Assembly (NCBI GenBank): GCA_937860145.1
Contig: CALMBF010000133.1
Location: 1-63,736, forward strand
Direction: 5' to 3'
Source of the DNA: an uncultured Geobacter sp.
GTDB taxonomy: Bacteria; Desulfobacterota; Desulfuromonadia; Geobacterales; DSM-12255
DNA: 63,736 nt
In this document: positions 1 to 63,736 of the stretch, in pieces
Layout: every line of letters begins with the position of its first letter
Numbering within the stretch: position 1 is the first letter of the stretch
Notes under the pieces: generated by a model
The model's input: the letters and a program-made list of their open reading frames with translations, nothing else
Database searches by the model: none
What the model was told of the DNA's origin: nothing
Translations under genes and position numbers: made by a program

Positions 1-53
1 GGGTGGGTCAAAAAACACGCCTATGGTGGGTCAAAATTCAATGCCGATTGACA
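1..53. mobile_element. IS21-like insertion sequence terminus (partial)
   Basis: Read on the minus strand from base 53, this segment begins TGTCAATCGGCATTG and contains two copies of the heptamer-like motif TTTTGACCCACC or TTTTTGACCCACC. Repeated internal motifs next to a TGT end are typical of IS21-family termini. A closely related sequence starts at 63685. Only the end lies in the window, so no transposase gene can be seen. The assignment to IS21 rests on memory of the end pattern and is not proven. Confidence 0.6.
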
Positions 54-195
54 CTGCCCAGGCTATTCCCCTCATTTATCCATAAATCTGCCTTGTTTTA
101 GTGCTAAAAAAAACATCGGTACGTGTGTAAAGCACAACAAAAACAGAATGTTACGTTTAATTGTAAGTCGTAACTGTTCTTTCGCAAAAAAATGT

Positions 196-225
196 TTGAC
201 AACTTTGGGGGGCTTGCGTTATAAA
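196..225 (+). promoter_or_regulatory. sigma70-type promoter upstream of the first gene series
   Basis: TTGACA at 196-201 is followed by an 18-base spacer and TATAAA at 220-225. Transcription would start near 232, about 40 bases before the first start codon. The closely spaced genes downstream to about 11476 could all be read from it. Confidence 0.6.
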
Positions 226-271
226 AAATATACCGAAAGTTTTTACTAAAAAGTTTAATACGGAGGTTGCA

Positions 272-595
272 ATGTGTTTCCGGCCTGTGACGGTAAAAAA
301 AAGAGAGGTTAAATGTGTCAAGTGTGAGCAGATGAATCCGTTGCCGCTTTCCGTTGAGTCGGCATTGTCGGAGATATGGGCTACCGAGAACGGCAAAGCG
401 ATCCTGGAAAAGCACTGTTCTGCCATGACGAATGACCCCCGTTTCAAGAGTGCCATGAATATGACCCTGAAGCAGGTCAGGCCCATGTCACAGGGTAAGA
501 TAACTCAGGAAATATACGATCTGGTTGCCAAGGAGCTGGATCAGCTGCCGAAGGCCGGGTGCAAAAATTGTGGAGAGGTTCTTCCGGCTGCATAA
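272..595 (+). CDS. small cysteine-containing protein, unknown function
   Basis: I do not recognise this 107-residue protein. It has a Cys pair near residues 15-18 (CVKC) and another near the C-terminus (CKNCGE), which together could bind a metal, plus a short helical middle. The start at 272 is supported by GGAGG five bases upstream and a good promoter at 196-225. It ends 12 bases before the metallo-beta-lactamase-fold gene, so it is probably the first gene of that operon. No signal peptide or membrane segment is evident. Confidence 0.6.
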   Translation: MCFRPVTVKKREVKCVKCEQMNPLPLSVESALSEIWATENGKAILEKHCSAMTNDPRFKSAMNMTLKQVRPMSQGKITQEIYDLVAKELDQLPKAGCKNCGEVLPAA

Positions 596-607
596 GGATT
601 ATAAGAA

Positions 608-1393
608 ATGGACTTGGTCTTTTTGGGTACAGGCGCTGGTAATGGAGTCCCCGCATTTTATTGCGACTGTCCGGTTTGTGTCGAGGTGCAAGGAGCAGAT
701 CGCCTGCGCCGGACAAGAAGTGCTGTTGCGATAACTGGTGCTGAGAATTACCTGATTGACGCACCGCCGGAGCTGTCGAGCCAACTCTTGCGGGAGAAGA
801 TCAGGCGGGTCGATCGACTGTTTCTCACCCATTACCATCATGACCATTGTGCCGGGCTGGGCGACCTGGAGATATATGCCCGCTTTTATCTTAAGCGGAA
901 ATTGCCGGCGGTGATGAGCAGGGAAACGCTGGACGATCTGGAAAAATCACACGGTTCGATGGAGCAATGGCTGGATGTTACCCTCATTGAGCCATCTCAT
1001 ACTCTGTCTTTCCAGGGGGTCGAAATTACCGGGCTGCCGGTTTCACATTCACCCGGGGCGCTGGGATACCTGATAAAGACTGAAAAGTGTCGGACAGCAT
1101 ATATCCCCGACACGGGGCCATTGCCTGAATCGTGCAGATCGTATCTCCGCGGAGTCGATAACCTGCTTCTTGATGCAACGTTTTACGGACAAAACATGTA
1201 TCCGCAGCAGCATCTCACCGTGCACGATGCGATAAGAACCGCACGGGAGCTGGGAGTCAAAAGGCTCTACCTGACGCATCTGTCCATGCATTACAGCGAG
1301 CCGGTGACAAGTGAAGCCCTTGAAGATGAGATCGCCCCATACGGTGACTCGGTAAATTTGGCCTACGACGGGCTCCGCATAAGATTGGCATAA
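608..1393 (+). CDS. PhnP-like metallo-beta-lactamase-fold hydrolase
   Basis: This 261-residue protein has the metal-binding motif THYHHDHC (HxHxDH) near residue 76 and later His/Asp ligands (PVSHSPG, IPDTGP, LTHLSMHY). These are typical of the PhnP/PqqB-like branch of the metallo-beta-lactamase fold. An N-terminal CDCPVC motif is shared with PhnP-type phosphodiesterases and probably binds a structural zinc. PhnP itself opens cyclic ribose phosphates, but no phn genes lie nearby. The neighbours are pterin oxidoreductases, so a phosphodiester or pterin-phosphate substrate is possible but unproven. It lies 27 bases before the oxidoreductase gene. Confidence 0.75.
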   Translation: MDLVFLGTGAGNGVPAFYCDCPVCVEVQGADRLRRTRSAVAITGAENYLIDAPPELSSQLLREKIRRVDRLFLTHYHHDHCAGLGDLEIYARFYLKRKLPAVMSRETLDDLEKSHGSMEQWLDVTLIEPSHTLSFQGVEITGLPVSHSPGALGYLIKTEKCRTAYIPDTGPLPESCRSYLRGVDNLLLDATFYGQNMYPQQHLTVHDAIRTARELGVKRLYLTHLSMHYSEPVTSEALEDEIAPYGDSVNLAYDGLRIRLA

Positions 1394-1420
1394 TCCTAAC
1401 AACGTCGAGAGGGTAGACGA

Positions 1421-3514
1421 ATGGCGGAACAAACGACACGTGATGTTATCAATGAGATCAGGGGAACAAAGACCGTCCCGGGTGTTTGCATGATATGCCC
1501 GTGGCACTGCCCCACGGAAAATTTTGTCAAGAATGACAGGATTGAGTACGTGCGTGGCAATGAGTATGCGGCCAATAAGACCACCAGGTGCGTCAAGGGC
1601 ATATCGAGCATTCATTCGAGCCGTGATGCCGACCGCCTGTTGTACCCGATGAAAAGAAACAGCTCGGGGGTCCACGAGCGTATCAGTTGGGATGATGCGC
1701 TGACCCAGATAGCGGAGCGGCTCAAAAAGATTAAGGATGAGTACGGTCCCGAATCTCTCTGCTCACTTTTCCACCTGGACTCCAACGAGATGTTCACGCA
1801 CCAGTTGCTGGGCCACCTCTACGGCTCACCCAATCTCTCCGGACACGGCGCCGCCTGTGACCAGGATCGACGGCTCGCTGCGATAGCGACGTTCGCCCAT
1901 CCTCTTCCGGTGAAGGATTATGCCAACAGCAGATTTGTCATGTTGTGGGGTGCTGACCCTTTCGGGCCGAATGAAGCCTTGCATGAAAACAGGGAACTTC
2001 TGGAAGCCATGAAAAAGGGGTGTCGCCTGGTGGTGGTGGATCCGAACCGGAGCCGCACGGCCGAGAAAGCCCATATCTGGCTCCCCATCAAGCCGGGTAC
2101 CGACGGGGCGCTTGCCCTGGCCATAGCGTATCGCATCGTAGAAACAGAAAGCTACGACAAGGCCTTCTGTGACGAATGGGTACATGGCTTGGACGAGTTT
2201 TCCCAGCATCTGCTGTCGAACGGTTATTCTCCGGAATGGGCGGCAGGTATCACCGGCATTTCGAAGGAAACGATCATAGCAGTTGCCGATGAGTTTGCAT
2301 CGACGAAGCCCGCTTTGATGGACGGTCTGAAGGGGCTCGTCAACTACACCACCGGCCTTGACGCGCTCCGGACCGTTTTTGCGCTCAACGTCATTACCGG
2401 CAACGTGGACGGTCCGGGCAACCTCATACTGAAAGAGATGTCGCCGCTCGGTTTCCCCCTCGAAATCCCCGAAGAGGCGGCGACGATCCCCAAAAAACCG
2501 CCTATCGCACACGCGATGGGCTATCCGATGGCCCCAGATCTGCCGACCCAGCTCCTGCCGAAGGCAGTTCTGGAGGGCGATCCCTATCCGGTGAAGGCCC
2601 TGTTTTTCCATGTCTGCAATCCGGCCATGAGCGATCCCAACACCCGTCTGTTTGAAAAGATGATGGGAGCAGTCGAACTGTCGGTGACCGTAGATATCTA
2701 TATGAGTGAAACGGCGCAGCTGTCTGAATTCGTGCTGCCTGAAGCTTCGACTTACGAGCGGGCCGAGGTGCGGGAAAGCATGTGGGCGGGGCCCCAGACG
2801 GTCATGGCGCAGCCGGCGATCGCGCCACTCGGAGAGTCTAGGCCTTACTACGAGATTATGAAGGGTCTTGCCGAGAAAATGGGTTACGGCGAGTACTTCC
2901 AATGGGACAGTTGGGAGGATTGGGCGCGCACCTGCACGGCCTATCTGCCGGTCTCTTATGAAGAGCTCAAGGAAAAAGGGGTCTGGGAAGGGGAGCTCCG
3001 CTATCACAAGTACAACACCGACGGCGTCCCGACCTCTACCGGGAAATTCGAGATCTATTCGACCATGTTCGAAGAGCTGGGATACCACCCGCTCCCGGTT
3101 TTCTCCGAGGAACACCGGGTGAAACCCGATGCCGATTACCCCTTCCAACTGGTCAATTGCAAGATGCAATACCATTGCGGAACCCACACCCAGAATAACC
3201 CGTACCTCATGGCCATTGCCGGAGAGAACTGGGTGGAGCTGAACAGCAAGGATGCCCGTCGACTGGGCATAGCCGACGGAGACATGGTGGAGATGGCATC
3301 TCCCCACGCTTCGGCAAGAATAACCGCCAGAATCAGCGAGGCTGTGCAACCCGGCGTGGTGCGGGTACCCCACGGCCATGGGTTCGGCCGCCGGTTCGGC
3401 AGCATTGCCAAAGGGAAGGGGACCCATGTCAACCCGCTGTTTGAAACCCGGGTCAATCCGATTTCCGCCGGCATCAGTTTTAACGAATGCAAGGTCAGCA
3501 TCAGAAAGGCATAG
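1421..3514 (+). CDS. molybdopterin/tungstopterin oxidoreductase, catalytic subunit (DMSO reductase superfamily)
   Basis: This 697-residue enzyme has an N-terminal [4Fe-4S] site (C23, C26, C30, C57), then the two large bis-pterin-binding domains (WGADP, VDPNRSRTAEKA, PGTDGALALA) and a C-terminal molydop-binding domain from about residue 575. C146, in the stretch GAACDQD, sits where the family carries its Mo/W ligand. There is no Tat signal, so it is probably cytoplasmic. The next two genes encode a four-cluster ferredoxin and an NarI-like membrane protein, giving a complete membrane-associated three-subunit oxidoreductase. The substrate cannot be read from sequence. It is closer to the acetylene hydratase/thiosulfate-reductase-like branch than to formate dehydrogenases. 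Confidence 0.88.
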   Translation: MAEQTTRDVINEIRGTKTVPGVCMICPWHCPTENFVKNDRIEYVRGNEYAANKTTRCVKGISSIHSSRDADRLLYPMKRNSSGVHERISWDDALTQIAERLKKIKDEYGPESLCSLFHLDSNEMFTHQLLGHLYGSPNLSGHGAACDQDRRLAAIATFAHPLPVKDYANSRFVMLWGADPFGPNEALHENRELLEAMKKGCRLVVVDPNRSRTAEKAHIWLPIKPGTDGALALAIAYRIVETESYDKAFCDEWVHGLDEFSQHLLSNGYSPEWAAGITGISKETIIAVADEFASTKPALMDGLKGLVNYTTGLDALRTVFALNVITGNVDGPGNLILKEMSPLGFPLEIPEEAATIPKKPPIAHAMGYPMAPDLPTQLLPKAVLEGDPYPVKALFFHVCNPAMSDPNTRLFEKMMGAVELSVTVDIYMSETAQLSEFVLPEASTYERAEVRESMWAGPQTVMAQPAIAPLGESRPYYEIMKGLAEKMGYGEYFQWDSWEDWARTCTAYLPVSYEELKEKGVWEGELRYHKYNTDGVPTSTGKFEIYSTMFEELGYHPLPVFSEEHRVKPDADYPFQLVNCKMQYHCGTHTQNNPYLMAIAGENWVELNSKDARRLGIADGDMVEMASPHASARITARISEAVQPGVVRVPHGHGFGRRFGSIAKGKGTHVNPLFETRVNPISAGISFNECKVSIRKA

Positions 3515-3522
3515 GTGGGGTC

Positions 3523-4053
3523 ATGTCCCAGTACGGATTCTATTTCGACAAGGAAAAGTGTGTTGGTTGCCGTGCCTGCGAGGTCGCCTGTCAGGTCTGG
3601 AACGACGCGGTGCAAACGGTGAAGTGGCGTAATGTCTCCTGTCTCGCGCGCGGGACCTACCCTGAATTGACGGGAGTCAATGCGTCACTTGCCTGCATGC
3701 ACTGTGCGGAATCTCCGTGCAAGAAGGCGTGTCCTCGTACCGCAATCAGCAAGAACGAGGATACCGGTGCGGTGACCGTCGACCAGTCCCGTTGCGTGGG
3801 GTGCATGCTCTGTCTGTGGGCCTGTCCCTTTGGCGCTCCCCAGTTGGGGGCAAAAGGACGGATGGAGAAATGCACCTTCTGCGAGGAGCGTCCCGTTGGC
3901 AAGATCAAAAGGGCATGTGAGGAAATCTGTCCCCAGCAGGCGATCGTGTCGGGGAGGATAGAGGATTTGATTCTCCACTCCAAGCAGGTGGCCGCGGAGC
4001 GGCTCTCCTGGGATAAGCGGATCGAGGTGATCCTGGGGCACGAGGAGGAGTAG
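3523..4053 (+). CDS. 4Fe-4S ferredoxin-type electron-transfer subunit (DmsB/NrfC-like)
   Basis: The 176-residue protein has four Cys groups: CVGCRACEVAC at residues 13-23, CMHCAESPCKKAC, CVGCMLCLWAC, and a C-terminal CTFCEERP...CEEIC. This is the DmsB/PhsB layout carrying four [4Fe-4S] clusters. It would pass electrons between the pterin subunit just upstream and the membrane subunit just downstream. The start at 3523 is chosen because AGGTGGGG lies directly before it and the stop of the previous gene is only nine bases away. An upstream in-frame start lies inside the preceding gene and has no ribosome site. Confidence 0.88.
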   Translation: MSQYGFYFDKEKCVGCRACEVACQVWNDAVQTVKWRNVSCLARGTYPELTGVNASLACMHCAESPCKKACPRTAISKNEDTGAVTVDQSRCVGCMLCLWACPFGAPQLGAKGRMEKCTFCEERPVGKIKRACEEICPQQAIVSGRIEDLILHSKQVAAERLSWDKRIEVILGHEEE

Positions 4054-4055
4054 CC

Positions 4056-4853
4056 ATGGATAAATTCACCTACTTCTGGTCCCTCATCATCGTTGCCGGA
4101 ACGATATTTCTCATCGGCGCCTATAAAAACGTCTTTCTGAAGATCTATTACATCGTTTGGGTTAACAGGCGACTGCAGGAAGAAAACGGTGCCATGGAGC
4201 CCGTCGTGACAATTCCGGAGCTTTCTACTGTCATCAGTGAAGCCGTGCTGCAGAACCGGATAAAAAACAGATCCACATTCCTCTGGTCCCGTCACTCCCT
4301 GATTTTTTTCGGCTTCATGGCGCTCTTCTTCTTTGACTGCGTTTACACAGTCTTCGGCCACTATCTGCACCACTATCTGCACTACGACTATTTCGTCAAC
4401 GGTCCTGGCCGGGCATTCCTGAAGTTCTGCATGGAGTTGAGCGGGGCCGTGCTGCTCCTGGGGTTAACGGCCGGCCTGATTCACCGGATCATATTTGCCG
4501 AGCAGGAACGCACCCTGATCGATGTCAAACTGATCATTTTACTCTGGGTGGTGACCCTGAGCGGCTTTCTGACCGAGGCGCTTCGCCTCGCAAATGAACC
4601 GAACGATCCTTTTATCGCCTATTCGTTTATTGGCGGCAACCTCGCCCCTGTCTTGCAGAATATGCATCTCGCCGGCAGTGAGGCAGCAACCGCTGTCTGG
4701 ATCTTTCACGCCACCGTTACCGTGGCATTCTTCGCCTACATCCCTTTCAGCAAGTTTGTGCATATTATCGTCGCTCCAATAGGCAGAAGCATTACCCAGA
4801 ACGGGAGTTACGGTCAGATGAAGCGGGAGCGGATAGCAGGGGGGTTACTGTAA
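4056..4853 (+). CDS. NarI/HdrE-like membrane b-type cytochrome subunit
   Basis: The 265-residue protein has about five or six hydrophobic helices and His residues placed in helices (WSRHSLIFF, VFGHYLHHYLH, GLIHRIIF, IFHATVTV, KFVHIIV), as in the nitrate reductase gamma / heterodisulfide reductase E family that binds b-haems and reacts with quinone. It starts two bases after the ferredoxin stop (GAGGAGTAGCCATG), so translation is probably coupled. It is the likely quinone-reactive anchor of the pterin enzyme complex. Haem ligands are inferred only from His placement. Confidence 0.82.
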   Translation: MDKFTYFWSLIIVAGTIFLIGAYKNVFLKIYYIVWVNRRLQEENGAMEPVVTIPELSTVISEAVLQNRIKNRSTFLWSRHSLIFFGFMALFFFDCVYTVFGHYLHHYLHYDYFVNGPGRAFLKFCMELSGAVLLLGLTAGLIHRIIFAEQERTLIDVKLIILLWVVTLSGFLTEALRLANEPNDPFIAYSFIGGNLAPVLQNMHLAGSEAATAVWIFHATVTVAFFAYIPFSKFVHIIVAPIGRSITQNGSYGQMKRERIAGGLL

Positions 4854-4855
4854 TT

Positions 4856-5089
4856 ATGCCAATCTCCATGAAGATCAAGACTGTCTATACAGCTGTCGTG
4901 ATACTGGTCCAGATCTACTTTGTATATGCGGCAACTCTCTTTGCAGGCGTGTCCATGTCTTGGGTGGTTTTGACCGCGGCACTGTCGGCCCTGGGTACGA
5001 TCTACTATGTATTTGTGCGGGCGAACAAAGATGAAGTGGGTGGTTACAACGCAGACTTTTCTCTGAATGAGAGGCGACGAGTGGAATGA
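4856..5089 (+). CDS. small two-helix membrane protein of the oxidoreductase operon
   Basis: The 77-residue protein has two hydrophobic segments (about residues 9-27 and 30-48), followed by a polar tail. It starts two bases after the cytochrome-subunit stop, and its own stop overlaps the start of the radical SAM gene (ATGA). It is not recognised as a named family. Position and size suggest an accessory subunit of the membrane complex. An alternative start four codons later (MKIK) is also possible. Confidence 0.65.
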   Translation: MPISMKIKTVYTAVVILVQIYFVYAATLFAGVSMSWVVLTAALSALGTIYYVFVRANKDEVGGYNADFSLNERRRVE

Positions 5090-6405
5090 CCATCGCTCAC
5101 CAGCACATAATCCGGAAAACGGAGAGTGTCTGCCCGACCTGTCTGGTTCGGCTGCCGGCGACCATCTATGAAACAGCCGGTGCCGAAGTCTACATGCACA
5201 AGGAATGTCCGGAGCATGGTGTCTTTGACGTCTATATCTGGCCTGATGCGAAACGGTATGCATGGTATGCCGGCATGGCTTTGCCGGCTGCGTCCCGCGC
5301 CCCCCAAACCGAGTCGGCGAATGGATGCCCCCATGATTGCGGACTCTGCCCGGGGCACGAAAGGAGCATTACCCTTCCGGAAGTAGAAGTGACCTGGCGC
5401 TGCAATATTTCCTGCCCGGTCTGTTTCATGTTCGATGGCGATATCCCGGCCGACCCCACGATGGAGGAGTTGCGCCACATGTTCGCGTCGATCCTTCGTT
5501 TCGATGGGCAAAACCTGCCCATCCAGATAACGGGTGGGGAACCTACCATTCGAGCAGACCTGCCGCAAATCATCGAGCTTGCCATTCAGACCGGATTCGA
5601 GGCTGTTGAACTGAATACCAACGGCCTGGTGATCGGCAGAGATATCGGTTATCTCAAAAAGCTGAAATGTGCCGGCTTAACAAATATTTACCTTCAATTT
5701 GACAGCTTGACCCCAGAAGCGACCGCCACACTCAGGGGGAGTGATCTCCTTGCCGCAAAGATGCAGGCCATCGAGAATTGCCGGGCTGAAAATATCCCCG
5801 TTATCCTTTCCGTTGCGATCGTGAAAGGAATTAATGATCAGGAATTGGGGGATCTCATCCGATTCTGTATGGCCAATCTGGATGTCATCAAGGGGCTGGC
5901 GCTGCAACCCGCCTTTGAATCCGGCAGGTTTGCCGTCACCAATGTGAAGCACCTTTCTGTGGCCGATGTTGCCGGCCTCATATCAGAACAGAGCGCCGGA
6001 CAAATCACCGTGGAAGATTTCTGGCCGGTAGGCAGCAGTCATCCCCTCTGTTATGGCTCTACAGTCCTCATCGGCAAGGGAGATGACTTCGAGCCATTTA
6101 CCCGCCAATTGGGAGAGGCCGAATACCGGACTCTCATCGATCGGCACAGCCCGCAAGGAGCCGCTTTTCAGGATGTCGTCAGCAGGCTGGCGGAAAACCC
6201 GGATTCAGTCAGCGGGCTGCCGATACTGATCATGGAATACATGGATGCCTGGACCATGGATCTGGAGAGAGCTCGGGGCTGCAACCTGGCAGTCACCGTT
6301 GCCGACGGCACCTCAATTCCGTTTTGTGTCTATCATCTGACGGACGGCAGTGGGAAGCGAGTCTATCCGCACGGGGGGAGGGGGCGCCATGACCGATGTG
6401 CGTAA
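5086..6405 (+). CDS. radical SAM protein of the MJ0619/Tes-like type
   Basis: The 439-residue protein begins with a Cys-rich region (C16, C19, C41 in CPEHG; then C81, C85, C88 in CPHDCGLCPGH). The radical SAM motif CNISCPVC (C106, C110, C113) follows, with the SAM-binding ITGGEPT. The N-terminal pattern CPTCL...PATIYE...ECPEHG matches the family of MJ0619, which methylates a pterin precursor, and of the archaeal lipid enzyme Tes. Lying between two pterin enzymes, a pterin or lipid substrate is tempting but is inference. Its C-terminus overlaps the next gene by 17 bases. Confidence 0.75.
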   Translation: MTIAHQHIIRKTESVCPTCLVRLPATIYETAGAEVYMHKECPEHGVFDVYIWPDAKRYAWYAGMALPAASRAPQTESANGCPHDCGLCPGHERSITLPEVEVTWRCNISCPVCFMFDGDIPADPTMEELRHMFASILRFDGQNLPIQITGGEPTIRADLPQIIELAIQTGFEAVELNTNGLVIGRDIGYLKKLKCAGLTNIYLQFDSLTPEATATLRGSDLLAAKMQAIENCRAENIPVILSVAIVKGINDQELGDLIRFCMANLDVIKGLALQPAFESGRFAVTNVKHLSVADVAGLISEQSAGQITVEDFWPVGSSHPLCYGSTVLIGKGDDFEPFTRQLGEAEYRTLIDRHSPQGAAFQDVVSRLAENPDSVSGLPILIMEYMDAWTMDLERARGCNLAVTVADGTSIPFCVYHLTDGSGKRVYPHGGRGRHDRCA

Positions 6406-8998
6406 GGCAAATTGCCAACTCTGCGGGTATTTCTGCGGTGCCACGGTGAAGATGGATGATGGTGGGAGCATTGCCCGGATCAAGCCGGACCCGGACCGCT
6501 ATCCCTATGACCCTGCGGTAATGGGCGGCTGCCGGCGCTTTATCGCTAACAAGGAGATTCTGGATCACCCGGGTCGGATCAATTACCCTCTGAAACGGGT
6601 CGGCAACAAGGGGAGCGGAGATTGGCAGCGGATATCCTGGGACCAGGCCCTGACGGAGATCGCCGAGCGTCTCCATGACCTCAAAGCCAGATTCAACGCC
6701 GAGTCTCTGGCAACATGCATCAGCGCCCCCCACACCATCTACTGGCCCATGCACCGGTTCCTCAACCTCTGGGGCTCTCCCAACAACATCGGCATGGGCA
6801 TTGTCTGCTGGAATCCCCGTATCTGGGTTAACAGTCTTACCTGCGGCTGGCCCGTTGACGACGAACTGAATCCCGAGGTTACCCAGTGCGTGATCCTCTG
6901 GGGGATTAATCCCGCCGAGTCGGACCGGTCGCTGTTCTGGAAAAACCTGAATGTCTATGCACGACAGGGAGGGACGATCATTGTCATTGATCCACGTCGG
7001 ACCGAGACGGCCGGTTTAACTGACAAATGGGTTTCCCTCAGGCCGGGGACTGACGGTGCCCTGGCCCTTGGTATGCTCAACGTCATTCTGGGCGAAAAGC
7101 TCTATGACAAGCAATTTGTCGCAAACTGGTGTTCAGGGTTTGATGAACTCCGTGAAAGGGTGAAGGGATATTCACCGGCAAAGGTAGCCGCAATAACCGG
7201 CATTCCGGCACAGCGGATTACAGAAATAGCCAGGTTGTACGCCACTGCGAAGCCCGCCTCAATCTTTACCGGTCTGGGCATTGACCAGAGCGGGTTCAAC
7301 TGCACCCAGGCGCTCCGTTCCATTGCCTGCCTCCGGGCAGTGACCGGCAATATCGATATCCCGGGCGGATCGCTCTTGAACGATCGTTCAGACTTCATTC
7401 CCGAAGTGGAACTGGAGTTGAACCATATGCTGTCCGACGAACAGAAGTCAAAGAAACTGGGAGCCGGTCTCTTCCCGCTGCAGCGGCATGACGGCTATGA
7501 AAAAATGCTGCTCTTCACCATGCGCCATGGCAAGCAGCTTCCTGCTCGGTATATGACATCCACCCATCCGCACCTTGCCTGGCAGGCAATGATAACCGGA
7601 AAACCGTACCCAATCCGAGCCCTTGTCTGCATGGCAAGTAATCCGCTCCTGTGCCAGGCGGATACGAAACAGGTCTACCAGGCGCTTAAGAGCCTGGACC
7701 TGCTGGTCACCCTGGAAAAGTTCATGACTCCCACCGCGATGCTGGCCGATTACGTTCTGCCAGTCACGGGTGGGTTCGAGCAGTCCGTCGTGCAGATGAA
7801 CGGCGGCGTTGCCAATATCCTGTATGGCGGCGGACCCGCAATCGAGCCGCTGTATGAGCGGCGATCGGATTTCGACTTCTGGCTGGATCTGGGCAAGCGC
7901 TGCGGGCAGGAGTGTTACTGGCCGTGGGACTCCCTTGAAGATGCCATGGACGATGTGCTCTCCCCTACCGGTATCTCCTGGGGCGAGTTCTGCGAGGCGG
8001 GTCTCTATGCACCGGAACCCGTTTACATGAAATACCTGGAGAAAGGCTTCGCCACTCCGAGCGGGAAAGTGGAGCTGTATTCCCTCCTTCTGGAAGAAGC
8101 GGGGCATGATCCATTGCCCGCTTACAGCGAGACGCCTCACGCCGGGAGCGGCGGTGATCTTCTCCTGATTACCGGGGTCCGGAAGCAGCCCTACTATTCG
8201 TCCGAGTTCCGGCAGGTGGAGAGTCTGCGCCGCCGGCATCCCCATCCCTGTGCGGAGATGTCCGCCGATACTGCGCGGTCTCTGGGACTTAAGGCCGGGG
8301 ACAGTGTCTGGATTGAAACAGCGCAGGGTCGCATCAGGCATCAGCTGGCAATAGTCGATATGTATCCGGATGTGGTGAGCGTGGAACTCGGCTGGTGGTA
8401 TCCGGAAAGGCCGGCCGCCGAACCGGATTTGGGGGGGATGTGGGAGGCCAATGCCAATGTCCTGACCTCGGCGGACGTTGAGCAGTGCGACCCGATCCTC
8501 GGGCAGTGGAGTTTTCGTTCCATTCCCTGCCGGGTTTATAAATCACTCGATCTTGCCAGGGCAGAAGTCCGCCAGGCAACAGAATCAGACAGTGCCCTGC
8601 TGGCCTCACTGCTTTATGAGAACCAGATGGACTGCTCCGCGGTTCCCGTCGAAGAATTCACCCTGCTGACCCTTGAATCAGAGATATTGGCGACGGTTCG
8701 TCTCGAGGAGTCCTTCGGAAAACTGATGGTTCGTCCGATAGTGGTTGCCCAAAAATACCGTGGTCAGGGCATCGGAAGATACCTGTTAGAGCGGGTAATG
8801 CCGAAGGATAAGACTGTTTTGCTGGTTGCAAGGGGTGATGTGGTTGATTTTTACTCGCGGATTGGTTTTTCAAAAAGCTCATGGGATATCGTTCCGGATC
8901 ATCAAATTGAAGAGTGCGTTAACTGTCCGGATAAGGAGCAGTGTGATCCTCAACCGATGGTCAAAGAACAAACAGCAGAAACAACTCAGAACCAATAA
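6389..8998 (+). CDS. acetylene-hydratase-like Mo/W pterin enzyme fused to a C-terminal GNAT domain
   Basis: The 869-residue protein has a [4Fe-4S] site at C9, C12, C16 and C48 and a probable metal ligand C140 (GIVCWNPRIW), numbering very near that of Pelobacter acetylene hydratase. The pterin domains and molydop-binding domain end near residue 715. The catalytic Asp that follows the second Cys in acetylene hydratase is Gly13 here, so that reaction is doubtful. Residues about 722-835 form a GNAT acetyltransferase domain (acetyl-CoA loop QKYRGQGIGRYLL; FYSRIGF), followed by a Cys cluster ECVNCPDKEQC. The start at 6389 follows a GGGGGGAGGGGG stretch; an upstream in-frame start has worse support. 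The fusion is unusual. Confidence 0.85.
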   Translation: MTDVRKANCQLCGYFCGATVKMDDGGSIARIKPDPDRYPYDPAVMGGCRRFIANKEILDHPGRINYPLKRVGNKGSGDWQRISWDQALTEIAERLHDLKARFNAESLATCISAPHTIYWPMHRFLNLWGSPNNIGMGIVCWNPRIWVNSLTCGWPVDDELNPEVTQCVILWGINPAESDRSLFWKNLNVYARQGGTIIVIDPRRTETAGLTDKWVSLRPGTDGALALGMLNVILGEKLYDKQFVANWCSGFDELRERVKGYSPAKVAAITGIPAQRITEIARLYATAKPASIFTGLGIDQSGFNCTQALRSIACLRAVTGNIDIPGGSLLNDRSDFIPEVELELNHMLSDEQKSKKLGAGLFPLQRHDGYEKMLLFTMRHGKQLPARYMTSTHPHLAWQAMITGKPYPIRALVCMASNPLLCQADTKQVYQALKSLDLLVTLEKFMTPTAMLADYVLPVTGGFEQSVVQMNGGVANILYGGGPAIEPLYERRSDFDFWLDLGKRCGQECYWPWDSLEDAMDDVLSPTGISWGEFCEAGLYAPEPVYMKYLEKGFATPSGKVELYSLLLEEAGHDPLPAYSETPHAGSGGDLLLITGVRKQPYYSSEFRQVESLRRRHPHPCAEMSADTARSLGLKAGDSVWIETAQGRIRHQLAIVDMYPDVVSVELGWWYPERPAAEPDLGGMWEANANVLTSADVEQCDPILGQWSFRSIPCRVYKSLDLARAEVRQATESDSALLASLLYENQMDCSAVPVEEFTLLTLESEILATVRLEESFGKLMVRPIVVAQKYRGQGIGRYLLERVMPKDKTVLLVARGDVVDFYSRIGFSKSSWDIVPDHQIEECVNCPDKEQCDPQPMVKEQTAETTQNQ

Positions 8999-9013
8999 AA
9001 GGAGAATAAATAA

Positions 9014-9589
9014 ATGAAAATGACACTTCTGTTGTTTGCGATGGCAATTGCGATGCTGGCGAATCTGGCGAATGCTTCAGTCTGGAACATTGATCCGGAA
9101 AAGACCGTGGTCGAATTCAAAGTGAAAAACATGAAGGTTTTTACGGTGGGAGGGACCTTCAAAAGTGTAACAGGAGAGGTAGTCGTCGACGAAAAAGATA
9201 CCGCCAAATCAGCCGTGTCGGCAGAAATTGATGCAAAGACAGTGAACACCGGTAATGAAAAGAGAGACGAGCACCTCAGAACCGCAGATTTTCTTGATGT
9301 AGCCCATCATAACAAGCTGAAATTCGTCAGCAACAGGATAGTGAGGGACAAAAATAGGTTGAAAATTCATGGTGACCTGACAATACGCGGTAAGACCAAG
9401 GGCGTTGTCCTGGATGCAGGCGACGAGGCCGTCATTGAGAAGGCGCTAAAAGAGGCAACACACTGCAAGATAACAGCAACAACTGAAATCAACCGCACCG
9501 ACTTCGGTGTGGACAACTCCAAGTTTCTTTCTTCCGGAATCGGCGACAACGTGAAAATTACTCTGAGCATTGAACTCGTTAAAAGGTAG
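9014..9589 (+). CDS. YceI-family periplasmic protein
   Basis: The 191-residue protein has an N-terminal signal peptide ending near residue 21 (ANLANASVW). The YceI beta-barrel domain follows (WNIDPEKTVVEFKVKNM, GGTFKSVTGEV, NEKRDEHLRTADFLD, GDLTIRGKTK, INRTDFGV). YceI proteins bind polyisoprenoid or quinone-like lipids in the periplasm. It lies 15 bases after the GNAT-fusion enzyme, with AAAAGGAG before the start, so it belongs to the same transcription unit. A role with quinones serving the membrane complex upstream is plausible but not shown. Confidence 0.85.
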   Translation: MKMTLLLFAMAIAMLANLANASVWNIDPEKTVVEFKVKNMKVFTVGGTFKSVTGEVVVDEKDTAKSAVSAEIDAKTVNTGNEKRDEHLRTADFLDVAHHNKLKFVSNRIVRDKNRLKIHGDLTIRGKTKGVVLDAGDEAVIEKALKEATHCKITATTEINRTDFGVDNSKFLSSGIGDNVKITLSIELVKR

Positions 9590-9666
9590 GCAAACTCATT
9601 GGACGGGGAATGAATGGCATGCAAGTCGGTCGGCACTCTACATCTGATGCATTAGGGGAGAAGGAA

Positions 9667-10503
9667 ATGAACAAGAGAAGAAATGCCTTGGTGTTGTTCA
9701 CAAAATACCCTGAGCCCGGCGTAACCAAAACGAGACTTATTGAGGAAAACGGTGGCGCCCTTACTGCCGATCAGGCAGCTGGACTCTACAAGGCCATGGT
9801 TCTCGATACCGCCATGGTAGGAGTCCACGCCTTGGCCGAGTGCAGGAGCAACGCCATGCCCGGCGGAGAGTTCGATATTTGTATATCCTCCTCGCCCCAA
9901 AGTGAAATGGAAAAAGTCCGGTCGATGTTCAACGGTGAATTCCCCGAGGCGCGGGTCAAGTATATCTGCGATCAGGGGAGTAATTTCGACGAGCACTTTA
10001 ATGACAGTTTTCGGCAGCTGTTTTCAGAAGGGTATGACTCGGTCATATGTATCGGGGGAGATCTCCCCTGCATTACCACTGATCTTATAGTGCGCTCTTT
10101 TGCCTGGCTTTCCGAGCGTGATGAGGTTTCAACCGCCGGGGCCATGGTGCTCGCCCCTTGTCAGGCCGCCGGCGTCTCTCTGGTGGGGGTAACCAGGTTA
10201 GCAGAGATGGATTTTTCCGGGGTTTTCTACAGCGGCACGGGGGAATCGGCACTGGATGCCCTGATCCGTATCGCACGGGAAAAAGGAATTGCCACGGCCT
10301 TGTATGAAGCCCTGTTTGACGTGGACTACATGGAAGACCTGGCCCACATCATGGCGGTCATAAATGCCCTTGACTATGCCAGGCAACATCAACCCGGTGT
10401 CATTTTGCCGGAAAGAACACTGGCCATGATCAGGGACCTGGGGCTGGTGACCGTCACGCCTCCCAATACCGCGCACGACCCAAGGGGAAAGATCGATGGT
10501 TAG
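9667..10503 (+). CDS. DUF2064 / TIGR04282-type glycosyltransferase
   Basis: The 278-residue GT-A-fold protein opens with VLFTKYPEPGVTKTRL, the hallmark of the DUF2064 family. It has GGDLPCI for the metal/nucleotide site and an EALFDVDYMEDL segment near the end. Some members of this family are annotated as arsenosugar-biosynthesis glycosyltransferases, and an arsenic cluster lies 12 kb downstream. The fold is also shared with MobA/CofC nucleotidyltransferases, so a cofactor-related role in this pterin-enzyme operon is an alternative. The start at 9667 is chosen for GGGGAGAAGG just upstream. It overlaps the next gene by eight bases. Confidence 0.75.
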   Translation: MNKRRNALVLFTKYPEPGVTKTRLIEENGGALTADQAAGLYKAMVLDTAMVGVHALAECRSNAMPGGEFDICISSSPQSEMEKVRSMFNGEFPEARVKYICDQGSNFDEHFNDSFRQLFSEGYDSVICIGGDLPCITTDLIVRSFAWLSERDEVSTAGAMVLAPCQAAGVSLVGVTRLAEMDFSGVFYSGTGESALDALIRIAREKGIATALYEALFDVDYMEDLAHIMAVINALDYARQHQPGVILPERTLAMIRDLGLVTVTPPNTAHDPRGKIDG

Positions 10504-11476
10504 CATCGGGTTCGATAAGGAAAAATGCACGAGCTGTAACCTCTGCGTCGAGCTTTGCCCCAAGGAGGTTTTGTCCCCTGGTGATCGAGCCCTCGGGGAG
10601 GTTCCAGCAGTTGTCTTCGCTGAGGAGTGCTGTGCCTGCATGACCTGTGTCGGTAAATGCCCGCAGGGAGCGATCGAGATTCACCAAGGGGAACCGGCGG
10701 AGCGTTACCTGGATAAGCACAACAAAAGCCCCTTTATCTCCTTGAGCGAGGAAGAAGCCCTAATCTATGCCGGATATGCAGCCAGACTCGAAGAAACTCT
10801 GATGCTTCGTTCCCGGCCGGTGGCCGTTTCCCTGATCCGCAAGGGAGAGCCTCTCCCTCATATACCTGTGCCCAGGGTGAAACTGCGCTACTGCCAGGCG
10901 CTGATCATGGCCCGCCGCGGGATCAGTACGCTGATGACGGCCAGTTCCCACTCCTGTCCGGACGGAGCTTCCATCCTCGGTATGGGCAAGGTTCCGCGCA
11001 AACTCGCCACGGGTGAGATCTATGTGCAGCTGGGGAAACTCGCTACCAGGGAAGCGGCGGAGAAGATGGTAGCCGAAAGGCCTGCCCTCCCGGAAGAGTC
11101 GATCTGCGCCACCCTGCTGACTCCCTTGGACAAGGCTGTTATGAAACCGGACGTTATTGCGGTCATCGCACCGCCGGAAACCATGATGTGGCTCTGCATG
11201 GCTTCAACCTATTACACGGGCAAGAGGCCCAGCTTTGAGATGAGTTCATACAACGCACAGTGCATCGAAACAACTCTCATCCCCTACACGACAGGGGAGA
11301 TGAATACCTCACTTGGCTGCTACGGCTGCCGTGCCATTTCTGACCTTGGCGAGGAGATGATGTTCATGGGGATTCCGTTGGAAAAGATGCCGACGGTGAT
11401 CGAGGGGCTGCGTCACCTTGGGAAAAAGGCGATCAGGGACTGTCGTGCGAAGGTGTACCTGCCGCCGTTGATTTGA
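10496..11476 (+). CDS. ferredoxin-DUF169 fusion protein
   Basis: The 326-residue protein has an N-terminal two-cluster ferredoxin domain (C11, C14, C17, C21 and C45, C48, C51, C55). A DUF169 domain follows, with conserved RSRPVAVSLI, SCPDGASILGMG and CYGCRAISDL. DUF169 proteins are common in anaerobes, but their function is not established. The extra Cys residues (C-YGC) may bind a metal. It overlaps the glycosyltransferase gene and ends the series of closely spaced genes that began at 272; the next gene follows a 65-base gap with a hairpin. Confidence 0.8.
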   Translation: MVSIGFDKEKCTSCNLCVELCPKEVLSPGDRALGEVPAVVFAEECCACMTCVGKCPQGAIEIHQGEPAERYLDKHNKSPFISLSEEEALIYAGYAARLEETLMLRSRPVAVSLIRKGEPLPHIPVPRVKLRYCQALIMARRGISTLMTASSHSCPDGASILGMGKVPRKLATGEIYVQLGKLATREAAEKMVAERPALPEESICATLLTPLDKAVMKPDVIAVIAPPETMMWLCMASTYYTGKRPSFEMSSYNAQCIETTLIPYTTGEMNTSLGCYGCRAISDLGEEMMFMGIPLEKMPTVIEGLRHLGKKAIRDCRAKVYLPPLI

Positions 11477-11496
11477 CTCTTCCGAGGAAGACCCGA

Positions 11497-11520
11497 CCGT
11501 CCTTTCCAGTGAGTGGACGG
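11497..11520 (+). other. intergenic inverted repeat before the molybdenum-cofactor block
   Basis: CCGTCC at 11497-11502 and GGACGG at 11515-11520 can form a six-pair stem with a 12-base loop. No T-run follows, so this is at most a weak or factor-dependent terminator, or part of an operator for the ModE-like gene that begins 21 bases later. Confidence 0.3.
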
Positions 11521-11541
11521 CCAGGATGAGGACAGGTTTTC

Positions 11542-11934
11542 ATGAAGATCGCGGACATCCTTGCAGACAAACAATTGGCGGCACGATCCAAAGTCTGGCT
11601 TGAGCTTGATGGTAAGCCTTTCTTCGGCGAGGGGCGCTATACCATTCTCAGATCGATCGAGCGTTATGGATCGATCAAGAGAGCCTCAGAAGAGATCGGC
11701 ATACCGTACCGGAGAATCAGAGGTGCCATTTACGTCATGGAAAAGGCTATTGGGGTCCCACTGGTCCTCAGATCGCGGGGTGGCGCCTCGGGTGGCGGCG
11801 CCAGTATCAGCCAGGCGGCCAGTGAGTTGCTCCGGTTGTTCGAGAAACAGGAAGAAGGGGTCCGGGAGAGAGTTGATGAACAGCATCTCATCGCTTTCGA
11901 GACAATACGGAGAGACGTATCACCAGCGGGGTAA
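11542..11934 (+). CDS. ModE N-terminal-domain-like HTH regulator
   Basis: The 130-residue protein matches the winged-HTH half of ModE (ARSKVWLELDGKPFFGEGR..ILRSIERYGSIKRASEEIGIPYRRI), followed by a Gly-rich wing (SRGGASGGGA) and an amphipathic helix that could dimerise. The C-terminal molybdate-binding TOBE domains of full ModE are missing, as in many short ModE-like proteins. It is the first gene of the molybdenum-cofactor block and ends five bases before moeA, so it probably controls that block, perhaps sensing molybdate through another protein. Confidence 0.8.
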   Translation: MKIADILADKQLAARSKVWLELDGKPFFGEGRYTILRSIERYGSIKRASEEIGIPYRRIRGAIYVMEKAIGVPLVLRSRGGASGGGASISQAASELLRLFEKQEEGVRERVDEQHLIAFETIRRDVSPAG

Positions 11935-11939
11935 GAGAC

Positions 11940-13154
11940 ATGATCAGCATCTTCGAAGCACAACAGGTGATTTTGGAAAAAGTGGCTCCCCTTCCATCCG
12001 AGGAGGTGGATCTGCTGCACGGACTGGGAAGGATCATCTCAGAAGAAATCGTGGCGTGTTGGGACCTCCCCAGCGTCGACAACTCGGCGATGGACGGATA
12101 TGCCTTCTCTCACAAGGCACTGCAGAGCAATTTCATGAACGTCATCGGGTTTCTTCCCGCCGGGACGGAAAGAACTGTTCCGATCCCTCCGGGAGAGGCA
12201 ATCAAGATCATGACCGGTGCCCCTCTTCCGGCCGGATGCGACACCGTTGTTCCAATTGAGGATGTTGAAGCTCTGGGGGACGGCATCAGGCTGAAATCTG
12301 ATGTAAAAGCCGGTGCCCACGTTCGCAGGCGGGGAGAGAATGTCCGGGCGGGGGCGCGTGTGATTGCCGCCGGGACTGAACTTTCTCCGCTGCAAATCGG
12401 GCTGCTTGCCTCTTTGGGAAGTACCGGAATCTCAGTCCACCGTCGGCCGAAGGTTGCCATCATCGCCACTGGCGACGAGCTCGTAGAGGTCGGTTCCGTT
12501 CCAGACGGCGCCACCATCGTCAATAGCAACAGCAACAGCATTGCGACGCAGGTCCTGGAGGCCGGAGCAGAACCGGTGCTGCTCGGCATCGCCCGCGATA
12601 CCAGGGAGGCGACCCGGGAGAAGATACTCCGTGGCCTTGACGCTGACGTCGTCATCACTACCGGTGGCGTATCGGTCGGCGACAAGGACCACGTTAAGGA
12701 AGTAATACAGGAACTCTCGGCAGAACTTCTTTTCTGGAAGGTGAATGTAAAACCGGGAAAACCGACTGCTTTTGCAATGCTCGGAGGAAAACCCTTTTTT
12801 GGACTTCCCGGCAATCCGGTGGCTGCAATGATTGCCTTTGAGCAGTTCGTCCGGCCGGCGTTGTTGAAAATGATGGGCCACCTCTCCGTTTTCCGGCCGG
12901 TGGTCAAGGCCACGTCTTCCGATGCTTTCAAAAACATCGGTGATCGGCCTCACCTCCTATTGTGCCGGGTCGCTATGGCCGATGGCAAACACATCGTCTC
13001 CATCAGCGCCGCTCAAGGCTCGGCGAATCTTGTCACAATAGCGCAGGCAAACGGGCTTATCGAACTCCCCCCTGGCGCGTCGATCGCTCCGGGGACAGAG
13101 GCCGACGTGACGCTCTTGACCCGAAACTTCGCGATGAGGTCCGTATGTCAGTGA
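11940..13154 (+). CDS. moeA: molybdopterin molybdenumtransferase MoeA
   Basis: The 404-residue protein shows all MoeA landmarks: LPSVDNSAMDGYA near the start, IMTGAPLPAGCDTVVPIEDV, a central MoCF/MogA-like domain (VAIIATGDELVEVG, TTGGVSVGDKDHVK, PGKPTAFAMLGGKPFFGLPGNPVA) and a C-terminal domain. MoeA inserts molybdenum (or tungsten) into adenylated molybdopterin. It lies directly after the ModE-like gene and overlaps moaA by ten bases. Length is normal for the family. Confidence 0.95.
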   Translation: MISIFEAQQVILEKVAPLPSEEVDLLHGLGRIISEEIVACWDLPSVDNSAMDGYAFSHKALQSNFMNVIGFLPAGTERTVPIPPGEAIKIMTGAPLPAGCDTVVPIEDVEALGDGIRLKSDVKAGAHVRRRGENVRAGARVIAAGTELSPLQIGLLASLGSTGISVHRRPKVAIIATGDELVEVGSVPDGATIVNSNSNSIATQVLEAGAEPVLLGIARDTREATREKILRGLDADVVITTGGVSVGDKDHVKEVIQELSAELLFWKVNVKPGKPTAFAMLGGKPFFGLPGNPVAAMIAFEQFVRPALLKMMGHLSVFRPVVKATSSDAFKNIGDRPHLLLCRVAMADGKHIVSISAAQGSANLVTIAQANGLIELPPGASIAPGTEADVTLLTRNFAMRSVCQ

Positions 13155-14128
13155 TCGACACCTATGGCAGAAGGATCAATTACCTGCGCCTCTCCATCAC
13201 CGACCGCTGCAATCTCCGTTGCACGTACTGCATGCCGGCGGAGGGGATTCGGAAATGCTCGATGAGCGACGTGCTGAGTTATGAGGAGCTCCATCAGATA
13301 ACACAGTCGGCGGTCGACATCGGCGTCGAAAAGGTGCGCATTACCGGAGGTGAACCGCTGGTCAGAAAAGGGGTCGTCAGCTTTCTCACCGGGCTGCACC
13401 GGATTCCCGGTCTGAAAAAACTCGTCCTCACCACCAACGGCCTGTTGCTGGACGAAATGGCGGATGATCTGAAGCTGGCCGGAGTGGAGAGCATCAACAT
13501 CAGTCTCGACTCGATGCGGCCGGAGGTTTTCTCACGGATCACGCGGCTGGGGGATGTCAACAGGGTCATGGCAGGGATAGAAGCCGCCGAACGTGCGGGG
13601 TTCCGCTACCTCAAGATCAACATGGTTGTGATGAAAGGGGTGAACGATGAGGAGGTTCTCGACTTCGCCGCACTTACCCTGGAGAAGCCCATCACGGTCA
13701 GGTTCATCGAATACATGCCAACTGCCAGGGAGCACGACTGGCAGTCGTTGATGATAGGCGGGGACGAACTGCTGTCCAGGATATCCCGGCGGTTTTCAAT
13801 TCAAAAGGTGGTAAACGAAGCCCTTGACGGCCCCGCGGTCAATTATCGGATCAAAGGGGCTGCGGGCAAAGTCGGTTTCATCACCCCAATCTCCCGGCAT
13901 TTTTGTCATGACTGCAACCGGATCCGGGTCACTTCATCCGGAGCCGTAAAAAGCTGCCTCTTTGAGGAAGGAACCACGAATCTCAGGCCATACCTGGCTG
14001 TCGGGGATGTAGTCGGCCTGAGGGAAGCGCTTCGCCGGGTAGCAGGGCGGAAGCCTCTCACGCACAGTTTCCTGGCCGCAGGCGAAGCCGACGGTTGCCA
14101 GTTCAGCATGTCTCAGATAGGGGGATAA
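13145..14128 (+). CDS. moaA: GTP 3',8-cyclase MoaA
   Basis: The 327-residue radical SAM enzyme carries CNLRCTYC (C22, C26, C29), the SAM-binding RITGGEPLVRKG, and the C-terminal cluster site (CHDCNRIRVTSSG...C) with the start of the GTP-binding region. MoaA makes the first pterin intermediate of molybdenum-cofactor synthesis together with MoaC, found at 15975. The start at 13145 overlaps the moeA stop; a longer in-frame extension would run through moeA and lacks MoaA homology. The usual C-terminal GG pair is present (SQIGG). Confidence 0.95.
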   Translation: MSVIDTYGRRINYLRLSITDRCNLRCTYCMPAEGIRKCSMSDVLSYEELHQITQSAVDIGVEKVRITGGEPLVRKGVVSFLTGLHRIPGLKKLVLTTNGLLLDEMADDLKLAGVESINISLDSMRPEVFSRITRLGDVNRVMAGIEAAERAGFRYLKINMVVMKGVNDEEVLDFAALTLEKPITVRFIEYMPTAREHDWQSLMIGGDELLSRISRRFSIQKVVNEALDGPAVNYRIKGAAGKVGFITPISRHFCHDCNRIRVTSSGAVKSCLFEEGTTNLRPYLAVGDVVGLREALRRVAGRKPLTHSFLAAGEADGCQFSMSQIGG

Positions 14129-14158
14129 GGCCTCTGGGCATGGGATTGTAGGTGTTGC

Positions 14159-14181
14159 TCCATCTGCAGTGCACAGATGGA
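14159..14181 (+). other. hairpin between moaA and the MOSC gene
   Basis: TCCATCTG at 14159-14166 and CAGATGGA at 14174-14181 form a perfect eight-pair stem with a seven-base loop. It lies in the only sizeable gap (96 bases) of the cofactor block. No T-run follows, so it may be a processing or stability hairpin or an operator rather than a terminator. Confidence 0.4.
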
Positions 14182-14224
14182 TAGAGAATCATGAAGGTGA
14201 GTTGAGAGAAAGAGGAGAAGATCA

Positions 14225-14671
14225 ATGTCAGCCAGCGTCATAGCGGTGTGCACAAGTGAAAATAAGGGTGAGCGGAAAAGACCTGTATCCGAAGTAAATG
14301 TCACCGCAGGTAAAGGGATAGATGGAGATGCTCATGCAGGAGACTGGCATCGACAGGTGAGCTTGCTGGCTATGGAGAGCATCCAAAAAATGCAGAACCT
14401 CGGCTTGTCGGTGTATCCGGGGGATTTTGCGGAAAACATCACGACTATCGGTATCAACCTCCCCAGCCTCCCCATCGGCACAAAACTCAAAGTGGGAGAA
14501 ACGATCATGGAAGTTACGCAGATCGGGAAGGAGTGCCATACCCGCTGTGCAATCTACTACCAGGCCGGTGACTGTGTCATGCCCAAGGAGGGAATATTCA
14601 CCCGGGTTGTGCAGGGGGGGCGGATCGTGTCGGGTGACATCGTGGAAATTATGGGAGATTCATCGTTATGA
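14225..14671 (+). CDS. MOSC-domain protein
   Basis: The 148-residue stand-alone MOSC (MoCo sulfurase C-terminal) domain has the family features GIDGDAHAGDWHRQVSL, GDFAENI and KECHTRCAIY. The Cys in this last region is the expected sulfur- or metal-carrying residue. Such proteins are linked to molybdenum-cofactor handling and, in anaerobes, are often found with moaC/mobA. A GAGGAG site precedes the start, and the stop overlaps the transporter start (ATGA). The exact reaction is unknown. Confidence 0.85.
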   Translation: MSASVIAVCTSENKGERKRPVSEVNVTAGKGIDGDAHAGDWHRQVSLLAMESIQKMQNLGLSVYPGDFAENITTIGINLPSLPIGTKLKVGETIMEVTQIGKECHTRCAIYYQAGDCVMPKEGIFTRVVQGGRIVSGDIVEIMGDSSL

Positions 14672-15927
14672 GCACCGGTCGTGCGGGTACAGGGCTCATG
14701 GAAGAGGGTAATGGTATGAAAGGAACGGGCTTCCGTTTTACACTTCAGGAGTTTTCCGGTTCTCTTGCAGACCTGGGGGTAATGGTGCCGCTGGTCATTC
14801 TCCTGATTACCAAGAACGGCATGAATCCAACTGCGGTGCTGATGCTGGCGGGCCTTCTCTACATAGTCAGCGGTCTCGTCTTCAAACTCCCGGTTCCGGT
14901 TCAGCCGTTGAAGGCGGTCTCGATCATCGCCATCGCTTCCGGACTGGCGCCGAGCGTCATTGCGGCTGCCGGGATTCTCATGGGAGCCATTCTGCTTTTC
15001 TTTTCCGCGACCGGGGTTTCGGGCCTGTTGTCGAGGATTTTCACTCGGCCGATCATCAGGGGAATCCAGCTTGGAGTCGGCGTTCTGCTGGTGACCAACG
15101 GGATCAAGATGATACTCGATCCCAAGTTCATCCGTGGGGGGGAGACGGTGATCCTGCAACTCGCCGGGATGGATATGCCGATCGGCGTCCTCTTTGGTAT
15201 CGCCGGAGCTGCGGTCGTCATTGCATTCTCGAACAGTCGCCGTTTCCCGGCGGCCCTTGCCTTGATGGTGTTCGGGATAGCGTCAGGTTTGTTCTTCGGC
15301 TCATACAGCGTGCTGCAAAAGGTTGCGTTTGCACCAACCCCGCTTACTGTTTTGCTTCCGACGGCTGAAGATTTCACCCGGGCTTTTTTCCTCCTCGTTC
15401 TCCCCCAGATTCCGCTTACTTTCGGCAATTCCATCGTTGCGACCTCTGACACTGCGTCGGCATATTTCGGCGCCCGAGCATGCGGCATCACTCCCGGTAG
15501 GCTTTCCTTTTCCCTGGGCATCACCAATCTGATAGCCGGTTTTATCGGTGCAGCTCCGCTTTGCCACGGTGCCGGCGGCATGTCCGCCCATTACCGGTTC
15601 GGAGCCCGGAGCGGTGCAATGGGGGTGATGATCGGTACCTGTTTCCTGCTTGTTGGATGCTTGTTCGGTAAATCGGCACCTGACCTTTTCGTGCTGTTGC
15701 CCCCGTCGATTCTGGGCATCATGCTCGTATTCATCGGTATCGAGCATGCCATGCTCATGCATGACGTCATCGATTCCCGGCAAGATTTTTTCATCACGCT
15801 TGCTGTCGGCACGATTGCCGGCGCTACGAGTAATATTTTTGCTGCAACAGTTGTCGGGTTTTTTCTCATCCTTCTCTTCAAGGTCACCGCTGCCAGCGGG
15901 ATATCCCGTGAACCGGTGACCTATTGA
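14668..15927 (+). CDS. MOT1-type (SulP-like) molybdate transporter
   Basis: The 419-residue membrane protein has about ten hydrophobic helices and two internal-repeat motifs of the MOT1 family: FSGSLADLGVMVPL near the start and PLCHGAGGMSAHYRFGARSG near residue 298. MOT1 proteins import molybdate, and its place between MOSC and moaC supports molybdate or tungstate as substrate. The start at 14668 gives an ATGA overlap. A later in-frame ATG at 14716 with AGAGGG upstream, which removes a polar leader, is equally possible. Confidence 0.85.
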   Translation: MSTGRAGTGLMEEGNGMKGTGFRFTLQEFSGSLADLGVMVPLVILLITKNGMNPTAVLMLAGLLYIVSGLVFKLPVPVQPLKAVSIIAIASGLAPSVIAAAGILMGAILLFFSATGVSGLLSRIFTRPIIRGIQLGVGVLLVTNGIKMILDPKFIRGGETVILQLAGMDMPIGVLFGIAGAAVVIAFSNSRRFPAALALMVFGIASGLFFGSYSVLQKVAFAPTPLTVLLPTAEDFTRAFFLLVLPQIPLTFGNSIVATSDTASAYFGARACGITPGRLSFSLGITNLIAGFIGAAPLCHGAGGMSAHYRFGARSGAMGVMIGTCFLLVGCLFGKSAPDLFVLLPPSILGIMLVFIGIEHAMLMHDVIDSRQDFFITLAVGTIAGATSNIFAATVVGFFLILLFKVTAASGISREPVTY

Positions 15928-15974
15928 CTCCGGTTCAACCGGCAATGAACACAGAAACCCAGGGGAAGACGATG

Positions 15975-16448
15975 ATGTTTAACCATTTTGATGAAGCTGG
16001 CCGTGCAGTGATGGTGGACGTAACCGGGAAGCAGCCGACGCTGCGCACCGCGGTCGCCGTTGCGAAGGTCGCCATGCGGCGAGAGACTCTGGAAATGGTA
16101 CTGCAGGGTGTGACATCCAAGGGGGATGTGTTGGCCGTTGCCCGGCTTGCCGGGATTGTTGCGGCAAAGAAAACGCCTGAGCTCATTCCATTGTCTCATC
16201 CACTGGCGATTCATGCAGTCTCAGTGGAGTTCGTCAGCGACCTCGACTCTGGCACCATCAGGGTGGAAAGCACGGTGAAGGCGCTGGAGAGGACCGGCGT
16301 GGAGATGGAAGCGTTGGTCTCAGCCTCCGTTGCCGCCCTCACCATTTATGACATGTGCAAGGGGATCGAAAAGGGTATTGAAATTACCGGGACTCACCTT
16401 CTCTTCAAGGAGGGTGGGAAAAGTGGTGTTTACAGGAAGGAAGAGTGA
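15975..16448 (+). CDS. moaC: cyclic pyranopterin monophosphate synthase MoaC
   Basis: The 157-residue protein has the MoaC signature: MVDVTGKQPTLRTA, KGDVLAVARLAGI, KKTPELIPLSHPL, GVEMEALVSASVAALTIYDMCK and IRVESTVKALERTGVEM, with the catalytic Lys/Asp region near DMCKGIEKGI. It completes the first step begun by MoaA. The start at 15975 (MFNHFDEAG) aligns with other MoaC N-termini and has AGGGGAAG upstream; a longer reading from 15924 is possible but adds an unrelated leader. The stop overlaps the mobA start. Confidence 0.93.
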   Translation: MFNHFDEAGRAVMVDVTGKQPTLRTAVAVAKVAMRRETLEMVLQGVTSKGDVLAVARLAGIVAAKKTPELIPLSHPLAIHAVSVEFVSDLDSGTIRVESTVKALERTGVEMEALVSASVAALTIYDMCKGIEKGIEITGTHLLFKEGGKSGVYRKEE

Positions 16449-17071
16449 TGAAGTCTGGAGCCCTTTCAGTAAACGATGCCGTAATTCGTAACGACATAAC
16501 CGGGGTAATTCTTGTCGGAGGGAAAAGCCGGCGCATGGGGAGGGACAAGGCTTTTCTCGATGTGGGGGGAAAGACGCTGTTCGAGAAGGTTCTGGATGCA
16601 TTCCGCGAAAGCTTTAGCAAGATAATCCTGACAGGGAGCCGTGGAGAACGGTTTGCCGGCTACGATCTGCCGGTCTACGAGGACATTTTTTCAGGCAGCG
16701 CTCTTGGAGGGATTTACACGGGACTGCATCACGCAGATACGGATACGGTGTTTGTATCTTCCTGTGATCTTCCCTTTCCCAGTAGTCGCATCATCCGTCA
16801 CCTCTGTTCTTTGACCGGCAACAGTGATGCTGTGGTGCCGAAGCTTGCGCACGGGTATGAACCGCTCTTTGCAGCGTATTCCAAGAGTTGTCTCAGGTCG
16901 GTAAAGACGATGCTACACGCCGGCAATTATTGCGTCTACGACCTCTACCGCCAGATCGATGTAAGGGAGGTTTCCGAAAGTGAACTGGAGTCAGTTGGCG
17001 GGGCACGGGATGCTTTCCTGAACCTGAATACGCCGGAAGAATACGAAGCGGCAATGAGGAGGATTGTATGA
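16448..17071 (+). CDS. mobA: molybdenum cofactor guanylyltransferase MobA
   Basis: The 207-residue GT-A-type nucleotidyltransferase has GVILVGGKSRRMGRDKAFLDVGGKTL, the GTP/Mg motif SSCDLPFPSS and the later RQIDVREV..LNLNTPEEY region, all typical of MobA. It adds GMP to Mo-molybdopterin, forming the MGD cofactor used by the DMSO-reductase-family enzymes at 1421 and 6389. It is coupled to moaC (TGATG) and to mobB (ATGA). Confidence 0.92.
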   Translation: MKSGALSVNDAVIRNDITGVILVGGKSRRMGRDKAFLDVGGKTLFEKVLDAFRESFSKIILTGSRGERFAGYDLPVYEDIFSGSALGGIYTGLHHADTDTVFVSSCDLPFPSSRIIRHLCSLTGNSDAVVPKLAHGYEPLFAAYSKSCLRSVKTMLHAGNYCVYDLYRQIDVREVSESELESVGGARDAFLNLNTPEEYEAAMRRIV

Positions 17072-17622
17072 AGATACCGGTAATTTCCATTGTAGCGAAG
17101 AGCGGAACTGGCAAGACAACGCTTCTGGAAAAATTGATAGCCGAATTGAAGCGCCGCGGCTATCGCGTAGGGGCCATAAAACATGATGCCCATGAATTTG
17201 AAATCGATCATCCCGGCAAGGATTCATGGCGATTGACGCAGGCAGGAGCCGATACCATGGTTGTCAGTTCAGCCGCGAAAACAGCAATGGTCAAACAGAA
17301 TCCGGCATCGGAAGAACCTTCTGTACAGAGCATAGTAGCCACCGTTTGCGCAGACATGGACATTGTCCTGACCGAAGGCTTTAAAAGGAGCAATTTCCCG
17401 AAGATAGAAGTGCACCGAAAGGAGCGGAGCGACGCTCTGCTCTGCCGTGGTGATGAGCATGATGCAACTCTCATTGCGGTGGCTTCCGATCAGGAGTGGG
17501 GCCTGGATGTCCCGGTATTTGATCTCAATGATGTTTGCGGCATCTGTACGCTGCTGGAAAGAAGATTCCTGGGCGTCAGATCTGAATCCAAAGCAGATGT
17601 GGCATTGATGGGAATCGGATAG
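17068..17622 (+). CDS. mobB: molybdopterin-guanine dinucleotide biosynthesis protein MobB
   Basis: The 184-residue P-loop protein has Walker A AKSGTGKTTLLEKL and KHDAHEFEIDHPGKDSWRLTQAGA, the typical MobB follow-on, plus VLTEGFKRSNFPKIEVHR. MobB binds GTP and assists MobA but is not essential in model organisms. The start overlaps the mobA stop (ATGA). It is the last recognisable cofactor gene of the block; the next gene follows after ten bases. Confidence 0.92.
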   Translation: MKIPVISIVAKSGTGKTTLLEKLIAELKRRGYRVGAIKHDAHEFEIDHPGKDSWRLTQAGADTMVVSSAAKTAMVKQNPASEEPSVQSIVATVCADMDIVLTEGFKRSNFPKIEVHRKERSDALLCRGDEHDATLIAVASDQEWGLDVPVFDLNDVCGICTLLERRFLGVRSESKADVALMGIG

Positions 17623-17632
17623 GCAGGACTGA

Positions 17633-18727
17633 ATGCGTCATTTATTCGAGACATCGGAAATTAACGGCCTGGAACTGAAGAACCGGATAATCAGGTCTGC
17701 CACCTGGACAGGTATGGCAGATGATTCGGGTAATTGTTCGGGGCAGATGATTCAGTACTATGAATCACTTGCACAGGGAGGGGCCGGGCTGATCGTAACC
17801 GGACACACCTATGTGATGAAGAACGGGCAGGCGGGTCCGCGGCAACTGGGGGTCGACTGCGAAGAGGCAATACCTGTGTTGAGAGGTTTGACCGCAGCTG
17901 TTCACAAGAGTGGCGGCAGGATAGTCATGCAGCTCTCCCATGCCGGCATGTACGCCGATCCACAACTGACCGGGCTGGACGCCAAAGCCGTATCCGCAAG
18001 CAAGCGTTATACACCGTATCGATTGAAAGAACTGACCTCTGCGTGCATTGAAGAAATAGTGCAGGCATTTGCAGCGGGTGCACAGCATGCCGAAGCAGCC
18101 GGATTCGACGGGGTTCAGATTCATGCAGGCCATGGCTATCTCCTGAGTCAGTTCCTGTCGCCTGCATATAACGTCAGGACCGATGGCTACGGAGGAGCGT
18201 TAGAAAACAGGGCGAAGCCTCTGATGGAAATCGTGCGGCGGATACGGGAAGCAACAGGCAGACATTACCCTTTGCTGGTGAAGCTGAATTGTCAGGATTT
18301 TCTCGAGGGTGGCTTGACAGTGGATGAGTCGCAGAAAGTCGCCGTCATGCTGGAGGCCGAAGGGGTTGATGCTATCGAAGTGAGTGGCGGCACCCGCGAG
18401 TCGGGCAAGTTTAAATCTACGAGAACATCGATAGTTTTGGAAAATGATGAAGCATACTTTGAGCAGTTTGCCCGTTCTTTCAAACAGCAACTAAGGATTC
18501 CGATTGCTCTGGTGGGAGGGATACGTAGACACGAAACCGCCGCGAGATTGCTGGAAACCGGGGCGGCGGATTACATCGCCATGAGCAGGCCGTTTATCAA
18601 GGAGCCTGGCTTTGTCAAGAGGTGGCAGTCCGGTAACACTGACATGGTCGGCTGCATGTCTGATAATGAGTGCCTGAGTATAGGTTTGAGAGGCGCCGGC
18701 ATCAGGTGCAGACACGGACAGGATTGA
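17633..18727 (+). CDS. Old Yellow Enzyme-type NADH:flavin oxidoreductase
   Basis: The 364-residue TIM-barrel flavoprotein has the OYE motifs NRIIRSATWTG, MQLSHAG, GVQIHAGHGYLLSQFLSP, NVRTDGYGGALENRAK and VGGIRRHETA..IAMSRPFI. It lacks the extra C-terminal flavodoxin/NADH domains of 2,4-dienoyl-CoA reductases, so it is the short form. It would reduce activated double bonds of a substrate that sequence does not reveal. It is ten bases after mobB and two bases before the radical SAM gene. Confidence 0.88.
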   Translation: MRHLFETSEINGLELKNRIIRSATWTGMADDSGNCSGQMIQYYESLAQGGAGLIVTGHTYVMKNGQAGPRQLGVDCEEAIPVLRGLTAAVHKSGGRIVMQLSHAGMYADPQLTGLDAKAVSASKRYTPYRLKELTSACIEEIVQAFAAGAQHAEAAGFDGVQIHAGHGYLLSQFLSPAYNVRTDGYGGALENRAKPLMEIVRRIREATGRHYPLLVKLNCQDFLEGGLTVDESQKVAVMLEAEGVDAIEVSGGTRESGKFKSTRTSIVLENDEAYFEQFARSFKQQLRIPIALVGGIRRHETAARLLETGAADYIAMSRPFIKEPGFVKRWQSGNTDMVGCMSDNECLSIGLRGAGIRCRHGQD

Positions 18728-18729
18728 AT

Positions 18730-19914
18730 ATGGAAAAAGTGTTTCTCTGTACGGCATTCAAATTGTGTGACAACAACGGGTATCTGACTACTCAGCTGGC
18801 GAACTTTTTCAGGTGCAACAACCTGGAGCTGGTCAGGGATCCCGAAGAAGCCGACACCATTGTTATTACTACCTGCGGGTTCGACCAGGAGCGAGAGGAC
18901 GAGTCGGCGGCGCTCGTGAACCATTATCATGACAAATACGAAGGATCCAAGGAAGTAATCGTATCCGGATGCCTTACCAAGATAAATCCCGATGCTTTCA
19001 AGCCGGGACTCACTCTGATCGGAAACAAGGAGCTGAACCTGTTCAATGATCGCTTCAACGCTCGCGAGAGAATCGAACAGGTTCCGGGAAGCGATCTGTC
19101 CAATGAGTATATCAGCGACGAGTATGGGTTCATCGATGCCTATTACATCCAGATATGCCAGGGGTGTGTAAATAATTGTAGTTACTGCGCCATAAAGAAA
19201 TCAAAGGGTTATGTAGATAGCAAACCGGTTGAGGAGATCCTCCTTGAAGTCCGGCGAGGAATAGATCTCGGCTTCAAGCGTTTCATGCTGTTGGGCGACG
19301 ACTGCGGCAGCTATGGCGTGGATCTCGGCTGCGACCTGGCACAATTGCTCAACAGGCTCACCGCCTACGACATAAGGATTCTCATAAATTACATCGAGCC
19401 GGGGAAGTTCCTCTCGGTCTATCCCAAAATCGATTCGTCGGCGCTGGAGATGATCGATTTCATGAACATTCCGGTTCAGGCTGCATCCCCGCGCATCATC
19501 GGCCTGATGAACCGGAGCTACGATCCCCAAAGGGTCATGGAGGCAGCATGGGAGATCAAGGAGAGATTCCCGGCTGTTTATCTGGAGACCCACATCATTT
19601 TCGGGTTCCCGGGAGAAACCAGGGAGGAATTCCGCGAGACGCTGCGACTGGCCGATTGTTTCGACGCCGTCATCTATTTTCGTTACACGGATCGGAAAGG
19701 GGTCCGATCCACATCGCTTCCTGGAAAGGTCTCGGAGGAGGAACTGCAACAGAGGATCGACGAGATTGTCGCTCACCCGAGATTTACCTGGAAGCAGCAG
19801 GATGCCGTCCCCCCTTTGGTGCTATTGGGATACGGGCCGGAGACTTCGGAGCTGTTCAACACTCTGCGATTGAAAGAAAAGATAATTGCGTCGGAAAATG
19901 GAAATCACAACTGA
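18730..19914 (+). CDS. MiaB-like radical SAM protein without a TRAM domain
   Basis: The 394-residue protein has an N-terminal UPF0004-type domain with three cluster Cys (C13, C49, C81), then the radical SAM site CVNNCSYC (C146, C150, C153), and the methylthiotransferase-like HIIFGFPGETREEF. The C-terminal TRAM RNA-binding domain of MiaB/RimO is missing. It therefore belongs with methylthiotransferases in architecture, but its substrate may not be tRNA or ribosomal protein S12. The start at 18730 lies two bases after the OYE stop; a longer reading extends into that gene. Confidence 0.8.
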   Translation: MEKVFLCTAFKLCDNNGYLTTQLANFFRCNNLELVRDPEEADTIVITTCGFDQEREDESAALVNHYHDKYEGSKEVIVSGCLTKINPDAFKPGLTLIGNKELNLFNDRFNARERIEQVPGSDLSNEYISDEYGFIDAYYIQICQGCVNNCSYCAIKKSKGYVDSKPVEEILLEVRRGIDLGFKRFMLLGDDCGSYGVDLGCDLAQLLNRLTAYDIRILINYIEPGKFLSVYPKIDSSALEMIDFMNIPVQAASPRIIGLMNRSYDPQRVMEAAWEIKERFPAVYLETHIIFGFPGETREEFRETLRLADCFDAVIYFRYTDRKGVRSTSLPGKVSEEELQQRIDEIVAHPRFTWKQQDAVPPLVLLGYGPETSELFNTLRLKEKIIASENGNHN

Positions 19915-19935
19915 AGCAGCAAGGGAGCTGTATTC

Positions 19936-20328
19936 ATGGATATGATGAGAATGAGCGACATCCTTGTCGTCGATGACGATATCTATTGCCAGGACTTCCT
20001 GAGTATATTTCTTGGTTCTAAAGGTGTTGATGTGAGAACAACATCAGGAGGAATTGAGGCGCTTGAGATACTGAAACACTGCAAATTCAAAATGATAATT
20101 ACCGACTGCAACATGCCGGGAATGAACGGTTTGGAATTGGCTGCCATGGTCAGAGAACATCATCCGGGGACTCCTGTCGTCATGGTAACGGGAGAAATAA
20201 AATCAGACGTTGAAGAGAAAGCCGCAACTGCAGGTATCTCGAAAGTACTTTCCAAACCGATAAATCTTCAATCGCTTATGGAAGTTGTCAAGTCTTCGCT
20301 GAATGCAAGTCTTATGGTGTCTGCTTAA
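19936..20328 (+). CDS. receiver-only response regulator
   Basis: The 130-residue CheY-like protein has the acidic pocket VVDDD, phospho-acceptor D57 (ITDCNMPGMNG), the Thr/Ser position in VMVTGE, and the conserved Lys in LSKPI (K107). No output domain is present. It is followed by a sigma-like gene, an anti-sigma-like gene and a STAS-like gene, suggesting that phosphorylation feeds into a partner-switch type of control. No histidine kinase lies next to it. Confidence 0.9.
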   Translation: MDMMRMSDILVVDDDIYCQDFLSIFLGSKGVDVRTTSGGIEALEILKHCKFKMIITDCNMPGMNGLELAAMVREHHPGTPVVMVTGEIKSDVEEKAATAGISKVLSKPINLQSLMEVVKSSLNASLMVSA

Positions 20329-20383
20329 GGATTGAATCTGTTTGGTTCGATGATTTCGGGCTGGCCAAAAGCTGGAGTGCACG

Positions 20384-20866
20384 GTGGAAAACAATGACAA
20401 GAGAGCTTCACTCGTTGACGCTCGCCAGGCAGTAAAGAAGATAAAATGCATGAGAAATGCAGATGCTGGCAACAATGTCGCAAGGCTGACGAAAGAGACC
20501 GAAAGAACTCTTGTCGAGGAATACTTGAAGAGCAGGAATATTCTGCTGATCGCGCCGATTGTCAAGCAGAATCTTGAGCTGGTGAATGGAGTGGCGCGCA
20601 AGTATGTGAAGCTTGCGGGGAATTACAGCGTCTTAAAGGACCTCATCGGAGTTGGGGTCCTCGAGGTGATTCGTGCTTTGAACGAATACCGCTCCAGCGA
20701 AAGCGTTGACTTTGCCACGTACGCTGACCCGTTGGTTAGGCGTGCGATAATCAAGGAAATTCATCGTTTTAACTCCACAAGGGAGGTGCGCAATGTCTGG
20801 CGGAGGCTCGCCCATATCACTTTCATCAATACGTGTCGCAATTGCAAAAGACAATGCGCGTATTGA
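20384..20866 (+). CDS. sigma70 region-2-only protein (truncated sigma factor-like)
   Basis: The 160-residue protein, starting with GTG, contains a sigma70 region 2: LELVNGVARKYVK, DLIGVGVLEVIRALNEY and VDFATYADPLVRRAIIKEI align with the core-binding and -10-recognition helices (compare LRLVVSIAKKY, FSTYATWWIRQAI). Regions 3 and 4, needed for -35 recognition, are absent; the last 35 residues match nothing I know. It may be a small alternative sigma, an anti-anti-sigma decoy or a decayed gene. A tiny zinc anti-sigma-like gene follows in the same frame 30 bases after the stop. Confidence 0.7.
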   Translation: MENNDKRASLVDARQAVKKIKCMRNADAGNNVARLTKETERTLVEEYLKSRNILLIAPIVKQNLELVNGVARKYVKLAGNYSVLKDLIGVGVLEVIRALNEYRSSESVDFATYADPLVRRAIIKEIHRFNSTREVRNVWRRLAHITFINTCRNCKRQCAY

Positions 20867-20896
20867 GTGAACGCGGCAAATACCGAGGAACTGAGA

Positions 20897-21046
20897 ATGG
20901 AATGTCGCGAATTTAATAACCTGATCCGGCTCTTTTGGGACGGGAAGCTGGATAGCTTACAGTTAGACGGTTTCGCCTGCCACATGGTCGAATGCAAGAC
21001 CTGTGAAACCTATCTTCTGGGTATCCCTGGCGTGTTGGAAAGATGA
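20897..21046 (+). CDS. 49-residue zinc anti-sigma (ZAS)-like mini-protein
   Basis: This short gene encodes 49 residues with the ZAS/zf-HC2 layout: C3 (MECREF), a DGKLDS-like linker, and HMVECKTC (H29, C33, C36; HxxxCxxC). This is the zinc fold with which anti-sigma factors such as RsrA and ChrR hold region 2 of their sigma partner. A GAGGA site lies seven bases before ATG 20897. It sits just after a protein made of little but sigma region 2. There is no membrane segment, so it would act in the cytoplasm. Confidence 0.75.
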   Translation: MECREFNNLIRLFWDGKLDSLQLDGFACHMVECKTCETYLLGIPGVLER

Positions 21047-21098
21047 GAGACCACTGCAGCAAACACGACAAAGTTGTCGTAAGTGAGAAGGAGGCACT

Positions 21099-21452
21099 AT
21101 GAGCATGAAATGGGTGACTTATAAGGGCAAACAAATTATCACGATCGATTACACCGGTATGGACGAAAATTCCATTCTACGTCAGATGCAGCTTTATTTT
21201 GATGCAATCAAAAATGAAACTGAAGTCAGGCATTTGACCAGGTTTCCCGATGTTCTCATTTCAAAGGGATTTAGAGAGAAGGCAAGAGAGATGGAAATTA
21301 AATACACTTCCGATAAAAAAGTGAAAATTGCTTTGCTCGGTATCAACAAATCTCAAAAGGCAAATGTCTCAACGTACAGTTTTTTTACAAAAGTGAAGGC
21401 GCAAGCGTTCGATTCAGAAGAAGAGGCAATGGAGTGGTTGGCAAGTGACTGA
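21099..21452 (+). CDS. SpoIIAA/STAS-like protein
   Basis: The 117-residue protein alternates strands and helices in the order of SpoIIAA-like (STAS/SEC14-type) domains: ITIDYTGMDENSILRQM, FPDVLISKGFREKAREMEI, VKIALLGINKSQ, AQAFDSEEEAMEWL. Such domains occur in partner-switching regulation. A clear AAGGAGG site precedes the start. It lies 52 bases after the zinc mini-protein and probably belongs to the same cassette as the receiver and sigma-like genes. Family assignment is by pattern only. Confidence 0.6.
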   Translation: MSMKWVTYKGKQIITIDYTGMDENSILRQMQLYFDAIKNETEVRHLTRFPDVLISKGFREKAREMEIKYTSDKKVKIALLGINKSQKANVSTYSFFTKVKAQAFDSEEEAMEWLASD

Positions 21453-21483
21453 CCTGTGAACATATCTACCAAGGAGAGAATGG

Positions 21484-22878
21484 ATGAGTGAACGATACGA
21501 TTATGACCTGATTGTTCTGGGGGCAGGTCCCGGAGGGTATGTCGCCGCCATCAGGGCGTCGCAGCTCGGGTTGAAAACTGCTGTGATTGAACGAGGCAAG
21601 CCGGGCGGTGTCTGCCTCAATGTGGGATGCATTCCGTCTAAGGCACTCATAGACCAAGCGCGTATTTTCGGGGAAAGATCTTCGCTCGTCGAAATGGGAG
21701 TTTCTGTCGATACTTCCCGGCTCGATTACCGGAAAGTGTTCGGAAAATCGCGCGCTGCCGCTGACCAGCTTTCTAAGGGGGTTCGGTACCTTCTGAAAAA
21801 GAACGGCGTCGACTATCTGGAAGGGGCGGCAAAATTCGCGACCCCGCATAACATAACCATCAACGGCCAGAGGCGCGTCACCGGAAAATTTGTGCTGATC
21901 GCAACGGGCTCCCGGCCGGCGGAGATCAGCGGCTTCGAGTTCGACGAGAAACAGGTGCTCTCCTCTACCGGGGCACTGATGCTGGAGGAACTTCCCAAAC
22001 GGATCGTGATCCTTGGTGCGGGGGCAATAGGAGTCGAATTCTCGTATATCTTCAGCTCCTTCGGTGTCGATGTGACGCTGGTGGAGATGATGCCCAGCAT
22101 TCTTCCTCAGGAAGACCCGGAAGCTTCCGCCCTGGTGGCGAAATCCTTTGCGAAAAAAGGGGTTAAGATCAAAACATCTACTAGGGCCATCTCATGCGAG
22201 AAGGCCACTAATGGGGTGAAGATCGTACTGCAAGGAGAGGCGGGCGCACGAGAGACGGTGGAGGCCGACAAGCTCCTGGTGGCGGTTGGCAGAACACCCA
22301 ACTCCGATGGGCTGGGGCTTGAAGTTATCGGCGTACAGATCGAGAAGGGTGCTGTAACAGTCGGGGACTATTACGAAACGACCGTCCCCGGGGTATATGC
22401 CATCGGCGACCTGATTAAGTCCCCGCTTCTTGCCCACGTGGCTTCCAAGGAGGGGGAGGTCGCGGTCGAATATATGGCGGGGCATGCTACGGCGAAGAAG
22501 GTGGACCCGGACCTGATCCCCTTTGCCACTTACTGCGAGCCCCAGGTCGCAAGCTTCGGTAAAACGGAGCCGATGCTCGAAAAAGCCGGTTCTACCTTCG
22601 GGAAAGCGGTGTTTCCCTTCAGGGCCATTGGCAAGGCCGTTGCCGTGGAGAAGGGGGAAGGTTTCGTTAAGATACTGTTCGACCCCGATACGAAAGAGAT
22701 CCTCGGCTGCACCATTGCCGGCTCCGAAGCCACCGAACTGATCCATGAATTGCTGCTTGCCAAGAAGTCCGAACTCACCCTAGAGGATGTTGCGACCATG
22801 GTCCATGCCCATCCGAGCCTCTCCGAAGGGGTCATGGAGGCATCGCGGGCAGCGGAAGGATGGGCGATTCATATCTGA
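21484..22878 (+). CDS. lpdA: dihydrolipoyl dehydrogenase-type flavoprotein
   Basis: The 464-residue flavin disulfide reductase has FAD motif LIVLGAGPGGYVAAIRA, redox pair C44/C49 (GGVCLNVGC), NAD site VILGAGAIGVEFSYIF, the second FAD motif VYAIGDLI and a C-terminal dimer region with HAHPSLSE, where His and Glu complete the active site. No 2-oxoacid dehydrogenase subunits are nearby. The next gene, 38 bases on, is arsM, so this enzyme may supply dithiol reductant to the arsenic pathway; that is inference. AAGGAG precedes the start. Confidence 0.9.
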   Translation: MSERYDYDLIVLGAGPGGYVAAIRASQLGLKTAVIERGKPGGVCLNVGCIPSKALIDQARIFGERSSLVEMGVSVDTSRLDYRKVFGKSRAAADQLSKGVRYLLKKNGVDYLEGAAKFATPHNITINGQRRVTGKFVLIATGSRPAEISGFEFDEKQVLSSTGALMLEELPKRIVILGAGAIGVEFSYIFSSFGVDVTLVEMMPSILPQEDPEASALVAKSFAKKGVKIKTSTRAISCEKATNGVKIVLQGEAGARETVEADKLLVAVGRTPNSDGLGLEVIGVQIEKGAVTVGDYYETTVPGVYAIGDLIKSPLLAHVASKEGEVAVEYMAGHATAKKVDPDLIPFATYCEPQVASFGKTEPMLEKAGSTFGKAVFPFRAIGKAVAVEKGEGFVKILFDPDTKEILGCTIAGSEATELIHELLLAKKSELTLEDVATMVHAHPSLSEGVMEASRAAEGWAIHI

Positions 22879-22916
22879 CTTTGCAAGGATTTGCACGAAA
22901 CAAGGAATTGATACTT

Positions 22917-23981
22917 ATGGCTGAGACAACGAACAACATTCAGGAACAGGTCAAGGAATATTACGGCAAGATCCTCACCAAATCAAAGGACCTCAAGACC
23001 GGCGCCTGCTGTAACAGTGAGTCTCTCCCGCCGTACCAGCGCGAGGCCCTTTGCCTCATTGATGACGAGATTATCGAAAAATTCTACGGCTGCGGTTCGC
23101 CGATTCCCCCCGCCGTAGAGGGGTGCACGGTGCTCGACCTTGGTTGCGGTACCGGCCGCGACGTTTACCTCGCCTCGCGCCTGGTCGGTCCAGACGGATT
23201 CGTTATTGGCATCGACATGACCGACGAGCAGATCGCGGTGGCGCGGAAGCACGTCGACTCCCAGATGGCGCGCTTCGGATACGGTCAGCCTAATGTGGAG
23301 TTCCGCCAAGGGTACATCGAGGATCTTTCTGCGTGCGGCATAGAGGACAATTCGATCGACCTCGTCGTTTCCAACTGTGTCATCAACCTCTCCCCGCAAA
23401 AGGAGAAAGTCTTCGCGGAAATTTTCCGGGTGTTGAAACCAGGGGGGGAACTCTACTTCTCCGACGTTTTCTGCGGCAGGCGGATTCCCGGCGTATTGCG
23501 CGACGATCCCGTGTTGTACGGCGAGTGTCTCGGGGGAGCGCTCTACATCGAGGACTTCCGGAGGATGCTGCGCCGGCTCGACTGCCTCGATTACCGGGTG
23601 GTTTCCAAAAGGCCAATTTCGTTTGATAACCCGGGGGTGGAATCCAGAGTGGGGATGATCGACTTTTATGCCATGACTGTTCGTGCCTTCAAACTCCCAT
23701 GTCTCGAGGATATCTGCGAGGATTATGGCCAGGCGGCGGTGTATCTCGGCACGATCCCGGAAATGCCGCACCGCTTTCCGCTCGACGACCACCACCTCTT
23801 CATCGCCGGCAAGCCGATGCTCGTCTGCGGGAACAGTGCCGCCATGGTTGGCGAGACCCGTTTCGGCAAGCATTTCCGGGTCATCGGCGACCGCTCGGTC
23901 CACTTCGGCCAGTTCGATTGCGCGCCGGCGGCTGCCAAGGATGCAGCCGGCGACCAGTGCAGCGGCGGTTCCTGCTGCTGA
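22917..23981 (+). CDS. arsM: arsenite S-adenosylmethionine methyltransferase ArsM
   Basis: The 354-residue class I methyltransferase has SAM motif VLDLGCGTGRDVYLAS and the ArsM Cys set: C31/C32 near the N-terminus, C59, C154 (SNCVINLSP) and C204 (YGECLGGAL), which bind As(III). The tail GDQCSGGSCC adds more thiols. ArsM converts arsenite to methylated arsenicals, the usual first step to arsenosugars. The start at 22917 (MAETTNN) is chosen because an earlier in-frame start lies inside the preceding gene. It belongs to the cluster running on to arsS. Confidence 0.92.
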   Translation: MAETTNNIQEQVKEYYGKILTKSKDLKTGACCNSESLPPYQREALCLIDDEIIEKFYGCGSPIPPAVEGCTVLDLGCGTGRDVYLASRLVGPDGFVIGIDMTDEQIAVARKHVDSQMARFGYGQPNVEFRQGYIEDLSACGIEDNSIDLVVSNCVINLSPQKEKVFAEIFRVLKPGGELYFSDVFCGRRIPGVLRDDPVLYGECLGGALYIEDFRRMLRRLDCLDYRVVSKRPISFDNPGVESRVGMIDFYAMTVRAFKLPCLEDICEDYGQAAVYLGTIPEMPHRFPLDDHHLFIAGKPMLVCGNSAAMVGETRFGKHFRVIGDRSVHFGQFDCAPAAAKDAAGDQCSGGSCC

Positions 23982-24017
23982 CCGGCACCTGACACGACAT
24001 GATATTCAACAGGCAAA

Positions 24018-24878
24018 ATGGGTAAATTTATGAAGTACGCACACGATTTCATTGGAGAATTTGTCGGTACCTTCCTGCTGGTCCTTTTCGGCTGCGGCTC
24101 CGTTGCCGTGACGATTCTTTTTTCCGCTCACGTCGGCCTGTTGCAGGTGGCCGTGATCTGGGGGCTGGGGGTGACGGTCGCCATCTATGCTACCCGGCAT
24201 CTCTCCTGCGCCCATCTCAACCCCGCGGTCAGCATCGCCATGGTGCTGGGCCGCAGAATGTCCTTTTCCCGGCTCCCCATTTATCTCTGTGCGCAGTTCA
24301 GCGGCGCTTTCGTCGCGGCGGGTCTTCTCTATCTGCTGTTTGCCGGCTCCATCGCCCAATATGAGAGCATCAATCATATTCTGCGCGGTTCTCCCGCTTC
24401 GGTCAAGACAGCCATGATGTTCGGCGAATTCTATCCGAACCCCGGGGCGGGGCTCTCCGCCGTGGTTACCCCATTAACCGCCTTCCTTGCCGAAGCAATC
24501 GGAACTTTCGTCCTTGTGTTCCTGATCTTTTCCCTTACCGAAGGGTGCAACCTGGGGAGGCCGGATGACGCCCTCGCGCCTGCCTTCATCGGCCTGACCG
24601 TAACCATCATAATCTCGGTCATCGCCCCGTTGACCCAGGCGGGCCTCAATCCGGCACGGGATCTCTCCCCGCGGCTCTTTGCCATGCTTGCCGGATGGCG
24701 TGATGCCGCCTTGCCTGACCACAACTTCGGTTTTTTCACCATCTACGTCCTTGGCCCGATTACCGGCGCTTCCCTGGCGGCAGGGATGTTCGTTTATCTG
24801 GTTGAACCGCTGATGCGTGGTAAAGGGAAAGGGAGTGATGCCTGCGGATGCGTGGTGATCCAGACGACGAAACCATGA
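24018..24878 (+). CDS. MIP-family aquaglyceroporin
   Basis: The 286-residue membrane channel has six helices and two pore motifs, HLNPAVS near residue 73 and LNPARDLSPR near residue 213, as in GlpF/AqpS. Flanked by two arsM-type genes, it most likely passes arsenite or methylated arsenic(III) species, as AqpS does in arsenic loci of other bacteria. The C-terminus carries a CGC group. An alternative start at 24030 (MKYAHDF) is possible; neither start has a strong ribosome site. Confidence 0.88.
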   Translation: MGKFMKYAHDFIGEFVGTFLLVLFGCGSVAVTILFSAHVGLLQVAVIWGLGVTVAIYATRHLSCAHLNPAVSIAMVLGRRMSFSRLPIYLCAQFSGAFVAAGLLYLLFAGSIAQYESINHILRGSPASVKTAMMFGEFYPNPGAGLSAVVTPLTAFLAEAIGTFVLVFLIFSLTEGCNLGRPDDALAPAFIGLTVTIIISVIAPLTQAGLNPARDLSPRLFAMLAGWRDAALPDHNFGFFTIYVLGPITGASLAAGMFVYLVEPLMRGKGKGSDACGCVVIQTTKP

Positions 24879-24936
24879 TTTAGACGAGGCTGCGTATGGC
24901 GATTCATAGCTGAGCAGGCTTGAGGATGATGAACCG

Positions 24937-26007
24937 ATGACCGATCAAACTATTCAGGAACAAGGTGAAAAGGCAGGGGGGAGTTGCAGCATCGAGATGT
25001 TCCCGCTCCATCAACGACTGGCGCTCTCCCGGATAGAGGAGGAGGTGCTGGACAAGTTCTTCGGCTGCGGGTCGCCCCTTCCTCCGGCGATAGAGGGGTG
25101 CACCGTGCTCAATCTCGGGTGCGGCACCGGTCGGGACGTCTACCTTGCCTCCCAGCTCGTCGGCCCGGATGGCTATGTAGTAGGGATCGACATGACCAAC
25201 GAGGAGTTCGAGCGCTACGTCGCGTCCCAGTTTCCTGACCTCGGCTACCGGCTTTTCGCCGCGGACGGGGACGAGGAGCAGCTTGCCGTCGCACGCAGAC
25301 ATATAAGCGCTCACATGGATCGCTTCGGCTTTCGCAGGCCGAATGTCGATTTCCGGCAGGGAGCCCCGGAGGACCTTACGGCATGCGGCATAGCCGACGA
25401 GTCTGTCGACCTGGTCATTGCCAACTGCGGCCTTAACCTTTCGCCGGACAAGGAGCAGCTGTTGAGTGAGGTTTTCCGGGTACTGAAACCGGGGGGAGAG
25501 TTTTACTTCGCCAATATCTTCAGCGGCAAACGTATCCCGTCCGAACTCCGGGACGATCCGGAGTTTTACGCCGAATGCTACGGCGGGGCCCTTACCCTGG
25601 AGGAATTCAGTCGTCTGCTGAAACGGGCGGGCTTCAACGAGTACAGAGTCGTCTCCGAATCGCTTCTGGAGCCGTCCAACCCGGTCTCTGCGGCAAAAGG
25701 GCGGGAGACCGATTTTTACTCCATGAAAATGCGGTTGTTCAAACCGCAGACTCTTGAAGAGAGCAGTCAGAACCCCGGAAATACCGTGGTCTACCTGGGG
25801 ACCATTCCGGAGATGCCGGATCAATTCGCACTGGATCTGGACCATCTTTTCGTGACAGGGGAACCGAGGCGCGTGTACGGCAATACTGCCGCCATCCTCG
25901 GCGGAACGCGCTACGCCCGGTATTTCCGTGTGTACGCCACCTGTGCTATCCATCGCAGTCCATTCGTTCCAGGAGAAGCTGCCGGCGTGATCCTTGGGGG
26001 CATATGA
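24937..26007 (+). CDS. second ArsM-like methyltransferase with an insertion
   Basis: The 356-residue protein is clearly paralogous to the ArsM at 22917 (shared NLGCGTGRDVYLAS, GIDMT, NLSPDKEQ, RVLKPGGEFYF, ECYGGAL, YLGTIPEMP). It keeps C44, C164 and C214 but has only C17 near the N-terminus. It carries about 26 extra residues after GIDMT (residues 88-115) and has lost the Cys-rich tail. It may use a different arsenic substrate from ArsM or work with the overlapping radical SAM gene (ATGA junction at 26004). Confidence 0.85.
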   Translation: MTDQTIQEQGEKAGGSCSIEMFPLHQRLALSRIEEEVLDKFFGCGSPLPPAIEGCTVLNLGCGTGRDVYLASQLVGPDGYVVGIDMTNEEFERYVASQFPDLGYRLFAADGDEEQLAVARRHISAHMDRFGFRRPNVDFRQGAPEDLTACGIADESVDLVIANCGLNLSPDKEQLLSEVFRVLKPGGEFYFANIFSGKRIPSELRDDPEFYAECYGGALTLEEFSRLLKRAGFNEYRVVSESLLEPSNPVSAAKGRETDFYSMKMRLFKPQTLEESSQNPGNTVVYLGTIPEMPDQFALDLDHLFVTGEPRRVYGNTAAILGGTRYARYFRVYATCAIHRSPFVPGEAAGVILGGI

Positions 26008-27428
26008 AAGTCCTGCTGGTACGAGTACCGATACAGACGTGTGAGGTAATGAAGCAGGTGACGTTTACCTACTTCGCCGAGCCGGTCGGGCTTCATTACT
26101 TGGCTGACGCGCTTGCCGCGGCGGGGATGGATTCCACGGTCCATGACATGTTTCTGGATGCCGACCCGGAATCGTTCATGGCTGCAGTTGCCGCCTACCG
26201 TCCCGATGTCGTCGGGTTCAGCAGCCTGATCCTGGGCTATGACAACGTGGGGCTGCTGTCGGGCCTTCTCAAAGCCGGGTTCCCGAACGTGACGACGGTG
26301 GTGGGCGGCCCCTGCACGTTCATGCCTTCCCGTGTGCTGATGGAGCAGGGGACCACCATCGATTACCTTATAAAAGGGGAAGGGGAGGAGTTGTTTCCCC
26401 GACTCTGCAGGGTACTATCCGGTTGCACATCGGAGGAGCTTGCCGGTATCGACGGCCTTGCCTGGCGGGATGGCGGAATGATCGTGGAGAATCGGCGAAA
26501 GCATTTCATCGACCCGGCTGCCATCAGCTATCCCCTCGACCGGTACCTGGATTACAACGATGCCATGGAAGGCTCCATCATGACCGTCATGATGGGGAAG
26601 CCGCCCATCGCCTTCATCGAAGCGTCACGGGGGTGCCCATTCCGGTGCAGTTTCTGCGGCGTCCACGAGCCGTACCGCACCCGGCCGCCGGAAAAGGTCG
26701 TCGCGGAGATGGGGGAGTTGTATCGCCGGCATGGGGTCAGGAAGTTCGTATTCGGCGACTACACCCTGACCGCCGATCGAGCGCATGCGGAGCGGCTCTT
26801 TCAGCTGATAATCGACAGCGGGCTTCGCGTTGAATGGGGGTGCGACACCCGGGTGGACTGCGTCTCGCCGGAGCTGCTCAAGCTCATGAAGCGGGCGGGG
26901 TGCAGGGTCATCTTCTATGGGGTGGAATCCTTCCACCAGGAGACCTTGGACATCTACAACAAGCGAACTGATCCGGCGACCATCGAGCAGGCGCTCCGGG
27001 ACACCCGCCGGGCAGGGATACAGTCTCTCGCCTACATGATGCTCGGTGCCCCGGGGGAGACCAGGGAGATGATCCGGGAGAACTCGGCCACGCTGAATAG
27101 CCTGGGGGTCGACTATGCCTTGGCCGGTATCGCCCGGCTCTTTTGCGGGACCCCGCTGTTCGAGCGTGCAGTGGAGCGGGGGGTGATCGACCGGCGGCAC
27201 GGGGAGGAGTGCTGCCTGACCGGGCAGATCGACTGGATCCCGGTCTACGAGGAAACTCTCACCTATGCCGAGATGAAGGAACTGGAAGCGGAGGTGGTGA
27301 AGAAGTTCTACTATCGGCCGGGGTATGTCTGGCAAAGGCTGCGGGGGGTGCGGGACGCTGTGGAGTTTTGGCGGATGTCGCGGTTTCTCGCCCGTTTCAC
27401 CGTCAGTCGATTTTCCCGTGCCTGCTGA
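26004..27428 (+). CDS. B12-binding-domain radical SAM protein
   Basis: The 474-residue protein has an N-terminal cobalamin-binding-like domain (VLLVRVP, AAYRPDVVGFSSL, VVGGP, IKGEGEE) and a radical SAM domain with CPFRCSFC near residues 212-219. A HIV-type Elp3-like core (VIFYGVESF, YMMLGAPGETREM) follows. Many such class B enzymes methylate unreactive carbon or phosphorus. Coupled by ATGA to the second arsM-like gene, it may alkylate arsenic or modify an organoarsenical. It is not a standard member of arsenosugar clusters as far as I recall. Confidence 0.8.
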   Translation: MKVLLVRVPIQTCEVMKQVTFTYFAEPVGLHYLADALAAAGMDSTVHDMFLDADPESFMAAVAAYRPDVVGFSSLILGYDNVGLLSGLLKAGFPNVTTVVGGPCTFMPSRVLMEQGTTIDYLIKGEGEELFPRLCRVLSGCTSEELAGIDGLAWRDGGMIVENRRKHFIDPAAISYPLDRYLDYNDAMEGSIMTVMMGKPPIAFIEASRGCPFRCSFCGVHEPYRTRPPEKVVAEMGELYRRHGVRKFVFGDYTLTADRAHAERLFQLIIDSGLRVEWGCDTRVDCVSPELLKLMKRAGCRVIFYGVESFHQETLDIYNKRTDPATIEQALRDTRRAGIQSLAYMMLGAPGETREMIRENSATLNSLGVDYALAGIARLFCGTPLFERAVERGVIDRRHGEECCLTGQIDWIPVYEETLTYAEMKELEAEVVKKFYYRPGYVWQRLRGVRDAVEFWRMSRFLARFTVSRFSRAC

Positions 27429-27526
27429 GGGGGGTGGATCATGTGCTGGTCAGGTATCTCTTTACCCGGTTGTGAGGGGATTTCCTCATTACGGGACAGG
27501 GCGAAACGTGGAAAGGAGTCGAGTTC

Positions 27527-27862
27527 ATGGAAGAATTCTATTACTCCCCGGAAGACTTGGGGAAGTTCGGTGATATCGGTAAGGATGCACCGGATCTGGC
27601 GCAGAAGTTTTTCGACTATTACGGTGCGGTTTTTGCCGAGGGGGCGCTGACGGAGCGGGAAAAGTCGCTGATCGCCCTTGCCGTCGCCCACACGGTGCAG
27701 TGCCCATACTGCATCGACGCCTACACCCGAGCCTGTCTCGAAAAGGGATCGAATCTCGGCGAAATGACCGAGGCGCTCCACGTGGCTGCGGCCATCCGGG
27801 GCGGAGCGTCACTGGTACATGGTGTTCAGATGAGGAAGGTGGCCGAAAAACTGTCGTTGTGA
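27527..27862 (+). CDS. carboxymuconolactone decarboxylase/AhpD-like protein of arsenosugar clusters
   Basis: The 111-residue protein has the AhpD-type core with H55, C59 and C62 (AHTVQCPYCIDAYTRAC), plus C70. This redox CxxC is typical of peroxidase-like CMD proteins. A family of this size, known from arsenosugar or selenium-related radical SAM loci, accompanies ArsS; the gene lies 161 bases before arsS here. It may protect or reduce As(III) intermediates. Some relatives are selenoproteins, but all three positions are Cys codons here. Confidence 0.85.
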   Translation: MEEFYYSPEDLGKFGDIGKDAPDLAQKFFDYYGAVFAEGALTEREKSLIALAVAHTVQCPYCIDAYTRACLEKGSNLGEMTEALHVAAAIRGGASLVHGVQMRKVAEKLSL

Positions 27863-27870
27863 CGATTGGG

Positions 27871-27988
27871 GGCTGTGGCTTTCACGCCATCTCGCCGCCG
27901 TCCTCGTCGCTCCCTTGTGCGACGTAGCGCTGCTACGCCTCCGCGGTTGCTCCTTCGGGTGCGACGATCTGGCGCAAAATCCGCAGCC
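27871..27988. repeat. 118-base palindromic intergenic element
   Basis: The outer arms GGCTGTGGCTTTCACGCC (from 27871) and the reverse complement of its other end, GGCTGCGGATTTTGCGCC (ending 27988), match at most positions, and a perfect inner palindrome GTAGCGCTGCTAC lies near the centre. It fills most of the gap between the CMD gene and arsS. It looks like a dispersed REP/BIME-like element; only one copy is in the window, so its repeat status is inferred. Confidence 0.55.
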
Positions 27989-28023
27989 CTGTTGCGCCGC
28001 ACCATTTATAAAAGAGGAATTGT

Positions 28024-29004
28024 ATGGGAACTGACAAGCCGGGATTGGACATGGATACTTTTTCGACAACACTCCTGAAGCACGGGTTGTCTCTGCATCA
28101 CGACGTGACGGAAACGCTGCAGGTAAACGTCGGAAAGCTGTGCAACATGGCCTGTCGTCACTGCCACCATGAAGCGGGGCCGGATTGCTCCGAGATCATG
28201 AGCCGCGACACGATGGAGGAGGTGGTCGCCTACGCGCGTCGCGCCCGGTTCAAAACAGTCGACATCACCGGAGGGGCTCCGGAACTGGTGCCGCATATCG
28301 AGTATCTTGTCGGGAACCTCGCCCCGCTGGCCCCGAGGGTTCTCTTTCGCACCAATTTGACCGCGATGTGGGATCACCGTCGCGACTGGCTGCCGCAGCT
28401 TCTCAAGATGCATCGCGTAGAGCTTGTCGCCTCGCTTCCTTCCCTCAACGCGGGCCAGGCGGCGTCCCAACGTGGGACGGGAACCCTGGAAAAGAGTCTG
28501 GCCATGTTGCGGTTTCTGAATGAACTGGGGTTCGGCCGGGAAGGAAGCGGCCTCCTGCTCCAGCTGATAGTCAATCCGTCCGGCGCATTTCTGCCACCGG
28601 GGCAGCGCCAGCAGGAAATCAAGTTTCGCCATGACCTGCACCGCAAGGAGGGGATCGTCTTCAACGACCTCCTCACCATCGCTAATGTCCCGTTGGGACG
28701 CTTTCGCAGGTGGCTCGAATCCTCCGGGAACTTCAGCGGCTACATGGAGAAGCTTTCGTCTTCGTTCAATCCGGCAACGGTGCCGAATTTGATGTGCCGA
28801 TCACAGGTTACGGTCAGTTGGGACGGGTATGTCCACGATTGTGATTTCAACGTTGCTGACGGGTTGTGGCATGGTCCGCACAGACTTCATATTTCCTCGA
28901 TGCCCGGAGGACCCATCCCCGGCGCCCCCATCGCCACCGGAGAGCACTGTTTCGCCTGCACGGCAGGGGCCGGATCATCATGTGGCGGCGCGTTGGCCGC
29001 TTGA
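28024..29004 (+). CDS. arsS: arsenosugar biosynthesis radical SAM protein ArsS
   Basis: The 326-residue radical SAM protein has CNMACRHC (C40, C44, C47) with HHEAGP directly after, DITGGAPEL for SAM binding, SFNPATVPNLMCR, a DGYVHDCDFN segment and the tail CFACTAGAGSSCGG. This set marks the TIGR04167/ArsS family. ArsS joins the 5'-deoxyadenosyl group of SAM to dimethylated arsenic, giving the arsenosugar precursor. AGAGGAAT precedes the start. Relatives with selenocysteine exist, but the codons here are Cys. Confidence 0.9.
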   Translation: MGTDKPGLDMDTFSTTLLKHGLSLHHDVTETLQVNVGKLCNMACRHCHHEAGPDCSEIMSRDTMEEVVAYARRARFKTVDITGGAPELVPHIEYLVGNLAPLAPRVLFRTNLTAMWDHRRDWLPQLLKMHRVELVASLPSLNAGQAASQRGTGTLEKSLAMLRFLNELGFGREGSGLLLQLIVNPSGAFLPPGQRQQEIKFRHDLHRKEGIVFNDLLTIANVPLGRFRRWLESSGNFSGYMEKLSSSFNPATVPNLMCRSQVTVSWDGYVHDCDFNVADGLWHGPHRLHISSMPGGPIPGAPIATGEHCFACTAGAGSSCGGALAA

Positions 29005-29060
29005 TCTGGAGCAGTTCCGGTGCATTTTAGAATAACACTCAATAAATGGAGGTCGTACAG

Positions 29061-30512
29061 ATGTTTAAGTTGAAAGATCAGACCCTGTTCCGCCAGCACT
29101 GTTACATCAACGGACAGTGGCTCAGTGCCGATGACGGAGGGACCATCGCGGTCAATAACCCTGCCACCGGCGAGATCATCGGGACAGTCCCCAGGATGGG
29201 AGCAGCCGAGACCCGTGCCGCCATTGAGGCAGCAAATGCCGCCTTTCCCGCCTGGCGGGCAAGGACCGCTGCCGAGCGCTCTACTATCCTGCGGCGCTGG
29301 TTTGAGTTGATGATGGAAAACCAGGAGGACCTGGCGATCCTGATGACCGCCGAGCAGGGAAAGCCTCTGGCGGAATCCCGCGGCGAAATCGCCTATGCAG
29401 CTTCATTCATCGAGTGGTTTGCCGAGGAAGGGAAACGTGTCTATGGGGACATCATCCCTCCCCATGAAAAGGACAAACGGATTGTCGTGATCAAGGAACC
29501 TATCGGTGTCTGTGCCGCCGTCACTCCCTGGAACTTTCCGTCCGCCATGGTCACCCGCAAGGCCGGGCCTGCCCTGGCTGTTGGCTGCACCATGGTTCTC
29601 AAGCCGGCCAGCATGACCCCCTATTCAGCCCTGGCACTGGCTGTCCTTGCGGAGCGGGCCGGAATTCCCGCCGGGGTGTTCAGCGTCGTTACCGGTGCGT
29701 CGGGCGCCATCGGCGGTGAGATGACCGCGAACCCGATTGTACGCAAGCTTACCTTTACCGGTTCAACGGAAATCGGCAAGCAACTCATCGAGCAGTGCGC
29801 CGGAACGGTTAAGAAGCTCGCGCTCGAGTTGGGGGGGAACGCGCCCTTCATAGTCTTTGACGATGCCGATCTCGACGCGGCAGTGGAAGGGGCACTCATC
29901 TCCAAGTACCGGAACACGGGCCAGACCTGCGTTTGCACCAACCGTTTCCTGGTGCAGGACAGCGTTTACGATGACTTTGCCGCCAAACTCGTGGCTGCTG
30001 TCGAGAAGATGAAGGTCGGTGACGGCCTGCTTGGAGAGACCCAGCAGGGGCCGTTGATTGACATAAACGCGGTAGAGAAGGTCGAAGAGCATGTCGCCGA
30101 TGCACTTGCCAAAGGAGCGAAGCTTCTTTGCGGAGGCAGGCGGCATCCGCTCGGAGGTTCCTTCTACGAGCCGACGGTCCTGGCCGATGTGACCCCGGAT
30201 ATGGCGGTAGCCAGCGAAGAGACTTTCGGCCCTATTGCCCCTCTGTTCCGCTTCACGACCGAGGAGGAGGCGATCCGGATGGCCAACGACACCGAGTTCG
30301 GCCTCGCTTCCTACTTCTACAGCCGGGACAACGCCCGCATCTGGAGAATTGCCGAATCGATAGAGTACGGGATTGTCGGCATCAATACTGGGCTGATCTC
30401 GACGGCGGTGGCGCCGTTCGGCGGGATAAAGGAGTCTGGCTTCGGCCGCGAGGGGTCCAAGTACGGGGTCGATGATTTTCTGGAGATCAAGTACCTCTGC
30501 ATGGGAGTGTAG
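29061..30512 (+). CDS. gabD: NAD(P)-dependent succinate-semialdehyde-type dehydrogenase
   Basis: The 483-residue aldehyde dehydrogenase has PWNFPSAMVTRKAGPALA, the NAD-loop FTGSTEIGK, catalytic Glu in LELGGNAPF and catalytic Cys in NTGQTCVC. AEQGKPLAESRGEI and the C-terminal PFGGIKESGFGREGS are typical of GabD. The CVC pair near the active site matches redox-sensitive SSADHs. The start at 29061 follows GGAGG. It ends the arsenic cluster or begins a separate unit; a link with arsenic is not evident. Confidence 0.8.
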   Translation: MFKLKDQTLFRQHCYINGQWLSADDGGTIAVNNPATGEIIGTVPRMGAAETRAAIEAANAAFPAWRARTAAERSTILRRWFELMMENQEDLAILMTAEQGKPLAESRGEIAYAASFIEWFAEEGKRVYGDIIPPHEKDKRIVVIKEPIGVCAAVTPWNFPSAMVTRKAGPALAVGCTMVLKPASMTPYSALALAVLAERAGIPAGVFSVVTGASGAIGGEMTANPIVRKLTFTGSTEIGKQLIEQCAGTVKKLALELGGNAPFIVFDDADLDAAVEGALISKYRNTGQTCVCTNRFLVQDSVYDDFAAKLVAAVEKMKVGDGLLGETQQGPLIDINAVEKVEEHVADALAKGAKLLCGGRRHPLGGSFYEPTVLADVTPDMAVASEETFGPIAPLFRFTTEEEAIRMANDTEFGLASYFYSRDNARIWRIAESIEYGIVGINTGLISTAVAPFGGIKESGFGREGSKYGVDDFLEIKYLCMGV

Positions 30513-30560
30513 CCTCTCCGGAGTCGGCTAATTATGCACTGAACTTATTGAGGGAGATTT

Positions 30561-31208
30561 ATGGCAAAAGAGCCGATGAAAATAAAGAGGGCTGAAAAAT
30601 GCAACCACATCATTGAAATTGCCACGGAAGTTTTTTCGGAAAAGGGTTTTCACGGTGCTCTGACCGATGAAATTGCCGAGCGCGCCGGAGTAAACAAGCA
30701 GAGCATGTACTACTATATCGGTGATAAAGAGAAGCTCTATGAAACCGTGATGAATAATTTGCTGGATCAAACAAAAATGTACCTGCGTGCGGAGCCGGAA
30801 GCCAATGAATGTCCCGAGACAAAAATAAGACGATTTATTTACGGGATGTCACAGATTGCCAAGATGCGACCGCTCCATTCGATTGTCATGAGAGAACTAT
30901 TTGCCGGGGGGGGAAACCTTCCGCAAAGTTTACGCAAAGATGTCGATAATTATCTGGAAAGTTTTGCCTCGGCTTGTTCCGAAATAACAAAGAACAACAA
31001 AGGTTTGAATGCTTCCCCGACAGTAGTGGCATGGATGGTATTTGCATTCTTTCTGCATTGGGATATCACGATGCCTTTTGTTTATGAAAGCGACGATTGC
31101 ACACAGCATGATGCGGTGGAAGCCGTGGGCAAGAACATAAATGACAAGCTGATTGATGAAGTTGAAAGGCTCGTGTTTAAGATGCTTGACAGTACTCGTT
31201 CCTTGTAA
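30561..31208 (+). CDS. TetR-family transcriptional regulator
   Basis: The 215-residue protein has an N-terminal TetR HTH (IIEIATEVFSEKGFHGALTDEIAERAGVNKQSMYYYIGDKEKLYETVM) and a helical ligand-binding C-terminal region. A GAGGGAG site precedes the start. It directly precedes the MoaD-like and aldehyde:ferredoxin oxidoreductase genes in the same direction, so it is the likely local regulator of that operon. The ligand is unknown. Confidence 0.88.
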   Translation: MAKEPMKIKRAEKCNHIIEIATEVFSEKGFHGALTDEIAERAGVNKQSMYYYIGDKEKLYETVMNNLLDQTKMYLRAEPEANECPETKIRRFIYGMSQIAKMRPLHSIVMRELFAGGGNLPQSLRKDVDNYLESFASACSEITKNNKGLNASPTVVAWMVFAFFLHWDITMPFVYESDDCTQHDAVEAVGKNINDKLIDEVERLVFKMLDSTRSL

Positions 31209-31237
31209 CTGTTGCCCGCAAAAATAGGGAGACTTGG

Positions 31238-31462
31238 ATGGATGTTACCATAAAACTGTTTGGGCCATTTCGAATCGATCGTTTTAAGAAAGCTGTTCGC
31301 GAGTATCCCTCTGGCACATGTGTGAGTGAGATAATTGATGAACTCCGCATCCCTCTTCATCTTCTCGGGATCGTGCTTATTAATGATCTTCATGCAGGGA
31401 TTGAAGATGTGCTCAAAGATGGTGATACCGTGTGCTTGCTGCCTTTCATAGACGGAGGGTAG
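31238..31462 (+). CDS. MoaD/ThiS-like ubiquitin-fold sulfur carrier
   Basis: The 74-residue protein has the beta-grasp pattern (VTIKLFGPFR, CVSEIIDELRIP, LINDLHA, LKDGDTVCLLPFIDGG) and ends in Gly-Gly, the tail that is adenylated and thiocarboxylated. It lies just before the tungsten AOR gene, and a MoeB/ThiF-like activator is in the same operon at 34322. It therefore probably serves as an AOR-dedicated molybdopterin synthase small subunit. No moaE was seen in this operon or elsewhere in the window. Confidence 0.85.
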   Translation: MDVTIKLFGPFRIDRFKKAVREYPSGTCVSEIIDELRIPLHLLGIVLINDLHAGIEDVLKDGDTVCLLPFIDGG

Positions 31463-31514
31463 CATGAAGGGAATGTGCTCTTAAGAGGTCTACCAACTAT
31501 GAGGAGTAATCAGT

Positions 31515-33362
31515 ATGAAAGTTTTTACCACAGATCCAGTTTCAGAACCGTCTTCTGTTGTATATCTGCGCTGTACTGTCGATCTGAATAGCGCTGATGT
31601 GCGCTTCGAGGACGTTCCTTGCCGCAATCTGGAGGACGTACTTGGAGGCTTTGGCCGTTCTTTCCAAATCCTGGCTGAACGGAATATCTCTCACGCGTAT
31701 TGCGAGGGGAATCCATTGATCGTCAATACTGGCCTGTTGACCGGCACCACCGCCATGACCGGTCTGCGTACCTATTTTTCCGGGTACAGCCCGCTCAAGG
31801 AGTCAAAAAAGGGGCTGCCGGCGGCCATGTGGTCGACGGGTAGCGGGAATTTCGGCGCGAAATTCAAGTGGACCGGCCTGGATGAATTGATTTTTGAAGG
31901 CCGTTCCCCGAAACCGGTCTATGCCTTGATCACGGACACTCCTGAAGGGCCGGCGGTCGAGCTGAAACCGGCCGATCACCTGGTCGGGCTTTTTGCTCAT
32001 GACAAAATGATGGTGTTGAAGCAGGAGTATGGTGTTAATGCCCACTTCGCTGCAATCGGCCAGGCAGGGGAGCAGTGGGAGAATGTCTACATGGGTGCGG
32101 TGGCGCTTTCAACCGACAACCAGCTCAAATCCGGCGAAGACAAGATGCGTTTTGCCGGTCGCGGCGGCATGGGGAGCCTCATGGGGTACAAGAACCTCCT
32201 TGCCCTGGTGGCCCTTAGCAGAGACAAGATCAAGGCCGTTTCCCCAGAGGTCAGGAACGTCAATATCAATGTCGTCAAAGGAGGCGGTGCGGCGCGACTG
32301 CAACCGATCAGTCGCGGTGGCGGCGGCGGCACCTGGGCTGCCTACGATGTTCTGCAGGCCTTTCATGCTGTGCCGATAAACAATTTCCGGCCGCAGGGGA
32401 ACGACCTGCCGGAGAAACTGTTCCGGGAACATGTGGAAAAGGAATACGTGATTAAATCGGAAGCCTGCTATCGCTGCGGGATAACCTGCCATAACAATGT
32501 CCATGAAAAAAAGGAAGACAACAGTACTGGCAGGTTCCTGGCCAAATTCGACTATGAACCGCTCAACCTGCTGGGCACCAATATCGGTATTCATGATGCA
32601 GGACAGGCGGCCCGGCTGATCCATTTGTGCGACAACTACGGTATGGACTCCATCTCCCTGGGGGTAACCATCTCCTATCTGCTGTCCTACAATGAGCGGC
32701 ACCCCGAAAAGCCGCTGCTGAATGGGGCAACCTTTGGAGACTATGACAAGATCAAGGAGCTTGTCGAACTGGCCGGACTGGGGAAGTTGCCGGAGATTGG
32801 CCGGGGTTCCAAGCGCCTTTCCGAAAGCACTGGCGAGACTTCCTATGCGTACCACGTCAAGGGGCTGGAGTTGCCTGCTTACCAGCCGGAAACAAATCCG
32901 GGATATGCCTGGGCCATCGCCGGTGGGCATATGTCCATGGGGACGTACGGGTTGCTTACCCGCGAAGGGAAATCGGACATAGAGTCCTGGGTGGAGGGGA
33001 TTACCAGGACCAAGCTGCAGATTGTCGGCTTCGACATGATCGGTCTGTGCAAGTTTTTCGATATTACCAAAGGCATCTGCACCCAGATGGTGGTGGACTG
33101 TCTCAAGAGTGAGTTCGGCCTGGATGTGACACCGGAAGCCCTGGCCGCAGCCGTGCGCAGGGCTTTCCTGCTCGGTCTGGCTCTCGAGCTGCGACAAGGC
33201 TACGACAAGTCTGAATACACCCTGCCTGCCGAGGTATGGGAACGGCGGAACCCGAACATAAAGCTGCCCGATATAACCTCCCCGGAATTTATTGCCGAAC
33301 TCCAGAAACGGGTCTGGGAGGTCTTCGAACCGGAGTTGGAAGGACTTCTCGGTCAGCCATGA
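31515..33362 (+). CDS. aor: aldehyde:ferredoxin oxidoreductase (tungsten pterin enzyme)
   Basis: The 615-residue protein has the AOR N-terminal domain (NTGLLTGTTAMTG, GSGNFGAKFKWTG, FAGRGGMGSLMGYKNL), the [4Fe-4S] ligands C318, C321 and C325 (ACYRCGITC) and C512, and the pterin-contact region DNYGMDSISLGVT. AOR-family enzymes use a bis-pterin tungsten site to interconvert acids and aldehydes with ferredoxin. The operon adds a MoaD-like carrier, an FMN reductase-like protein and a MoeB-like enzyme. The substrate class (aliphatic versus aryl-CoA) cannot be fixed by eye. Confidence 0.9.
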   Translation: MKVFTTDPVSEPSSVVYLRCTVDLNSADVRFEDVPCRNLEDVLGGFGRSFQILAERNISHAYCEGNPLIVNTGLLTGTTAMTGLRTYFSGYSPLKESKKGLPAAMWSTGSGNFGAKFKWTGLDELIFEGRSPKPVYALITDTPEGPAVELKPADHLVGLFAHDKMMVLKQEYGVNAHFAAIGQAGEQWENVYMGAVALSTDNQLKSGEDKMRFAGRGGMGSLMGYKNLLALVALSRDKIKAVSPEVRNVNINVVKGGGAARLQPISRGGGGGTWAAYDVLQAFHAVPINNFRPQGNDLPEKLFREHVEKEYVIKSEACYRCGITCHNNVHEKKEDNSTGRFLAKFDYEPLNLLGTNIGIHDAGQAARLIHLCDNYGMDSISLGVTISYLLSYNERHPEKPLLNGATFGDYDKIKELVELAGLGKLPEIGRGSKRLSESTGETSYAYHVKGLELPAYQPETNPGYAWAIAGGHMSMGTYGLLTREGKSDIESWVEGITRTKLQIVGFDMIGLCKFFDITKGICTQMVVDCLKSEFGLDVTPEALAAAVRRAFLLGLALELRQGYDKSEYTLPAEVWERRNPNIKLPDITSPEFIAELQKRVWEVFEPELEGLLGQP

Positions 33363-34204
33363 AAAAGGTACTGGGAATAGTAGGTTCAAGGCGGAAGCTC
33401 GGGAACTGCGAGATCATGGTCAAGGAGATCAGCAGGCGTATTTCGACCCCCCATGAGCTGCGGCTTCTCCGGCTCCCGGATTTCTCCCTTGGCTACTGCA
33501 CCGGCTGCTATCGTTGCCTGGTCAAGGACTCCGGTTGCGTGTTGAAGGATGACCTGGCTCAGGTGCTGGACGAAATTACGGCAGCGGATGCCCTGATTCT
33601 GGCCGTTCCCACCTACGTACTGAGCGCGCCGGCCTGCCTGAAGACGTTTCTCGATCGTAGTATCTCTTTCTATGCCGTAGGGGAACGGCTCTGGGGGAAG
33701 CCGGCGGTCGGGATAGGGATTGCCGGCCTCGAAGGGATGGAAGGATCGACTCTTCTCGATATCGAAAAGTTTTTTGCCGTGATCAAGGCGGAAAACATGT
33801 CAAGCAGGATCATCTACGGCGCACTTCCGGGAGAGGTGATGCTTGCTCTGGAGAACGGCAGGGTTGCCGAGGAACTTGCGGCAGCACTTTTCGGTCAGGC
33901 ACCTGCTACCGAAGAGTGGAGCTGTTCTTACTGCGGAGGAAAGACCTTTCGCTTTCTTGGCGGGAACAGATTGCGCTGCATGCTCTGCAGCTGTACGGGA
34001 AACGTGACACTGAATGAGGGCGTAGCCGTTCCGGACATGGACAAAGAAGCCCATCAGTTCATGGTCGGTGAGGACGAGGCGCTGCGACACCGCGACACGC
34101 TTTTGGGCATCCGTGAGCGTTTCGAGTCCCGGAAGGGACTTTTAAAAGCGCTGGTGGGAGGTTACGCGGACGAGGGGGTATGGATTCTCCCGGGTCACCC
34201 CTGA
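33359..34204 (+). CDS. flavodoxin-fold NAD(P)H/FMN oxidoreductase with a C-terminal zinc ribbon
   Basis: The 281-residue protein begins KKVLGIVGSRRKLGNCEIMV, the FMN-loop of NADPH-dependent FMN reductases and iron-sulfur flavoproteins. CTGCYRCLVKDSGC (residues about 46-60) resembles the Cys cluster of iron-sulfur flavoproteins, and PTYVLSAPACLKTFLDR is the second FMN contact. A C-terminal CSYCGG...CMLCSC pair suggests a zinc ribbon. The start overlaps the aor stop (ATGA), so it may be the electron partner of AOR. Confidence 0.82.
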   Translation: MKKVLGIVGSRRKLGNCEIMVKEISRRISTPHELRLLRLPDFSLGYCTGCYRCLVKDSGCVLKDDLAQVLDEITAADALILAVPTYVLSAPACLKTFLDRSISFYAVGERLWGKPAVGIGIAGLEGMEGSTLLDIEKFFAVIKAENMSSRIIYGALPGEVMLALENGRVAEELAAALFGQAPATEEWSCSYCGGKTFRFLGGNRLRCMLCSCTGNVTLNEGVAVPDMDKEAHQFMVGEDEALRHRDTLLGIRERFESRKGLLKALVGGYADEGVWILPGHP

Positions 34205-34321
34205 CCGGCTACTATGCACTGCTTGCACATCTGCCAGCAAAGAGGCTCTCAAGGTAATGACATCGGTTTGTGAACGGGGCATGGTCATCCGAGCCGGTTG
34301 GCTGATGAATGAGGTAGACCC

Positions 34322-35194
34322 TTGTGTTGTGACAGTGGAAAAACGGGTGAGCTGACCGCCTTCCTTCGTGAGTCGGCACAAGGGGATCTCATCCCGTGGG
34401 CTGTTCAGGTGGCGGCTGTTGATCGATTTAATGTGCCAGTTGCCCGCGTCGAGGAGGCAATCCTGACGATGGGGCTGCTGCCGGCTCGCTATCAACGCAA
34501 TCGGCAAGGTTTCACCATCGACCAGCAGTTGAAGCTGTTTCGCAGCCGGGTGGCGGTTATCGGCTCTGGAGGCCTGGGGGGGTACGTCATAGAGGAACTG
34601 GCACGGCTGGGGATCGGAACCATAGTCGCAGTCGATCCCGATGTTTTCGTCGAGCACAACCTGAACCGCCAGCTCCTGTCCACCCCGGAGATGCTCGGCT
34701 ATCCAAAGGTGAAAGCGGCCCGGGAGAGGGTGGGGACCGTTAACCCTGCTGTCACGTTAATTGCCCATCATCTGGCGCTGACAAGGGCCAATGGCCGTCA
34801 TATCCTGAATGGTGTCGATCTGGCCGTCGATGCCCTCGACAACCTGTCTACCAGGCTCGACCTGGCCGAGGAGTGTGAAGACCTGAAGATCCCTTTGGTG
34901 CATGGTGCCATAGGGGGGTGGTATGGAGTCGTATTGTCCCAAATGCCGGGAGACCGGACTCTGCAGGAGACCTTTGCCAATATCCGGAGCAAGGGCGGCA
35001 TCGAGAAACAACTGGGTAATCCTTCATTCACACCTGCAGTTATCGCGAGCCTGGAGGTAGCCGAAGTATGCAAGATCCTCCTGGGAATCGGGGACCCTTT
35101 GCGCAAGCGAATTCTTACCGTGGACCTGCTGACCATGCAGATGGAGGATATATCGTTGATGGACACCACAAGCAACGGAGATCGGTTTAAATGA
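34322..35194 (+). CDS. MoeB/ThiF/HesA-family adenylyltransferase
   Basis: The 290-residue protein has RYQRNRQGF, the ATP-binding VAVIGSGGLGGYVIEELARLGIG, VDPDVFVEHNLNRQ and AVDALDNLSTRLDL, typical of MoeB/ThiF enzymes. About 50 helical residues precede the core. The zinc Cys pairs of E. coli MoeB are not evident. It probably activates the Gly-Gly tail of the MoaD-like protein at 31238. A TTG start at 34322, following GAGGTAG, is used; no ATG in frame lies upstream, and the 117-base gap before it shows no other feature. Confidence 0.82.
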   Translation: MCCDSGKTGELTAFLRESAQGDLIPWAVQVAAVDRFNVPVARVEEAILTMGLLPARYQRNRQGFTIDQQLKLFRSRVAVIGSGGLGGYVIEELARLGIGTIVAVDPDVFVEHNLNRQLLSTPEMLGYPKVKAARERVGTVNPAVTLIAHHLALTRANGRHILNGVDLAVDALDNLSTRLDLAEECEDLKIPLVHGAIGGWYGVVLSQMPGDRTLQETFANIRSKGGIEKQLGNPSFTPAVIASLEVAEVCKILLGIGDPLRKRILTVDLLTMQMEDISLMDTTSNGDRFK

Positions 35195-35204
35195 GGACAG
35201 GGCA

Positions 35205-35771
35205 ATGAATCATCAGATGCGTGAGGATATTATCAACGCCACAATAGATCTCATATCAAAGCATGGCTTTCATCGTGCCCCCATGGCAAAGATTGCCCAG
35301 CGAGCAAATGTTGCAGCGGGAACAATCTATCGTTTTTTTGACAGTAAAGACGATCTTATCGGAAATGCCTACACATGCCTGGAACAGCGGATGAGATCAG
35401 CGGTACTGGATACTTTTCCTGAATACCAGTCAATCCGGAACAGGTATCAGCACGTTTGCAGAGAACTGGTTAACTACTTTCTTGCATCACCGACGGAATT
35501 CCGTTTCATTGAACAGTTTTTCAATTCACCGTACGGAGCAACAACGCGCCGTGAGCGAATACGATGCGATAACTCCATAATATCAGAGATATTCCTGGAG
35601 GGGATACAGCAGCGGGTAGTCAAAAACCTGCCCCTGCCGATTCTCAATTCGCTGACATTTGGGCCTCTGACGGAAATCTGCCGTAATCATGTGCTCAAAT
35701 ACTTCGAGTTGAATGATCACGTCATCAACAGTACGGTCGAGGCCTGCTGGGATGCCATCCGGCAGCAATGA
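35205..35771 (+). CDS. TetR-family transcriptional regulator
   Basis: The 188-residue protein has a TetR-type HTH (IINATIDLISKHGFHRAPMAKIAQRANVAAGTIYRFFDSKDDLIG) and a helical C-terminal domain. It is distinct in sequence from the TetR at 30561. It starts ten bases after the MoeB-like gene and is followed 21 bases later by an alpha/beta hydrolase gene, which it may control. GAGGACAGG precedes the start. Confidence 0.87.
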   Translation: MNHQMREDIINATIDLISKHGFHRAPMAKIAQRANVAAGTIYRFFDSKDDLIGNAYTCLEQRMRSAVLDTFPEYQSIRNRYQHVCRELVNYFLASPTEFRFIEQFFNSPYGATTRRERIRCDNSIISEIFLEGIQQRVVKNLPLPILNSLTFGPLTEICRNHVLKYFELNDHVINSTVEACWDAIRQQ

Positions 35772-35792
35772 TATCAATTTTTCCATAAACCT

Positions 35793-36560
35793 ATGCCTGA
35801 TCCTACAGTTCATCATTTTTTCGGCCTTGACGGCACTAATCTCGTATGGCGCGAGGTGGGGGAGGGGAGACCTCTTGTGCTGCTTCATGGATTTTCTTCC
35901 TCCGCGATGATCAATTGGGTCCGCTACGGTCATGCGTTCTGCATGGCGGCATGCGGTTTTCGTGTCATCATGCCTGATCTGCGCGGCCACGGCGACAGCT
36001 CGAAACCTCACAACGCTGCCGCATACCCACACGATGTCCTGGCAGATGATGGTTTTGCCCTCATCAAGCAGCTCGGCCTCCGCGAGTACGACCTCGGCGG
36101 TTATTCTCTCGGAGCCCTGACCGTCGTGCGGATGCTTGTGCGGGGTGCCATGCCTGGGAGGGCTATTGTGGCGGGGTTGGGTCTGGAAGGGATACTCAAT
36201 ACTGGCGGGCGGAATGACTTTTTTCGCCGCATTCTTAGCAATCCCGGTACATTCGCGCGTGGTACGAAGGAATGGATGGCAGAGGCCTTTCTGAAGACAG
36301 TTGGCGGCGACCCGGTGGCGCTCCTTCATATCCTCGACACCGCCATTGAAACCTCACGAGAGGAAATCAGCCAGATTGAGATTCCGACGCTAGTCGTTTC
36401 CGGGGCCGATGATGAAGTGAACGTTTCTGCCAGGTCACTGGCCGATGTTCTCCCAAATGGCCATTTTCTTGAAGTGCCCGGAAACCATATGAGTGCGGTC
36501 ACCAGGCCGGAACTCGGCGCTGCGATAGCAGACTTTGTCGGAGGAGACGTGATGGGGTGA
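35793..36560 (+). CDS. alpha/beta-fold hydrolase
   Basis: The 255-residue protein has the oxyanion motif LLHGFSSS, MPDLRGHGDSSKP, a nucleophile elbow GYSLGA (Ser), a likely acid in VVSGADDEV, and His in GNHMSAV. The triad is thus complete. The substrate is unknown; relatives include esterases and haloalkane or C-C hydrolases. It is the last plus-strand gene before convergent efflux genes and probably shares a transcript with the TetR gene before it. Confidence 0.82.
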   Translation: MPDPTVHHFFGLDGTNLVWREVGEGRPLVLLHGFSSSAMINWVRYGHAFCMAACGFRVIMPDLRGHGDSSKPHNAAAYPHDVLADDGFALIKQLGLREYDLGGYSLGALTVVRMLVRGAMPGRAIVAGLGLEGILNTGGRNDFFRRILSNPGTFARGTKEWMAEAFLKTVGGDPVALLHILDTAIETSREEISQIEIPTLVVSGADDEVNVSARSLADVLPNGHFLEVPGNHMSAVTRPELGAAIADFVGGDVMG

Positions 36561-36651
36561 CATCCTCCTCCCTGCCAGAGCTCCCAGCTCCTTCGGCGAT
36601 CCGGTCGATTGCCACGCCGCCACGGCAGCGATCCGGTTAATCTTGTCTTCC

Positions 36652-37533
36652 TCATGCCCCGGGTCTGCGCACGGATGGCCGGGCTATGACAGTGCAGGTC
36701 GTGCCGGCCACCAGTTGAACGTTCTTCGGCACATCATCAATCTTGATCCGTACCGGCACCCTTTGCGCGAGCCGGACCCAGTTGAAGACCGGATTCACGT
36801 CGGAGAGGAGCTCCTTGCCCGCAGGATTGTCGTGATCGGAAATCCCCCTGGCCAAACTCTCGATATGCCCCTTCATAGGCTGTTCGCTCCCGAGCAGCTT
36901 GATTTCTACGGGGTCGCCAAGGCGGATCAGCCGGATTTTAGTCTCTTCGAAATAGCCGTAGACCCAGAACGAGTTTTTGTCGACTATTGCCAGTTTTGCC
37001 GCTCCCGCCGCCGCAAAGTCCCCCCTGTGCACGTTGAGATTTGCAATGTACCCATCCACCGGGGCTCGTACTTCCGTGCGCCTGAGGTTCAGTGAGGCGG
37101 TATCGACCGCAACCGCCGATTCCTGGTAGGCCGCTTCTGCGGCATCGGCCTGGGATCTGGCGCTCTCGCGGTTTTCCGTGGAGACGACCGACGCGTCTAC
37201 CCGAGCGCGGCGATAAGCCTCCTGCTGTTTCATCACCATCTGGGCCTTGCTGGCCGCCAGGCGTGCTTTTGCCTGGGAAAGGGCCAGGGCGTAGCGTTCC
37301 CTGTCGACCACGAACAGCAGATCACCCTTGCGCACCAACTGGTTGTCCTTCACCACCACCCGATCGACAAGACCGGATACATCGGCGGCCACGTTCACGA
37401 TATCGGCTCGAACTTTGGCGTCACGGGTCCAGGGCGAATTCATGTATCGATCCCAGAGCTTCCTGCTGGTAAAAATCGCGATGGCAAAAATGACTATTGT
37501 TAAAACGAAACGGACAATGACCTTGAGTTTCAT
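36652..37533 (-). CDS. HlyD/EmrA/AaeA-type membrane fusion protein
   Basis: The 293-residue protein has one N-terminal membrane helix (VIVRFVLTIVIFAIAIF), the paired lipoyl half-motifs (VSGLVDRVVVKDNQLVRKGDLLFVVD and VRAPVDGYIANLNVHRGDFA), a coiled-coil middle and a beta-barrel region. It would join the FUSC-type inner-membrane pump to the outer-membrane factor encoded in the same operon. The start at 37533 (MKLKV) has GTGAGG upstream; a GTG four codons earlier is part of that ribosome site. Confidence 0.9.
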   Translation of the reverse strand: MKLKVIVRFVLTIVIFAIAIFTSRKLWDRYMNSPWTRDAKVRADIVNVAADVSGLVDRVVVKDNQLVRKGDLLFVVDRERYALALSQAKARLAASKAQMVMKQQEAYRRARVDASVVSTENRESARSQADAAEAAYQESAVAVDTASLNLRRTEVRAPVDGYIANLNVHRGDFAAAGAAKLAIVDKNSFWVYGYFEETKIRLIRLGDPVEIKLLGSEQPMKGHIESLARGISDHDNPAGKELLSDVNPVFNWVRLAQRVPVRIKIDDVPKNVQLVAGTTCTVIARPSVRRPGA

Positions 37534-37570
37534 ACCGGGCCTCACTTCGAATTATTTTCGCAGCAACCAG

Positions 37571-37771
37571 TTAGCGGAGTACCAGCAGGCCGCACGCACT
37601 GAAGATGCAGACGAAGCAGCTCAGGCGGAATAGCGGCGGATGCCAGACATGCCGGTACACGCCGCACCATGCCATGACTCTGTCCAGTACTACCTGCACG
37701 ATTATGCTAACCAGGAAAACCGGAAAAAGACTGGGCAGCAGTGCGTCGAATATTGCAATTTCACGTGGCAT
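37571..37771 (-). CDS. DUF1656 / AaeX-like small membrane protein
   Basis: The 66-residue protein with two hydrophobic helices has PREIAIFDALLPSLF, the DUF1656 signature seen in AaeX. It always sits with FUSC-type pumps and HlyD-type adaptors in such operons; its function is not known. The start at 37771 is inside the end of the FUSC gene (11-base overlap). A longer in-frame reading would only add sequence from that gene. Confidence 0.85.
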   Translation of the reverse strand: MPREIAIFDALLPSLFPVFLVSIIVQVVLDRVMAWCGVYRHVWHPPLFRLSCFVCIFSACGLLVLR

Positions 37772-39914
37772 ATGACGTTTCTCCTTGAATGATTCCCCTC
37801 GGACGTGACGTCGTAGCCGCAAGGATGGATTCCTCATCCAGCAGCGAGGAGTGGATAAGGTGCAGCGAGGTCAGCATCCGGCGTAGAACATCCATTGTCT
37901 CCTCCCCGATTGCTTCACGGCCTGATTCGGAAAGGATCGCCTCGATGTTTTCCTCTACCGTCAGGAGGGCGGCGCTGTGGTTTTTCAAATTCGGCCGTCC
38001 GAAGAAACGCGTGACCTGCTGCAGAGTATTCCGTACGCCGTCTGATACCGACTGCGGCAAGTGAATTGATGCGACGTCCTGCCGGAGATGAATAATGGCC
38101 CGTCCGATTTCGAGGACAACGAACATCCAGTCGAGAATCTCCCTGTCATGTACATCCTGCAGGTTCGGTCTGGCCGCGATCCGCTGCACAAGGTCCCGCG
38201 CGCCGCTCTCGAACTTGGAGTCGAGACTAGAAAGCCTGCCGGAGCAGGCCGTTTCTACCAGTCCACGCAGCATCCGTGCGGTACGCCGCTTGACCCACCC
38301 CCCTGTCACCGGGATAAAGGTATCGAATGTGAGCGCCGCGGCAGCCACGCCGAGGATGAGCGCGCTGCCGAAGTTCACGAATTGCACCGGGTCATACTGC
38401 ATCCTGTTGGCCGGAGCAACCATGAAGCAGAACATGGTGATGTAACCGAGCCCCACCATGGCTAGTTTCGGGTTCAGGGCAAGGTACGGGCCCAACAGCA
38501 GGAATGGTGTAATCCCTGCGACGAGAAGCCCGATATCGTTCAGGGAGGTGAGGACGAAAAACTTGCATAAGAATGCCGCAATGAAACCGAGCAAGTTGCC
38601 GAGAACTCCCATTTTCAAGGCAAGGGCTGGGTCAGCGGCCGGCGCGAACAGTGCGGTTCCTATGGCTGCCATCATGACCGCGCTGGCGCCGTACGGCCAT
38701 GCCGAGGCGATCCAGAAGGCCGCCACCAGGATGATGGCGGCCATGGCCCGTGCTCCCGTTACAAGAGCCACCACAGGATCGGTGCGGGAGACGAAACGTC
38801 CCTCGCCGATCGGCTCCGGGCTCGGCTTTTCCCACAGCGATGCATACGTCCTCGTGTAGTCGTGCATCTCCCTGACAAACCGCCGGACCAGCTCGAGGGC
38901 TGTCTCGATGCCGAGTCGCTCATCGTGACCGGCATGGTCGAGGTACTGATGGCGGATCGTTTCCTCCCGTTCCGGAAGAGCTACGCGAAATTCGGCAATC
39001 CGTCGCGCTGCCCGACGCGCGCTCTCTGAGTCGCCGCAGGCGGCATTACCTTCCGGCATGAGAGTCTCTGCAAGCGATGCGTTAAGTGAAGTCAAAGCAC
39101 GGGTTGCCGGGGCATCCGCGAGCCGGCTGCGGAGCTGACAAAGAGAGTGGAGCGTTGTGAAAATCTCCATGAAATCAATGTTCAGCCTGCGCAGCCGAAG
39201 GTCACGCACACGGATATCCGACGCCTCCATGAACAGGGAACTCCGCAGCGACTCCAGAGTCACCACATTGCCTGCCACATGCAGATGTATCCGGTCGATT
39301 TCCTGGGGTGACACGCTCCCCGAGAGCAAGCCCGTGACCACCCCCACGAATTGGGCGTAGCGCGCATCCATGGTCTTGATGATGCTATCGCCGAGGCTGC
39401 GCGGGAAAACCACTTCGCTGACGACGCCGGCGCAGATGATGCCGACTACCACCTCCGTGACACGGTTCACCGCATAATCGAAGAAACCGGTCGGCTGCAT
39501 GACCAGGGGCAGGCCGATCATGGCGGCGGTATATCCCGCCAGGGTAAAGCCGTAAGACTTGAAGTTGCGGTAAACGGCCGCTCCGGCGGCGCACAGGCCG
39601 ACCCACAGCGCCAGTCCGGTCAGAAAGAGCACTCTTTCCTGGGCAAAGAGGCCAAGAAGCGTCAGGCTGGCAAAGGTGCCCGCCAGGGTGCCGCACACGC
39701 GGTATAGGCTCTTGGTCAGGACCATCCCGGTCTGGGGATGCATGAGGATGTAGACGGTGACCATGGCGGTAACCGGCTGGCCCAACTCAAGGCGCATGGA
39801 GATTCCCATCGCCAGCAGGGCGGCGATGGTGGCCTTCAGCACGAAAATCCAGCCCAACCCTTCCGTTTTGCCCCAGGCGACGATCTCCCCTCGCATCCGG
39901 TCTAGAAATCTCAT
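37761..39914 (-). CDS. FUSC/AaeB-type aromatic acid efflux pump
   Basis: The 717-residue inner-membrane protein has two blocks of about five to six hydrophobic helices (residues about 20-180 and 385-520), each followed by a long soluble region, the layout of AaeB/FUSC proteins. MHPQTGMVLTKSLYRVCGTLAG is the family motif. AaeB exports aromatic carboxylic acids when these become toxic. Together with the flanking adaptor and outer-membrane factor it forms a tripartite pump. The start overlaps the previous stop (ATGA). Confidence 0.88.
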   Translation of the reverse strand: MRFLDRMRGEIVAWGKTEGLGWIFVLKATIAALLAMGISMRLELGQPVTAMVTVYILMHPQTGMVLTKSLYRVCGTLAGTFASLTLLGLFAQERVLFLTGLALWVGLCAAGAAVYRNFKSYGFTLAGYTAAMIGLPLVMQPTGFFDYAVNRVTEVVVGIICAGVVSEVVFPRSLGDSIIKTMDARYAQFVGVVTGLLSGSVSPQEIDRIHLHVAGNVVTLESLRSSLFMEASDIRVRDLRLRRLNIDFMEIFTTLHSLCQLRSRLADAPATRALTSLNASLAETLMPEGNAACGDSESARRAARRIAEFRVALPEREETIRHQYLDHAGHDERLGIETALELVRRFVREMHDYTRTYASLWEKPSPEPIGEGRFVSRTDPVVALVTGARAMAAIILVAAFWIASAWPYGASAVMMAAIGTALFAPAADPALALKMGVLGNLLGFIAAFLCKFFVLTSLNDIGLLVAGITPFLLLGPYLALNPKLAMVGLGYITMFCFMVAPANRMQYDPVQFVNFGSALILGVAAAALTFDTFIPVTGGWVKRRTARMLRGLVETACSGRLSSLDSKFESGARDLVQRIAARPNLQDVHDREILDWMFVVLEIGRAIIHLRQDVASIHLPQSVSDGVRNTLQQVTRFFGRPNLKNHSAALLTVEENIEAILSESGREAIGEETMDVLRRMLTSLHLIHSSLLDEESILAATTSRPRGIIQGETSYAT

Positions 39915-41371
39915 TTGGCTCCCCCCGCTTTATCCGGTGGAGCATTCACGGGAACTCCGCCTCCTATCGCCTGCATCAGCGCGGCATAGGCATCGAGAAA
40001 GTGCGCCTCGACCTGGGCCTTCCGCTGTGATTCCACGAGGGTCTGGGTCTGCGCGTTGAGCACCGTCAGGTAATCGCTCAGTCCTTCCTTGAAGCCGAAC
40101 AGGGCGATGTCGTAGGCGCGAAAGGCCAGGGAGTGCGATTGATAGGTTTCCGTCCGCTGTATTTCCAGCGATCGCAGTGCGGCCACTTCGTTGGCAACTT
40201 CTTCAAGGGCCTGGATCAGGGTGTTGTTGTATGCCTCAACCGCGATGTCGTATTCCGCGGTCGAGATGCGCAGTTGTTCTTTCAGCCGTCCCCCCTCGAA
40301 GATGGGCAACGAAACGGCCGGGCCGAAACCTTTGATCAATGATTCGGATGACAGGAACTTGTCGAAGCCTAGGGATTGCCACCCCACAAAGGCGGAGAAG
40401 TTTATATTCGGGTAGAAAGAGGCCTTGGCGACTTCTATTCCCTTGCCGGCCGCTTCGACACGCCAACGATGGGCCACCACGTCGGGTCTGCGCCCGAGGA
40501 GGTCCGCCGGAATGGCTGTCGGCAGCCCGATCGGCAGGGCGAGTGACAGCGTCGGCCGGCGAATCTGCTCGCCATACCCGGGCCCCCTGCCGGCGAGGGC
40601 ACTCAATCGATTGCGCAGAATCTCGATGGACTCGGAGATTTTCTCTATTTCGGCCCGTGCCGCGGGCACGACCGTTTCGGCCTGGCACAGATCGATCTCC
40701 GTTCCCAACCCGGCTGAATGGCGTTTCTTCAGGATGTCCCGGATCTGCTCGCGCTGATGCAGGGTCTCCTTTGCCACGTCCAGCAGGTTGTACTGAAGCG
40801 ACAACTGTACGTACAGACGGATTACTGCCGTTTCCAGCGTGAGCCGGACTTCCTGTGCCTCGGCCGTGGTCATCTGCACCTGGTCCAGCGCGGCAGCAAG
40901 GGCGCTGCGGTTTTTCCCCCAGAGGTCGAGATCGTAAAACAGGCCGGTGGTCCACAGGTTATCCCACTCCCAGTTCCCCGCACGGGGGGGAGGAACAAAG
41001 TAACGCTCGCTGTATTGCTGCCGCGTGAACGTCGCTTTCGTCTGTACCGTGGGCATCAGGGCCGATCCGGCGATCCCGCCGGCCGCCCTGGAGATGGCGA
41101 TACGGGATTGGGCGATATGCATGGTCGGGTTGCCGTCAGTCGCCTCGGTCACCAGCCTGTTAAGCTGCGGATCGCCGTACACCTTCCACCATCCCTGAGA
41201 AGGCCACAGTACCTGGTGCTCTGTTTCGGCACCAATTGAGCTGCCGGCATCCAGCTTGGCAGGCTCGGCCATCCGGGATGCAGGTTCGACGCCGATGGGG
41301 AGTCGCGCACAACCACCAAGCACCAGGGCAGCGACGATTACAAAACGAGCTATGTTGAAAGATTCGGCCAT
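39911..41371 (-). CDS. NodT/OprM-type outer-membrane efflux lipoprotein
   Basis: The 486-residue protein has a lipoprotein signal ending in the lipobox LGGC (residue 20) and two TolC-type repeats (WWKVYGDPQLNRLVTEA, NPTMHIAQSRIAISRA; later RRPDVVAHRWRVEAAGKGIEVAKASFYPNINF). It forms the outer-membrane channel of the tripartite pump encoded by the following three genes on this strand. Length is normal for NodT-family proteins. It lies 80 bases after the FMN oxidoreductase gene. Confidence 0.9.
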   Translation of the reverse strand: MAESFNIARFVIVAALVLGGCARLPIGVEPASRMAEPAKLDAGSSIGAETEHQVLWPSQGWWKVYGDPQLNRLVTEATDGNPTMHIAQSRIAISRAAGGIAGSALMPTVQTKATFTRQQYSERYFVPPPRAGNWEWDNLWTTGLFYDLDLWGKNRSALAAALDQVQMTTAEAQEVRLTLETAVIRLYVQLSLQYNLLDVAKETLHQREQIRDILKKRHSAGLGTEIDLCQAETVVPAARAEIEKISESIEILRNRLSALAGRGPGYGEQIRRPTLSLALPIGLPTAIPADLLGRRPDVVAHRWRVEAAGKGIEVAKASFYPNINFSAFVGWQSLGFDKFLSSESLIKGFGPAVSLPIFEGGRLKEQLRISTAEYDIAVEAYNNTLIQALEEVANEVAALRSLEIQRTETYQSHSLAFRAYDIALFGFKEGLSDYLTVLNAQTQTLVESQRKAQVEAHFLDAYAALMQAIGGGVPVNAPPDKAGGAK

Positions 41372-41451
41372 AATCTTTTTCCTGTTACCGGACCTCCTTC
41401 CCAGTTACTGAAACAATAAACTTCATTCTGCCCTCGCATGCCATTGTAAGG

Positions 41452-42084
41452 TCAGAAGTTGAGAGCAGCCGCCGCAACCTTTTCTGATTCGAACCCGATT
41501 TGGTCTCCATCCATCTCATGGGTTTGCTTGCCGCCTTCGACTAGGATGCTGCTGAATTCCTCAATTCCCAGGAACTTAAGAGCGTTTCTGAGGTTTGAGA
41601 TGCAATACAGTTCCCTCTCTCCATAGGCGAACCCCTCTGCTGAGTGAATCAGCAGGCACTTTCTTTCCCGGCCCTTCAGGAGCCCCTGGGGCCCGCATGA
41701 AGTATTTTGATAGGTCTTGCCGGAGACCAGGATCGAATCTAGATATCCCCACAATTCAGGAGGTAATCCCGGCTTCCACAGCGGCGTCACCACCACGTAT
41801 TTCCCGGCGGCGGCGAACTGCCCCGAAAGAGCCCACATTCGGTCGATTTTCCGCTGCTCAACCGTGGTCAGCGTCGCGAAGTGATGTCCGCGAGACATTT
41901 TTCCCAAGGCGCAGAGAACGTCCGGGTCGGCCGATTGAACGGAGTCCCGGTAGAGGTCGAGCATGTGGATCTCGTCACGGGGGTTCCGTTTCAGGTATTC
42001 GCCAAGAAACGCCGCGCCTGCCATGAGGCCATAGGATTGATCCTCAGGTCTCAGGTCGCAGGTTATGTACAGCAGCTTGGCCAT
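41452..42084 (-). CDS. AzoR-like FMN-dependent NAD(P)H oxidoreductase
   Basis: The 210-residue flavodoxin-fold protein has LLYITCDLRPEDQSYGLMAGAAFL at the FMN phosphate site and VVTPLWKPGLPPELWGYLDSI at the isoalloxazine site, as in azoreductase/quinone reductase proteins. An AAGGAG site precedes the start. It is the first gene downstream of a sigma54 promoter match (42114-42129) and precedes the efflux genes, so quinone or aromatic stress is a likely inducer. Confidence 0.82.
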   Translation of the reverse strand: MAKLLYITCDLRPEDQSYGLMAGAAFLGEYLKRNPRDEIHMLDLYRDSVQSADPDVLCALGKMSRGHHFATLTTVEQRKIDRMWALSGQFAAAGKYVVVTPLWKPGLPPELWGYLDSILVSGKTYQNTSCGPQGLLKGRERKCLLIHSAEGFAYGERELYCISNLRNALKFLGIEEFSSILVEGGKQTHEMDGDQIGFESEKVAAAALNF

Positions 42085-42113
42085 GATCGGGTTCTCCTTT
42101 TCTATTTATCAAG

Positions 42114-42129
42114 AGCCATTTCCATGCCA
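42114..42129 (-). promoter_or_regulatory. sigma54 (-24/-12) promoter match
   Basis: On the minus strand the sequence is TGGCATGGAAATGGCT, with the required GG-N10-GC spacing and five of six bases of the TGGCAC -24 box. It lies about 30 bases upstream of the AzoR-like start codon. A sigma54 activator gene starts divergently at 42341, which makes a genuine promoter likely. Confidence 0.7.
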
Positions 42130-42181
42130 GTGCATAAAACCATGCAATATCGGTTGGTTGCGAAATCGTAGTCATGAGATA

Positions 42182-42212
42182 TTGAAACATATGGTAAGTT
42201 GTGTTGAAACAT
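42182..42212. promoter_or_regulatory. direct repeat, probable upstream activator site
   Basis: TTGAAACAT occurs at 42182-42190 and again at 42204-42212, exactly 22 bases (about two helical turns) apart. It lies about 55-100 bases upstream of the sigma54 promoter match, the usual place for enhancer-binding protein sites. The divergent regulator at 42341 is the obvious candidate to bind it. The rest of the 256-base gap is AT-rich with no gene. Confidence 0.5.
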
Positions 42213-42340
42213 TTCGTCGGTTGCCATATATTTACCAAATATTTAAGTTTATAACCGTATCCCTAGCGGCGGCTTTCCGGCCGGGAGCTACGACCGAAAA
42301 AGCTGGTTCGGCAAATATCACTCAGGGCGGAGTATTCCCC

Positions 42341-43882
42341 ATGGTAGACAAGAATGAATTCTTCAAACAGGTAACCGTCAAGATCTGCAGCAGTCTCGAG
42401 ATAAAGACAGCTCTGGAGCGCACCTATCGCTACCTGAAGGAGCAGATGCCACTGGACGGAATATCCCTGACGATCCGGGACCCGGAACTCGCAGCACTGC
42501 GGCGGGTGGTGAAGATCGAGGGGGAGAGACTGGAGCCACTGGACGACATCTTCCCTCTTTCCGCGGATCTCTGGGGGGAGGTGCAGTCGTGGGAAATCCG
42601 CACCCCGACGATCATGGACCTGGACCATGACAGGGTCCTGCGGCAACTGATCCCGTACATTCAGCTTGAACAGGATTCGGGGATTCTGATCCCTCTCTGG
42701 GTTGACGAACAGCTTCTCGGCGGATTGGTGTTGCGTGCCTGCGGGAAAGGACGGTATGAAGAAGCACATGTGAGGCTTCTTGCGGAGGTTGCCGAGCCTT
42801 TTGCCATAGCTCTGGCCAACGCCCTGGCGCACGAAAAGCTCCTCAAGTACCGGGACATACTTCTCGACGACAACCGGTTTCTTAACAAGGAGCTTTTTCT
42901 CCAAAACAGCGACGAGATCATTGGCGGCAATTCGGGACTGCGTCACGTGATGGAAATGGTGCAACAGGTGGCGCCGCTCAACAACTCGGTTCTTCTGCTG
43001 GGGGAGACCGGGACGGGAAAGGAAGTGATCGCCAATGCGATCCACGCCGGCTCGCCACGACGGGACATGCCATTTATCAAAGTCAACTGCGGAGCTATCC
43101 CCGAAAGTCTCATTGACAGCGAACTGTTCGGGCACGAGAAAGGAGCTTTTACGGGGGCGGTCACGGAGAAACGGGGCCGGTTTGAGCGCGCCGACGGCGG
43201 GACAATCTTCCTCGACGAAATCGGGGAATTGCCGCTATCGGCGCAAGTCCGCCTGCTGCGGGTGCTGCAGGAGCGTGAAATCGAACGTGTTGGCGGGAGC
43301 AGGCCGATTCCCCTGGACATCCGTGTCATCGCGGCGACCCACCGTAATCTGCAGAACATGGTTGACGACAAACTGTTCAGGGAAGACCTCTGGTTCCGGC
43401 TGAACGTGTTTCCCATCATGATTCCTCCTCTTAGGCAGAGGAGGGAAGATGTCCCGGCACTGACCCGGCACTTCGTTGCGCGTAAAAGCTCGAACATGGG
43501 GGTTCACGAGCCGCCGGCGATCGCGCCGGGAGCGCTTCAGCGCCTTGCGGCCTATGACTGGCCAGGAAATGTCCGCGAATTGGAAAACCTGGTGGAGAGG
43601 GAACTGATCCTGCACCGCGGGGGACAACTGCTGTTCAATTCCGTTGTTCCTGCTGAGCGAAAAGATAAGGCAGCGGACACGGCAGCAGTGACAATGGTTG
43701 ATACTCCCCTACGGCTGGACGAGGTGACGGCACTGCATATCGGCAAGGTCCTCAAGATGGCTCACGGGAAAATCAACGGTCCCGGCGGAGCGGCGGAACT
43801 GCTCGGTCTGGAGCCGAACACCCTGAGGGCACGTATGGATAGGCTGGGAATTGATTACCGTCGTAAAAGGAGCGCGAGTTAG
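42341..43882 (+). CDS. GAF-AAA+ sigma54-dependent transcriptional activator
   Basis: The 513-residue protein has an N-terminal GAF sensor (residues about 15-170), a sigma54-interaction AAA+ domain with Walker A GETGTGKE, the sigma54 loop GAFTGA, Walker B GGTIFLDEIGEL and R-finger region, and a C-terminal Fis-type HTH (GAAELLGLEPNTLRARM). This is the NorR/FhlA-like layout without a receiver domain, so it probably senses a small molecule. It diverges from the AzoR-efflux operon, which carries a matching sigma54 promoter. The start at 42341 follows GGGCGGAG; earlier in-frame starts would place promoter DNA in the protein. Confidence 0.92.
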   Translation: MVDKNEFFKQVTVKICSSLEIKTALERTYRYLKEQMPLDGISLTIRDPELAALRRVVKIEGERLEPLDDIFPLSADLWGEVQSWEIRTPTIMDLDHDRVLRQLIPYIQLEQDSGILIPLWVDEQLLGGLVLRACGKGRYEEAHVRLLAEVAEPFAIALANALAHEKLLKYRDILLDDNRFLNKELFLQNSDEIIGGNSGLRHVMEMVQQVAPLNNSVLLLGETGTGKEVIANAIHAGSPRRDMPFIKVNCGAIPESLIDSELFGHEKGAFTGAVTEKRGRFERADGGTIFLDEIGELPLSAQVRLLRVLQEREIERVGGSRPIPLDIRVIAATHRNLQNMVDDKLFREDLWFRLNVFPIMIPPLRQRREDVPALTRHFVARKSSNMGVHEPPAIAPGALQRLAAYDWPGNVRELENLVERELILHRGGQLLFNSVVPAERKDKAADTAAVTMVDTPLRLDEVTALHIGKVLKMAHGKINGPGGAAELLGLEPNTLRARMDRLGIDYRRKRSAS

Positions 43883-43970
43883 GCAGGAAACAAACCCCGT
43901 ACCACACCCTTGGCTTTCCGACCGGTGAAGTGGGTGTAGGTAAAATGAATTGTGAAAGCTGGTGGAATTT

Positions 43971-44066
43971 TTACTGCCGCTCAGTAGACACTTCAGCGAG
44001 GCACTTTTCGATGGCGGCGAACAGTTTCGGGAACTGAAGCGGTTTCTGCAGGTAGTCACAGCAACT
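43971..44066 (-). pseudogene. C-terminal remnant of a response-regulator receiver domain
   Basis: On the minus strand this 31-codon stretch reads CCDYLQKPLQFPKLFAAIEK and on to a stop at 43971, matching the end of a receiver domain (the conserved K-P pair and last helix). A stop lies just upstream in frame and no start or acceptor-Asp part is found, so only the tail survives. It lies between the sigma54 activator and the small gene at 44091. Confidence 0.6.
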
Positions 44067-44090
44067 TCATGATAAATTCTTAACATAACA

Positions 44091-44303
44091 TTACGTCGCT
44101 ATCCCTAAAATCCTGCGCATCTCGAATATGGTTTTTACAGACCATTTTTGCTCTCTCTGGTCAAATACAACTACATCATTGTCACCATAAGGCAAGGGAG
44201 GAATTGTTGTAATCCCTTCAATATATTGCATCTGCTTTACATCCTCATAGAGTTCACCCTGATACATTCCACTTTCAGGATCAAACATATAAGCTTTCAT
44301 CAT
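44091..44303 (-). CDS. small hypothetical protein downstream of kdpE
   Basis: The 70-residue protein begins KAYMFDPESGMYQGE and contains TTIPPLPYGDNDVVVFDQREQKWSV, a pattern reminiscent of short phage tail-assembly-like or conserved hypothetical proteins. I cannot assign a function. GGGGG lies before the ATGATG start. It is 120 bases downstream of kdpE on the same strand; that gap holds only a short inverted repeat, ACGAG-GGCT-CTCGT on the minus strand, just after the kdpE stop. Confidence 0.55.
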   Translation of the reverse strand: MMKAYMFDPESGMYQGELYEDVKQMQYIEGITTIPPLPYGDNDVVVFDQREQKWSVKTIFEMRRILGIAT

Positions 44304-44423
44304 GGCCCCCGTAGAACATACAGATTTTTATGATTTCATGTTACAAGGGGGGACATAAATAAGGTGTGAAATTGAGTGGTTAACTCGTTAATAATTCGTT
44401 AAGACGAGAGCCCTCGTATCCAT

Positions 44424-45125
44424 TCAACCAGTTCTGAGGCGGTACCCCACACCAGGCTCGGTAATGATATATTTTGGTCTTGACGCATCAGGTTCTATTT
44501 TCTGTCGAAGATGGCTGATGTTAACTCTCAGGATATTTTGCTGGTCTGTATATGTTGTACCCCATATCTGCTTTAAAATTTGATGGTGGGTCAGCACTTT
44601 ACCTGCATGTGTGGCCAGTAATCTCAAAATGCCGTATTCCGTGGGTGTTAATGATATTTCACTGCCGGCTACCAATACTTTGCGGAGGGGCAGATTTATC
44701 TCAAGTTCACCAAATTTATAAACAGGCTCCGGAGCCTGTTGAAGAGTGCGCCTCAACGCTGCTTGAATCCTTGCCTGGAGTTCAGCGACACCGAACGGTT
44801 TGGTCAGGTAGTCATCGGCGCCGGCATTCAGGGCGTTCACCTTGTCATCTTCCTGCTCCCGCACCGACAGCACAATAATTGGCACTTGGGACCACTCCCT
44901 GATTCGCCTGATAACTTCCACGCCATCCATGTCCGGGAGTCCGAGATCCAGCAGGATAATGTCAGGCTTGACCGCAACAGCAGCAGCCAATGCCGAATGG
45001 CCTGTTTCGGCCTGATGCAACGAGTAATCGCCCGTATCAAGAGTCGCTTCCAGCATTCTCAGGATTGCTGTTTCATCATCAACCATGAGAATTCTCGGTA
45101 CATGAGAAGTGCTAGTATTCTTCAT
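44424..45125 (-). CDS. kdpE: KdpE response regulator
   Basis: The 233-residue OmpR-family regulator has an N-terminal receiver (VDDETAIL, phospho-Asp in LLDLGLPDMDG, Lys in LTKPFG) and a C-terminal winged HTH (LTPTEYGILRLLATHAGKVLTHHQILKQIWG...NISHLRQKI). It is paired with the sensor KdpD, whose gene it overlaps by 14 bases, and would activate the kdp operon when potassium is low or osmolarity high. The start at 45125 (MKNTSTS) is chosen; a longer reading runs far into kdpD. Confidence 0.93.
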   Translation of the reverse strand: MKNTSTSHVPRILMVDDETAILRMLEATLDTGDYSLHQAETGHSALAAAVAVKPDIILLDLGLPDMDGVEVIRRIREWSQVPIIVLSVREQEDDKVNALNAGADDYLTKPFGVAELQARIQAALRRTLQQAPEPVYKFGELEINLPLRKVLVAGSEISLTPTEYGILRLLATHAGKVLTHHQILKQIWGTTYTDQQNILRVNISHLRQKIEPDASRPKYIITEPGVGYRLRTG

Positions 45126-47805
45126 TGAAAGAGCCTTCCTTTCCAACAGGCAGTATGATAGAAATGCGCAATCCTCCACTCTCATTCTGTGTTGCGACAA
45201 TTTCTCCGTCATGTGCTTCAACGATTCCTTTGCAAATGGCCAGACCCAATCCGGTACCCCCTGCACCTTCAGGAACCGGAATCCGGTAAAATTTGTCGAA
45301 AATTTTGTTTAGTTCCGACTGTGGAACGCCTGGACCATGATCAGAAACCTGAAGACATAAGAACTCCATTGCGCAGCGGGCTTTGATCTCAATAGGTTTA
45401 TCTACAGGAGAGTATTTGTGGGCATTTTCAATCAGGTTAACCATCATTTGTATCATAAGAGAAAGATCCATCATGACGAGTGGCAAGTCAGATGGTGCGT
45501 CAACGGTAATAACCCTGTCGCCAATTCTCTGTTCCAGCGCAGCCAATGAGCAGCCAATCAACTCCTGGACTTCACACGGAATCTTTTTCAACTGGACCGC
45601 GCCGGCTTCCAGGCGTGTCATGTCCAGCAGATTGCCTACGAAGCGGTTCAATCGTTGTGCTTCACCTCTTGCTGCGCTTATGAGTTTCGTTCGCGCCGCC
45701 TCCGTAAGTTTACTACCACTTTCCCACATGTTGTCTAGAGCCATGCTTATCGTTACTAAAGGAGTGCGCAGATCGTGGGAAATCGAATTCAGAAGTGCCC
45801 GTTCCAGGTTGCTACGAGCCTGATGAATTTTTGTTTGTTCTGTCTGAGCTACCAGCATAACTCGCTCAATAGCTAATGCAGCCTGAGTTGTGAATGCATT
45901 GAGAAGTTTCCGGATGTCGGGCGACGTATATGCAGCTTGGTCCGCAAAACCTATTCCCAGTACCCCTAGAATATTTTCTCCCGTTGATATCGGCACATAT
46001 AGATATTCGGCGGAGATCAGAGTATCAGTACCCTTACCGGCCGGTTGACGATTTCGGTATGCCCAATCGGCAACAGCATGTTCCTTTAGGTCAAGATTTA
46101 TAGATATGGTGGAAGCTTTAATCTCCATCCGTTCGCCTTCAGGCAAAAGAACTGCAAGATTGGCTTCAAGGCTGCTTTCGATATTTTTTATCATGGCGTT
46201 CAAGACGCTTTGCACATCCGATGCTGCAGACAAGTCTCTACTGAGGTAGTACAGGCTGGCTGTCTGCATTTCTCTGGCCCTGATCACTTCTGCACGCTCC
46301 CGTGATTGGGAAACGAGCTTGCCAATGACTAAGCCGACGACAAAGAGAGCTGCGAATGAAAGCAGGTATTCCGAATCAGTCACAGCAAAAGAGAAGCGAG
46401 GTGGGACAAAAAAGAAGTCGAATGCCAACACACCGAAAAATGCAGTCATTATGGCAGGGCGCTGACCAAGACGTGTTGCCGCAAGAACAACAGCCAGCAG
46501 ATAAATCATGACCAAATTGGTCGGCGAAAAGAATTGATAAAGAAGTTCTGAAACAGCCGTTGCCGCCGCCACCAAAGCGAAACTTCTCAAGAGATCGGAC
46601 CACTGAATATGTTTCTTAGTGGCAGGTAACGCTCTTTGCGAGGATGTGGGCTCTGGTGCTCCCAGGCTAACGACATAAACATCAATTTCGCCACTAAGGC
46701 GAATAATCCGGTCAACCAGTGGGGTGGCAAGGAATTCCCGCCACCGCGGTTTTGATGGTTTGCCGACAACAATCTTGGTTACGTGATGCTTATTGGCGTA
46801 CTCAATAAGTGCATCAGCAACAGACGTAGCAGTCATGGTCGCTGTCTGGGCGCCAAGAGTCTCGGCAAGACGAAGATCGCGCCAGACACGATGGCGGTTT
46901 TCCTGAAGATATTTGCCTCCACCGGGAGTCTCAATATACACCGTATGCCATGGGGCTTTCATCTCGTCTGCCAAACGGCGAGTAGTACGAATCAGCTTTT
47001 CGCTGTAAGGTGAACCACTGACGCAAACCAGCAGTCGTTCAGCCACTGGCCAAGGGCCTTCTATGGAGCTTGCTTCCATATACGCGCGCACTTCTTCGTC
47101 CACACGTGCTGCGGCGCGACGCATGGATAATTCGCGCAGGGCCATGAGATTGCCGGGCCGGAAAAATTTCTCCATGGCTTTTGTCGCCTGCTCAGGGATG
47201 TAGATTTTCCCTTCTCGCAACCTCTGCATGAGCTCATCAGGCGGGATGTCAACAAGCTTGATCTCGGCGGCTTCGTCAAGCAGCCGGTCGGGCACGGTTT
47301 CCTTGACCCTGACCCCGGTAACCTGAGTCACAATATCGTTCAGACTCTCAAAATGTTGGACGTTGACGGTGGTATAGACATCAATCCCGGCATCCAGCAG
47401 TTCTTCGACATCCTGCCAACGCTTTTCGTGGCGGGAGCCTGAAGCATTGGTGTGGGCAAGCTCATCGACAAGTGCTATCTGGGGGGCGCGTTCAAGAACC
47501 GCATCGGTATCGAGCTCAGGCAGCAGGACTCCCATATAGCTGATCTTCGCCTTTGGCAGTTGTTCCAAGCCATCCAGCAGGGCATCGGTCTCCTGCCGTC
47601 CATGGGATTCCACATATGCGACGACAACGTCGCGTCCATCGAGCTTGCGCTGACGTGCCGTTTCCAGCATCGCGTATGTCTTGCCCACACCAGCAGCATA
47701 GCCGAGGAAAATTTTGAGTTTCCCCCGGCTAGTCACCAATTCTTCCGCTTGTGCCAGTTTCAGCATCGCCTCAGGGGAGGGACGTATGTCGTAGGGATCG
47801 GTCAT
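45112..47805 (-). CDS. kdpD: KdpD sensor histidine kinase
   Basis: The 897-residue protein has the KdpD N-terminal domain with Walker A GYAAGVGKTYAML, a universal-stress-protein domain (residues about 250-370), a four-helix DUF4118 membrane part (about 400-500), a GAF domain, a HisKA helix with SISHDLRTPL and an ATPase domain (DHGPGVPQSELNKIF, GTGLGLAICKG). It is full length and intact. It senses potassium limitation and phosphorylates KdpE. The start overlaps the stop of the small gene before it (ATGA). Confidence 0.95.
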   Translation of the reverse strand: MTDPYDIRPSPEAMLKLAQAEELVTSRGKLKIFLGYAAGVGKTYAMLETARQRKLDGRDVVVAYVESHGRQETDALLDGLEQLPKAKISYMGVLLPELDTDAVLERAPQIALVDELAHTNASGSRHEKRWQDVEELLDAGIDVYTTVNVQHFESLNDIVTQVTGVRVKETVPDRLLDEAAEIKLVDIPPDELMQRLREGKIYIPEQATKAMEKFFRPGNLMALRELSMRRAAARVDEEVRAYMEASSIEGPWPVAERLLVCVSGSPYSEKLIRTTRRLADEMKAPWHTVYIETPGGGKYLQENRHRVWRDLRLAETLGAQTATMTATSVADALIEYANKHHVTKIVVGKPSKPRWREFLATPLVDRIIRLSGEIDVYVVSLGAPEPTSSQRALPATKKHIQWSDLLRSFALVAAATAVSELLYQFFSPTNLVMIYLLAVVLAATRLGQRPAIMTAFFGVLAFDFFFVPPRFSFAVTDSEYLLSFAALFVVGLVIGKLVSQSRERAEVIRAREMQTASLYYLSRDLSAASDVQSVLNAMIKNIESSLEANLAVLLPEGERMEIKASTISINLDLKEHAVADWAYRNRQPAGKGTDTLISAEYLYVPISTGENILGVLGIGFADQAAYTSPDIRKLLNAFTTQAALAIERVMLVAQTEQTKIHQARSNLERALLNSISHDLRTPLVTISMALDNMWESGSKLTEAARTKLISAARGEAQRLNRFVGNLLDMTRLEAGAVQLKKIPCEVQELIGCSLAALEQRIGDRVITVDAPSDLPLVMMDLSLMIQMMVNLIENAHKYSPVDKPIEIKARCAMEFLCLQVSDHGPGVPQSELNKIFDKFYRIPVPEGAGGTGLGLAICKGIVEAHDGEIVATQNESGGLRISIILPVGKEGSFNEEY

Positions 47806-48155
47806 TGTTTGTTCTCAGTAGGTGCGGCCGTCAATTTTGCCGGTATCTTGTAGACATGATTATGAATCATCAGCCGGTTCGAAGCGGTAATCGCAGGCAG
47901 GAGATAGACGGAACCATCCGCATCCTGAAACCAGAGGTTGCTGGAGTTTGCTATCTCGCCAGCAGAGACACTGACAAGCCGCCAGGATTTCGGGATGCCA
48001 GGAGGCGCGTTGGCGCCAAGGAACTCCTGCAGCTTGACACTCTGGATCTGGATGACCGTGTCCTCAGCACTCTTGGGTGGCTGGACTGGATACGAGACAG
48101 CACCGGCGACGGAAGCTGTCATGACAAGCGTGGCGATGATGGCAAAATTTTTCAT
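47802..48155 (-). CDS. secreted small protein of the kdp locus, unknown function
   Basis: The 117-residue protein has a cleavable signal peptide (IIATLVMTASVAGAVSYPV) and no membrane segment after it. The mature part, about 98 residues with ESP-poor beta-like sequence (SNLWFQDADGSVYLLPAI), is not recognised. It is coupled to kdpD by an ATGA overlap, so a periplasmic role in potassium sensing is possible but unproven. GGAGAGCC precedes the start. Confidence 0.65.
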   Translation of the reverse strand: MKNFAIIATLVMTASVAGAVSYPVQPPKSAEDTVIQIQSVKLQEFLGANAPPGIPKSWRLVSVSAGEIANSSNLWFQDADGSVYLLPAITASNRLMIHNHVYKIPAKLTAAPTENKQ

Positions 48156-48204
48156 GGGGCTCTCCTATCCCGCTTCACCTGCCGTCAGCCGGTGCGGCCA
48201 TACG

Positions 48205-48390
48205 TCAGGTAAAGTTGATGTCCAACTGGGTGGTAAAGGTTTTGTTGCTGGCCAGCGCCTGCTCCTTGTTGATGTCATAGGCAAAAATCACCGAAACGTT
48301 CTTGGCGAAAGCCCACAAAAGCCGACGTTCGTGGCGCTCTGTACGTTGTGGCCGCTCATGTAGACGATTCCTTCCAGCAGTTTCATCCAT
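48205..48390 (-). pseudogene. porin C-terminal remnant between kdpC and the small kdp gene
   Basis: The last part reads FAKNVSVIFAYDINKEQALA and then ends TTQLDINFT, like the last strands of an outer-membrane beta-barrel with its aromatic end. The first part, from an ATG after AGGAGGG at 48390, is in a frame that makes no sense for a porin, while another frame from the same site reads MKLLEGIVYMSGHN. The gene thus seems to have lost its middle by deletion. Porin identity is inferred from the tail only. Confidence 0.5.
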
Positions 48391-48415
48391 TCCCTCCTGC
48401 GATCCGGCGACAACA

Positions 48416-48982
48416 CTATTTGACGCCATCCAGCTCCAGATTCAGTTTCAGCACGTTCACCCGGGGATCACCCAGCATGCCGAACTGACGCCCCTCGGTG
48501 TGGGCAGCGACGAGCTTCTTCAGGGCATCCTCGCTCATTCCACGAGACTTGGCGACACGAGGGATTTGTAAGGCAGCGGCTTCCGGCGAAACATGCGGGT
48601 CCAAACCGCTGCCGGAGGCCTGGACCAGTTCCGCCGGGATCGGGCCGGTTACGCCGGTATCGCGGAGCGCCTTCACCCGGTCGCCAACGGTCTTGAGATA
48701 GTCCGGATTGGTGGGTCCGCTGTTGGAACCGCTTGATCCCATGGGGTTGTTGCTGAAGTCCGAAGTGGCCGACGGCCGGGGCCAGAAATACTTTGCGTCG
48801 GAGAAGGGCTGGCCGATCAGGCTGGAGCCGATCTCTTTGCCTGCCTTGTCTGCGATGAAACTCCCCTTGGCCTGTTTTGGAAACACAGCCTGGGCGATGC
48901 CGGTAACCGCAAGCGGATAGATGCCGCCACAGATGATGGTGAATATGACAAACAACAAAATGGCTGGTTTAATGTCTTTCAT
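48416..48982 (-). CDS. kdpC: KdpC subunit of the K+-transporting ATPase
   Basis: The 188-residue protein has one N-terminal helix (ILLFVIFTIICGGIYPLAVTGIAQAVFP) and the KdpC motifs GSSLIGQPFSDAKYFWPRPSAT, SSGSNSGPTNPDYL, ASGSGLDPHVSPEAA and FGMLGDPRVNVL. KdpC stabilises and assists KdpB in ATP-driven potassium uptake. It is separated from kdpB by an 80-base gap that holds a palindromic repeat rather than by a usual overlap. Confidence 0.95.
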   Translation of the reverse strand: MKDIKPAILLFVIFTIICGGIYPLAVTGIAQAVFPKQAKGSFIADKAGKEIGSSLIGQPFSDAKYFWPRPSATSDFSNNPMGSSGSNSGPTNPDYLKTVGDRVKALRDTGVTGPIPAELVQASGSGLDPHVSPEAAALQIPRVAKSRGMSEDALKKLVAAHTEGRQFGMLGDPRVNVLKLNLELDGVK

Positions 48983-48992
48983 GGTTTTTTCC

Positions 48993-49058
48993 TTTGTAGG
49001 GGCAACCCCGTGTGGTTGCCCTAATTTCGGGCGGCCACACGGGGCCGCCCCTACGAAA
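48993..49058. repeat. palindromic GTAGGGGC-type intergenic repeat
   Basis: Two 28-base arms, 48993-49020 and 49031-49058, are near-perfect reverse complements around a ten-base centre. Each carries GTAGGGGC at the outside and an inner CCACACGGGG-type core. This is a well-known style of dispersed palindrome in several bacterial groups. It fills the gap between kdpB and kdpC and would form a strong hairpin in the operon mRNA. Confidence 0.65.
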
Positions 49059-49062
49059 TTGC

Positions 49063-51132
49063 CTACACAAACATCCCCACTACCATATCGATTCCCTTGA
49101 TCCCGATAAACGGTGCCACAATTCCGCCAAGGCCGTAAATCAGCAGGTTATGGATCAGCAGTTTCTCGGCCGGCATGGGGCGAAACTTCGTCCCCTTGAG
49201 GGCCAGCGGCACCAGCAGCGGAATAATTATGGCATTGAATATGACCGCCGACAGGATCGCCGACAGTGGCGTGGCCAGGTGCATGATATTCAAGACGCCG
49301 AGTTGCGGATAGACCGAGAGCATCATGGCCGGGATGATGGCAAAGTACTTGGCCACGTCGTTGCTGATGCTGAAGGTGGTCAGATTGCCGCGGGTCATGA
49401 GGATCTGTTTGCCCACCTCAACGATATCGAGCAGCTTGGTCGGGTTGCTGTCCAGGTCGATGATATTGGCCGCCTCCCGGGCCGGCTGGGTGCCGGTATT
49501 CATGGCCACGGCCACGTCGGCTTGGGCCAGGGCCGGGGCATCATTGGTGCCGTCACCGGTCATGGCGACCATAAAACCGGCCTCCTGGTTCTCCTTGATC
49601 AGGCGCAGCTTGTCTTCGGGCTTGGCTTGAGCCAAGAAGTCGTCCACCTGTGCCTCTGCGGCGATTGCTGCCGCAGTGAGCGGGTTGTCGCCGGTGATCA
49701 TGACGGTCTTGATCCCCATGCTCCGGAGTTGCAGAAACCGCTCTTGGATGCCGGCCTTGACGATATCTTTCAGGTTGATTACACCAATAATGTTGCACCC
49801 GTTACATACAACCAAAGGGGTCGCACCATCTCTTGCAATAGTATCTACGGCATCTGAAAGGTTTGCCGGAATATTGATGCAGCCATTCTTTTGAACGAAG
49901 GCAATAGTTGAATCTGCCGCTCCTTTCCGGAATTGGTCTCTACCTGCGTTAATCCCTGAAAGCCTGGTTTCTGCGCTGAATTCGATCACCTCAGCATCAG
50001 CTGGCAGGGTTGCAGACTTTAAGCCGAACTTTTCCCGTGCAAGGGCCACAACACTGCGCCCTTCGGGAGTCTCATCGGCCAGCGACGCCATCAGAGCTGC
50101 TTCGGCCACGTCCTGCTCGGTATGTCCACTGACCGGCACAAAGGCCACTGCCTCACGATTGCCGTGGGTGATGGTTCCGGTCTTGTCCAGCAGCAGTACG
50201 TTCACATCACCGGCAGCCTCGATAGCCCGCCCGGAAAGTGCGATGACATTCTTCTGGAACAGCCGGTCCATGCCGGCAATGCCGATAGCTGGCAGTAGTG
50301 CGGCGATGGTGGTCGGTGCCAGGCAGACAAACAGGGCGGTCAAGACAGTCAGTGATACCGGTGTCCCCTGTCCAGCCGCTTTGACACTGTAGATGGAGAG
50401 CGGACTGATGTTGATACAGACCAACAGGAACACCAGGGTGAGGGCGATGAGCAGCACCTCCAGGGCAATCTCGTTGGGGGTCTTGCGCCTTTTTGCACCT
50501 TCGATCAGACCGATCATCCGGTCCAGGAAGGTCTCGCCAGGATTGGCGGTGATCCGGACGATGATGCTGTTGGCGATGACCGTGGTGCCGCCAGTGACGG
50601 CGGAGCGGTCGCCGCCGGACTCGCGCACCACCGGCGCGGATTCGCCGGTAACGGCGGCTTCGTTGACCAGGGCTGCGCCAGCGATAACGTCGCCATCACC
50701 GGCTATTATTTCGTTAGCTCCCACCAGGATCAGGTCACCTTTGCGGAGTTGGCTTGCTCCCACGCTGGTGAAGGCGGCATTGAACTCCGGTTTCGAGAGC
50801 AGCTTGGCGGTGACGCTGGTGCGGGAAGAACGGAGGCTTGCCGCCCGGGCTTTGCCACGTCCTTCAGCCAGTGCTTCGGAAAAGTTGGCGAAGATCACGG
50901 TCAGCCAGAGCCAGACAGAGACCTGACCGGTGAACCAGGCCGGCTCCTTGTTTGTGCCGGTGAGCGACAGTATGAAGGTGACGAGGGTGATGACGCTGGC
51001 AATTTCGACACAGAGCATCACCGGGTTGCGCCAGAGTTCAATCGGATTCAGTTTTTTGAGCGATGAGACCAGCGCGGGACCTACGATTCGCTTGTCGAAA
51101 ATAGATACCGGTTCGGGTTTGTGAACAGACAT
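49063..51132 (-). CDS. kdpB: KdpB ATPase subunit of the K+ transporter
   Basis: The 689-residue P-type ATPase has the phosphorylation site [17 protein letters not shown]-type motif VTGESAPV, hinge [22 protein letters not shown] and about seven hydrophobic helices. The SLK-like [21 protein letters not shown] region carries the KdpB regulatory-serine neighbourhood. It energises K+ uptake through KdpA. The start lies two bases after the kdpA stop, and the length is standard. Confidence 0.96.
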
Positions 51133-51134
51133 TT

Positions 51135-52919
51135 CTAGTTACCTCCCAGCATGGTCAGGTGTTCAACAATTGGTCCCAGCGACAGTGCCGGGAAAAAGGT
51201 AAGCGCTCCGACGATCAGGATTACCAAAGTGAGCCAGAGGGCGAACGGTACCTTGTCGGTCGGGAGCGTTCCAAGACTCGGGGGCACGTACTTCTTCTCC
51301 GCCAGCGAGCCGGCCATAGCCAACATCGCCACCGCAGGGACATATCGGCCAAGCATCATGGCCAGGGAGCCCCAGAGGTTGTAGAAGTTGACGTTGGCGT
51401 TCAGGCCGGCAAAGGCGCTGCCGTTGTTGTTGGCCATGGAGGCGAAGGCGTAGAGCACCTCGCTGAGACCATGGGCTCCCGGGTTGGCCATGGAGGCCAC
51501 GGCGGAGGGGGTGATCATGGCGACGGCTGTAACGATCAGCACCGTGACTCCGGCGATCAGTACCGTGACGATCGACATCCACATCTCCCGGACCTCGATT
51601 TTCTTGCCGAGGTACTCCGGCGTACGGCCGATCATCAGGCCGGAGACGAACACGGCGATGATAGCGAAGGCGAGCATGGTGTAGAGCCCGGAACCGACCC
51701 CGCCGAAGACGATCTCACCCAACAGGATGAGGGAGAGCGGGATCATGCCGCCGATGGGGGTCAGGGAGTCGTGCATGGCGGCCACGGCGCCGCAGGAGGT
51801 GCCGGTGGTGGCCACCTCGAACAGGTTGGTTCCGGCCAGGCCGAAGCGGAGCTCCTTACCTTCCATGTTGACGCCTGAGACCCCCAATTTGGCCACCAGC
51901 GGATTGCCGGCGGTCTCGGCCCACTGCAATACCGCAAACGACCCTATGAGTAAAAAGAGCATTACTCCCAGGATCGCCCACCCCTGGCGACTGTTCCCTA
52001 CCATGACCCCGAAGGTGTGGGTGAGGGCACCGGGGATGAGGAGGATCAGCAGGATTTCCAGCAAGTGGGAGAAGGGCGTCGGGTTTTCAAAGGGGTGGGC
52101 CGAGTTGGCGTTGAAGAAGCCGCCGCCGTTGGTCCCCAGCTCCTTGATCGCCTCCTGGGAGGCCACCGGCCCCATCGGGATGGTGACCTCTTTCGCGGTC
52201 ACGCTCTCGGTGACCGGGTTCCCCTTGGCATCCTTGAGCGAATTCCCTTGGGCGTCCTTTTTCGGCGTGTCGTAGGTGATGGCCTGGACCAGCGGCACTG
52301 TCTTGTAGGGACTGAAATTCTGGATCGCCCCCTGCGAGACCAGTAACAGGGCGGCAATGAGGGAAATGGGCACGAGGACATACAGGGTGCAGCGGGTCAT
52401 GTCCACCCAGAAGTTGCCGATCTGGCTGGTTCGGCGCCGGGCAAAGCCGCGGATCACGGCTATGGCCACGGAGATGCCGGTGGCGGCGGAGACGAAGTTG
52501 TGTACCGTGAGACCGACCATCTGGGTGAAATAGCTTGCGGCCTGCTCGCCGACATACGCCTGCCAGTTGGTGTTGGTGACGAAGCTGATGGCGGTGTTGA
52601 GCGCCAGTTGCCAGGTGAAGGCCGGTACCTTCTGCGGGTTGAGCGGCAACAGGTGCTGGGTCATGAGGATCCCAAACAGCGAGATGAATAAAACTACATT
52701 GAAAAGAATCATGGACCAGGCATAGCGCTTCCAGTCCATCTCATCCTCCTGTGACACCCCGCAGACCCGGTAGATCAGCCGCTCTACCGGGCCTAACACT
52801 GGGGACAACAGTGTCCGTTCTCCCTGGAAAAGCCGGGCCATAAAACCTCCCAGTGGCTTTACTGTCGCCAGCAGCACCAGAAAAAACAATGCAGTTTGTA
52901 ACCATTCTAACTTTTCCAT
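51135..52919 (-). CDS. kdpA: KdpA potassium-binding and translocating subunit
   Basis: The 594-residue membrane protein has about ten helices and the KdpA selectivity-filter loops, including [51 protein letters not shown] and [14 protein letters not shown]. It forms the potassium channel-like part of the pump. No kdpF can be found in the 43 bases between it and the upstream PII-like gene. GGAGAGTAT precedes the start. Confidence 0.96.
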
Positions 52920-52962
52920 AATACTCTCCAGACCTCTTTAGTCCATCTGCCGATGGTGATGA

Positions 52963-53265
52963 CTAGGCAACTACAGTAAACGGCAATATTGAGATTCGGC
53001 AATCCTTGGCCTTATCAGTGCGAGCGACTGTTCCAATTGTATCAATGATTTTTGCCACCAATTCATCGGAAGCAATAATTTCAAGTTTCACTCTTTCAAC
53101 GATGCTAGATAGATATTCTGTTCCTCGGCAAAACATCGACTGGCCCTTATGCCGTCCATGGCATATAAGAGGGCTTTCCATAAATTCTTCGATGCCAATC
53201 TGCCTCAAAGCATTTTTGACAGCTTCCAGTTTAATCGAACGTATAATTGCTTCGATAACTTTCAT
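52963..53265 (-). CDS. PII-like (GlnB-family fold) protein at the head of the kdp operon
   Basis: The 100-residue protein has the PII fold pattern: MKVIEAIIRSIKLEAVKNALRQIGIEEFME, a T-loop-like segment HGRHKGQSMFCRGTEY, then RVKLEIIASDELVAKIIDTIGTVA and ISILPF. The uridylylated Tyr environment of GlnB (EYRGA) is not kept, so nitrogen sensing is unlikely. As the first gene of the kdp operon, 43 bases before kdpA, it may sense a nucleotide and regulate KdpABC. TGGAGGGA lies before the start. Confidence 0.78.
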   Translation of the reverse strand: MKVIEAIIRSIKLEAVKNALRQIGIEEFMESPLICHGRHKGQSMFCRGTEYLSSIVERVKLEIIASDELVAKIIDTIGTVARTDKAKDCRISILPFTVVA

Positions 53266-53716
53266 ATAAATCCCTCCAAATGTAATCCCGTTAGAATAAC
53301 CCTACTTCTTTGGGTCTAAAGAAGGTGTTAAAATGCGCTCGGTAGGCGTTAAGAATGTGTGAAAGAGTTCCAGGACATAAAAAAGGCGACCACATGGGCC
53401 GCCTCTATCCAAGCCTGACGGGTATCCGGCCTGAAGATGCTAGCAGGGTCTCCCGCCGGCATAAATGGCAAGAACCTCGAATTCGCCAACGACAATATTG
53501 CTCCGGTGCAGCGCCTCCTAGAACTCCTCCCAGCTCAGCGTAAATTCCCTACAGTTGATGTGTGCTCTAACTGACATGACTCTAATGCTGCACACTCCTG
53601 TCAGTGAGCGACAGAAGAGTCGACTACATTCGATGGCCTGTGCGCCAGCCAGACGATGATGGTAGCAACCATGAAGAACCGTTATGACTATGAGCAGGTT
53701 GTCGGTTGTCTGACGG
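53266..53716. other. 451-base gap upstream of the kdp operon
   Basis: No convincing gene lies here. On the minus strand it holds the presumed kdp promoter region, with an AT-rich stretch (TTTTAACACCTTCTTTAGAC) about 60 bases before the PII-like start that may bind KdpE. An intrinsic-terminator-like hairpin lies at 53379-53403. A minus-strand reading around 53470-53560 (REFTLSWEEF, stop, EALHRSNIVVGEFEVLAIYA) looks faintly like decayed coding sequence with in-frame stops. I could not match it to a riboswitch class. Confidence 0.5.
53379..53403 (-). terminator. intrinsic terminator
   Basis: The minus-strand RNA would fold GGCGGCC-CAUGU-GGUCGCC, with one G-U pair, followed directly by six U. 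It lies about 310 bases downstream of the cystatin-like gene and 114 bases upstream of the PII-like gene on the same strand. It either ends the upstream operon or attenuates kdp transcription. Confidence 0.7.
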
Positions 53717-54085
53717 TCACTTCCAATTCCACAACGTCAACTGATAAGGCTCGGGTTTTCTCCAAGGCTGCCACCAGACGACTGTCTCCGCGTCTTTCTC
53801 GACGCCATCGACCTTCACCTTGAGCATGAGCCGATAATTCATCCCTGCAACGACCTGTTGTTCTGCCCCTTCGATAGCGGTTAAATCCAACTTCGCCGGC
53901 GGCTCTCCCTCCTGATGTTGCATAACTTTCTGCTGAATTTTGACCGCGAAGGCTGCCGCATCTATCACCTCTTTGTTAGTTACCGATAAAGCGCTGTATC
54001 CGCCCACCATCGGGTGTTGCGAAAAACACCCGAGCAGGCCGGATGTGGCAAATAAAACGCATGCCGCAATAAGTGTATGCCTCAT
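53717..54085 (-). CDS. cystatin-domain lipoprotein
   Basis: The 122-residue protein has a lipoprotein signal (LFATSGLLGC, Cys at residue 20). A cystatin-like domain follows: GGYSALSVTNKEVIDAAAFAV, the QxVxG loop QQVVAGMNYRLML, and a late Trp pair (WWQPW). Cystatins inhibit papain-type cysteine proteases, and bacterial cystatin-like lipoproteins are uncommon. It starts 12 bases after the MscS-type gene stop, so the two are probably co-transcribed. Confidence 0.75.
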   Translation of the reverse strand: MRHTLIAACVLFATSGLLGCFSQHPMVGGYSALSVTNKEVIDAAAFAVKIQQKVMQHQEGEPPAKLDLTAIEGAEQQVVAGMNYRLMLKVKVDGVEKDAETVVWWQPWRKPEPYQLTLWNWK

Positions 54086-54097
54086 TATTCGCTCCTT

Positions 54098-55048
54098 TCA
54101 CGTCGGCAGCTTTGCCCCGGTTCCGCGCTTACCCTCTGTGACATTGCTGTAAGACCGTTGGGTCGGGTAGGCAAAATTTATATCATCACATTCGGCAAAT
54201 CTGTCCAGCACGTCTTCCCATATCTCCTGGGTGCTCTCGCGCCTGTGGCGGGATCGACAAAGATGACGCACGGTCAGGAGTACGCCGCTTGCCTCGACAG
54301 TGGTAAAGACCTTCGGAGTCAGGTCGACCGGGACTATCAGGAAATCCCTCGCATACTCCTTCAGTTTGCTTTCCACGGGCTTGGCCAGATGCCCGGCATG
54401 GTTGACTGCTATCTCATTCAAGATTTCTTTGGCTCTCTTCCAGTTGCTTTCGAAGGTAACGAGGACGGCAACCTCGTTCCAGATGAAGTCGTGCATCCCT
54501 CTGCTATAGATTGCCAGGGGTTCGACGAACACTTTGCCGGTGGGGATGTGCACGATTCGCCCGGTGATCTGGTCCGCATGGACCCAGTTGCCGATCTCCG
54601 CGAGAGTAAACCGGGAAATCGTCAAGTCCATGACGTCTCCCGAGTGAATGCCGATCTGGATGCGGTCTCCCACGGCGAAGGGTCTCCGCCAGATGATTAA
54701 TATCCATCCTACCAGGTTCACCAAGGGGTCTCTCAGGGAAATAGCCAGGCCCGCCGCCATCAGCCCGAGAAAAGTGGCCACGCCGTGAAATCCCTCGAAC
54801 ACTACCCGGCCCACCAGCACTACGGTCAGCACGAACGCAGCATAACTGGAGATTCTCCGCCACTGGTAACGAACCTGCAAATCCTCCGTTTGCCGCCATG
54901 CCAACTTCAATATCAGCCAGCGCAAAGACCAGAGAAATGCAATACATGTCAGCGAGCCGAACAAAAGATTGTAAAGTCCGACAGAAACACCGGTGGCTTT
55001 GCCAAGCCATACCACGAGATTTTGCAAAATTTCCTCAACTGTTCCCAT
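54098..55048 (-). CDS. MscS-family mechanosensitive ion channel
   Basis: The 316-residue protein has about four hydrophobic helices and the MscS pore/beta-domain motif GVATFLGLMAAGLAISLRDPLVNLVGW, then GDRIQIGIHSGDVMDLTISRFTLAEIG, which match the family. It would open under osmotic swelling to release solutes. The nearby kdp operon also deals with osmotic balance. A cystatin-like lipoprotein gene follows. The start at 55048 has GAGGAAAT upstream. Confidence 0.88.
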   Translation of the reverse strand: MGTVEEILQNLVVWLGKATGVSVGLYNLLFGSLTCIAFLWSLRWLILKLAWRQTEDLQVRYQWRRISSYAAFVLTVVLVGRVVFEGFHGVATFLGLMAAGLAISLRDPLVNLVGWILIIWRRPFAVGDRIQIGIHSGDVMDLTISRFTLAEIGNWVHADQITGRIVHIPTGKVFVEPLAIYSRGMHDFIWNEVAVLVTFESNWKRAKEILNEIAVNHAGHLAKPVESKLKEYARDFLIVPVDLTPKVFTTVEASGVLLTVRHLCRSRHRRESTQEIWEDVLDRFAECDDINFAYPTQRSYSNVTEGKRGTGAKLPT

Positions 55049-55133
55049 GATTCATCCTTCTAAGCCAAAACTAAAACCCCAAATTGGGGGATGGGCAACA
55101 ATAGTCATAATTAGCCCTAAATAATCTATTGCT

Positions 55134-55958
55134 TTAGTCAACTCGATGTACCATTGCCGGCTTGCGCTGAACCGTACGCGTGTATTGGACTGCGGGGAGA
55201 CCAAATGACATTGCATAGCCAATCTGATGATCTTCTGGAATACCCAAGTACTGACGTGTTTCTGGCACAAGATCAAACATCGCCCATTTTGCCAGCCCGT
55301 TCCAAGCAGTGCCCACACCACTGGCTTGTGCGAATAATTCAAAATAGGCCATTGTGATTATGCAGTCAGGCATTGGCGACGGAACATCTCGCGGCACAGA
55401 TGTGATAAGCAGGTGTGGCGCACCACGGAAAATCACGTCGATATTGTGTTCCTCCCATAGCTCTACAAAATCGGCAAAGAAGACCATCGGCCCGGGCAGC
55501 GCCTTGTCTTGAACGAGACGGGAGAGTCCGGTCATTACCTTGTCGCGCAGTTTTGACAGCTTTTCCTTGTCATCCAGGACGGTATAGCGAACCTGATGCG
55601 TGTTCTTGCCGGTCGGCGCATGAGAAGCTACGTCCAGAAGCCGCTGAAACAAAACTGGATCAAGGTTTTCATCCCGGTATTTGCGAATCGAACGGCGCCC
55701 CTTGATCAGCGTTTCCAGCTTGTCCGGAGCTAGATAATTGCCAGCAAGAGCGCGACTGTCAGTCGGTATAAGCCCAAAAATCGAAACGGCGCCGGTGGGG
55801 CAAACTGCAAGGCAATGCTGGCATCGATAGCAAGCAGCTTCCTGTTCTGCGGCAATAGCTGGAAATCCTTCATTCATTGCGATAATCATCGCCGGACAGT
55901 CAGCAACGCACTGGTTGCACTTCGTACATGCCTCTTTGGTAATGGCAAAATCGAGCAT
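55134..55958 (-). CDS. ferredoxin-nitroreductase fusion protein
   Basis: The 274-residue protein has an N-terminal two-cluster ferredoxin domain (CTKCNQCVADCP and CYRCQHCLAVCP), followed by an FMN-binding nitroreductase domain (RRSIRKYRDENL, SHAPTGKNTHQVRY, GVGTAWNG). Fusions of this type are common in anaerobes and probably let ferredoxin-type clusters feed the flavin. The substrate is unknown. A GAGGAG site precedes the start. The 96-base gap upstream and the 85-base gap downstream hold nothing clear. Confidence 0.88.
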   Translation of the reverse strand: MLDFAITKEACTKCNQCVADCPAMIIAMNEGFPAIAAEQEAACYRCQHCLAVCPTGAVSIFGLIPTDSRALAGNYLAPDKLETLIKGRRSIRKYRDENLDPVLFQRLLDVASHAPTGKNTHQVRYTVLDDKEKLSKLRDKVMTGLSRLVQDKALPGPMVFFADFVELWEEHNIDVIFRGAPHLLITSVPRDVPSPMPDCIITMAYFELFAQASGVGTAWNGLAKWAMFDLVPETRQYLGIPEDHQIGYAMSFGLPAVQYTRTVQRKPAMVHRVD

Positions 55959-56054
55959 TGTGTAAATTCTCCTCTATTTTTTGATGTTGTTCTGAATCGG
56001 GACGTGTTTGATTGATCTCGTCCGTTTCCTCGTAGCCGAACCTGACGCTCCTGC

Positions 56055-56663
56055 TCATTGCGACTGCGCTGCCCGCGCCACTTCGCGCAGCGCCTGGGCC
56101 AGGTCTCGGCTGACGGCAGCCAGCGCCCGGCTCTGGGCCGCCACCAGTGCGTCGTAACCGGCAGCGCCGACCGGTTCGCTGACCACGGTGCGGCCCGTCT
56201 TCGGGACACCGCCTTCGCTTCTGCGGACCGACCAGAGGGCCTCCAGGCCGACCCCTTCCCCGGCGGTCATCTCGAAACGCTGGATATCGAGCAGAACCCG
56301 ATAGTCAGCCTCCAGGCCCGCGTTCTGCGGATAGGCCGACACACGTGCCGGCTTGAGCAGAATACCCAGGTCGGCCGCTATGATGCGCGGTATCTCGCTC
56401 TTCAACGACTCGGCCCAGCGGTGGGTCTCCAGGATGTCCACCCGGTTGGCGGAGGTCCGCACAACGAGCTGCGGCCGGTCCAGCAGGTCGGGAAGGGTGA
56501 TGGGGCCGATGGCCACGGAGTTAAGGGGCGGGACCGGTGCCTCGTTTGTCGCGGCGACGTTCAGGGTGTAAAAGGTTACCCTCGGCGAGCTGCTGCAGCC
56601 GGCCAGCAGGGCAACTGCCAGGCACAGGGTCGTCATGCCGGTTATGGAGCAGTGCAACTTCAT
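56055..56663 (-). CDS. pqiC: PqiC-like outer-membrane lipoprotein of the MCE lipid-transport set
   Basis: The 202-residue protein has a lipoprotein signal (AVALLAGCSSSP, Cys at residue 22), and the DUF330/PqiC motifs FYTLN, VAIGPITLPDLLDRPQLVVRT and THRWAESLKSEIPRIIAADLG. PqiC anchors the PqiB tunnel to the outer membrane. The start overlaps the pqiB stop (ATGA). It is the last gene of the set on this strand. Confidence 0.88.
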   Translation of the reverse strand: MKLHCSITGMTTLCLAVALLAGCSSSPRVTFYTLNVAATNEAPVPPLNSVAIGPITLPDLLDRPQLVVRTSANRVDILETHRWAESLKSEIPRIIAADLGILLKPARVSAYPQNAGLEADYRVLLDIQRFEMTAGEGVGLEALWSVRRSEGGVPKTGRTVVSEPVGAAGYDALVAAQSRALAAVSRDLAQALREVARAAQSQ

Positions 56664-58312
56664 GGTTTATCCTCCTGTTTGCCGCGGATCAGCGATTCTG
56701 GGTGACGCTCAAGATAATCGGTCAGGTCCCGCAACGACTGGGCGGTCCGGGCCAGTTCGCGGAGTGTCACCCGCAGGTCCTGTTGCAGCGGGCCATCGGC
56801 CGACAGGGTCTGTTTCGCGGCGCTCAGCGTCTTGCGTCCTTCATCCAGGGTCTTGCGCGCCTCCTCCAGAGTCATCCGTATCTCGGGCACCACGTCGGTA
56901 TTCATCCGCTGGACCAGTTTATCGGCATCTTTGACGGCGACATCCAGGGTCTGCAGCACCTTTCGCACATCGGCCACCGTCTCATCCAGCGGCAGTTTCT
57001 CAAGTTTTTTGACGATCCGCATCAGCGTTGTCTGCAGTTCCACCAGGCTGCCGGGTGTGGTGGGGAACTGGGGCGGGTTAGTGGCCCAGTTCACCTGCGC
57101 TTTCGGGGCATTGGGGAAGAAGTCGAGGACGACGATGAGCTGTCCGGTCAGCATATTGCCGCTATTGAGCTGCGCCCTCAGGCCATGTGCAACCATATCG
57201 TTGAGGATCGCACGATATTCCTTTGGATCCGGCACCGCCCCAACGGCTCGCGACCGCAGGCGTTCCGGGTAGATGCGCATTTCGACCAGCATGTTGACTT
57301 CCTTGGTGCGGGTGTCGTGTGCCACATGGATGCCGGAGACCTCGCCGACGGTCACCCCCCGGAAGTCAACGGTCGCGCCCGGCGACAACCCCCGCACCGA
57401 TTCCTTGAAGATCATGACAAAACTCTGGCTGATGGTGTCGCGATTTTTCATCGCCTCATCACGGGTTGCGAACAGGGTAAAGGCGGTGTTGGCGCCGGTC
57501 GGAGGCGCCTCGGCGCTTTCGTCGAGGGTCTGGAAGGCTATCCCGCCGATCAGGATCGACATCAGCGACTGAGTGTCAAGCTTCAGGCCGCTGGCGTCCA
57601 TGGTAAGGTCAACCCCGCTGGCATTCCAGAAGCGTGTGTTCGTCCTGACATACTTGTCATACGGTGCGGCGACGAAGACCGTGAAGGTCACCCCGTTGCC
57701 GTCCTTGTCCAGTTCATAGGAGGCCACCTGTCCCACCTGGATACGCCGAAAGTAGACCGGTGAACCGATATCCAGCGAGCCGAGATCCGTGCTGTGCAGC
57801 TGGAAGCGGCTCCCCGGCACGTCCATGGCGACGGCCGGCGCCGTTTCCAGGCCGGTGAACGCCCGTTGCGGCTGTTTGGATCTGCCGACATCGACCCCGA
57901 TGTGGGAGCCTCCCATCAGCGTCCCGAGACCGGTGATACCACCCCCGGATATCCGGGGACGTACCACCCAGAACTTGGTGTCCTCGACCAGGTAGGGGGT
58001 AACCTCCTTCTTCAGTTCGACGGTCGCGATCACGTGGGTGATGTCCCTGGCGATGGTGACATCTTTGACCAGGCCGACCTCGACATCCTTGTACTTGACC
58101 TTGGTCTTTCCAGCCTCCAGTCCGTCGCCGGTCTTGAAGGTGATCGTGATTGTCGGCCCCTTCTGCAGGTAGGTCTTGACCACCAGGGTGCCACCGATGA
58201 TGGCGGCCACGATCGGTATCAGCCAGACAAGCTGCAGGGTGAATCGCTTCCCGGAATCGGGCACTGCCTCGGGAATGTCGGACAACCCGAGTTCCTGCTG
58301 CATATCACTCAT
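56660..58312 (-). CDS. pqiB: PqiB MCE-domain lipid-transport protein
   Basis: The 550-residue protein has one N-terminal helix (LVWLIPIVAAIIGGTLVV) and three MCE/MlaD domains, around FKTGDGLEAGKTKVKYKDVEVG, TDLGSLDIGSPVYFRRIQVGQV and SVRGLSPGATVDFRGVTVGEV, then a long coiled-coil tail. PqiB forms a periplasmic tube that carries lipids between membranes. The start at 58312 (MSDMQQEL) lies three bases after the second PqiA gene stop; an upstream in-frame extension lies in the other genes. Confidence 0.93.
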   Translation of the reverse strand: MSDMQQELGLSDIPEAVPDSGKRFTLQLVWLIPIVAAIIGGTLVVKTYLQKGPTITITFKTGDGLEAGKTKVKYKDVEVGLVKDVTIARDITHVIATVELKKEVTPYLVEDTKFWVVRPRISGGGITGLGTLMGGSHIGVDVGRSKQPQRAFTGLETAPAVAMDVPGSRFQLHSTDLGSLDIGSPVYFRRIQVGQVASYELDKDGNGVTFTVFVAAPYDKYVRTNTRFWNASGVDLTMDASGLKLDTQSLMSILIGGIAFQTLDESAEAPPTGANTAFTLFATRDEAMKNRDTISQSFVMIFKESVRGLSPGATVDFRGVTVGEVSGIHVAHDTRTKEVNMLVEMRIYPERLRSRAVGAVPDPKEYRAILNDMVAHGLRAQLNSGNMLTGQLIVVLDFFPNAPKAQVNWATNPPQFPTTPGSLVELQTTLMRIVKKLEKLPLDETVADVRKVLQTLDVAVKDADKLVQRMNTDVVPEIRMTLEEARKTLDEGRKTLSAAKQTLSADGPLQQDLRVTLRELARTAQSLRDLTDYLERHPESLIRGKQEDKP

Positions 58313-58314
58313 GT

Positions 58315-58956
58315 TCAAATCTCTCTTTCTTGAGGAGTCTGTAGGGGGTCCCAGATCAGACGCGGATCGAACTCCATGGCCGCAAACATGGTCAGCACCA
58401 CCACCGAGCCGAAGGCCAGCGCCCCGGGTCCGGCATTGATGGTCGCCAGGGCTCCGATCTGTACCAGTGCGGCCAGGATGGCAACCACGTAGATATCCAG
58501 CATCGACCAGCGGCCGACCAGTTCTACGACCCGGTAGAGCTTGGCCCTCTGCATCGGCTGCCAGATGGAACGGCGCTGGACTGAAATCAGCAGCAGGGTA
58601 AGGGCAATCAGTTTCAGGAGCGGCACCATGATGCTGGCGATGAATACCACCAGGGCCAGGTCCCACGAGCCCGAATGCCACAGGTAAATAATCCCGCTCA
58701 TGATGGTGTCCGCCTGGGCGCCGAGCAGGGAGCTGGTCTCCATGATCGGCAGAACGTTGGCGGGGATATAGAGGATGTAGGCGGCGATCAGAAACGCCCA
58801 GGAACGGGCCACGCTGTTCGGCTTGCGAACATGAAGCGGCGCTGAGCAGCGGGGGCAGTGGAGCGTTCGGCCGCCATGAACTCCCCGGGAGAGCAAGCCG
58901 CAGACATGGCAGGAGAGCAGGCCGCTGGCGGCAGCGGTTACCGGCGTATCGCTCAT
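58315..58956 (-). CDS. pqiA: PqiA-domain membrane protein, second half
   Basis: The 213-residue protein has an N-terminal zinc-ribbon pair (CHVCGLLSR, CPRCSAPL) and four hydrophobic helices with NVLPIMETSSLLG and GRWSMLDIYVVAILAALVQIG. This matches one of the two repeats that make up a normal PqiA protein. It is coupled to the first-half gene by an ATGA overlap and to pqiB. Together the two genes replace a single PqiA of about 420 residues. Confidence 0.88.
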   Translation of the reverse strand: MSDTPVTAAASGLLSCHVCGLLSRGVHGGRTLHCPRCSAPLHVRKPNSVARSWAFLIAAYILYIPANVLPIMETSSLLGAQADTIMSGIIYLWHSGSWDLALVVFIASIMVPLLKLIALTLLLISVQRRSIWQPMQRAKLYRVVELVGRWSMLDIYVVAILAALVQIGALATINAGPGALAFGSVVVLTMFAAMEFDPRLIWDPLQTPQEREI

Positions 58957-59621
58957 TGGCTGCCTCCCTGCCGGGGCGCGGAGTGCACCCGGTTCCAGAT
59001 GTCATGAACATTGAACGATGACGCCGTTGCAGTCATCAGCAGGGTGAGAACACCCAGTGACCAGAGGGCGATGCCGGGGATCAGGGTCCCGTAGTGGGTG
59101 AGCTTTACCAGCGCCACGATCACTCCGATGATGAACACTTCCACCATCCCCCATGGGTTGAAGATCTGCAGCAGACGCATGACCAGGGTAAAGCCGGCTG
59201 GAATGCGTCCGCGCTTCAGCGCCAGAAGGATATGGATCATGATCGCGAGAACCGCGGCAGGAACCAGAAACGTGGTGAAAAACACGAGTCCGGCAACCGG
59301 CCACATCCCCTGATTCCACAGGATATGAACGGCGCTGATGAGGGAGGTGTCGTTACGCGTCGTCTGGATCTGGAGGCCGATGATGGGAAACATGTTGGCG
59401 AGGATGAACACTACTGCGGCTGTCAGTGTCAGGGCTAGGATATGGTCGATGCTCCTGTTCTCGACGCGGTACAGCTTCGCCCCGCACCGGGCGCAGCGTG
59501 CCGCCTTGCCGGGCTGTAGCGGGATCTCACGCTGAAGCAGGTCACACTCGTGACAGGCTATGATGGCAGCCTTTGTCACGATTTTGAACTGCACTTGTTC
59601 TTTAGAAATATTCGTCGCCAC
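58953..59621 (-). CDS. pqiA: PqiA-domain membrane protein, first half
   Basis: The 222-residue protein has two zinc-ribbon pairs (CHECDLLQ, CARCGAKL) and four hydrophobic helices with NMFPIIGLQIQ and FNPWGMVEVFIIGVIVALVKL, the PqiA repeat. It is the first gene of the PqiABC set. As both half-genes are intact and coupled, this is probably a functional two-gene form and not a frameshift. The 77-base gap before it shows no feature. Confidence 0.88.
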   Translation of the reverse strand: MATNISKEQVQFKIVTKAAIIACHECDLLQREIPLQPGKAARCARCGAKLYRVENRSIDHILALTLTAAVVFILANMFPIIGLQIQTTRNDTSLISAVHILWNQGMWPVAGLVFFTTFLVPAAVLAIMIHILLALKRGRIPAGFTLVMRLLQIFNPWGMVEVFIIGVIVALVKLTHYGTLIPGIALWSLGVLTLLMTATASSFNVHDIWNRVHSAPRQGGSQ

Positions 59622-59698
59622 TTCTCTACTCGATGTTCACGCCGTAGTTACCAATCAGTTCTTGTCTGTGACGATCCAGGGCAAATGGTCGCAGCAGC

Positions 59699-60133
59699 CT
59701 ACTGCCGCTTGCATGTTCCGGTTGACCCGACATTTACATCCCTAAAGCTGAAATTGTCAGGATCGTCGAACCGGATCTCAAACTGCGGACCTCCCGGGAT
59801 GCAAATTCTGTCTTCGGACAGTCGTACCCAGGTGTTGCCCCTGGAATTGCCGAGAAACGCATCTCCTCCCACCAGTTGCCCGTTGGCCAGGAAATTTATG
59901 TTGTAGGACAAGGCATTGTTGGTGCAAAACCAGTTGCCGACAATGGAATCGACGGGATGGTTCCCGGCACGCCCCTCCAGTGTATCCAGCCTCTGTTTCA
60001 GTTGCTGCACCCGTTCGCTGTCCTGGTCAGCCCGGCATCGATCAGGTGGTACCAGGACCAGAAGAGGAACTATCACGGAACCGACCAGCAACAGGCGGCC
60101 AATTGAAGTTACAGTTTCGTGTACAGACATCAT
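59699..60133 (-). CDS. exported small protein, unknown function
   Basis: The 144-residue protein has a hydrophobic signal (RLLLVGSVIVPLLVLVP), then a short coiled-coil stretch (DSERVQQLKQRLDTLEGR) and a beta-rich domain (IVGNWFCTNNALSYNINFLANGQ, GNTWVRL). It is not recognised; the GxWxC...NGQ layout is reminiscent of small lipocalin-like or META-type periplasmic proteins. The start at 60133 has GAGAGG upstream; longer readings up to 60244 lack one. Confidence 0.6.
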   Translation of the reverse strand: MMSVHETVTSIGRLLLVGSVIVPLLVLVPPDRCRADQDSERVQQLKQRLDTLEGRAGNHPVDSIVGNWFCTNNALSYNINFLANGQLVGGDAFLGNSRGNTWVRLSEDRICIPGGPQFEIRFDDPDNFSFRDVNVGSTGTCKRQ

Positions 60134-60379
60134 CACACCTCTCACTGATTCTTGTCTTTTCTTAGCCATAAGCGTGCCAACGCGTTGAAACGCATGATTA
60201 CAGGTAGTTACACGGTAAATGCTTGCAAGTCTGCTATATTTCATGGTTTTTGCTGCGAAATATCAAGGAGTGTTGGTGTTGTGCGAAATGTCGTGGATGT
60301 TGACGGGATGTTTAGAAAGCAAGGGAAGCCTTGGGAATGTCCCCAGTTTTCCTTGTCCCAGGTATTCTGCTGAAAAAAG

Positions 60380-60408
60380 TTTACTAAATATGACTTCCAA
60401 GGTATATA
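60380..60408 (+). promoter_or_regulatory. putative promoter of the toxin-antitoxin remnant
   Basis: TTTACT at 60380-60385, a 17-base spacer and TATATA at 60403-60408 make a fair sigma70 match. The start codon at 60415 is only seven bases further on, so the mRNA would be leaderless or nearly so. Confidence 0.45.
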
Positions 60409-60414
60409 ACTTCT

Positions 60415-60540
60415 ATGGCATGGGACATTGAATACACAGATCTGTTTGGAGACTGGTGGGAGACCTTGTCGGAAGGGGCACAGATTGACGTTGACACTGT
60501 TGTCGGACTTCTTCAGGAATGCGGCCCAGAAGGGAGGTAA
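60415..60540 (+). pseudogene. truncated RelE/HigB-type toxin
   Basis: The 41 residues MAWDIEYTDLFGDWWETLSE and onward to VGLLQECGPEGR match the N-terminal third of phage-derived HigB/RelE toxins, which continue for about 75 more residues with the catalytic part. The reading frame stops at 60540, six bases before the antitoxin gene. The toxin must therefore be dead, probably by an internal deletion. Confidence 0.7.
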
Positions 60541-60546
60541 CGAGTC

Positions 60547-60873
60547 ATGGCAAAACCCTATAGCACATTGAGAGCGAAAATGTCCCCGGAGGTCCGCGCC
60601 CAAGCGGAGGAGCAGACCCGGCAGCTAATGCAGGAGATGCCGTTACAGGAATTACGGCAGGCTCGAAAACTGAGCCAGGAGCAGATGGCCAAGACCCTGC
60701 ACACAAAGCAGTCAAATGTTTCCCGTATCGAAAAGCGAACGGATATGTATATCTCCACGCTACGCGGAGTCATAAAGGCCATGGGTGGAGATCTGGAAAT
60801 AGTGGCCCGTTTTCCTGATGGCAATGTCCGTATCAACCAGTTCGAAGAGCTTGATGAAGCAGTTAAGGCCTGA
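60547..60873 (+). CDS. HigA-type XRE antitoxin
   Basis: The 108-residue protein has an XRE-family HTH (ELRQARKLSQEQMAKTLHTKQSNVSRIEKRTDMYISTLRGVIKAMGGDLEIVARF) after a helical N-terminus, as in antitoxins paired with HigB/RelE toxins. AGGGAGG precedes the start. Its toxin partner is truncated, so it is now an orphan that may still repress its own promoter. Confidence 0.85.
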   Translation: MAKPYSTLRAKMSPEVRAQAEEQTRQLMQEMPLQELRQARKLSQEQMAKTLHTKQSNVSRIEKRTDMYISTLRGVIKAMGGDLEIVARFPDGNVRINQFEELDEAVKA

Positions 60874-61049
60874 TTACTGCCGGGATGAGAGTCGGGTAGG
60901 GGGAATAGCGAGGTTTGACTGAAGTGCTTGACATAAAATAGATAAGATGTCCCTGTATTTTCTTTCAATAGTGCATCAGAAGCCAGCTTAGGCGGGAAAA
61001 CCCGAAAGGGTCTGGTCAAGGGCGCAGGACGTTGGCCTAAGGAGTGAGC

Positions 61050-61985
61050 GTGGACAGGGAAAAGGTCTGGAAAAACTTCGACTTAGGCACAGAAATTGAT
61101 GTCGCCGGCACCTTCATTTACAACGGCGTACGTTGTTTCCACGAAATGCAGACCATTGACCACGCTGAGGAGGTGTTCGAGTTCCTTTACAACATTTCTG
61201 TTGGGCTTGAGCGTCTGCTGAAGGTCGCCTTAATTCTGCTCGAACATGACAAAATAGAAGATCAAGAAAAGTTTGAAAAATCACTCATAACTCACGCCCA
61301 CTTAGACCTCATCAAACGAATAAAAAAACATGTCAAGCTTCAGCTTGCAACACCACACAATGACTTTCTAAATATGCTAAGCACGTTTTATAAGACGTTC
61401 CGTTACGACCGATTCAATTTATCAGGGAGCTGGCAACCAGATAAAGAAAAGGCAGCTCTCCGAGGATATTTAGAAAAAAATCTCCGAGTAACTCTTGAAC
61501 CAACAACCTCTATCATCCCTACACAGAACTCTGCAAATTTCAAAAAGCATATCGGCAAAGTAGTCGGAAAGATATCTAATCAGCTTTTTGAAGTTGTACG
61601 TGAAGCGGCACTAAAGCTGAACCTTTACACTTATGAGCTACGAAGCGAATCAAAGGCAGCGAAGATATTTTTAAAGGCGGAATGCGATTTCATTTCAGAA
61701 GACGTGCTTTGGAAGGAACTACTTGTATTCTTCATGAACTCTAAAGCTAATACAGGATTACTTGATTTTCTGAGGTCCATAGAGCCCCTTGCTTTTGACC
61801 CAGGACTGGCCTCTGAGTACCTACAGTGTTTCCAATCAGAAAAAGCAAAAATGTCGGTTATGGACGAGTTGGAAGAACATTACCTGAACATAGAAAATAA
61901 GCGAGAGCGGCTTGAAATGATGGATCTAATTGGCAATCCAATGGTGTACTTCGACGATGATGAAGACGACATTGAAGCTGAGTAG
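61050..61985 (+). CDS. HEPN-like unknown protein
   Basis: The 311-residue, mostly helical protein is not recognised as a named family. Residues about 43-120 (FEFLYNISVGLERLLKVALI, THAHLDLIKRI, FYKTFRYDRFN) resemble a HEPN domain, including an R-rich RYDRF segment, though the full RNase motif cannot be fixed. The end is very acidic (DDDEDDIEAE). The GTG start at 61050 follows AAGGAG; another GTG lies at 61044. An attC-like element follows three bases after the stop, and codon use is AT-rich compared with genes to the left. Confidence 0.55.
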   Translation: MDREKVWKNFDLGTEIDVAGTFIYNGVRCFHEMQTIDHAEEVFEFLYNISVGLERLLKVALILLEHDKIEDQEKFEKSLITHAHLDLIKRIKKHVKLQLATPHNDFLNMLSTFYKTFRYDRFNLSGSWQPDKEKAALRGYLEKNLRVTLEPTTSIIPTQNSANFKKHIGKVVGKISNQLFEVVREAALKLNLYTYELRSESKAAKIFLKAECDFISEDVLWKELLVFFMNSKANTGLLDFLRSIEPLAFDPGLASEYLQCFQSEKAKMSVMDELEEHYLNIENKRERLEMMDLIGNPMVYFDDDEDDIEAE

Positions 61986-61987
61986 GC

Positions 61988-62046
61988 AGCCAACCAAGCG
62001 CACGACCGGCCCAAAAAGCAGGCCGGTCAGCTCTCAGGCGTTGGGC
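61988..62046 (+). repeat. attC-like (59-base element) integron recombination site
   Basis: The stretch begins AGCCAAC, contains a perfect GACCGGCC / GGCCGGTC stem (62004-62011, 62021-62028) and ends with GTTGGGC (62040-62046), which fits the GTTRRRY core. Total length is 59 bases, and it sits just after a gene stop, as in a cassette. The left core fits the inverse consensus with one mismatch. No integrase gene is in the window. Confidence 0.45.
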
Positions 62047-62115
62047 AAGAACGAATTCATAATAGGGAATTGTTATGCGCGGTGTTAACTTGTACGTCAC
62101 CTGGTTGAGCCAGAA

Positions 62116-62847
62116 ATGAAGGATCAGATTTATCACTACTTGTTTTCACCGTCATCAAGCACCGGTGATTTTAACCGACAGATGTACTGGCTTGGCCAAC
62201 AGCCAACGAATTGGGCCTCGAAAGGAATGCGCCTTAGAAGGGACGCATCTTTGTTCTATGAAACAAGCGAAAAGGCCAGGCTAATTTTAGTGACTGAACT
62301 TGAAAGATCAAACTTCAATTTTGGAAGATTCTATCGTTGGGAATTACAGGAAAGAATCCTCCAAATATTAAACAAGAACCAAGATTACTACTTACCAGAT
62401 TTTGATTCCTACTATCTCTTGATGCACCTCGCAATTGAAAATATTCTAAAGGCCATCTGGCTTGATCATTACCCTGAGAATATTGGTTTCGACAAGTTAC
62501 CTCGTGCTCTAAATACACATAATTTATGTCAACTTGCGACGGATGTTAATTTGCCATTATCACCCAACCAAGAAAAAGCACTATCAAAAATCGGTGAACT
62601 TTTTCTTGGCTATAGCCGATATCCAATCAGAAATAGAATAAATCTGACGTCAGATACAGAGGGTCTAGACTTTGGTGAGAAGAACTTTGACTCAACTTGC
62701 ATTGACTGCCTTGAAAATCCGTATGCACAAGACAAGCAAGTTCTTGATGAATTCTTCACTGAGCGACTGCAAACTAGGCTTGAGAAGGTATTTGATAATA
62801 GCCATGAACGTATGAAATCGACATTTGACTTCGCCGAACGCACTTAA
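62116..62847 (+). CDS. HEPN-like unknown protein
   Basis: The 243-residue protein is not recognised by name. A central helical part (FDSYYLLMHLAIENILKAIWL ... THNLCQLATDV ... YSRYPIRNRI) resembles HEPN domains, in which a lysine-ended helix is followed by a His-leading helix. Such domains are common in defence and toxin systems. It lies 72 bases before the AAA ATPase gene and is strongly AT-rich. The start codon has a weak ribosome site. Confidence 0.5.
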   Translation: MKDQIYHYLFSPSSSTGDFNRQMYWLGQQPTNWASKGMRLRRDASLFYETSEKARLILVTELERSNFNFGRFYRWELQERILQILNKNQDYYLPDFDSYYLLMHLAIENILKAIWLDHYPENIGFDKLPRALNTHNLCQLATDVNLPLSPNQEKALSKIGELFLGYSRYPIRNRINLTSDTEGLDFGEKNFDSTCIDCLENPYAQDKQVLDEFFTERLQTRLEKVFDNSHERMKSTFDFAERT

Positions 62848-62918
62848 TCAGCGAGATAAGCCTATCCGGATCTCACACCACAATAACTATTGAACAACTC
62901 AACAACATAGGTCTCCCC

Positions 62919-63689
62919 ATGACATTTTATGTAATAACATCCTCTTCAACGATTCCAACTCAGCCGCATGGCGTCTGTTATCTTCGCCGCAATCTATCTT
63001 GGAATGACTGGTTTAAGTACCATACTGTTTTCGAACTAATTGTAGTAGATCTCTCAGGCGAGAAGCACTCGGCAGGCACCGTGAAAATTGGCACTGTCGG
63101 GATGGACACAGACCAAGCACAAGCTAGTCTCGATGGATATAAACAAACTCCTTTACCCGAGCACTTCGAAGCACTCAATGATAATTACTTCTCGTTGGGG
63201 CAATCCGAGAATTACTACGAGACACTAGCTTCACTCGGTGACGAAGTCCGAGTGTCAATTTTAACGGCGCTTCGGGATGTCGCTTACGATCCAAACTTAA
63301 TCCAACACTATAGTCATCTTGACGTTTATAGAGACTCAGTTCGTCGAGACATAAGCGAATCGATCATCACCGGGCGATACTCTGAACTTGCTGGAGGCCG
63401 AGCAACTCTCACACCATTTTCATTTCGCTTTATGAATCATGGTGATGGGAAATTTTTACCATACACCATGGACTTCAGCGTAGAACCTTTCTCTGTTCCA
63501 CCCACCAATCTGCACACAATTATCGGACGAAACGGAGTCGGAAAGACGCATTGTCTGCGGTCTATGGTTGAATGTGTGACTAGACCACAGGAATCTAACG
63601 CAGCTTTTGAAAACTTGCTTAACGCAGCGCCTTTTCCATTCAGACGCATTGTCTCCGTATCTTTCAGTGCGTTCGACCCTTTCATGTGA
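62919..63689 (+). pseudogene. AAA ATPase gene truncated by IS insertion
   Basis: The 256-residue product has a beta-rich N-terminal region and then a Walker A motif TIIGRNGVGKTHCLR near residue 211, followed by the start of an ABC/AAA_21-type ATPase core (VSFSAFDPF). The frame then runs into the insertion sequence end at 63685 and stops with TGA at 63687. Walker B and the rest of the ATPase are missing, so the gene is broken. Similar AAA proteins occur in phage-defence islands. Confidence 0.7.
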
Positions 63690-63736
63690 ATCGGCATGCA
63701 AAAATGACCCACCTATAGCCTAAATCGGCGTCCAAA
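63685..63736. mobile_element. IS21-like insertion sequence terminus (partial)
   Basis: TGTGAATCGGCATGCAAAAA at 63685 is followed by TGACCCACC, then a partial second motif AAATCGGCGTCC. It matches the left-edge terminus at 1-53 at most positions over its first 29 bases. It begins one base after the last ATPase codon base from the host, marking the insertion point. The transposase genes lie outside the window. Confidence 0.6.

Follow-up and report, generated by a model that had tools for sequence, protein, structure and literature searches.

Does an arsenic gene cluster that carries, besides arsS, two arsM genes and a gene for a B12-binding radical SAM protein make an arsenic compound that has not been described? 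We followed this question in a 63,736-nucleotide stretch of DNA from an uncultured Geobacter sp., here called the window. An earlier note on the sequence had listed six genes on the plus strand, for ArsM1, a MIP-family channel, ArsM2, the B12-type protein, a CMD-like protein and ArsS, and all six were recovered at their places (Table 1). It had also proposed a cluster extending beyond arsM and arsS. Conservation between genera bears this out, with ArsM2, ArsM1, MIP, the B12 protein and ArsS found together in 3/3 ArsM2 loci (the window, L010 and L011), but the limits of 22917-29004 were drawn too small. The six genes lie toward the end of an island that spans 608-33362, roughly 33 kb, with all its listed genes on the plus strand, and that is syntenic with a region of Geomonas azotofigens strain Red51, in large part with a Desulfuromonadaceae MAG and in part with Desulfosarcina cetonica. 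The MAG contig stops beyond the TIGR04282-like gene, and the comparison with the MAG covers the island from that gene on, downstream of the molybdo-oxidoreductases. Apart from the arsenic genes, the island contains two molybdo-oxidoreductases, molybdenum cofactor (Moco) genes, an old-yellow enzyme (OYE), a TrsS-like radical SAM protein, a methylthiotransferase-like radical SAM protein (MTT) and an aldehyde:ferredoxin oxidoreductase (AOR). No tRNA gene that could mark an island border was found in the window.

Table 1. Features of the island and its surroundings, with model scores in bits and amino acid identities to other copies.
Feature	Position	Strand	Remarks
PhnP-like MBL-fold hydrolase	608..1393	+	PhnP 128, below cut-off 272.25; 71% Geomonas (L059), 57% D. 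cetonica (L054), 55% over 150 residues G754, 62% G1035
Molybdo-oxidoreductase MoA1	1421..3514	+	best model PhsA, 326.8, cut-off 694; by eye without a leader; 89% Geomonas, 66% D. cetonica
DmsB-like Fe-S subunit	3487..4053	+	133.7, cut-off 214.1; 88% Geomonas
Membrane subunit (by eye)	4056..4853	+	no NCBIfam match at E 1e-15; 64% Geomonas
TrsS/Tes-like radical SAM protein	5086..6405	+	TrsS 371.5, below cut-off 490; 71% Geomonas
Molybdo-oxidoreductase MoA2 with C-terminal GNAT domain	6398..8998	+	GNAT: ArsN2 model 28.3, cut-off 125; in D. cetonica GNAT has its own gene (L012:4899-5309)
TIGR04282-like transferase	9610..10503	+	86.8, cut-off 134; 57% D. cetonica
4Fe-4S/DUF169 protein	10496..11476	+	80% MAG (L058)
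Molybdate/Moco genes ModE-like, MoeA, MoaA-like, MOSC, MOT1, MoaC, MobA, MobB	11542..17622	+	named by eye except MOT1; kept in Geomonas (L059) and MAG (L058), MoaA-like hits not counted
Old-yellow-enzyme family oxidoreductase (OYE)	17633..18727	+	
MTT, MiaB/RimO-like radical SAM protein	18730..19914	+	
Response-regulator receiver protein and sigma-factor-like protein	19936..20866	+	
Dihydrolipoyl dehydrogenase	21484..22878	+	TIGR01350 518.7, cut-off 408.8
ArsM1, ordinary arsenite methyltransferase	22917..23981	+	
MIP-family aquaglyceroporin-like channel	24018..24878	+	
ArsM2, remodelled ArsM paralogue	24937..26007	+	
ArsM2 insertion, 25 residues (89-113)	25201..25275	+	after SAM motif II
B12-binding radical SAM protein	26004..27428	+	ATGA overlap with ArsM2
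CMD/AhpD-like protein	27527..27862	+	TIGR04169 197.6, cut-off 120
ArsS	28024..29004	+	TIGR04167 368.8, cut-off 300
Succinate-semialdehyde dehydrogenase	29046..30512	+	no match within the Geomonas and MAG stretches read
MoaD-like small protein (by eye)	31238..31465	+	46% L010
Aldehyde:ferredoxin oxidoreductase (AOR) family protein	31515..33362	+	61% Geomonas
Regulator (sigma-54 type by eye)	42332..43882	+	outside the island; recurs near other copies (60% L010, 48% L064, 49% L102)

The island hints at an undescribed arsenic compound, without proving one. The reading that we prefer, and to which we give an even chance, is that an accessory pathway for tailoring organoarsenicals has been grafted onto an older module of molybdenum and radical SAM enzymes. 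The strongest rival, somewhat unlikely in our judgement, holds that the molybdenum, TrsS-like, MTT and B12 genes serve a non-arsenical substrate of their own, or the maturation of molybdenum or tungsten enzymes, and that arsM, MIP and arsS were captured alongside as ordinary resistance genes.

The composition and distribution of the module bear on both readings. MTT matched the UPF0004 (40.9 bits, cut-off 27) and Radical_SAM domains (78.6, cut-off 29.5), scored 213.1 against TIGR00089, below the cut-off of 251, and gave no match to the TRAM domain at E 0.001. Its C14, C50 and C82 are invariant, and we take them to be the usual N-terminal cluster cysteines. MTT shares a locus with the B12 protein in 4/4 loci, three of which also contain ArsM1, ArsM2 and ArsS. 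The MTT and TrsS-like genes are present in all five copies with a readable module (the window, Geomonas, D. cetonica, G754 and G1035), which together with the Moco and AOR genes of the island counts for the strongest rival. D. cetonica has kept the B12 protein, MTT and the molybdenum module, with the B12 gene directly after the MTT-type gene; G754 and G1035 retain the MTT/molybdenum module, and no B12 orthologue was found in their genomes. Neither arsM, arsS nor the B12 gene was found beside the module in G754 (whole 30.7-kb contig) or G1035 (455500-533000 of the contig). The module stands without adjacent arsM or arsS in D. cetonica, G754 and G1035, a distribution that fits a non-arsenic substrate. 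ArsS was searched genome-wide in D. cetonica, the MAG, Geomonas and 97 relatives, and D. cetonica had none above the cut-off (best 43.6 bits).

Against this rival stands, first, that no ArsM2 turned up outside the island in the genomes searched (0/8 of the other intact arsM loci fetched, a set that excludes the ArsM fragments of G096 and G040) and that it has been rebuilt rather than plainly copied. Second, in G754 (C61) an OYE stretch with 55% identity over 157 residues to the window OYE is fused in frame to an arsenite methyltransferase, which scored 319.2 bits with NF008823, above the cut-off of 263; the AOR gene that follows is 24% identical to that of the window. Third, D. cetonica, G754 and G1035 contain ArsM-DUF5714 fusions, counted in these genomes alone; the fusion is the single ArsM-like protein of D. 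cetonica at E 1e-20 and lies on another contig, and at E 1e-15 there were three ArsM-like proteins in the genome of G754 and two in that of G1035. Fourth, genes for PhnP-like (39%), GNAT (28%), DUF169 (41%) and TIGR04282-like (33%) proteins adjoin ArsS-ArsM-MIP in G054, although likenesses of 28-41% to the module genes are weak. Moco genes, a MoA2-like or a TrsS-like gene also occurred in three of the eight ordinary arsM loci (L097, L098 and L099).

The island is rarely seen. Orthologues of the B12 protein were present in 2 of the 97 relatives, one being the host, and MTT in the same two; in the phylum, the B12 orthologue was found in 1/395 genomes (the host itself) and MTT in 3/395, and among 195 relatives of D. 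cetonica the B12 orthologue occurred in D. cetonica itself only. In each genome only the top candidates entered these counts, up to 16, 4 and 8 for the B12 protein in the relatives, the phylum and the D. cetonica relatives, and up to 19 and 4 for MTT in the relatives and the phylum; the scan with six peptides may miss more distant orthologues. A tblastn search of 72,556 plasmid records for signs of plasmid spread matched 86 records for ArsM2, 1 for DUF169, 98 for MTT and 198 for the B12 protein, and the best place per matching record was below 60% identity.

The second rival is ordinary detoxification with a duplicated arsM, in which ArsM2 either is redundant or has specialised in methylation step two or three, the B12 protein having some other target. 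The four cysteines C17, C44, C164 and C214 of ArsM2 are invariant in 14/14 ArsM rows and align with C44, C72, C174 and C224 of CmArsM, presumably its arsenic-binding set; that ArsM2 has kept all four speaks for this rival, as do the MIP gene in 5/8 ordinary arsM loci, which makes arsM and MIP an ordinary pair, and a second, ordinary ArsS elsewhere in the host genome. We nevertheless consider it improbable. In the ArsM tree, ArsM2 and the two other island copies form one group with 100/100 support, and all three share changes on the SAM side and the loss of both the N-terminal segment and the C-terminal GGSCC tail. Together with the 25-residue insertion, these features confirm the earlier description of the second ArsM as altered. 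Judged by its sequence, ArsM2 is a distinct clade in which the arsenic-binding cysteines were kept and the SAM side was remodelled. Its fold remains that of ArsM (Z 29.9 to 4kw7, versus 17.0 for the best other methyltransferase). Moreover, ArsM2 and the B12 protein occur together in all three ArsM2 loci.

The ArsM2 stop and the start of the B12 gene share an ATGA, so translational coupling of the two is plausible in this genome. The earlier idea of a coupled pair stands to that extent. As a conserved unit the couple is ruled out, because the two genes adjoin only in the window and the order in Geomonas and the MAG is arsM2-arsM1-MIP-B12.

ArsM1 and ArsM2 were both below the cut-offs of the arsenite methyltransferase model NF008823 (199.6 and 155.4 bits, cut-off 263) and of the curated arsenosugar ArsM model NF038099 (101.2 and 71.2, cut-off 400). 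By sequence, the island carries two marks of an arsenosugar locus, namely an ArsS above its curated cut-off and ArsMs with the arsenic-binding cysteines. In the ArsS tree, the island copy and the TGA-bearing ArsS of Geomonas fall together, separate from the remaining 23 rows; 20 of the relatives' sequences in this tree were the best-scoring ones from the search of 97 relatives, and TGA-bearing ArsS of relatives were left out.

The B12 protein scored 75.4 bits with the Pfam domain B12-binding (cut-off 32.1) and 84.4 with Radical_SAM (cut-off 29.5), and none of the curated named families was above its cut-off. C211, C215 and C218 of its CX3CX2C motif are invariant in 15/15 rows of the alignment, from which the paralogue loci L003 and L006 were left out. 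The closest solved folds were AprD4, followed closely by the methylases MgmA, TsrM and CysS, and also OxsB; they cover most of the protein with Z from 29.9 to 34.2 at 16-23% identity. These neighbours catalyse different reactions, AprD4 being a diol dehydratase, which we assume to be independent of cobalamin, and OxsB a ring-contracting enzyme. Since AprD4 ranks first yet the methylases follow closely, we drew no reaction from the fold. Carbon addition, as proposed earlier, is one of several options for the putative enzyme. A literature search for a B12 radical SAM enzyme linked to arsenic retrieved no paper.

In a third rival, the B12 enzyme would methylate or alkylate arsenic directly, a cysteine serving as the cobalt ligand as proposed for HgcA, where a passage of PMC13331322 describes a cysteine as the probable lower axial ligand. 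The loop that follows strand 1, which in MetH holds the histidine that binds cobalt, contains C13, a residue invariant in 4/4 orthologues and a cysteine in 0/11 paralogues (3 gapped there); C104 and C286 show the same 4/4 versus 0/11 pattern. On the other side, loop 12-20 of the model has a pLDDT below 50, the cysteines may have a substrate as ligand or no ligand at all, ArsM methylates trivalent arsenic without radicals, and HgcA reportedly has another B12-binding fold, which makes this rival very improbable. An arsinothricin-type transfer of a 3-amino-3-carboxypropyl group to arsenic by the radical SAM protein is scarcely credible: arsM adjoins a radical SAM gene in arsQML, as stated in a passage of PMC8552651, and the ArsL model gave a weak match, but the curated scores led us to reject it (ArsL NF040542 53.0 bits versus 450; AST ArsM model 153.6 for ArsM1 and 135.6 for ArsM2 versus 500), and no ArsQ-like permease was noticed by eye among the island genes.

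For the accessory tailoring pathway that we prefer, we infer every substrate, the order of the reactions and the product. Arsenite would enter through MIP and be methylated by ArsM1, dihydrolipoyl dehydrogenase and the CMD protein would maintain trivalent, thiol-bound arsenic, and ArsS would add a 5'-deoxyadenosyl group. ArsM2, with its rebuilt SAM side, might then methylate a bulkier arsenical that ArsM1 refuses. The B12-type, MTT and TrsS-like radical SAM proteins could next modify the organic moiety, with the adenosine-derived sugar as the likeliest target, through methylation, dehydration or a rearrangement of the ring, with redox steps by the molybdo- and AOR-type enzymes. Rather doubtful is the stricter proposal that all four radical SAM proteins and the molybdo-enzymes form one pathway to an undescribed organoarsenical, in which, after ArsM and ArsS, the B12-type protein with its cysteine in the cobalt loop, the TRAM-less MTT and the Tes/TrsS relative would rebuild the carbon skeleton. 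If true, cobalamin-type radical SAM chemistry would be tied to arsenic. To our knowledge, most of the steps that follow ArsS on the way to arsenosugars and arsenolipids have no assigned enzyme, and the island in the named Geomonas azotofigens Red51 provides a list of candidates: ArsM2, the B12 protein, MTT and the TrsS-like, TIGR04282-like and OYE proteins.

Compared with arsenosugar loci (ArsM, ArsS, TIGR04169 and TIGR04282/04283), the island likewise has ArsS and CMD proteins above the cut-offs, ArsM1 and a TIGR04282-like gene. It differs by the second ArsM clade, the B12-, MTT-type and TrsS-like radical SAM proteins, the molybdo-enzymes and the Moco genes, and by an ArsS that sits with the TGA-bearing one of Geomonas. 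It shares with arsQML an arsM adjoining a radical SAM gene, whereas its radical SAM protein scores far short of the ArsL cut-off and ArsQ was not noticed by eye. The B12 protein matches TsrM, MgmA, CysS, OxsB and AprD4 in fold, CX3CX2C motif and B12-binding domain, but at low identity and with no family cut-off reached, and C13, C104 and C286 are absent from its 11 paralogues. MTT resembles MiaB and RimO in its UPF0004 and radical SAM domains and invariant cysteines, and differs by its TIGR00089 score and by giving no TRAM match. TrsS is among the selenoprotein families in a list of PMC13188914. The island shares with Trs-type systems a TrsS-like radical SAM protein, that of the window scoring below the TrsS cut-off (371.5 versus 490), and elsewhere TrsS-like genes are accompanied by ArsM-like fusions and Fe-S proteins.

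All six genes described in the earlier note are present, in the order ArsM1, a MIP channel, ArsM2, a B12-binding radical SAM protein, a CMD/AhpD-like protein and ArsS, on contig C133, one of the 207 contigs of the 95% complete, 3.96 Mb host genome. In model searches, CMD and ArsS passed curated cut-offs, and ArsM1 (199.6) and ArsM2 (155.4) scored below the cut-off of the arsenite methyltransferase model (263). In 84,980 species genomes, a six-peptide scan yielded three orthologs of the B12 protein, in Geomonas azotofigens (81% identity), a Desulfuromonadaceae MAG (64%) and Desulfosarcina cetonica (58%). Comparison of the window proteins with these three loci showed that the cluster belongs to a larger island that is kept as one block in Geomonas, with nearly unchanged gene order.

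Coordinates of the island and of related features in the compared genomes
Feature	Position	Strand	Content or remark
Island, first part	window 608-33362 (whole island)	+	PhnP-like hydrolase; molybdo-oxidoreductase with Fe-S and membrane subunits; TrsS-like radical SAM; second molybdo-oxidoreductase with fused GNAT domain
Island, second part		+	TIGR04282-like transferase; Fe4S-DUF169 protein; Moco genes; old-yellow enzyme; MTT; lpd
Island, last part		+	arsM genes; MIP; B12 protein; ArsS; AOR
Six-gene arsenic cluster	window 22917-29004	+
YceI	window 9014
Response regulator	window 19936
TetR	window 30561
Efflux-like operon	window 36652-41371		HlyD, FUSC-like, outer-membrane factor (names by eye)
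ArsM-DUF5714 fusion	L074:1-3090		N-terminal radical SAM domain
ArsM-DUF5714 fusion	L075:1-3054		N-terminal radical SAM domain
ArsM-DUF5714 fusion	L055:5-1690
Old-yellow-enzyme/ArsM frame, G754	L101:3-1262
Second ArsS, Geomonas	L057:5694-7006
CMD remnant, Geomonas	L010:9520-9613		approximate
CMD and dihydrolipoyl dehydrogenase genes, G1035	L066:12312-14421
TrsS-like gene, D. cetonica	L012:1364-2745
Transposase-like frame, MAG	L091:1152-2300

Unmatched in Geomonas in the same comparison were YceI, a response regulator, CMD, SSADH and TetR; by eye, CMD is a short remnant there between the B12 gene and ArsS, with both ends kept and the middle gone. The MAG contains the block from the TIGR04282-like gene through ArsS, on a contig that ends beyond it, while D. 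cetonica has the PhnP-like through TIGR04282-like genes, with no match to DUF169, followed by adjacent genes for MTT and the B12 protein. MTT contains UPF0004 and radical SAM domains, gave no match to TRAM and scored below the methylthiotransferase cut-off. It is located in the same locus as the B12 protein in all four genomes and adjoins it directly only in D. cetonica. The earlier note had coupled the B12 gene to ArsM2, and in the window the two do share an ATGA, at the end of ArsM2 and the start of the B12 gene, but the coupling as proposed is too narrow. In the MAG, a transposase-like frame (by eye) follows the TIGR04282-like gene close to where the contig stops; an insertion may therefore have cut the island there. 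The D. cetonica TrsS-like gene is split into two overlapping frames, by a frameshift or an assembly error, and an efflux-like operon is located just after the island in the window.

Of the 97 genomes searched within the host's order, only the host and Geomonas have the B12 protein, and the same two have MTT. Both proteins were absent from the host's one congener and 11 other family members searched. A phylum sample of 395 genomes contained the B12 protein in the host itself only. This patchy spread, together with 81% sequence identity across families, suggests horizontal transfer.

A profile search for MTT in 395 genomes of the D. cetonica phylum identified three carriers: D. cetonica, G754 and G1035. 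The latter two contain the PhnP-like, TrsS-like, TIGR04282-like and DUF169 genes, both molybdo-oxidoreductases and MTT, but no ortholog of the B12 protein (best scores 178.5 and 168.1 bits versus 932 in D. cetonica). Counting against a role of this module in arsenic metabolism, no arsM or arsS was found in the examined surroundings of it in these three genomes, and D. cetonica has no ArsS over the cut-off. However, all three, which have the MTT module without arsM1 or arsM2, encode a fusion of an ArsM-like domain with DUF5714, which includes an additional radical SAM domain in G754 and G1035 and is located near MoaC and MobA in D. cetonica. Likewise, an old-yellow-enzyme stretch in G754 (55% identical to that of the window over 157 residues) continues in frame into an arsenite methyltransferase that scores above the curated cut-off and is followed by an AOR-family gene. 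In another genome, G054, distant relatives (28-41%) of the PhnP-like, GNAT, DUF169 and TIGR04282-like proteins adjoin ArsS, ArsM and MIP. The family name of TIGR04282 refers to arsenosugar loci, and an annotated plasmid carries a gene of this kind next to an arsM-like one. Weighed for and against, the evidence is moderately in favour of a module concerned with arsenic.

Long-type ArsM was present in 12 of 97 relatives: the two island genomes have two copies each, and the remaining 10 have one, which is a fragment in two cases. All eight intact copies from ordinary loci were of the ArsM1 type, and the stretches around them, some of which stop at contig ends, contained MIP in five cases and ArsS in five. 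ArsM2 of the three islands formed one group with 100/100 support in a 16-row tree. These proteins have lost the N-terminal YYG segment and the GGSCC tail, carry a 25-residue insertion shortly behind the DM of motif II, and have VLNLGCG or ILNLGCG for the VLDLGCG of ArsM1 and NCGLNLS or NCGVNLS for NCVINLS, while all four arsenic-binding cysteines are kept. The predicted model of ArsM2, of modest quality (mean pLDDT 72.5), places a helix at 88-98 within the insertion and matched ArsM structures, including human AS3MT, with Z scores of 27.5-29.9, against 17.0 for the next family.

ArsS exceeded the cut-off in 77 of 97 relatives. Geomonas and the MAG, like the host, have two copies; the second copy of the host is on contig C137. 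A tree of 27 rows (loci of the 20 best-scoring relatives, three islands and four more) placed the island ArsS together with a TGA-bearing Geomonas ArsS, separated them from the remaining 23 rows (100/100) and did not resolve the island ArsS as a group of their own. The in-frame TGA, in the second Geomonas copy, probably encodes selenocysteine, and the adjoining CMD gene is 85% identical to that of the window. In G1035, genes for CMD (75%) and dihydrolipoyl dehydrogenase (57%) are located together, near genes resembling 2-oxoacid dehydrogenase (by eye); this neighbourhood suggests a lipoamide-linked role for CMD.

The product of the cluster may be a new arsenical, as the earlier note proposed, a possible but unproven reading. 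Literature searches for a link between cobalamin-type radical SAM chemistry and arsenic found no paper. The joining of these genes was not found in titles and abstract starts among the literature matches listed, a scope outside which most subscription papers fall, and this is weak evidence of novelty.

The B12 protein reached the cut-off of no named family, the best scores being 153.2 bits for BchE, 132.4 for the RiPP C-methyltransferase and 127.2 for HpnJ. The predicted model had a mean pLDDT of 87.7 and, along most of its length, matched AprD4 (Z 34.2), MgmA (30.7), OxsB (30.4), TsrM (30.1) and CysS (29.9), which would put methylase, dehydratase and ring-contracting reactions all in range. 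Three cysteines, C13, C104 and C286, occur in all four orthologs, whereas none of 11 paralogs (5 from the host and 6 from G754 and G1035) has cysteine at these positions; three of the 11 have a gap at C13, and 8 have histidine at C104. According to the alignment and the model, C13 is situated in the loop after strand 1, which in MetH contains the cobalt-binding histidine. The lower ligand of HgcA is thought to be a cysteine, according to one paper (PMC13331322). By analogy, C13 may be likened to the cobalt-binding histidine of MetH or the cysteine ligand of HgcA, as a lead only.
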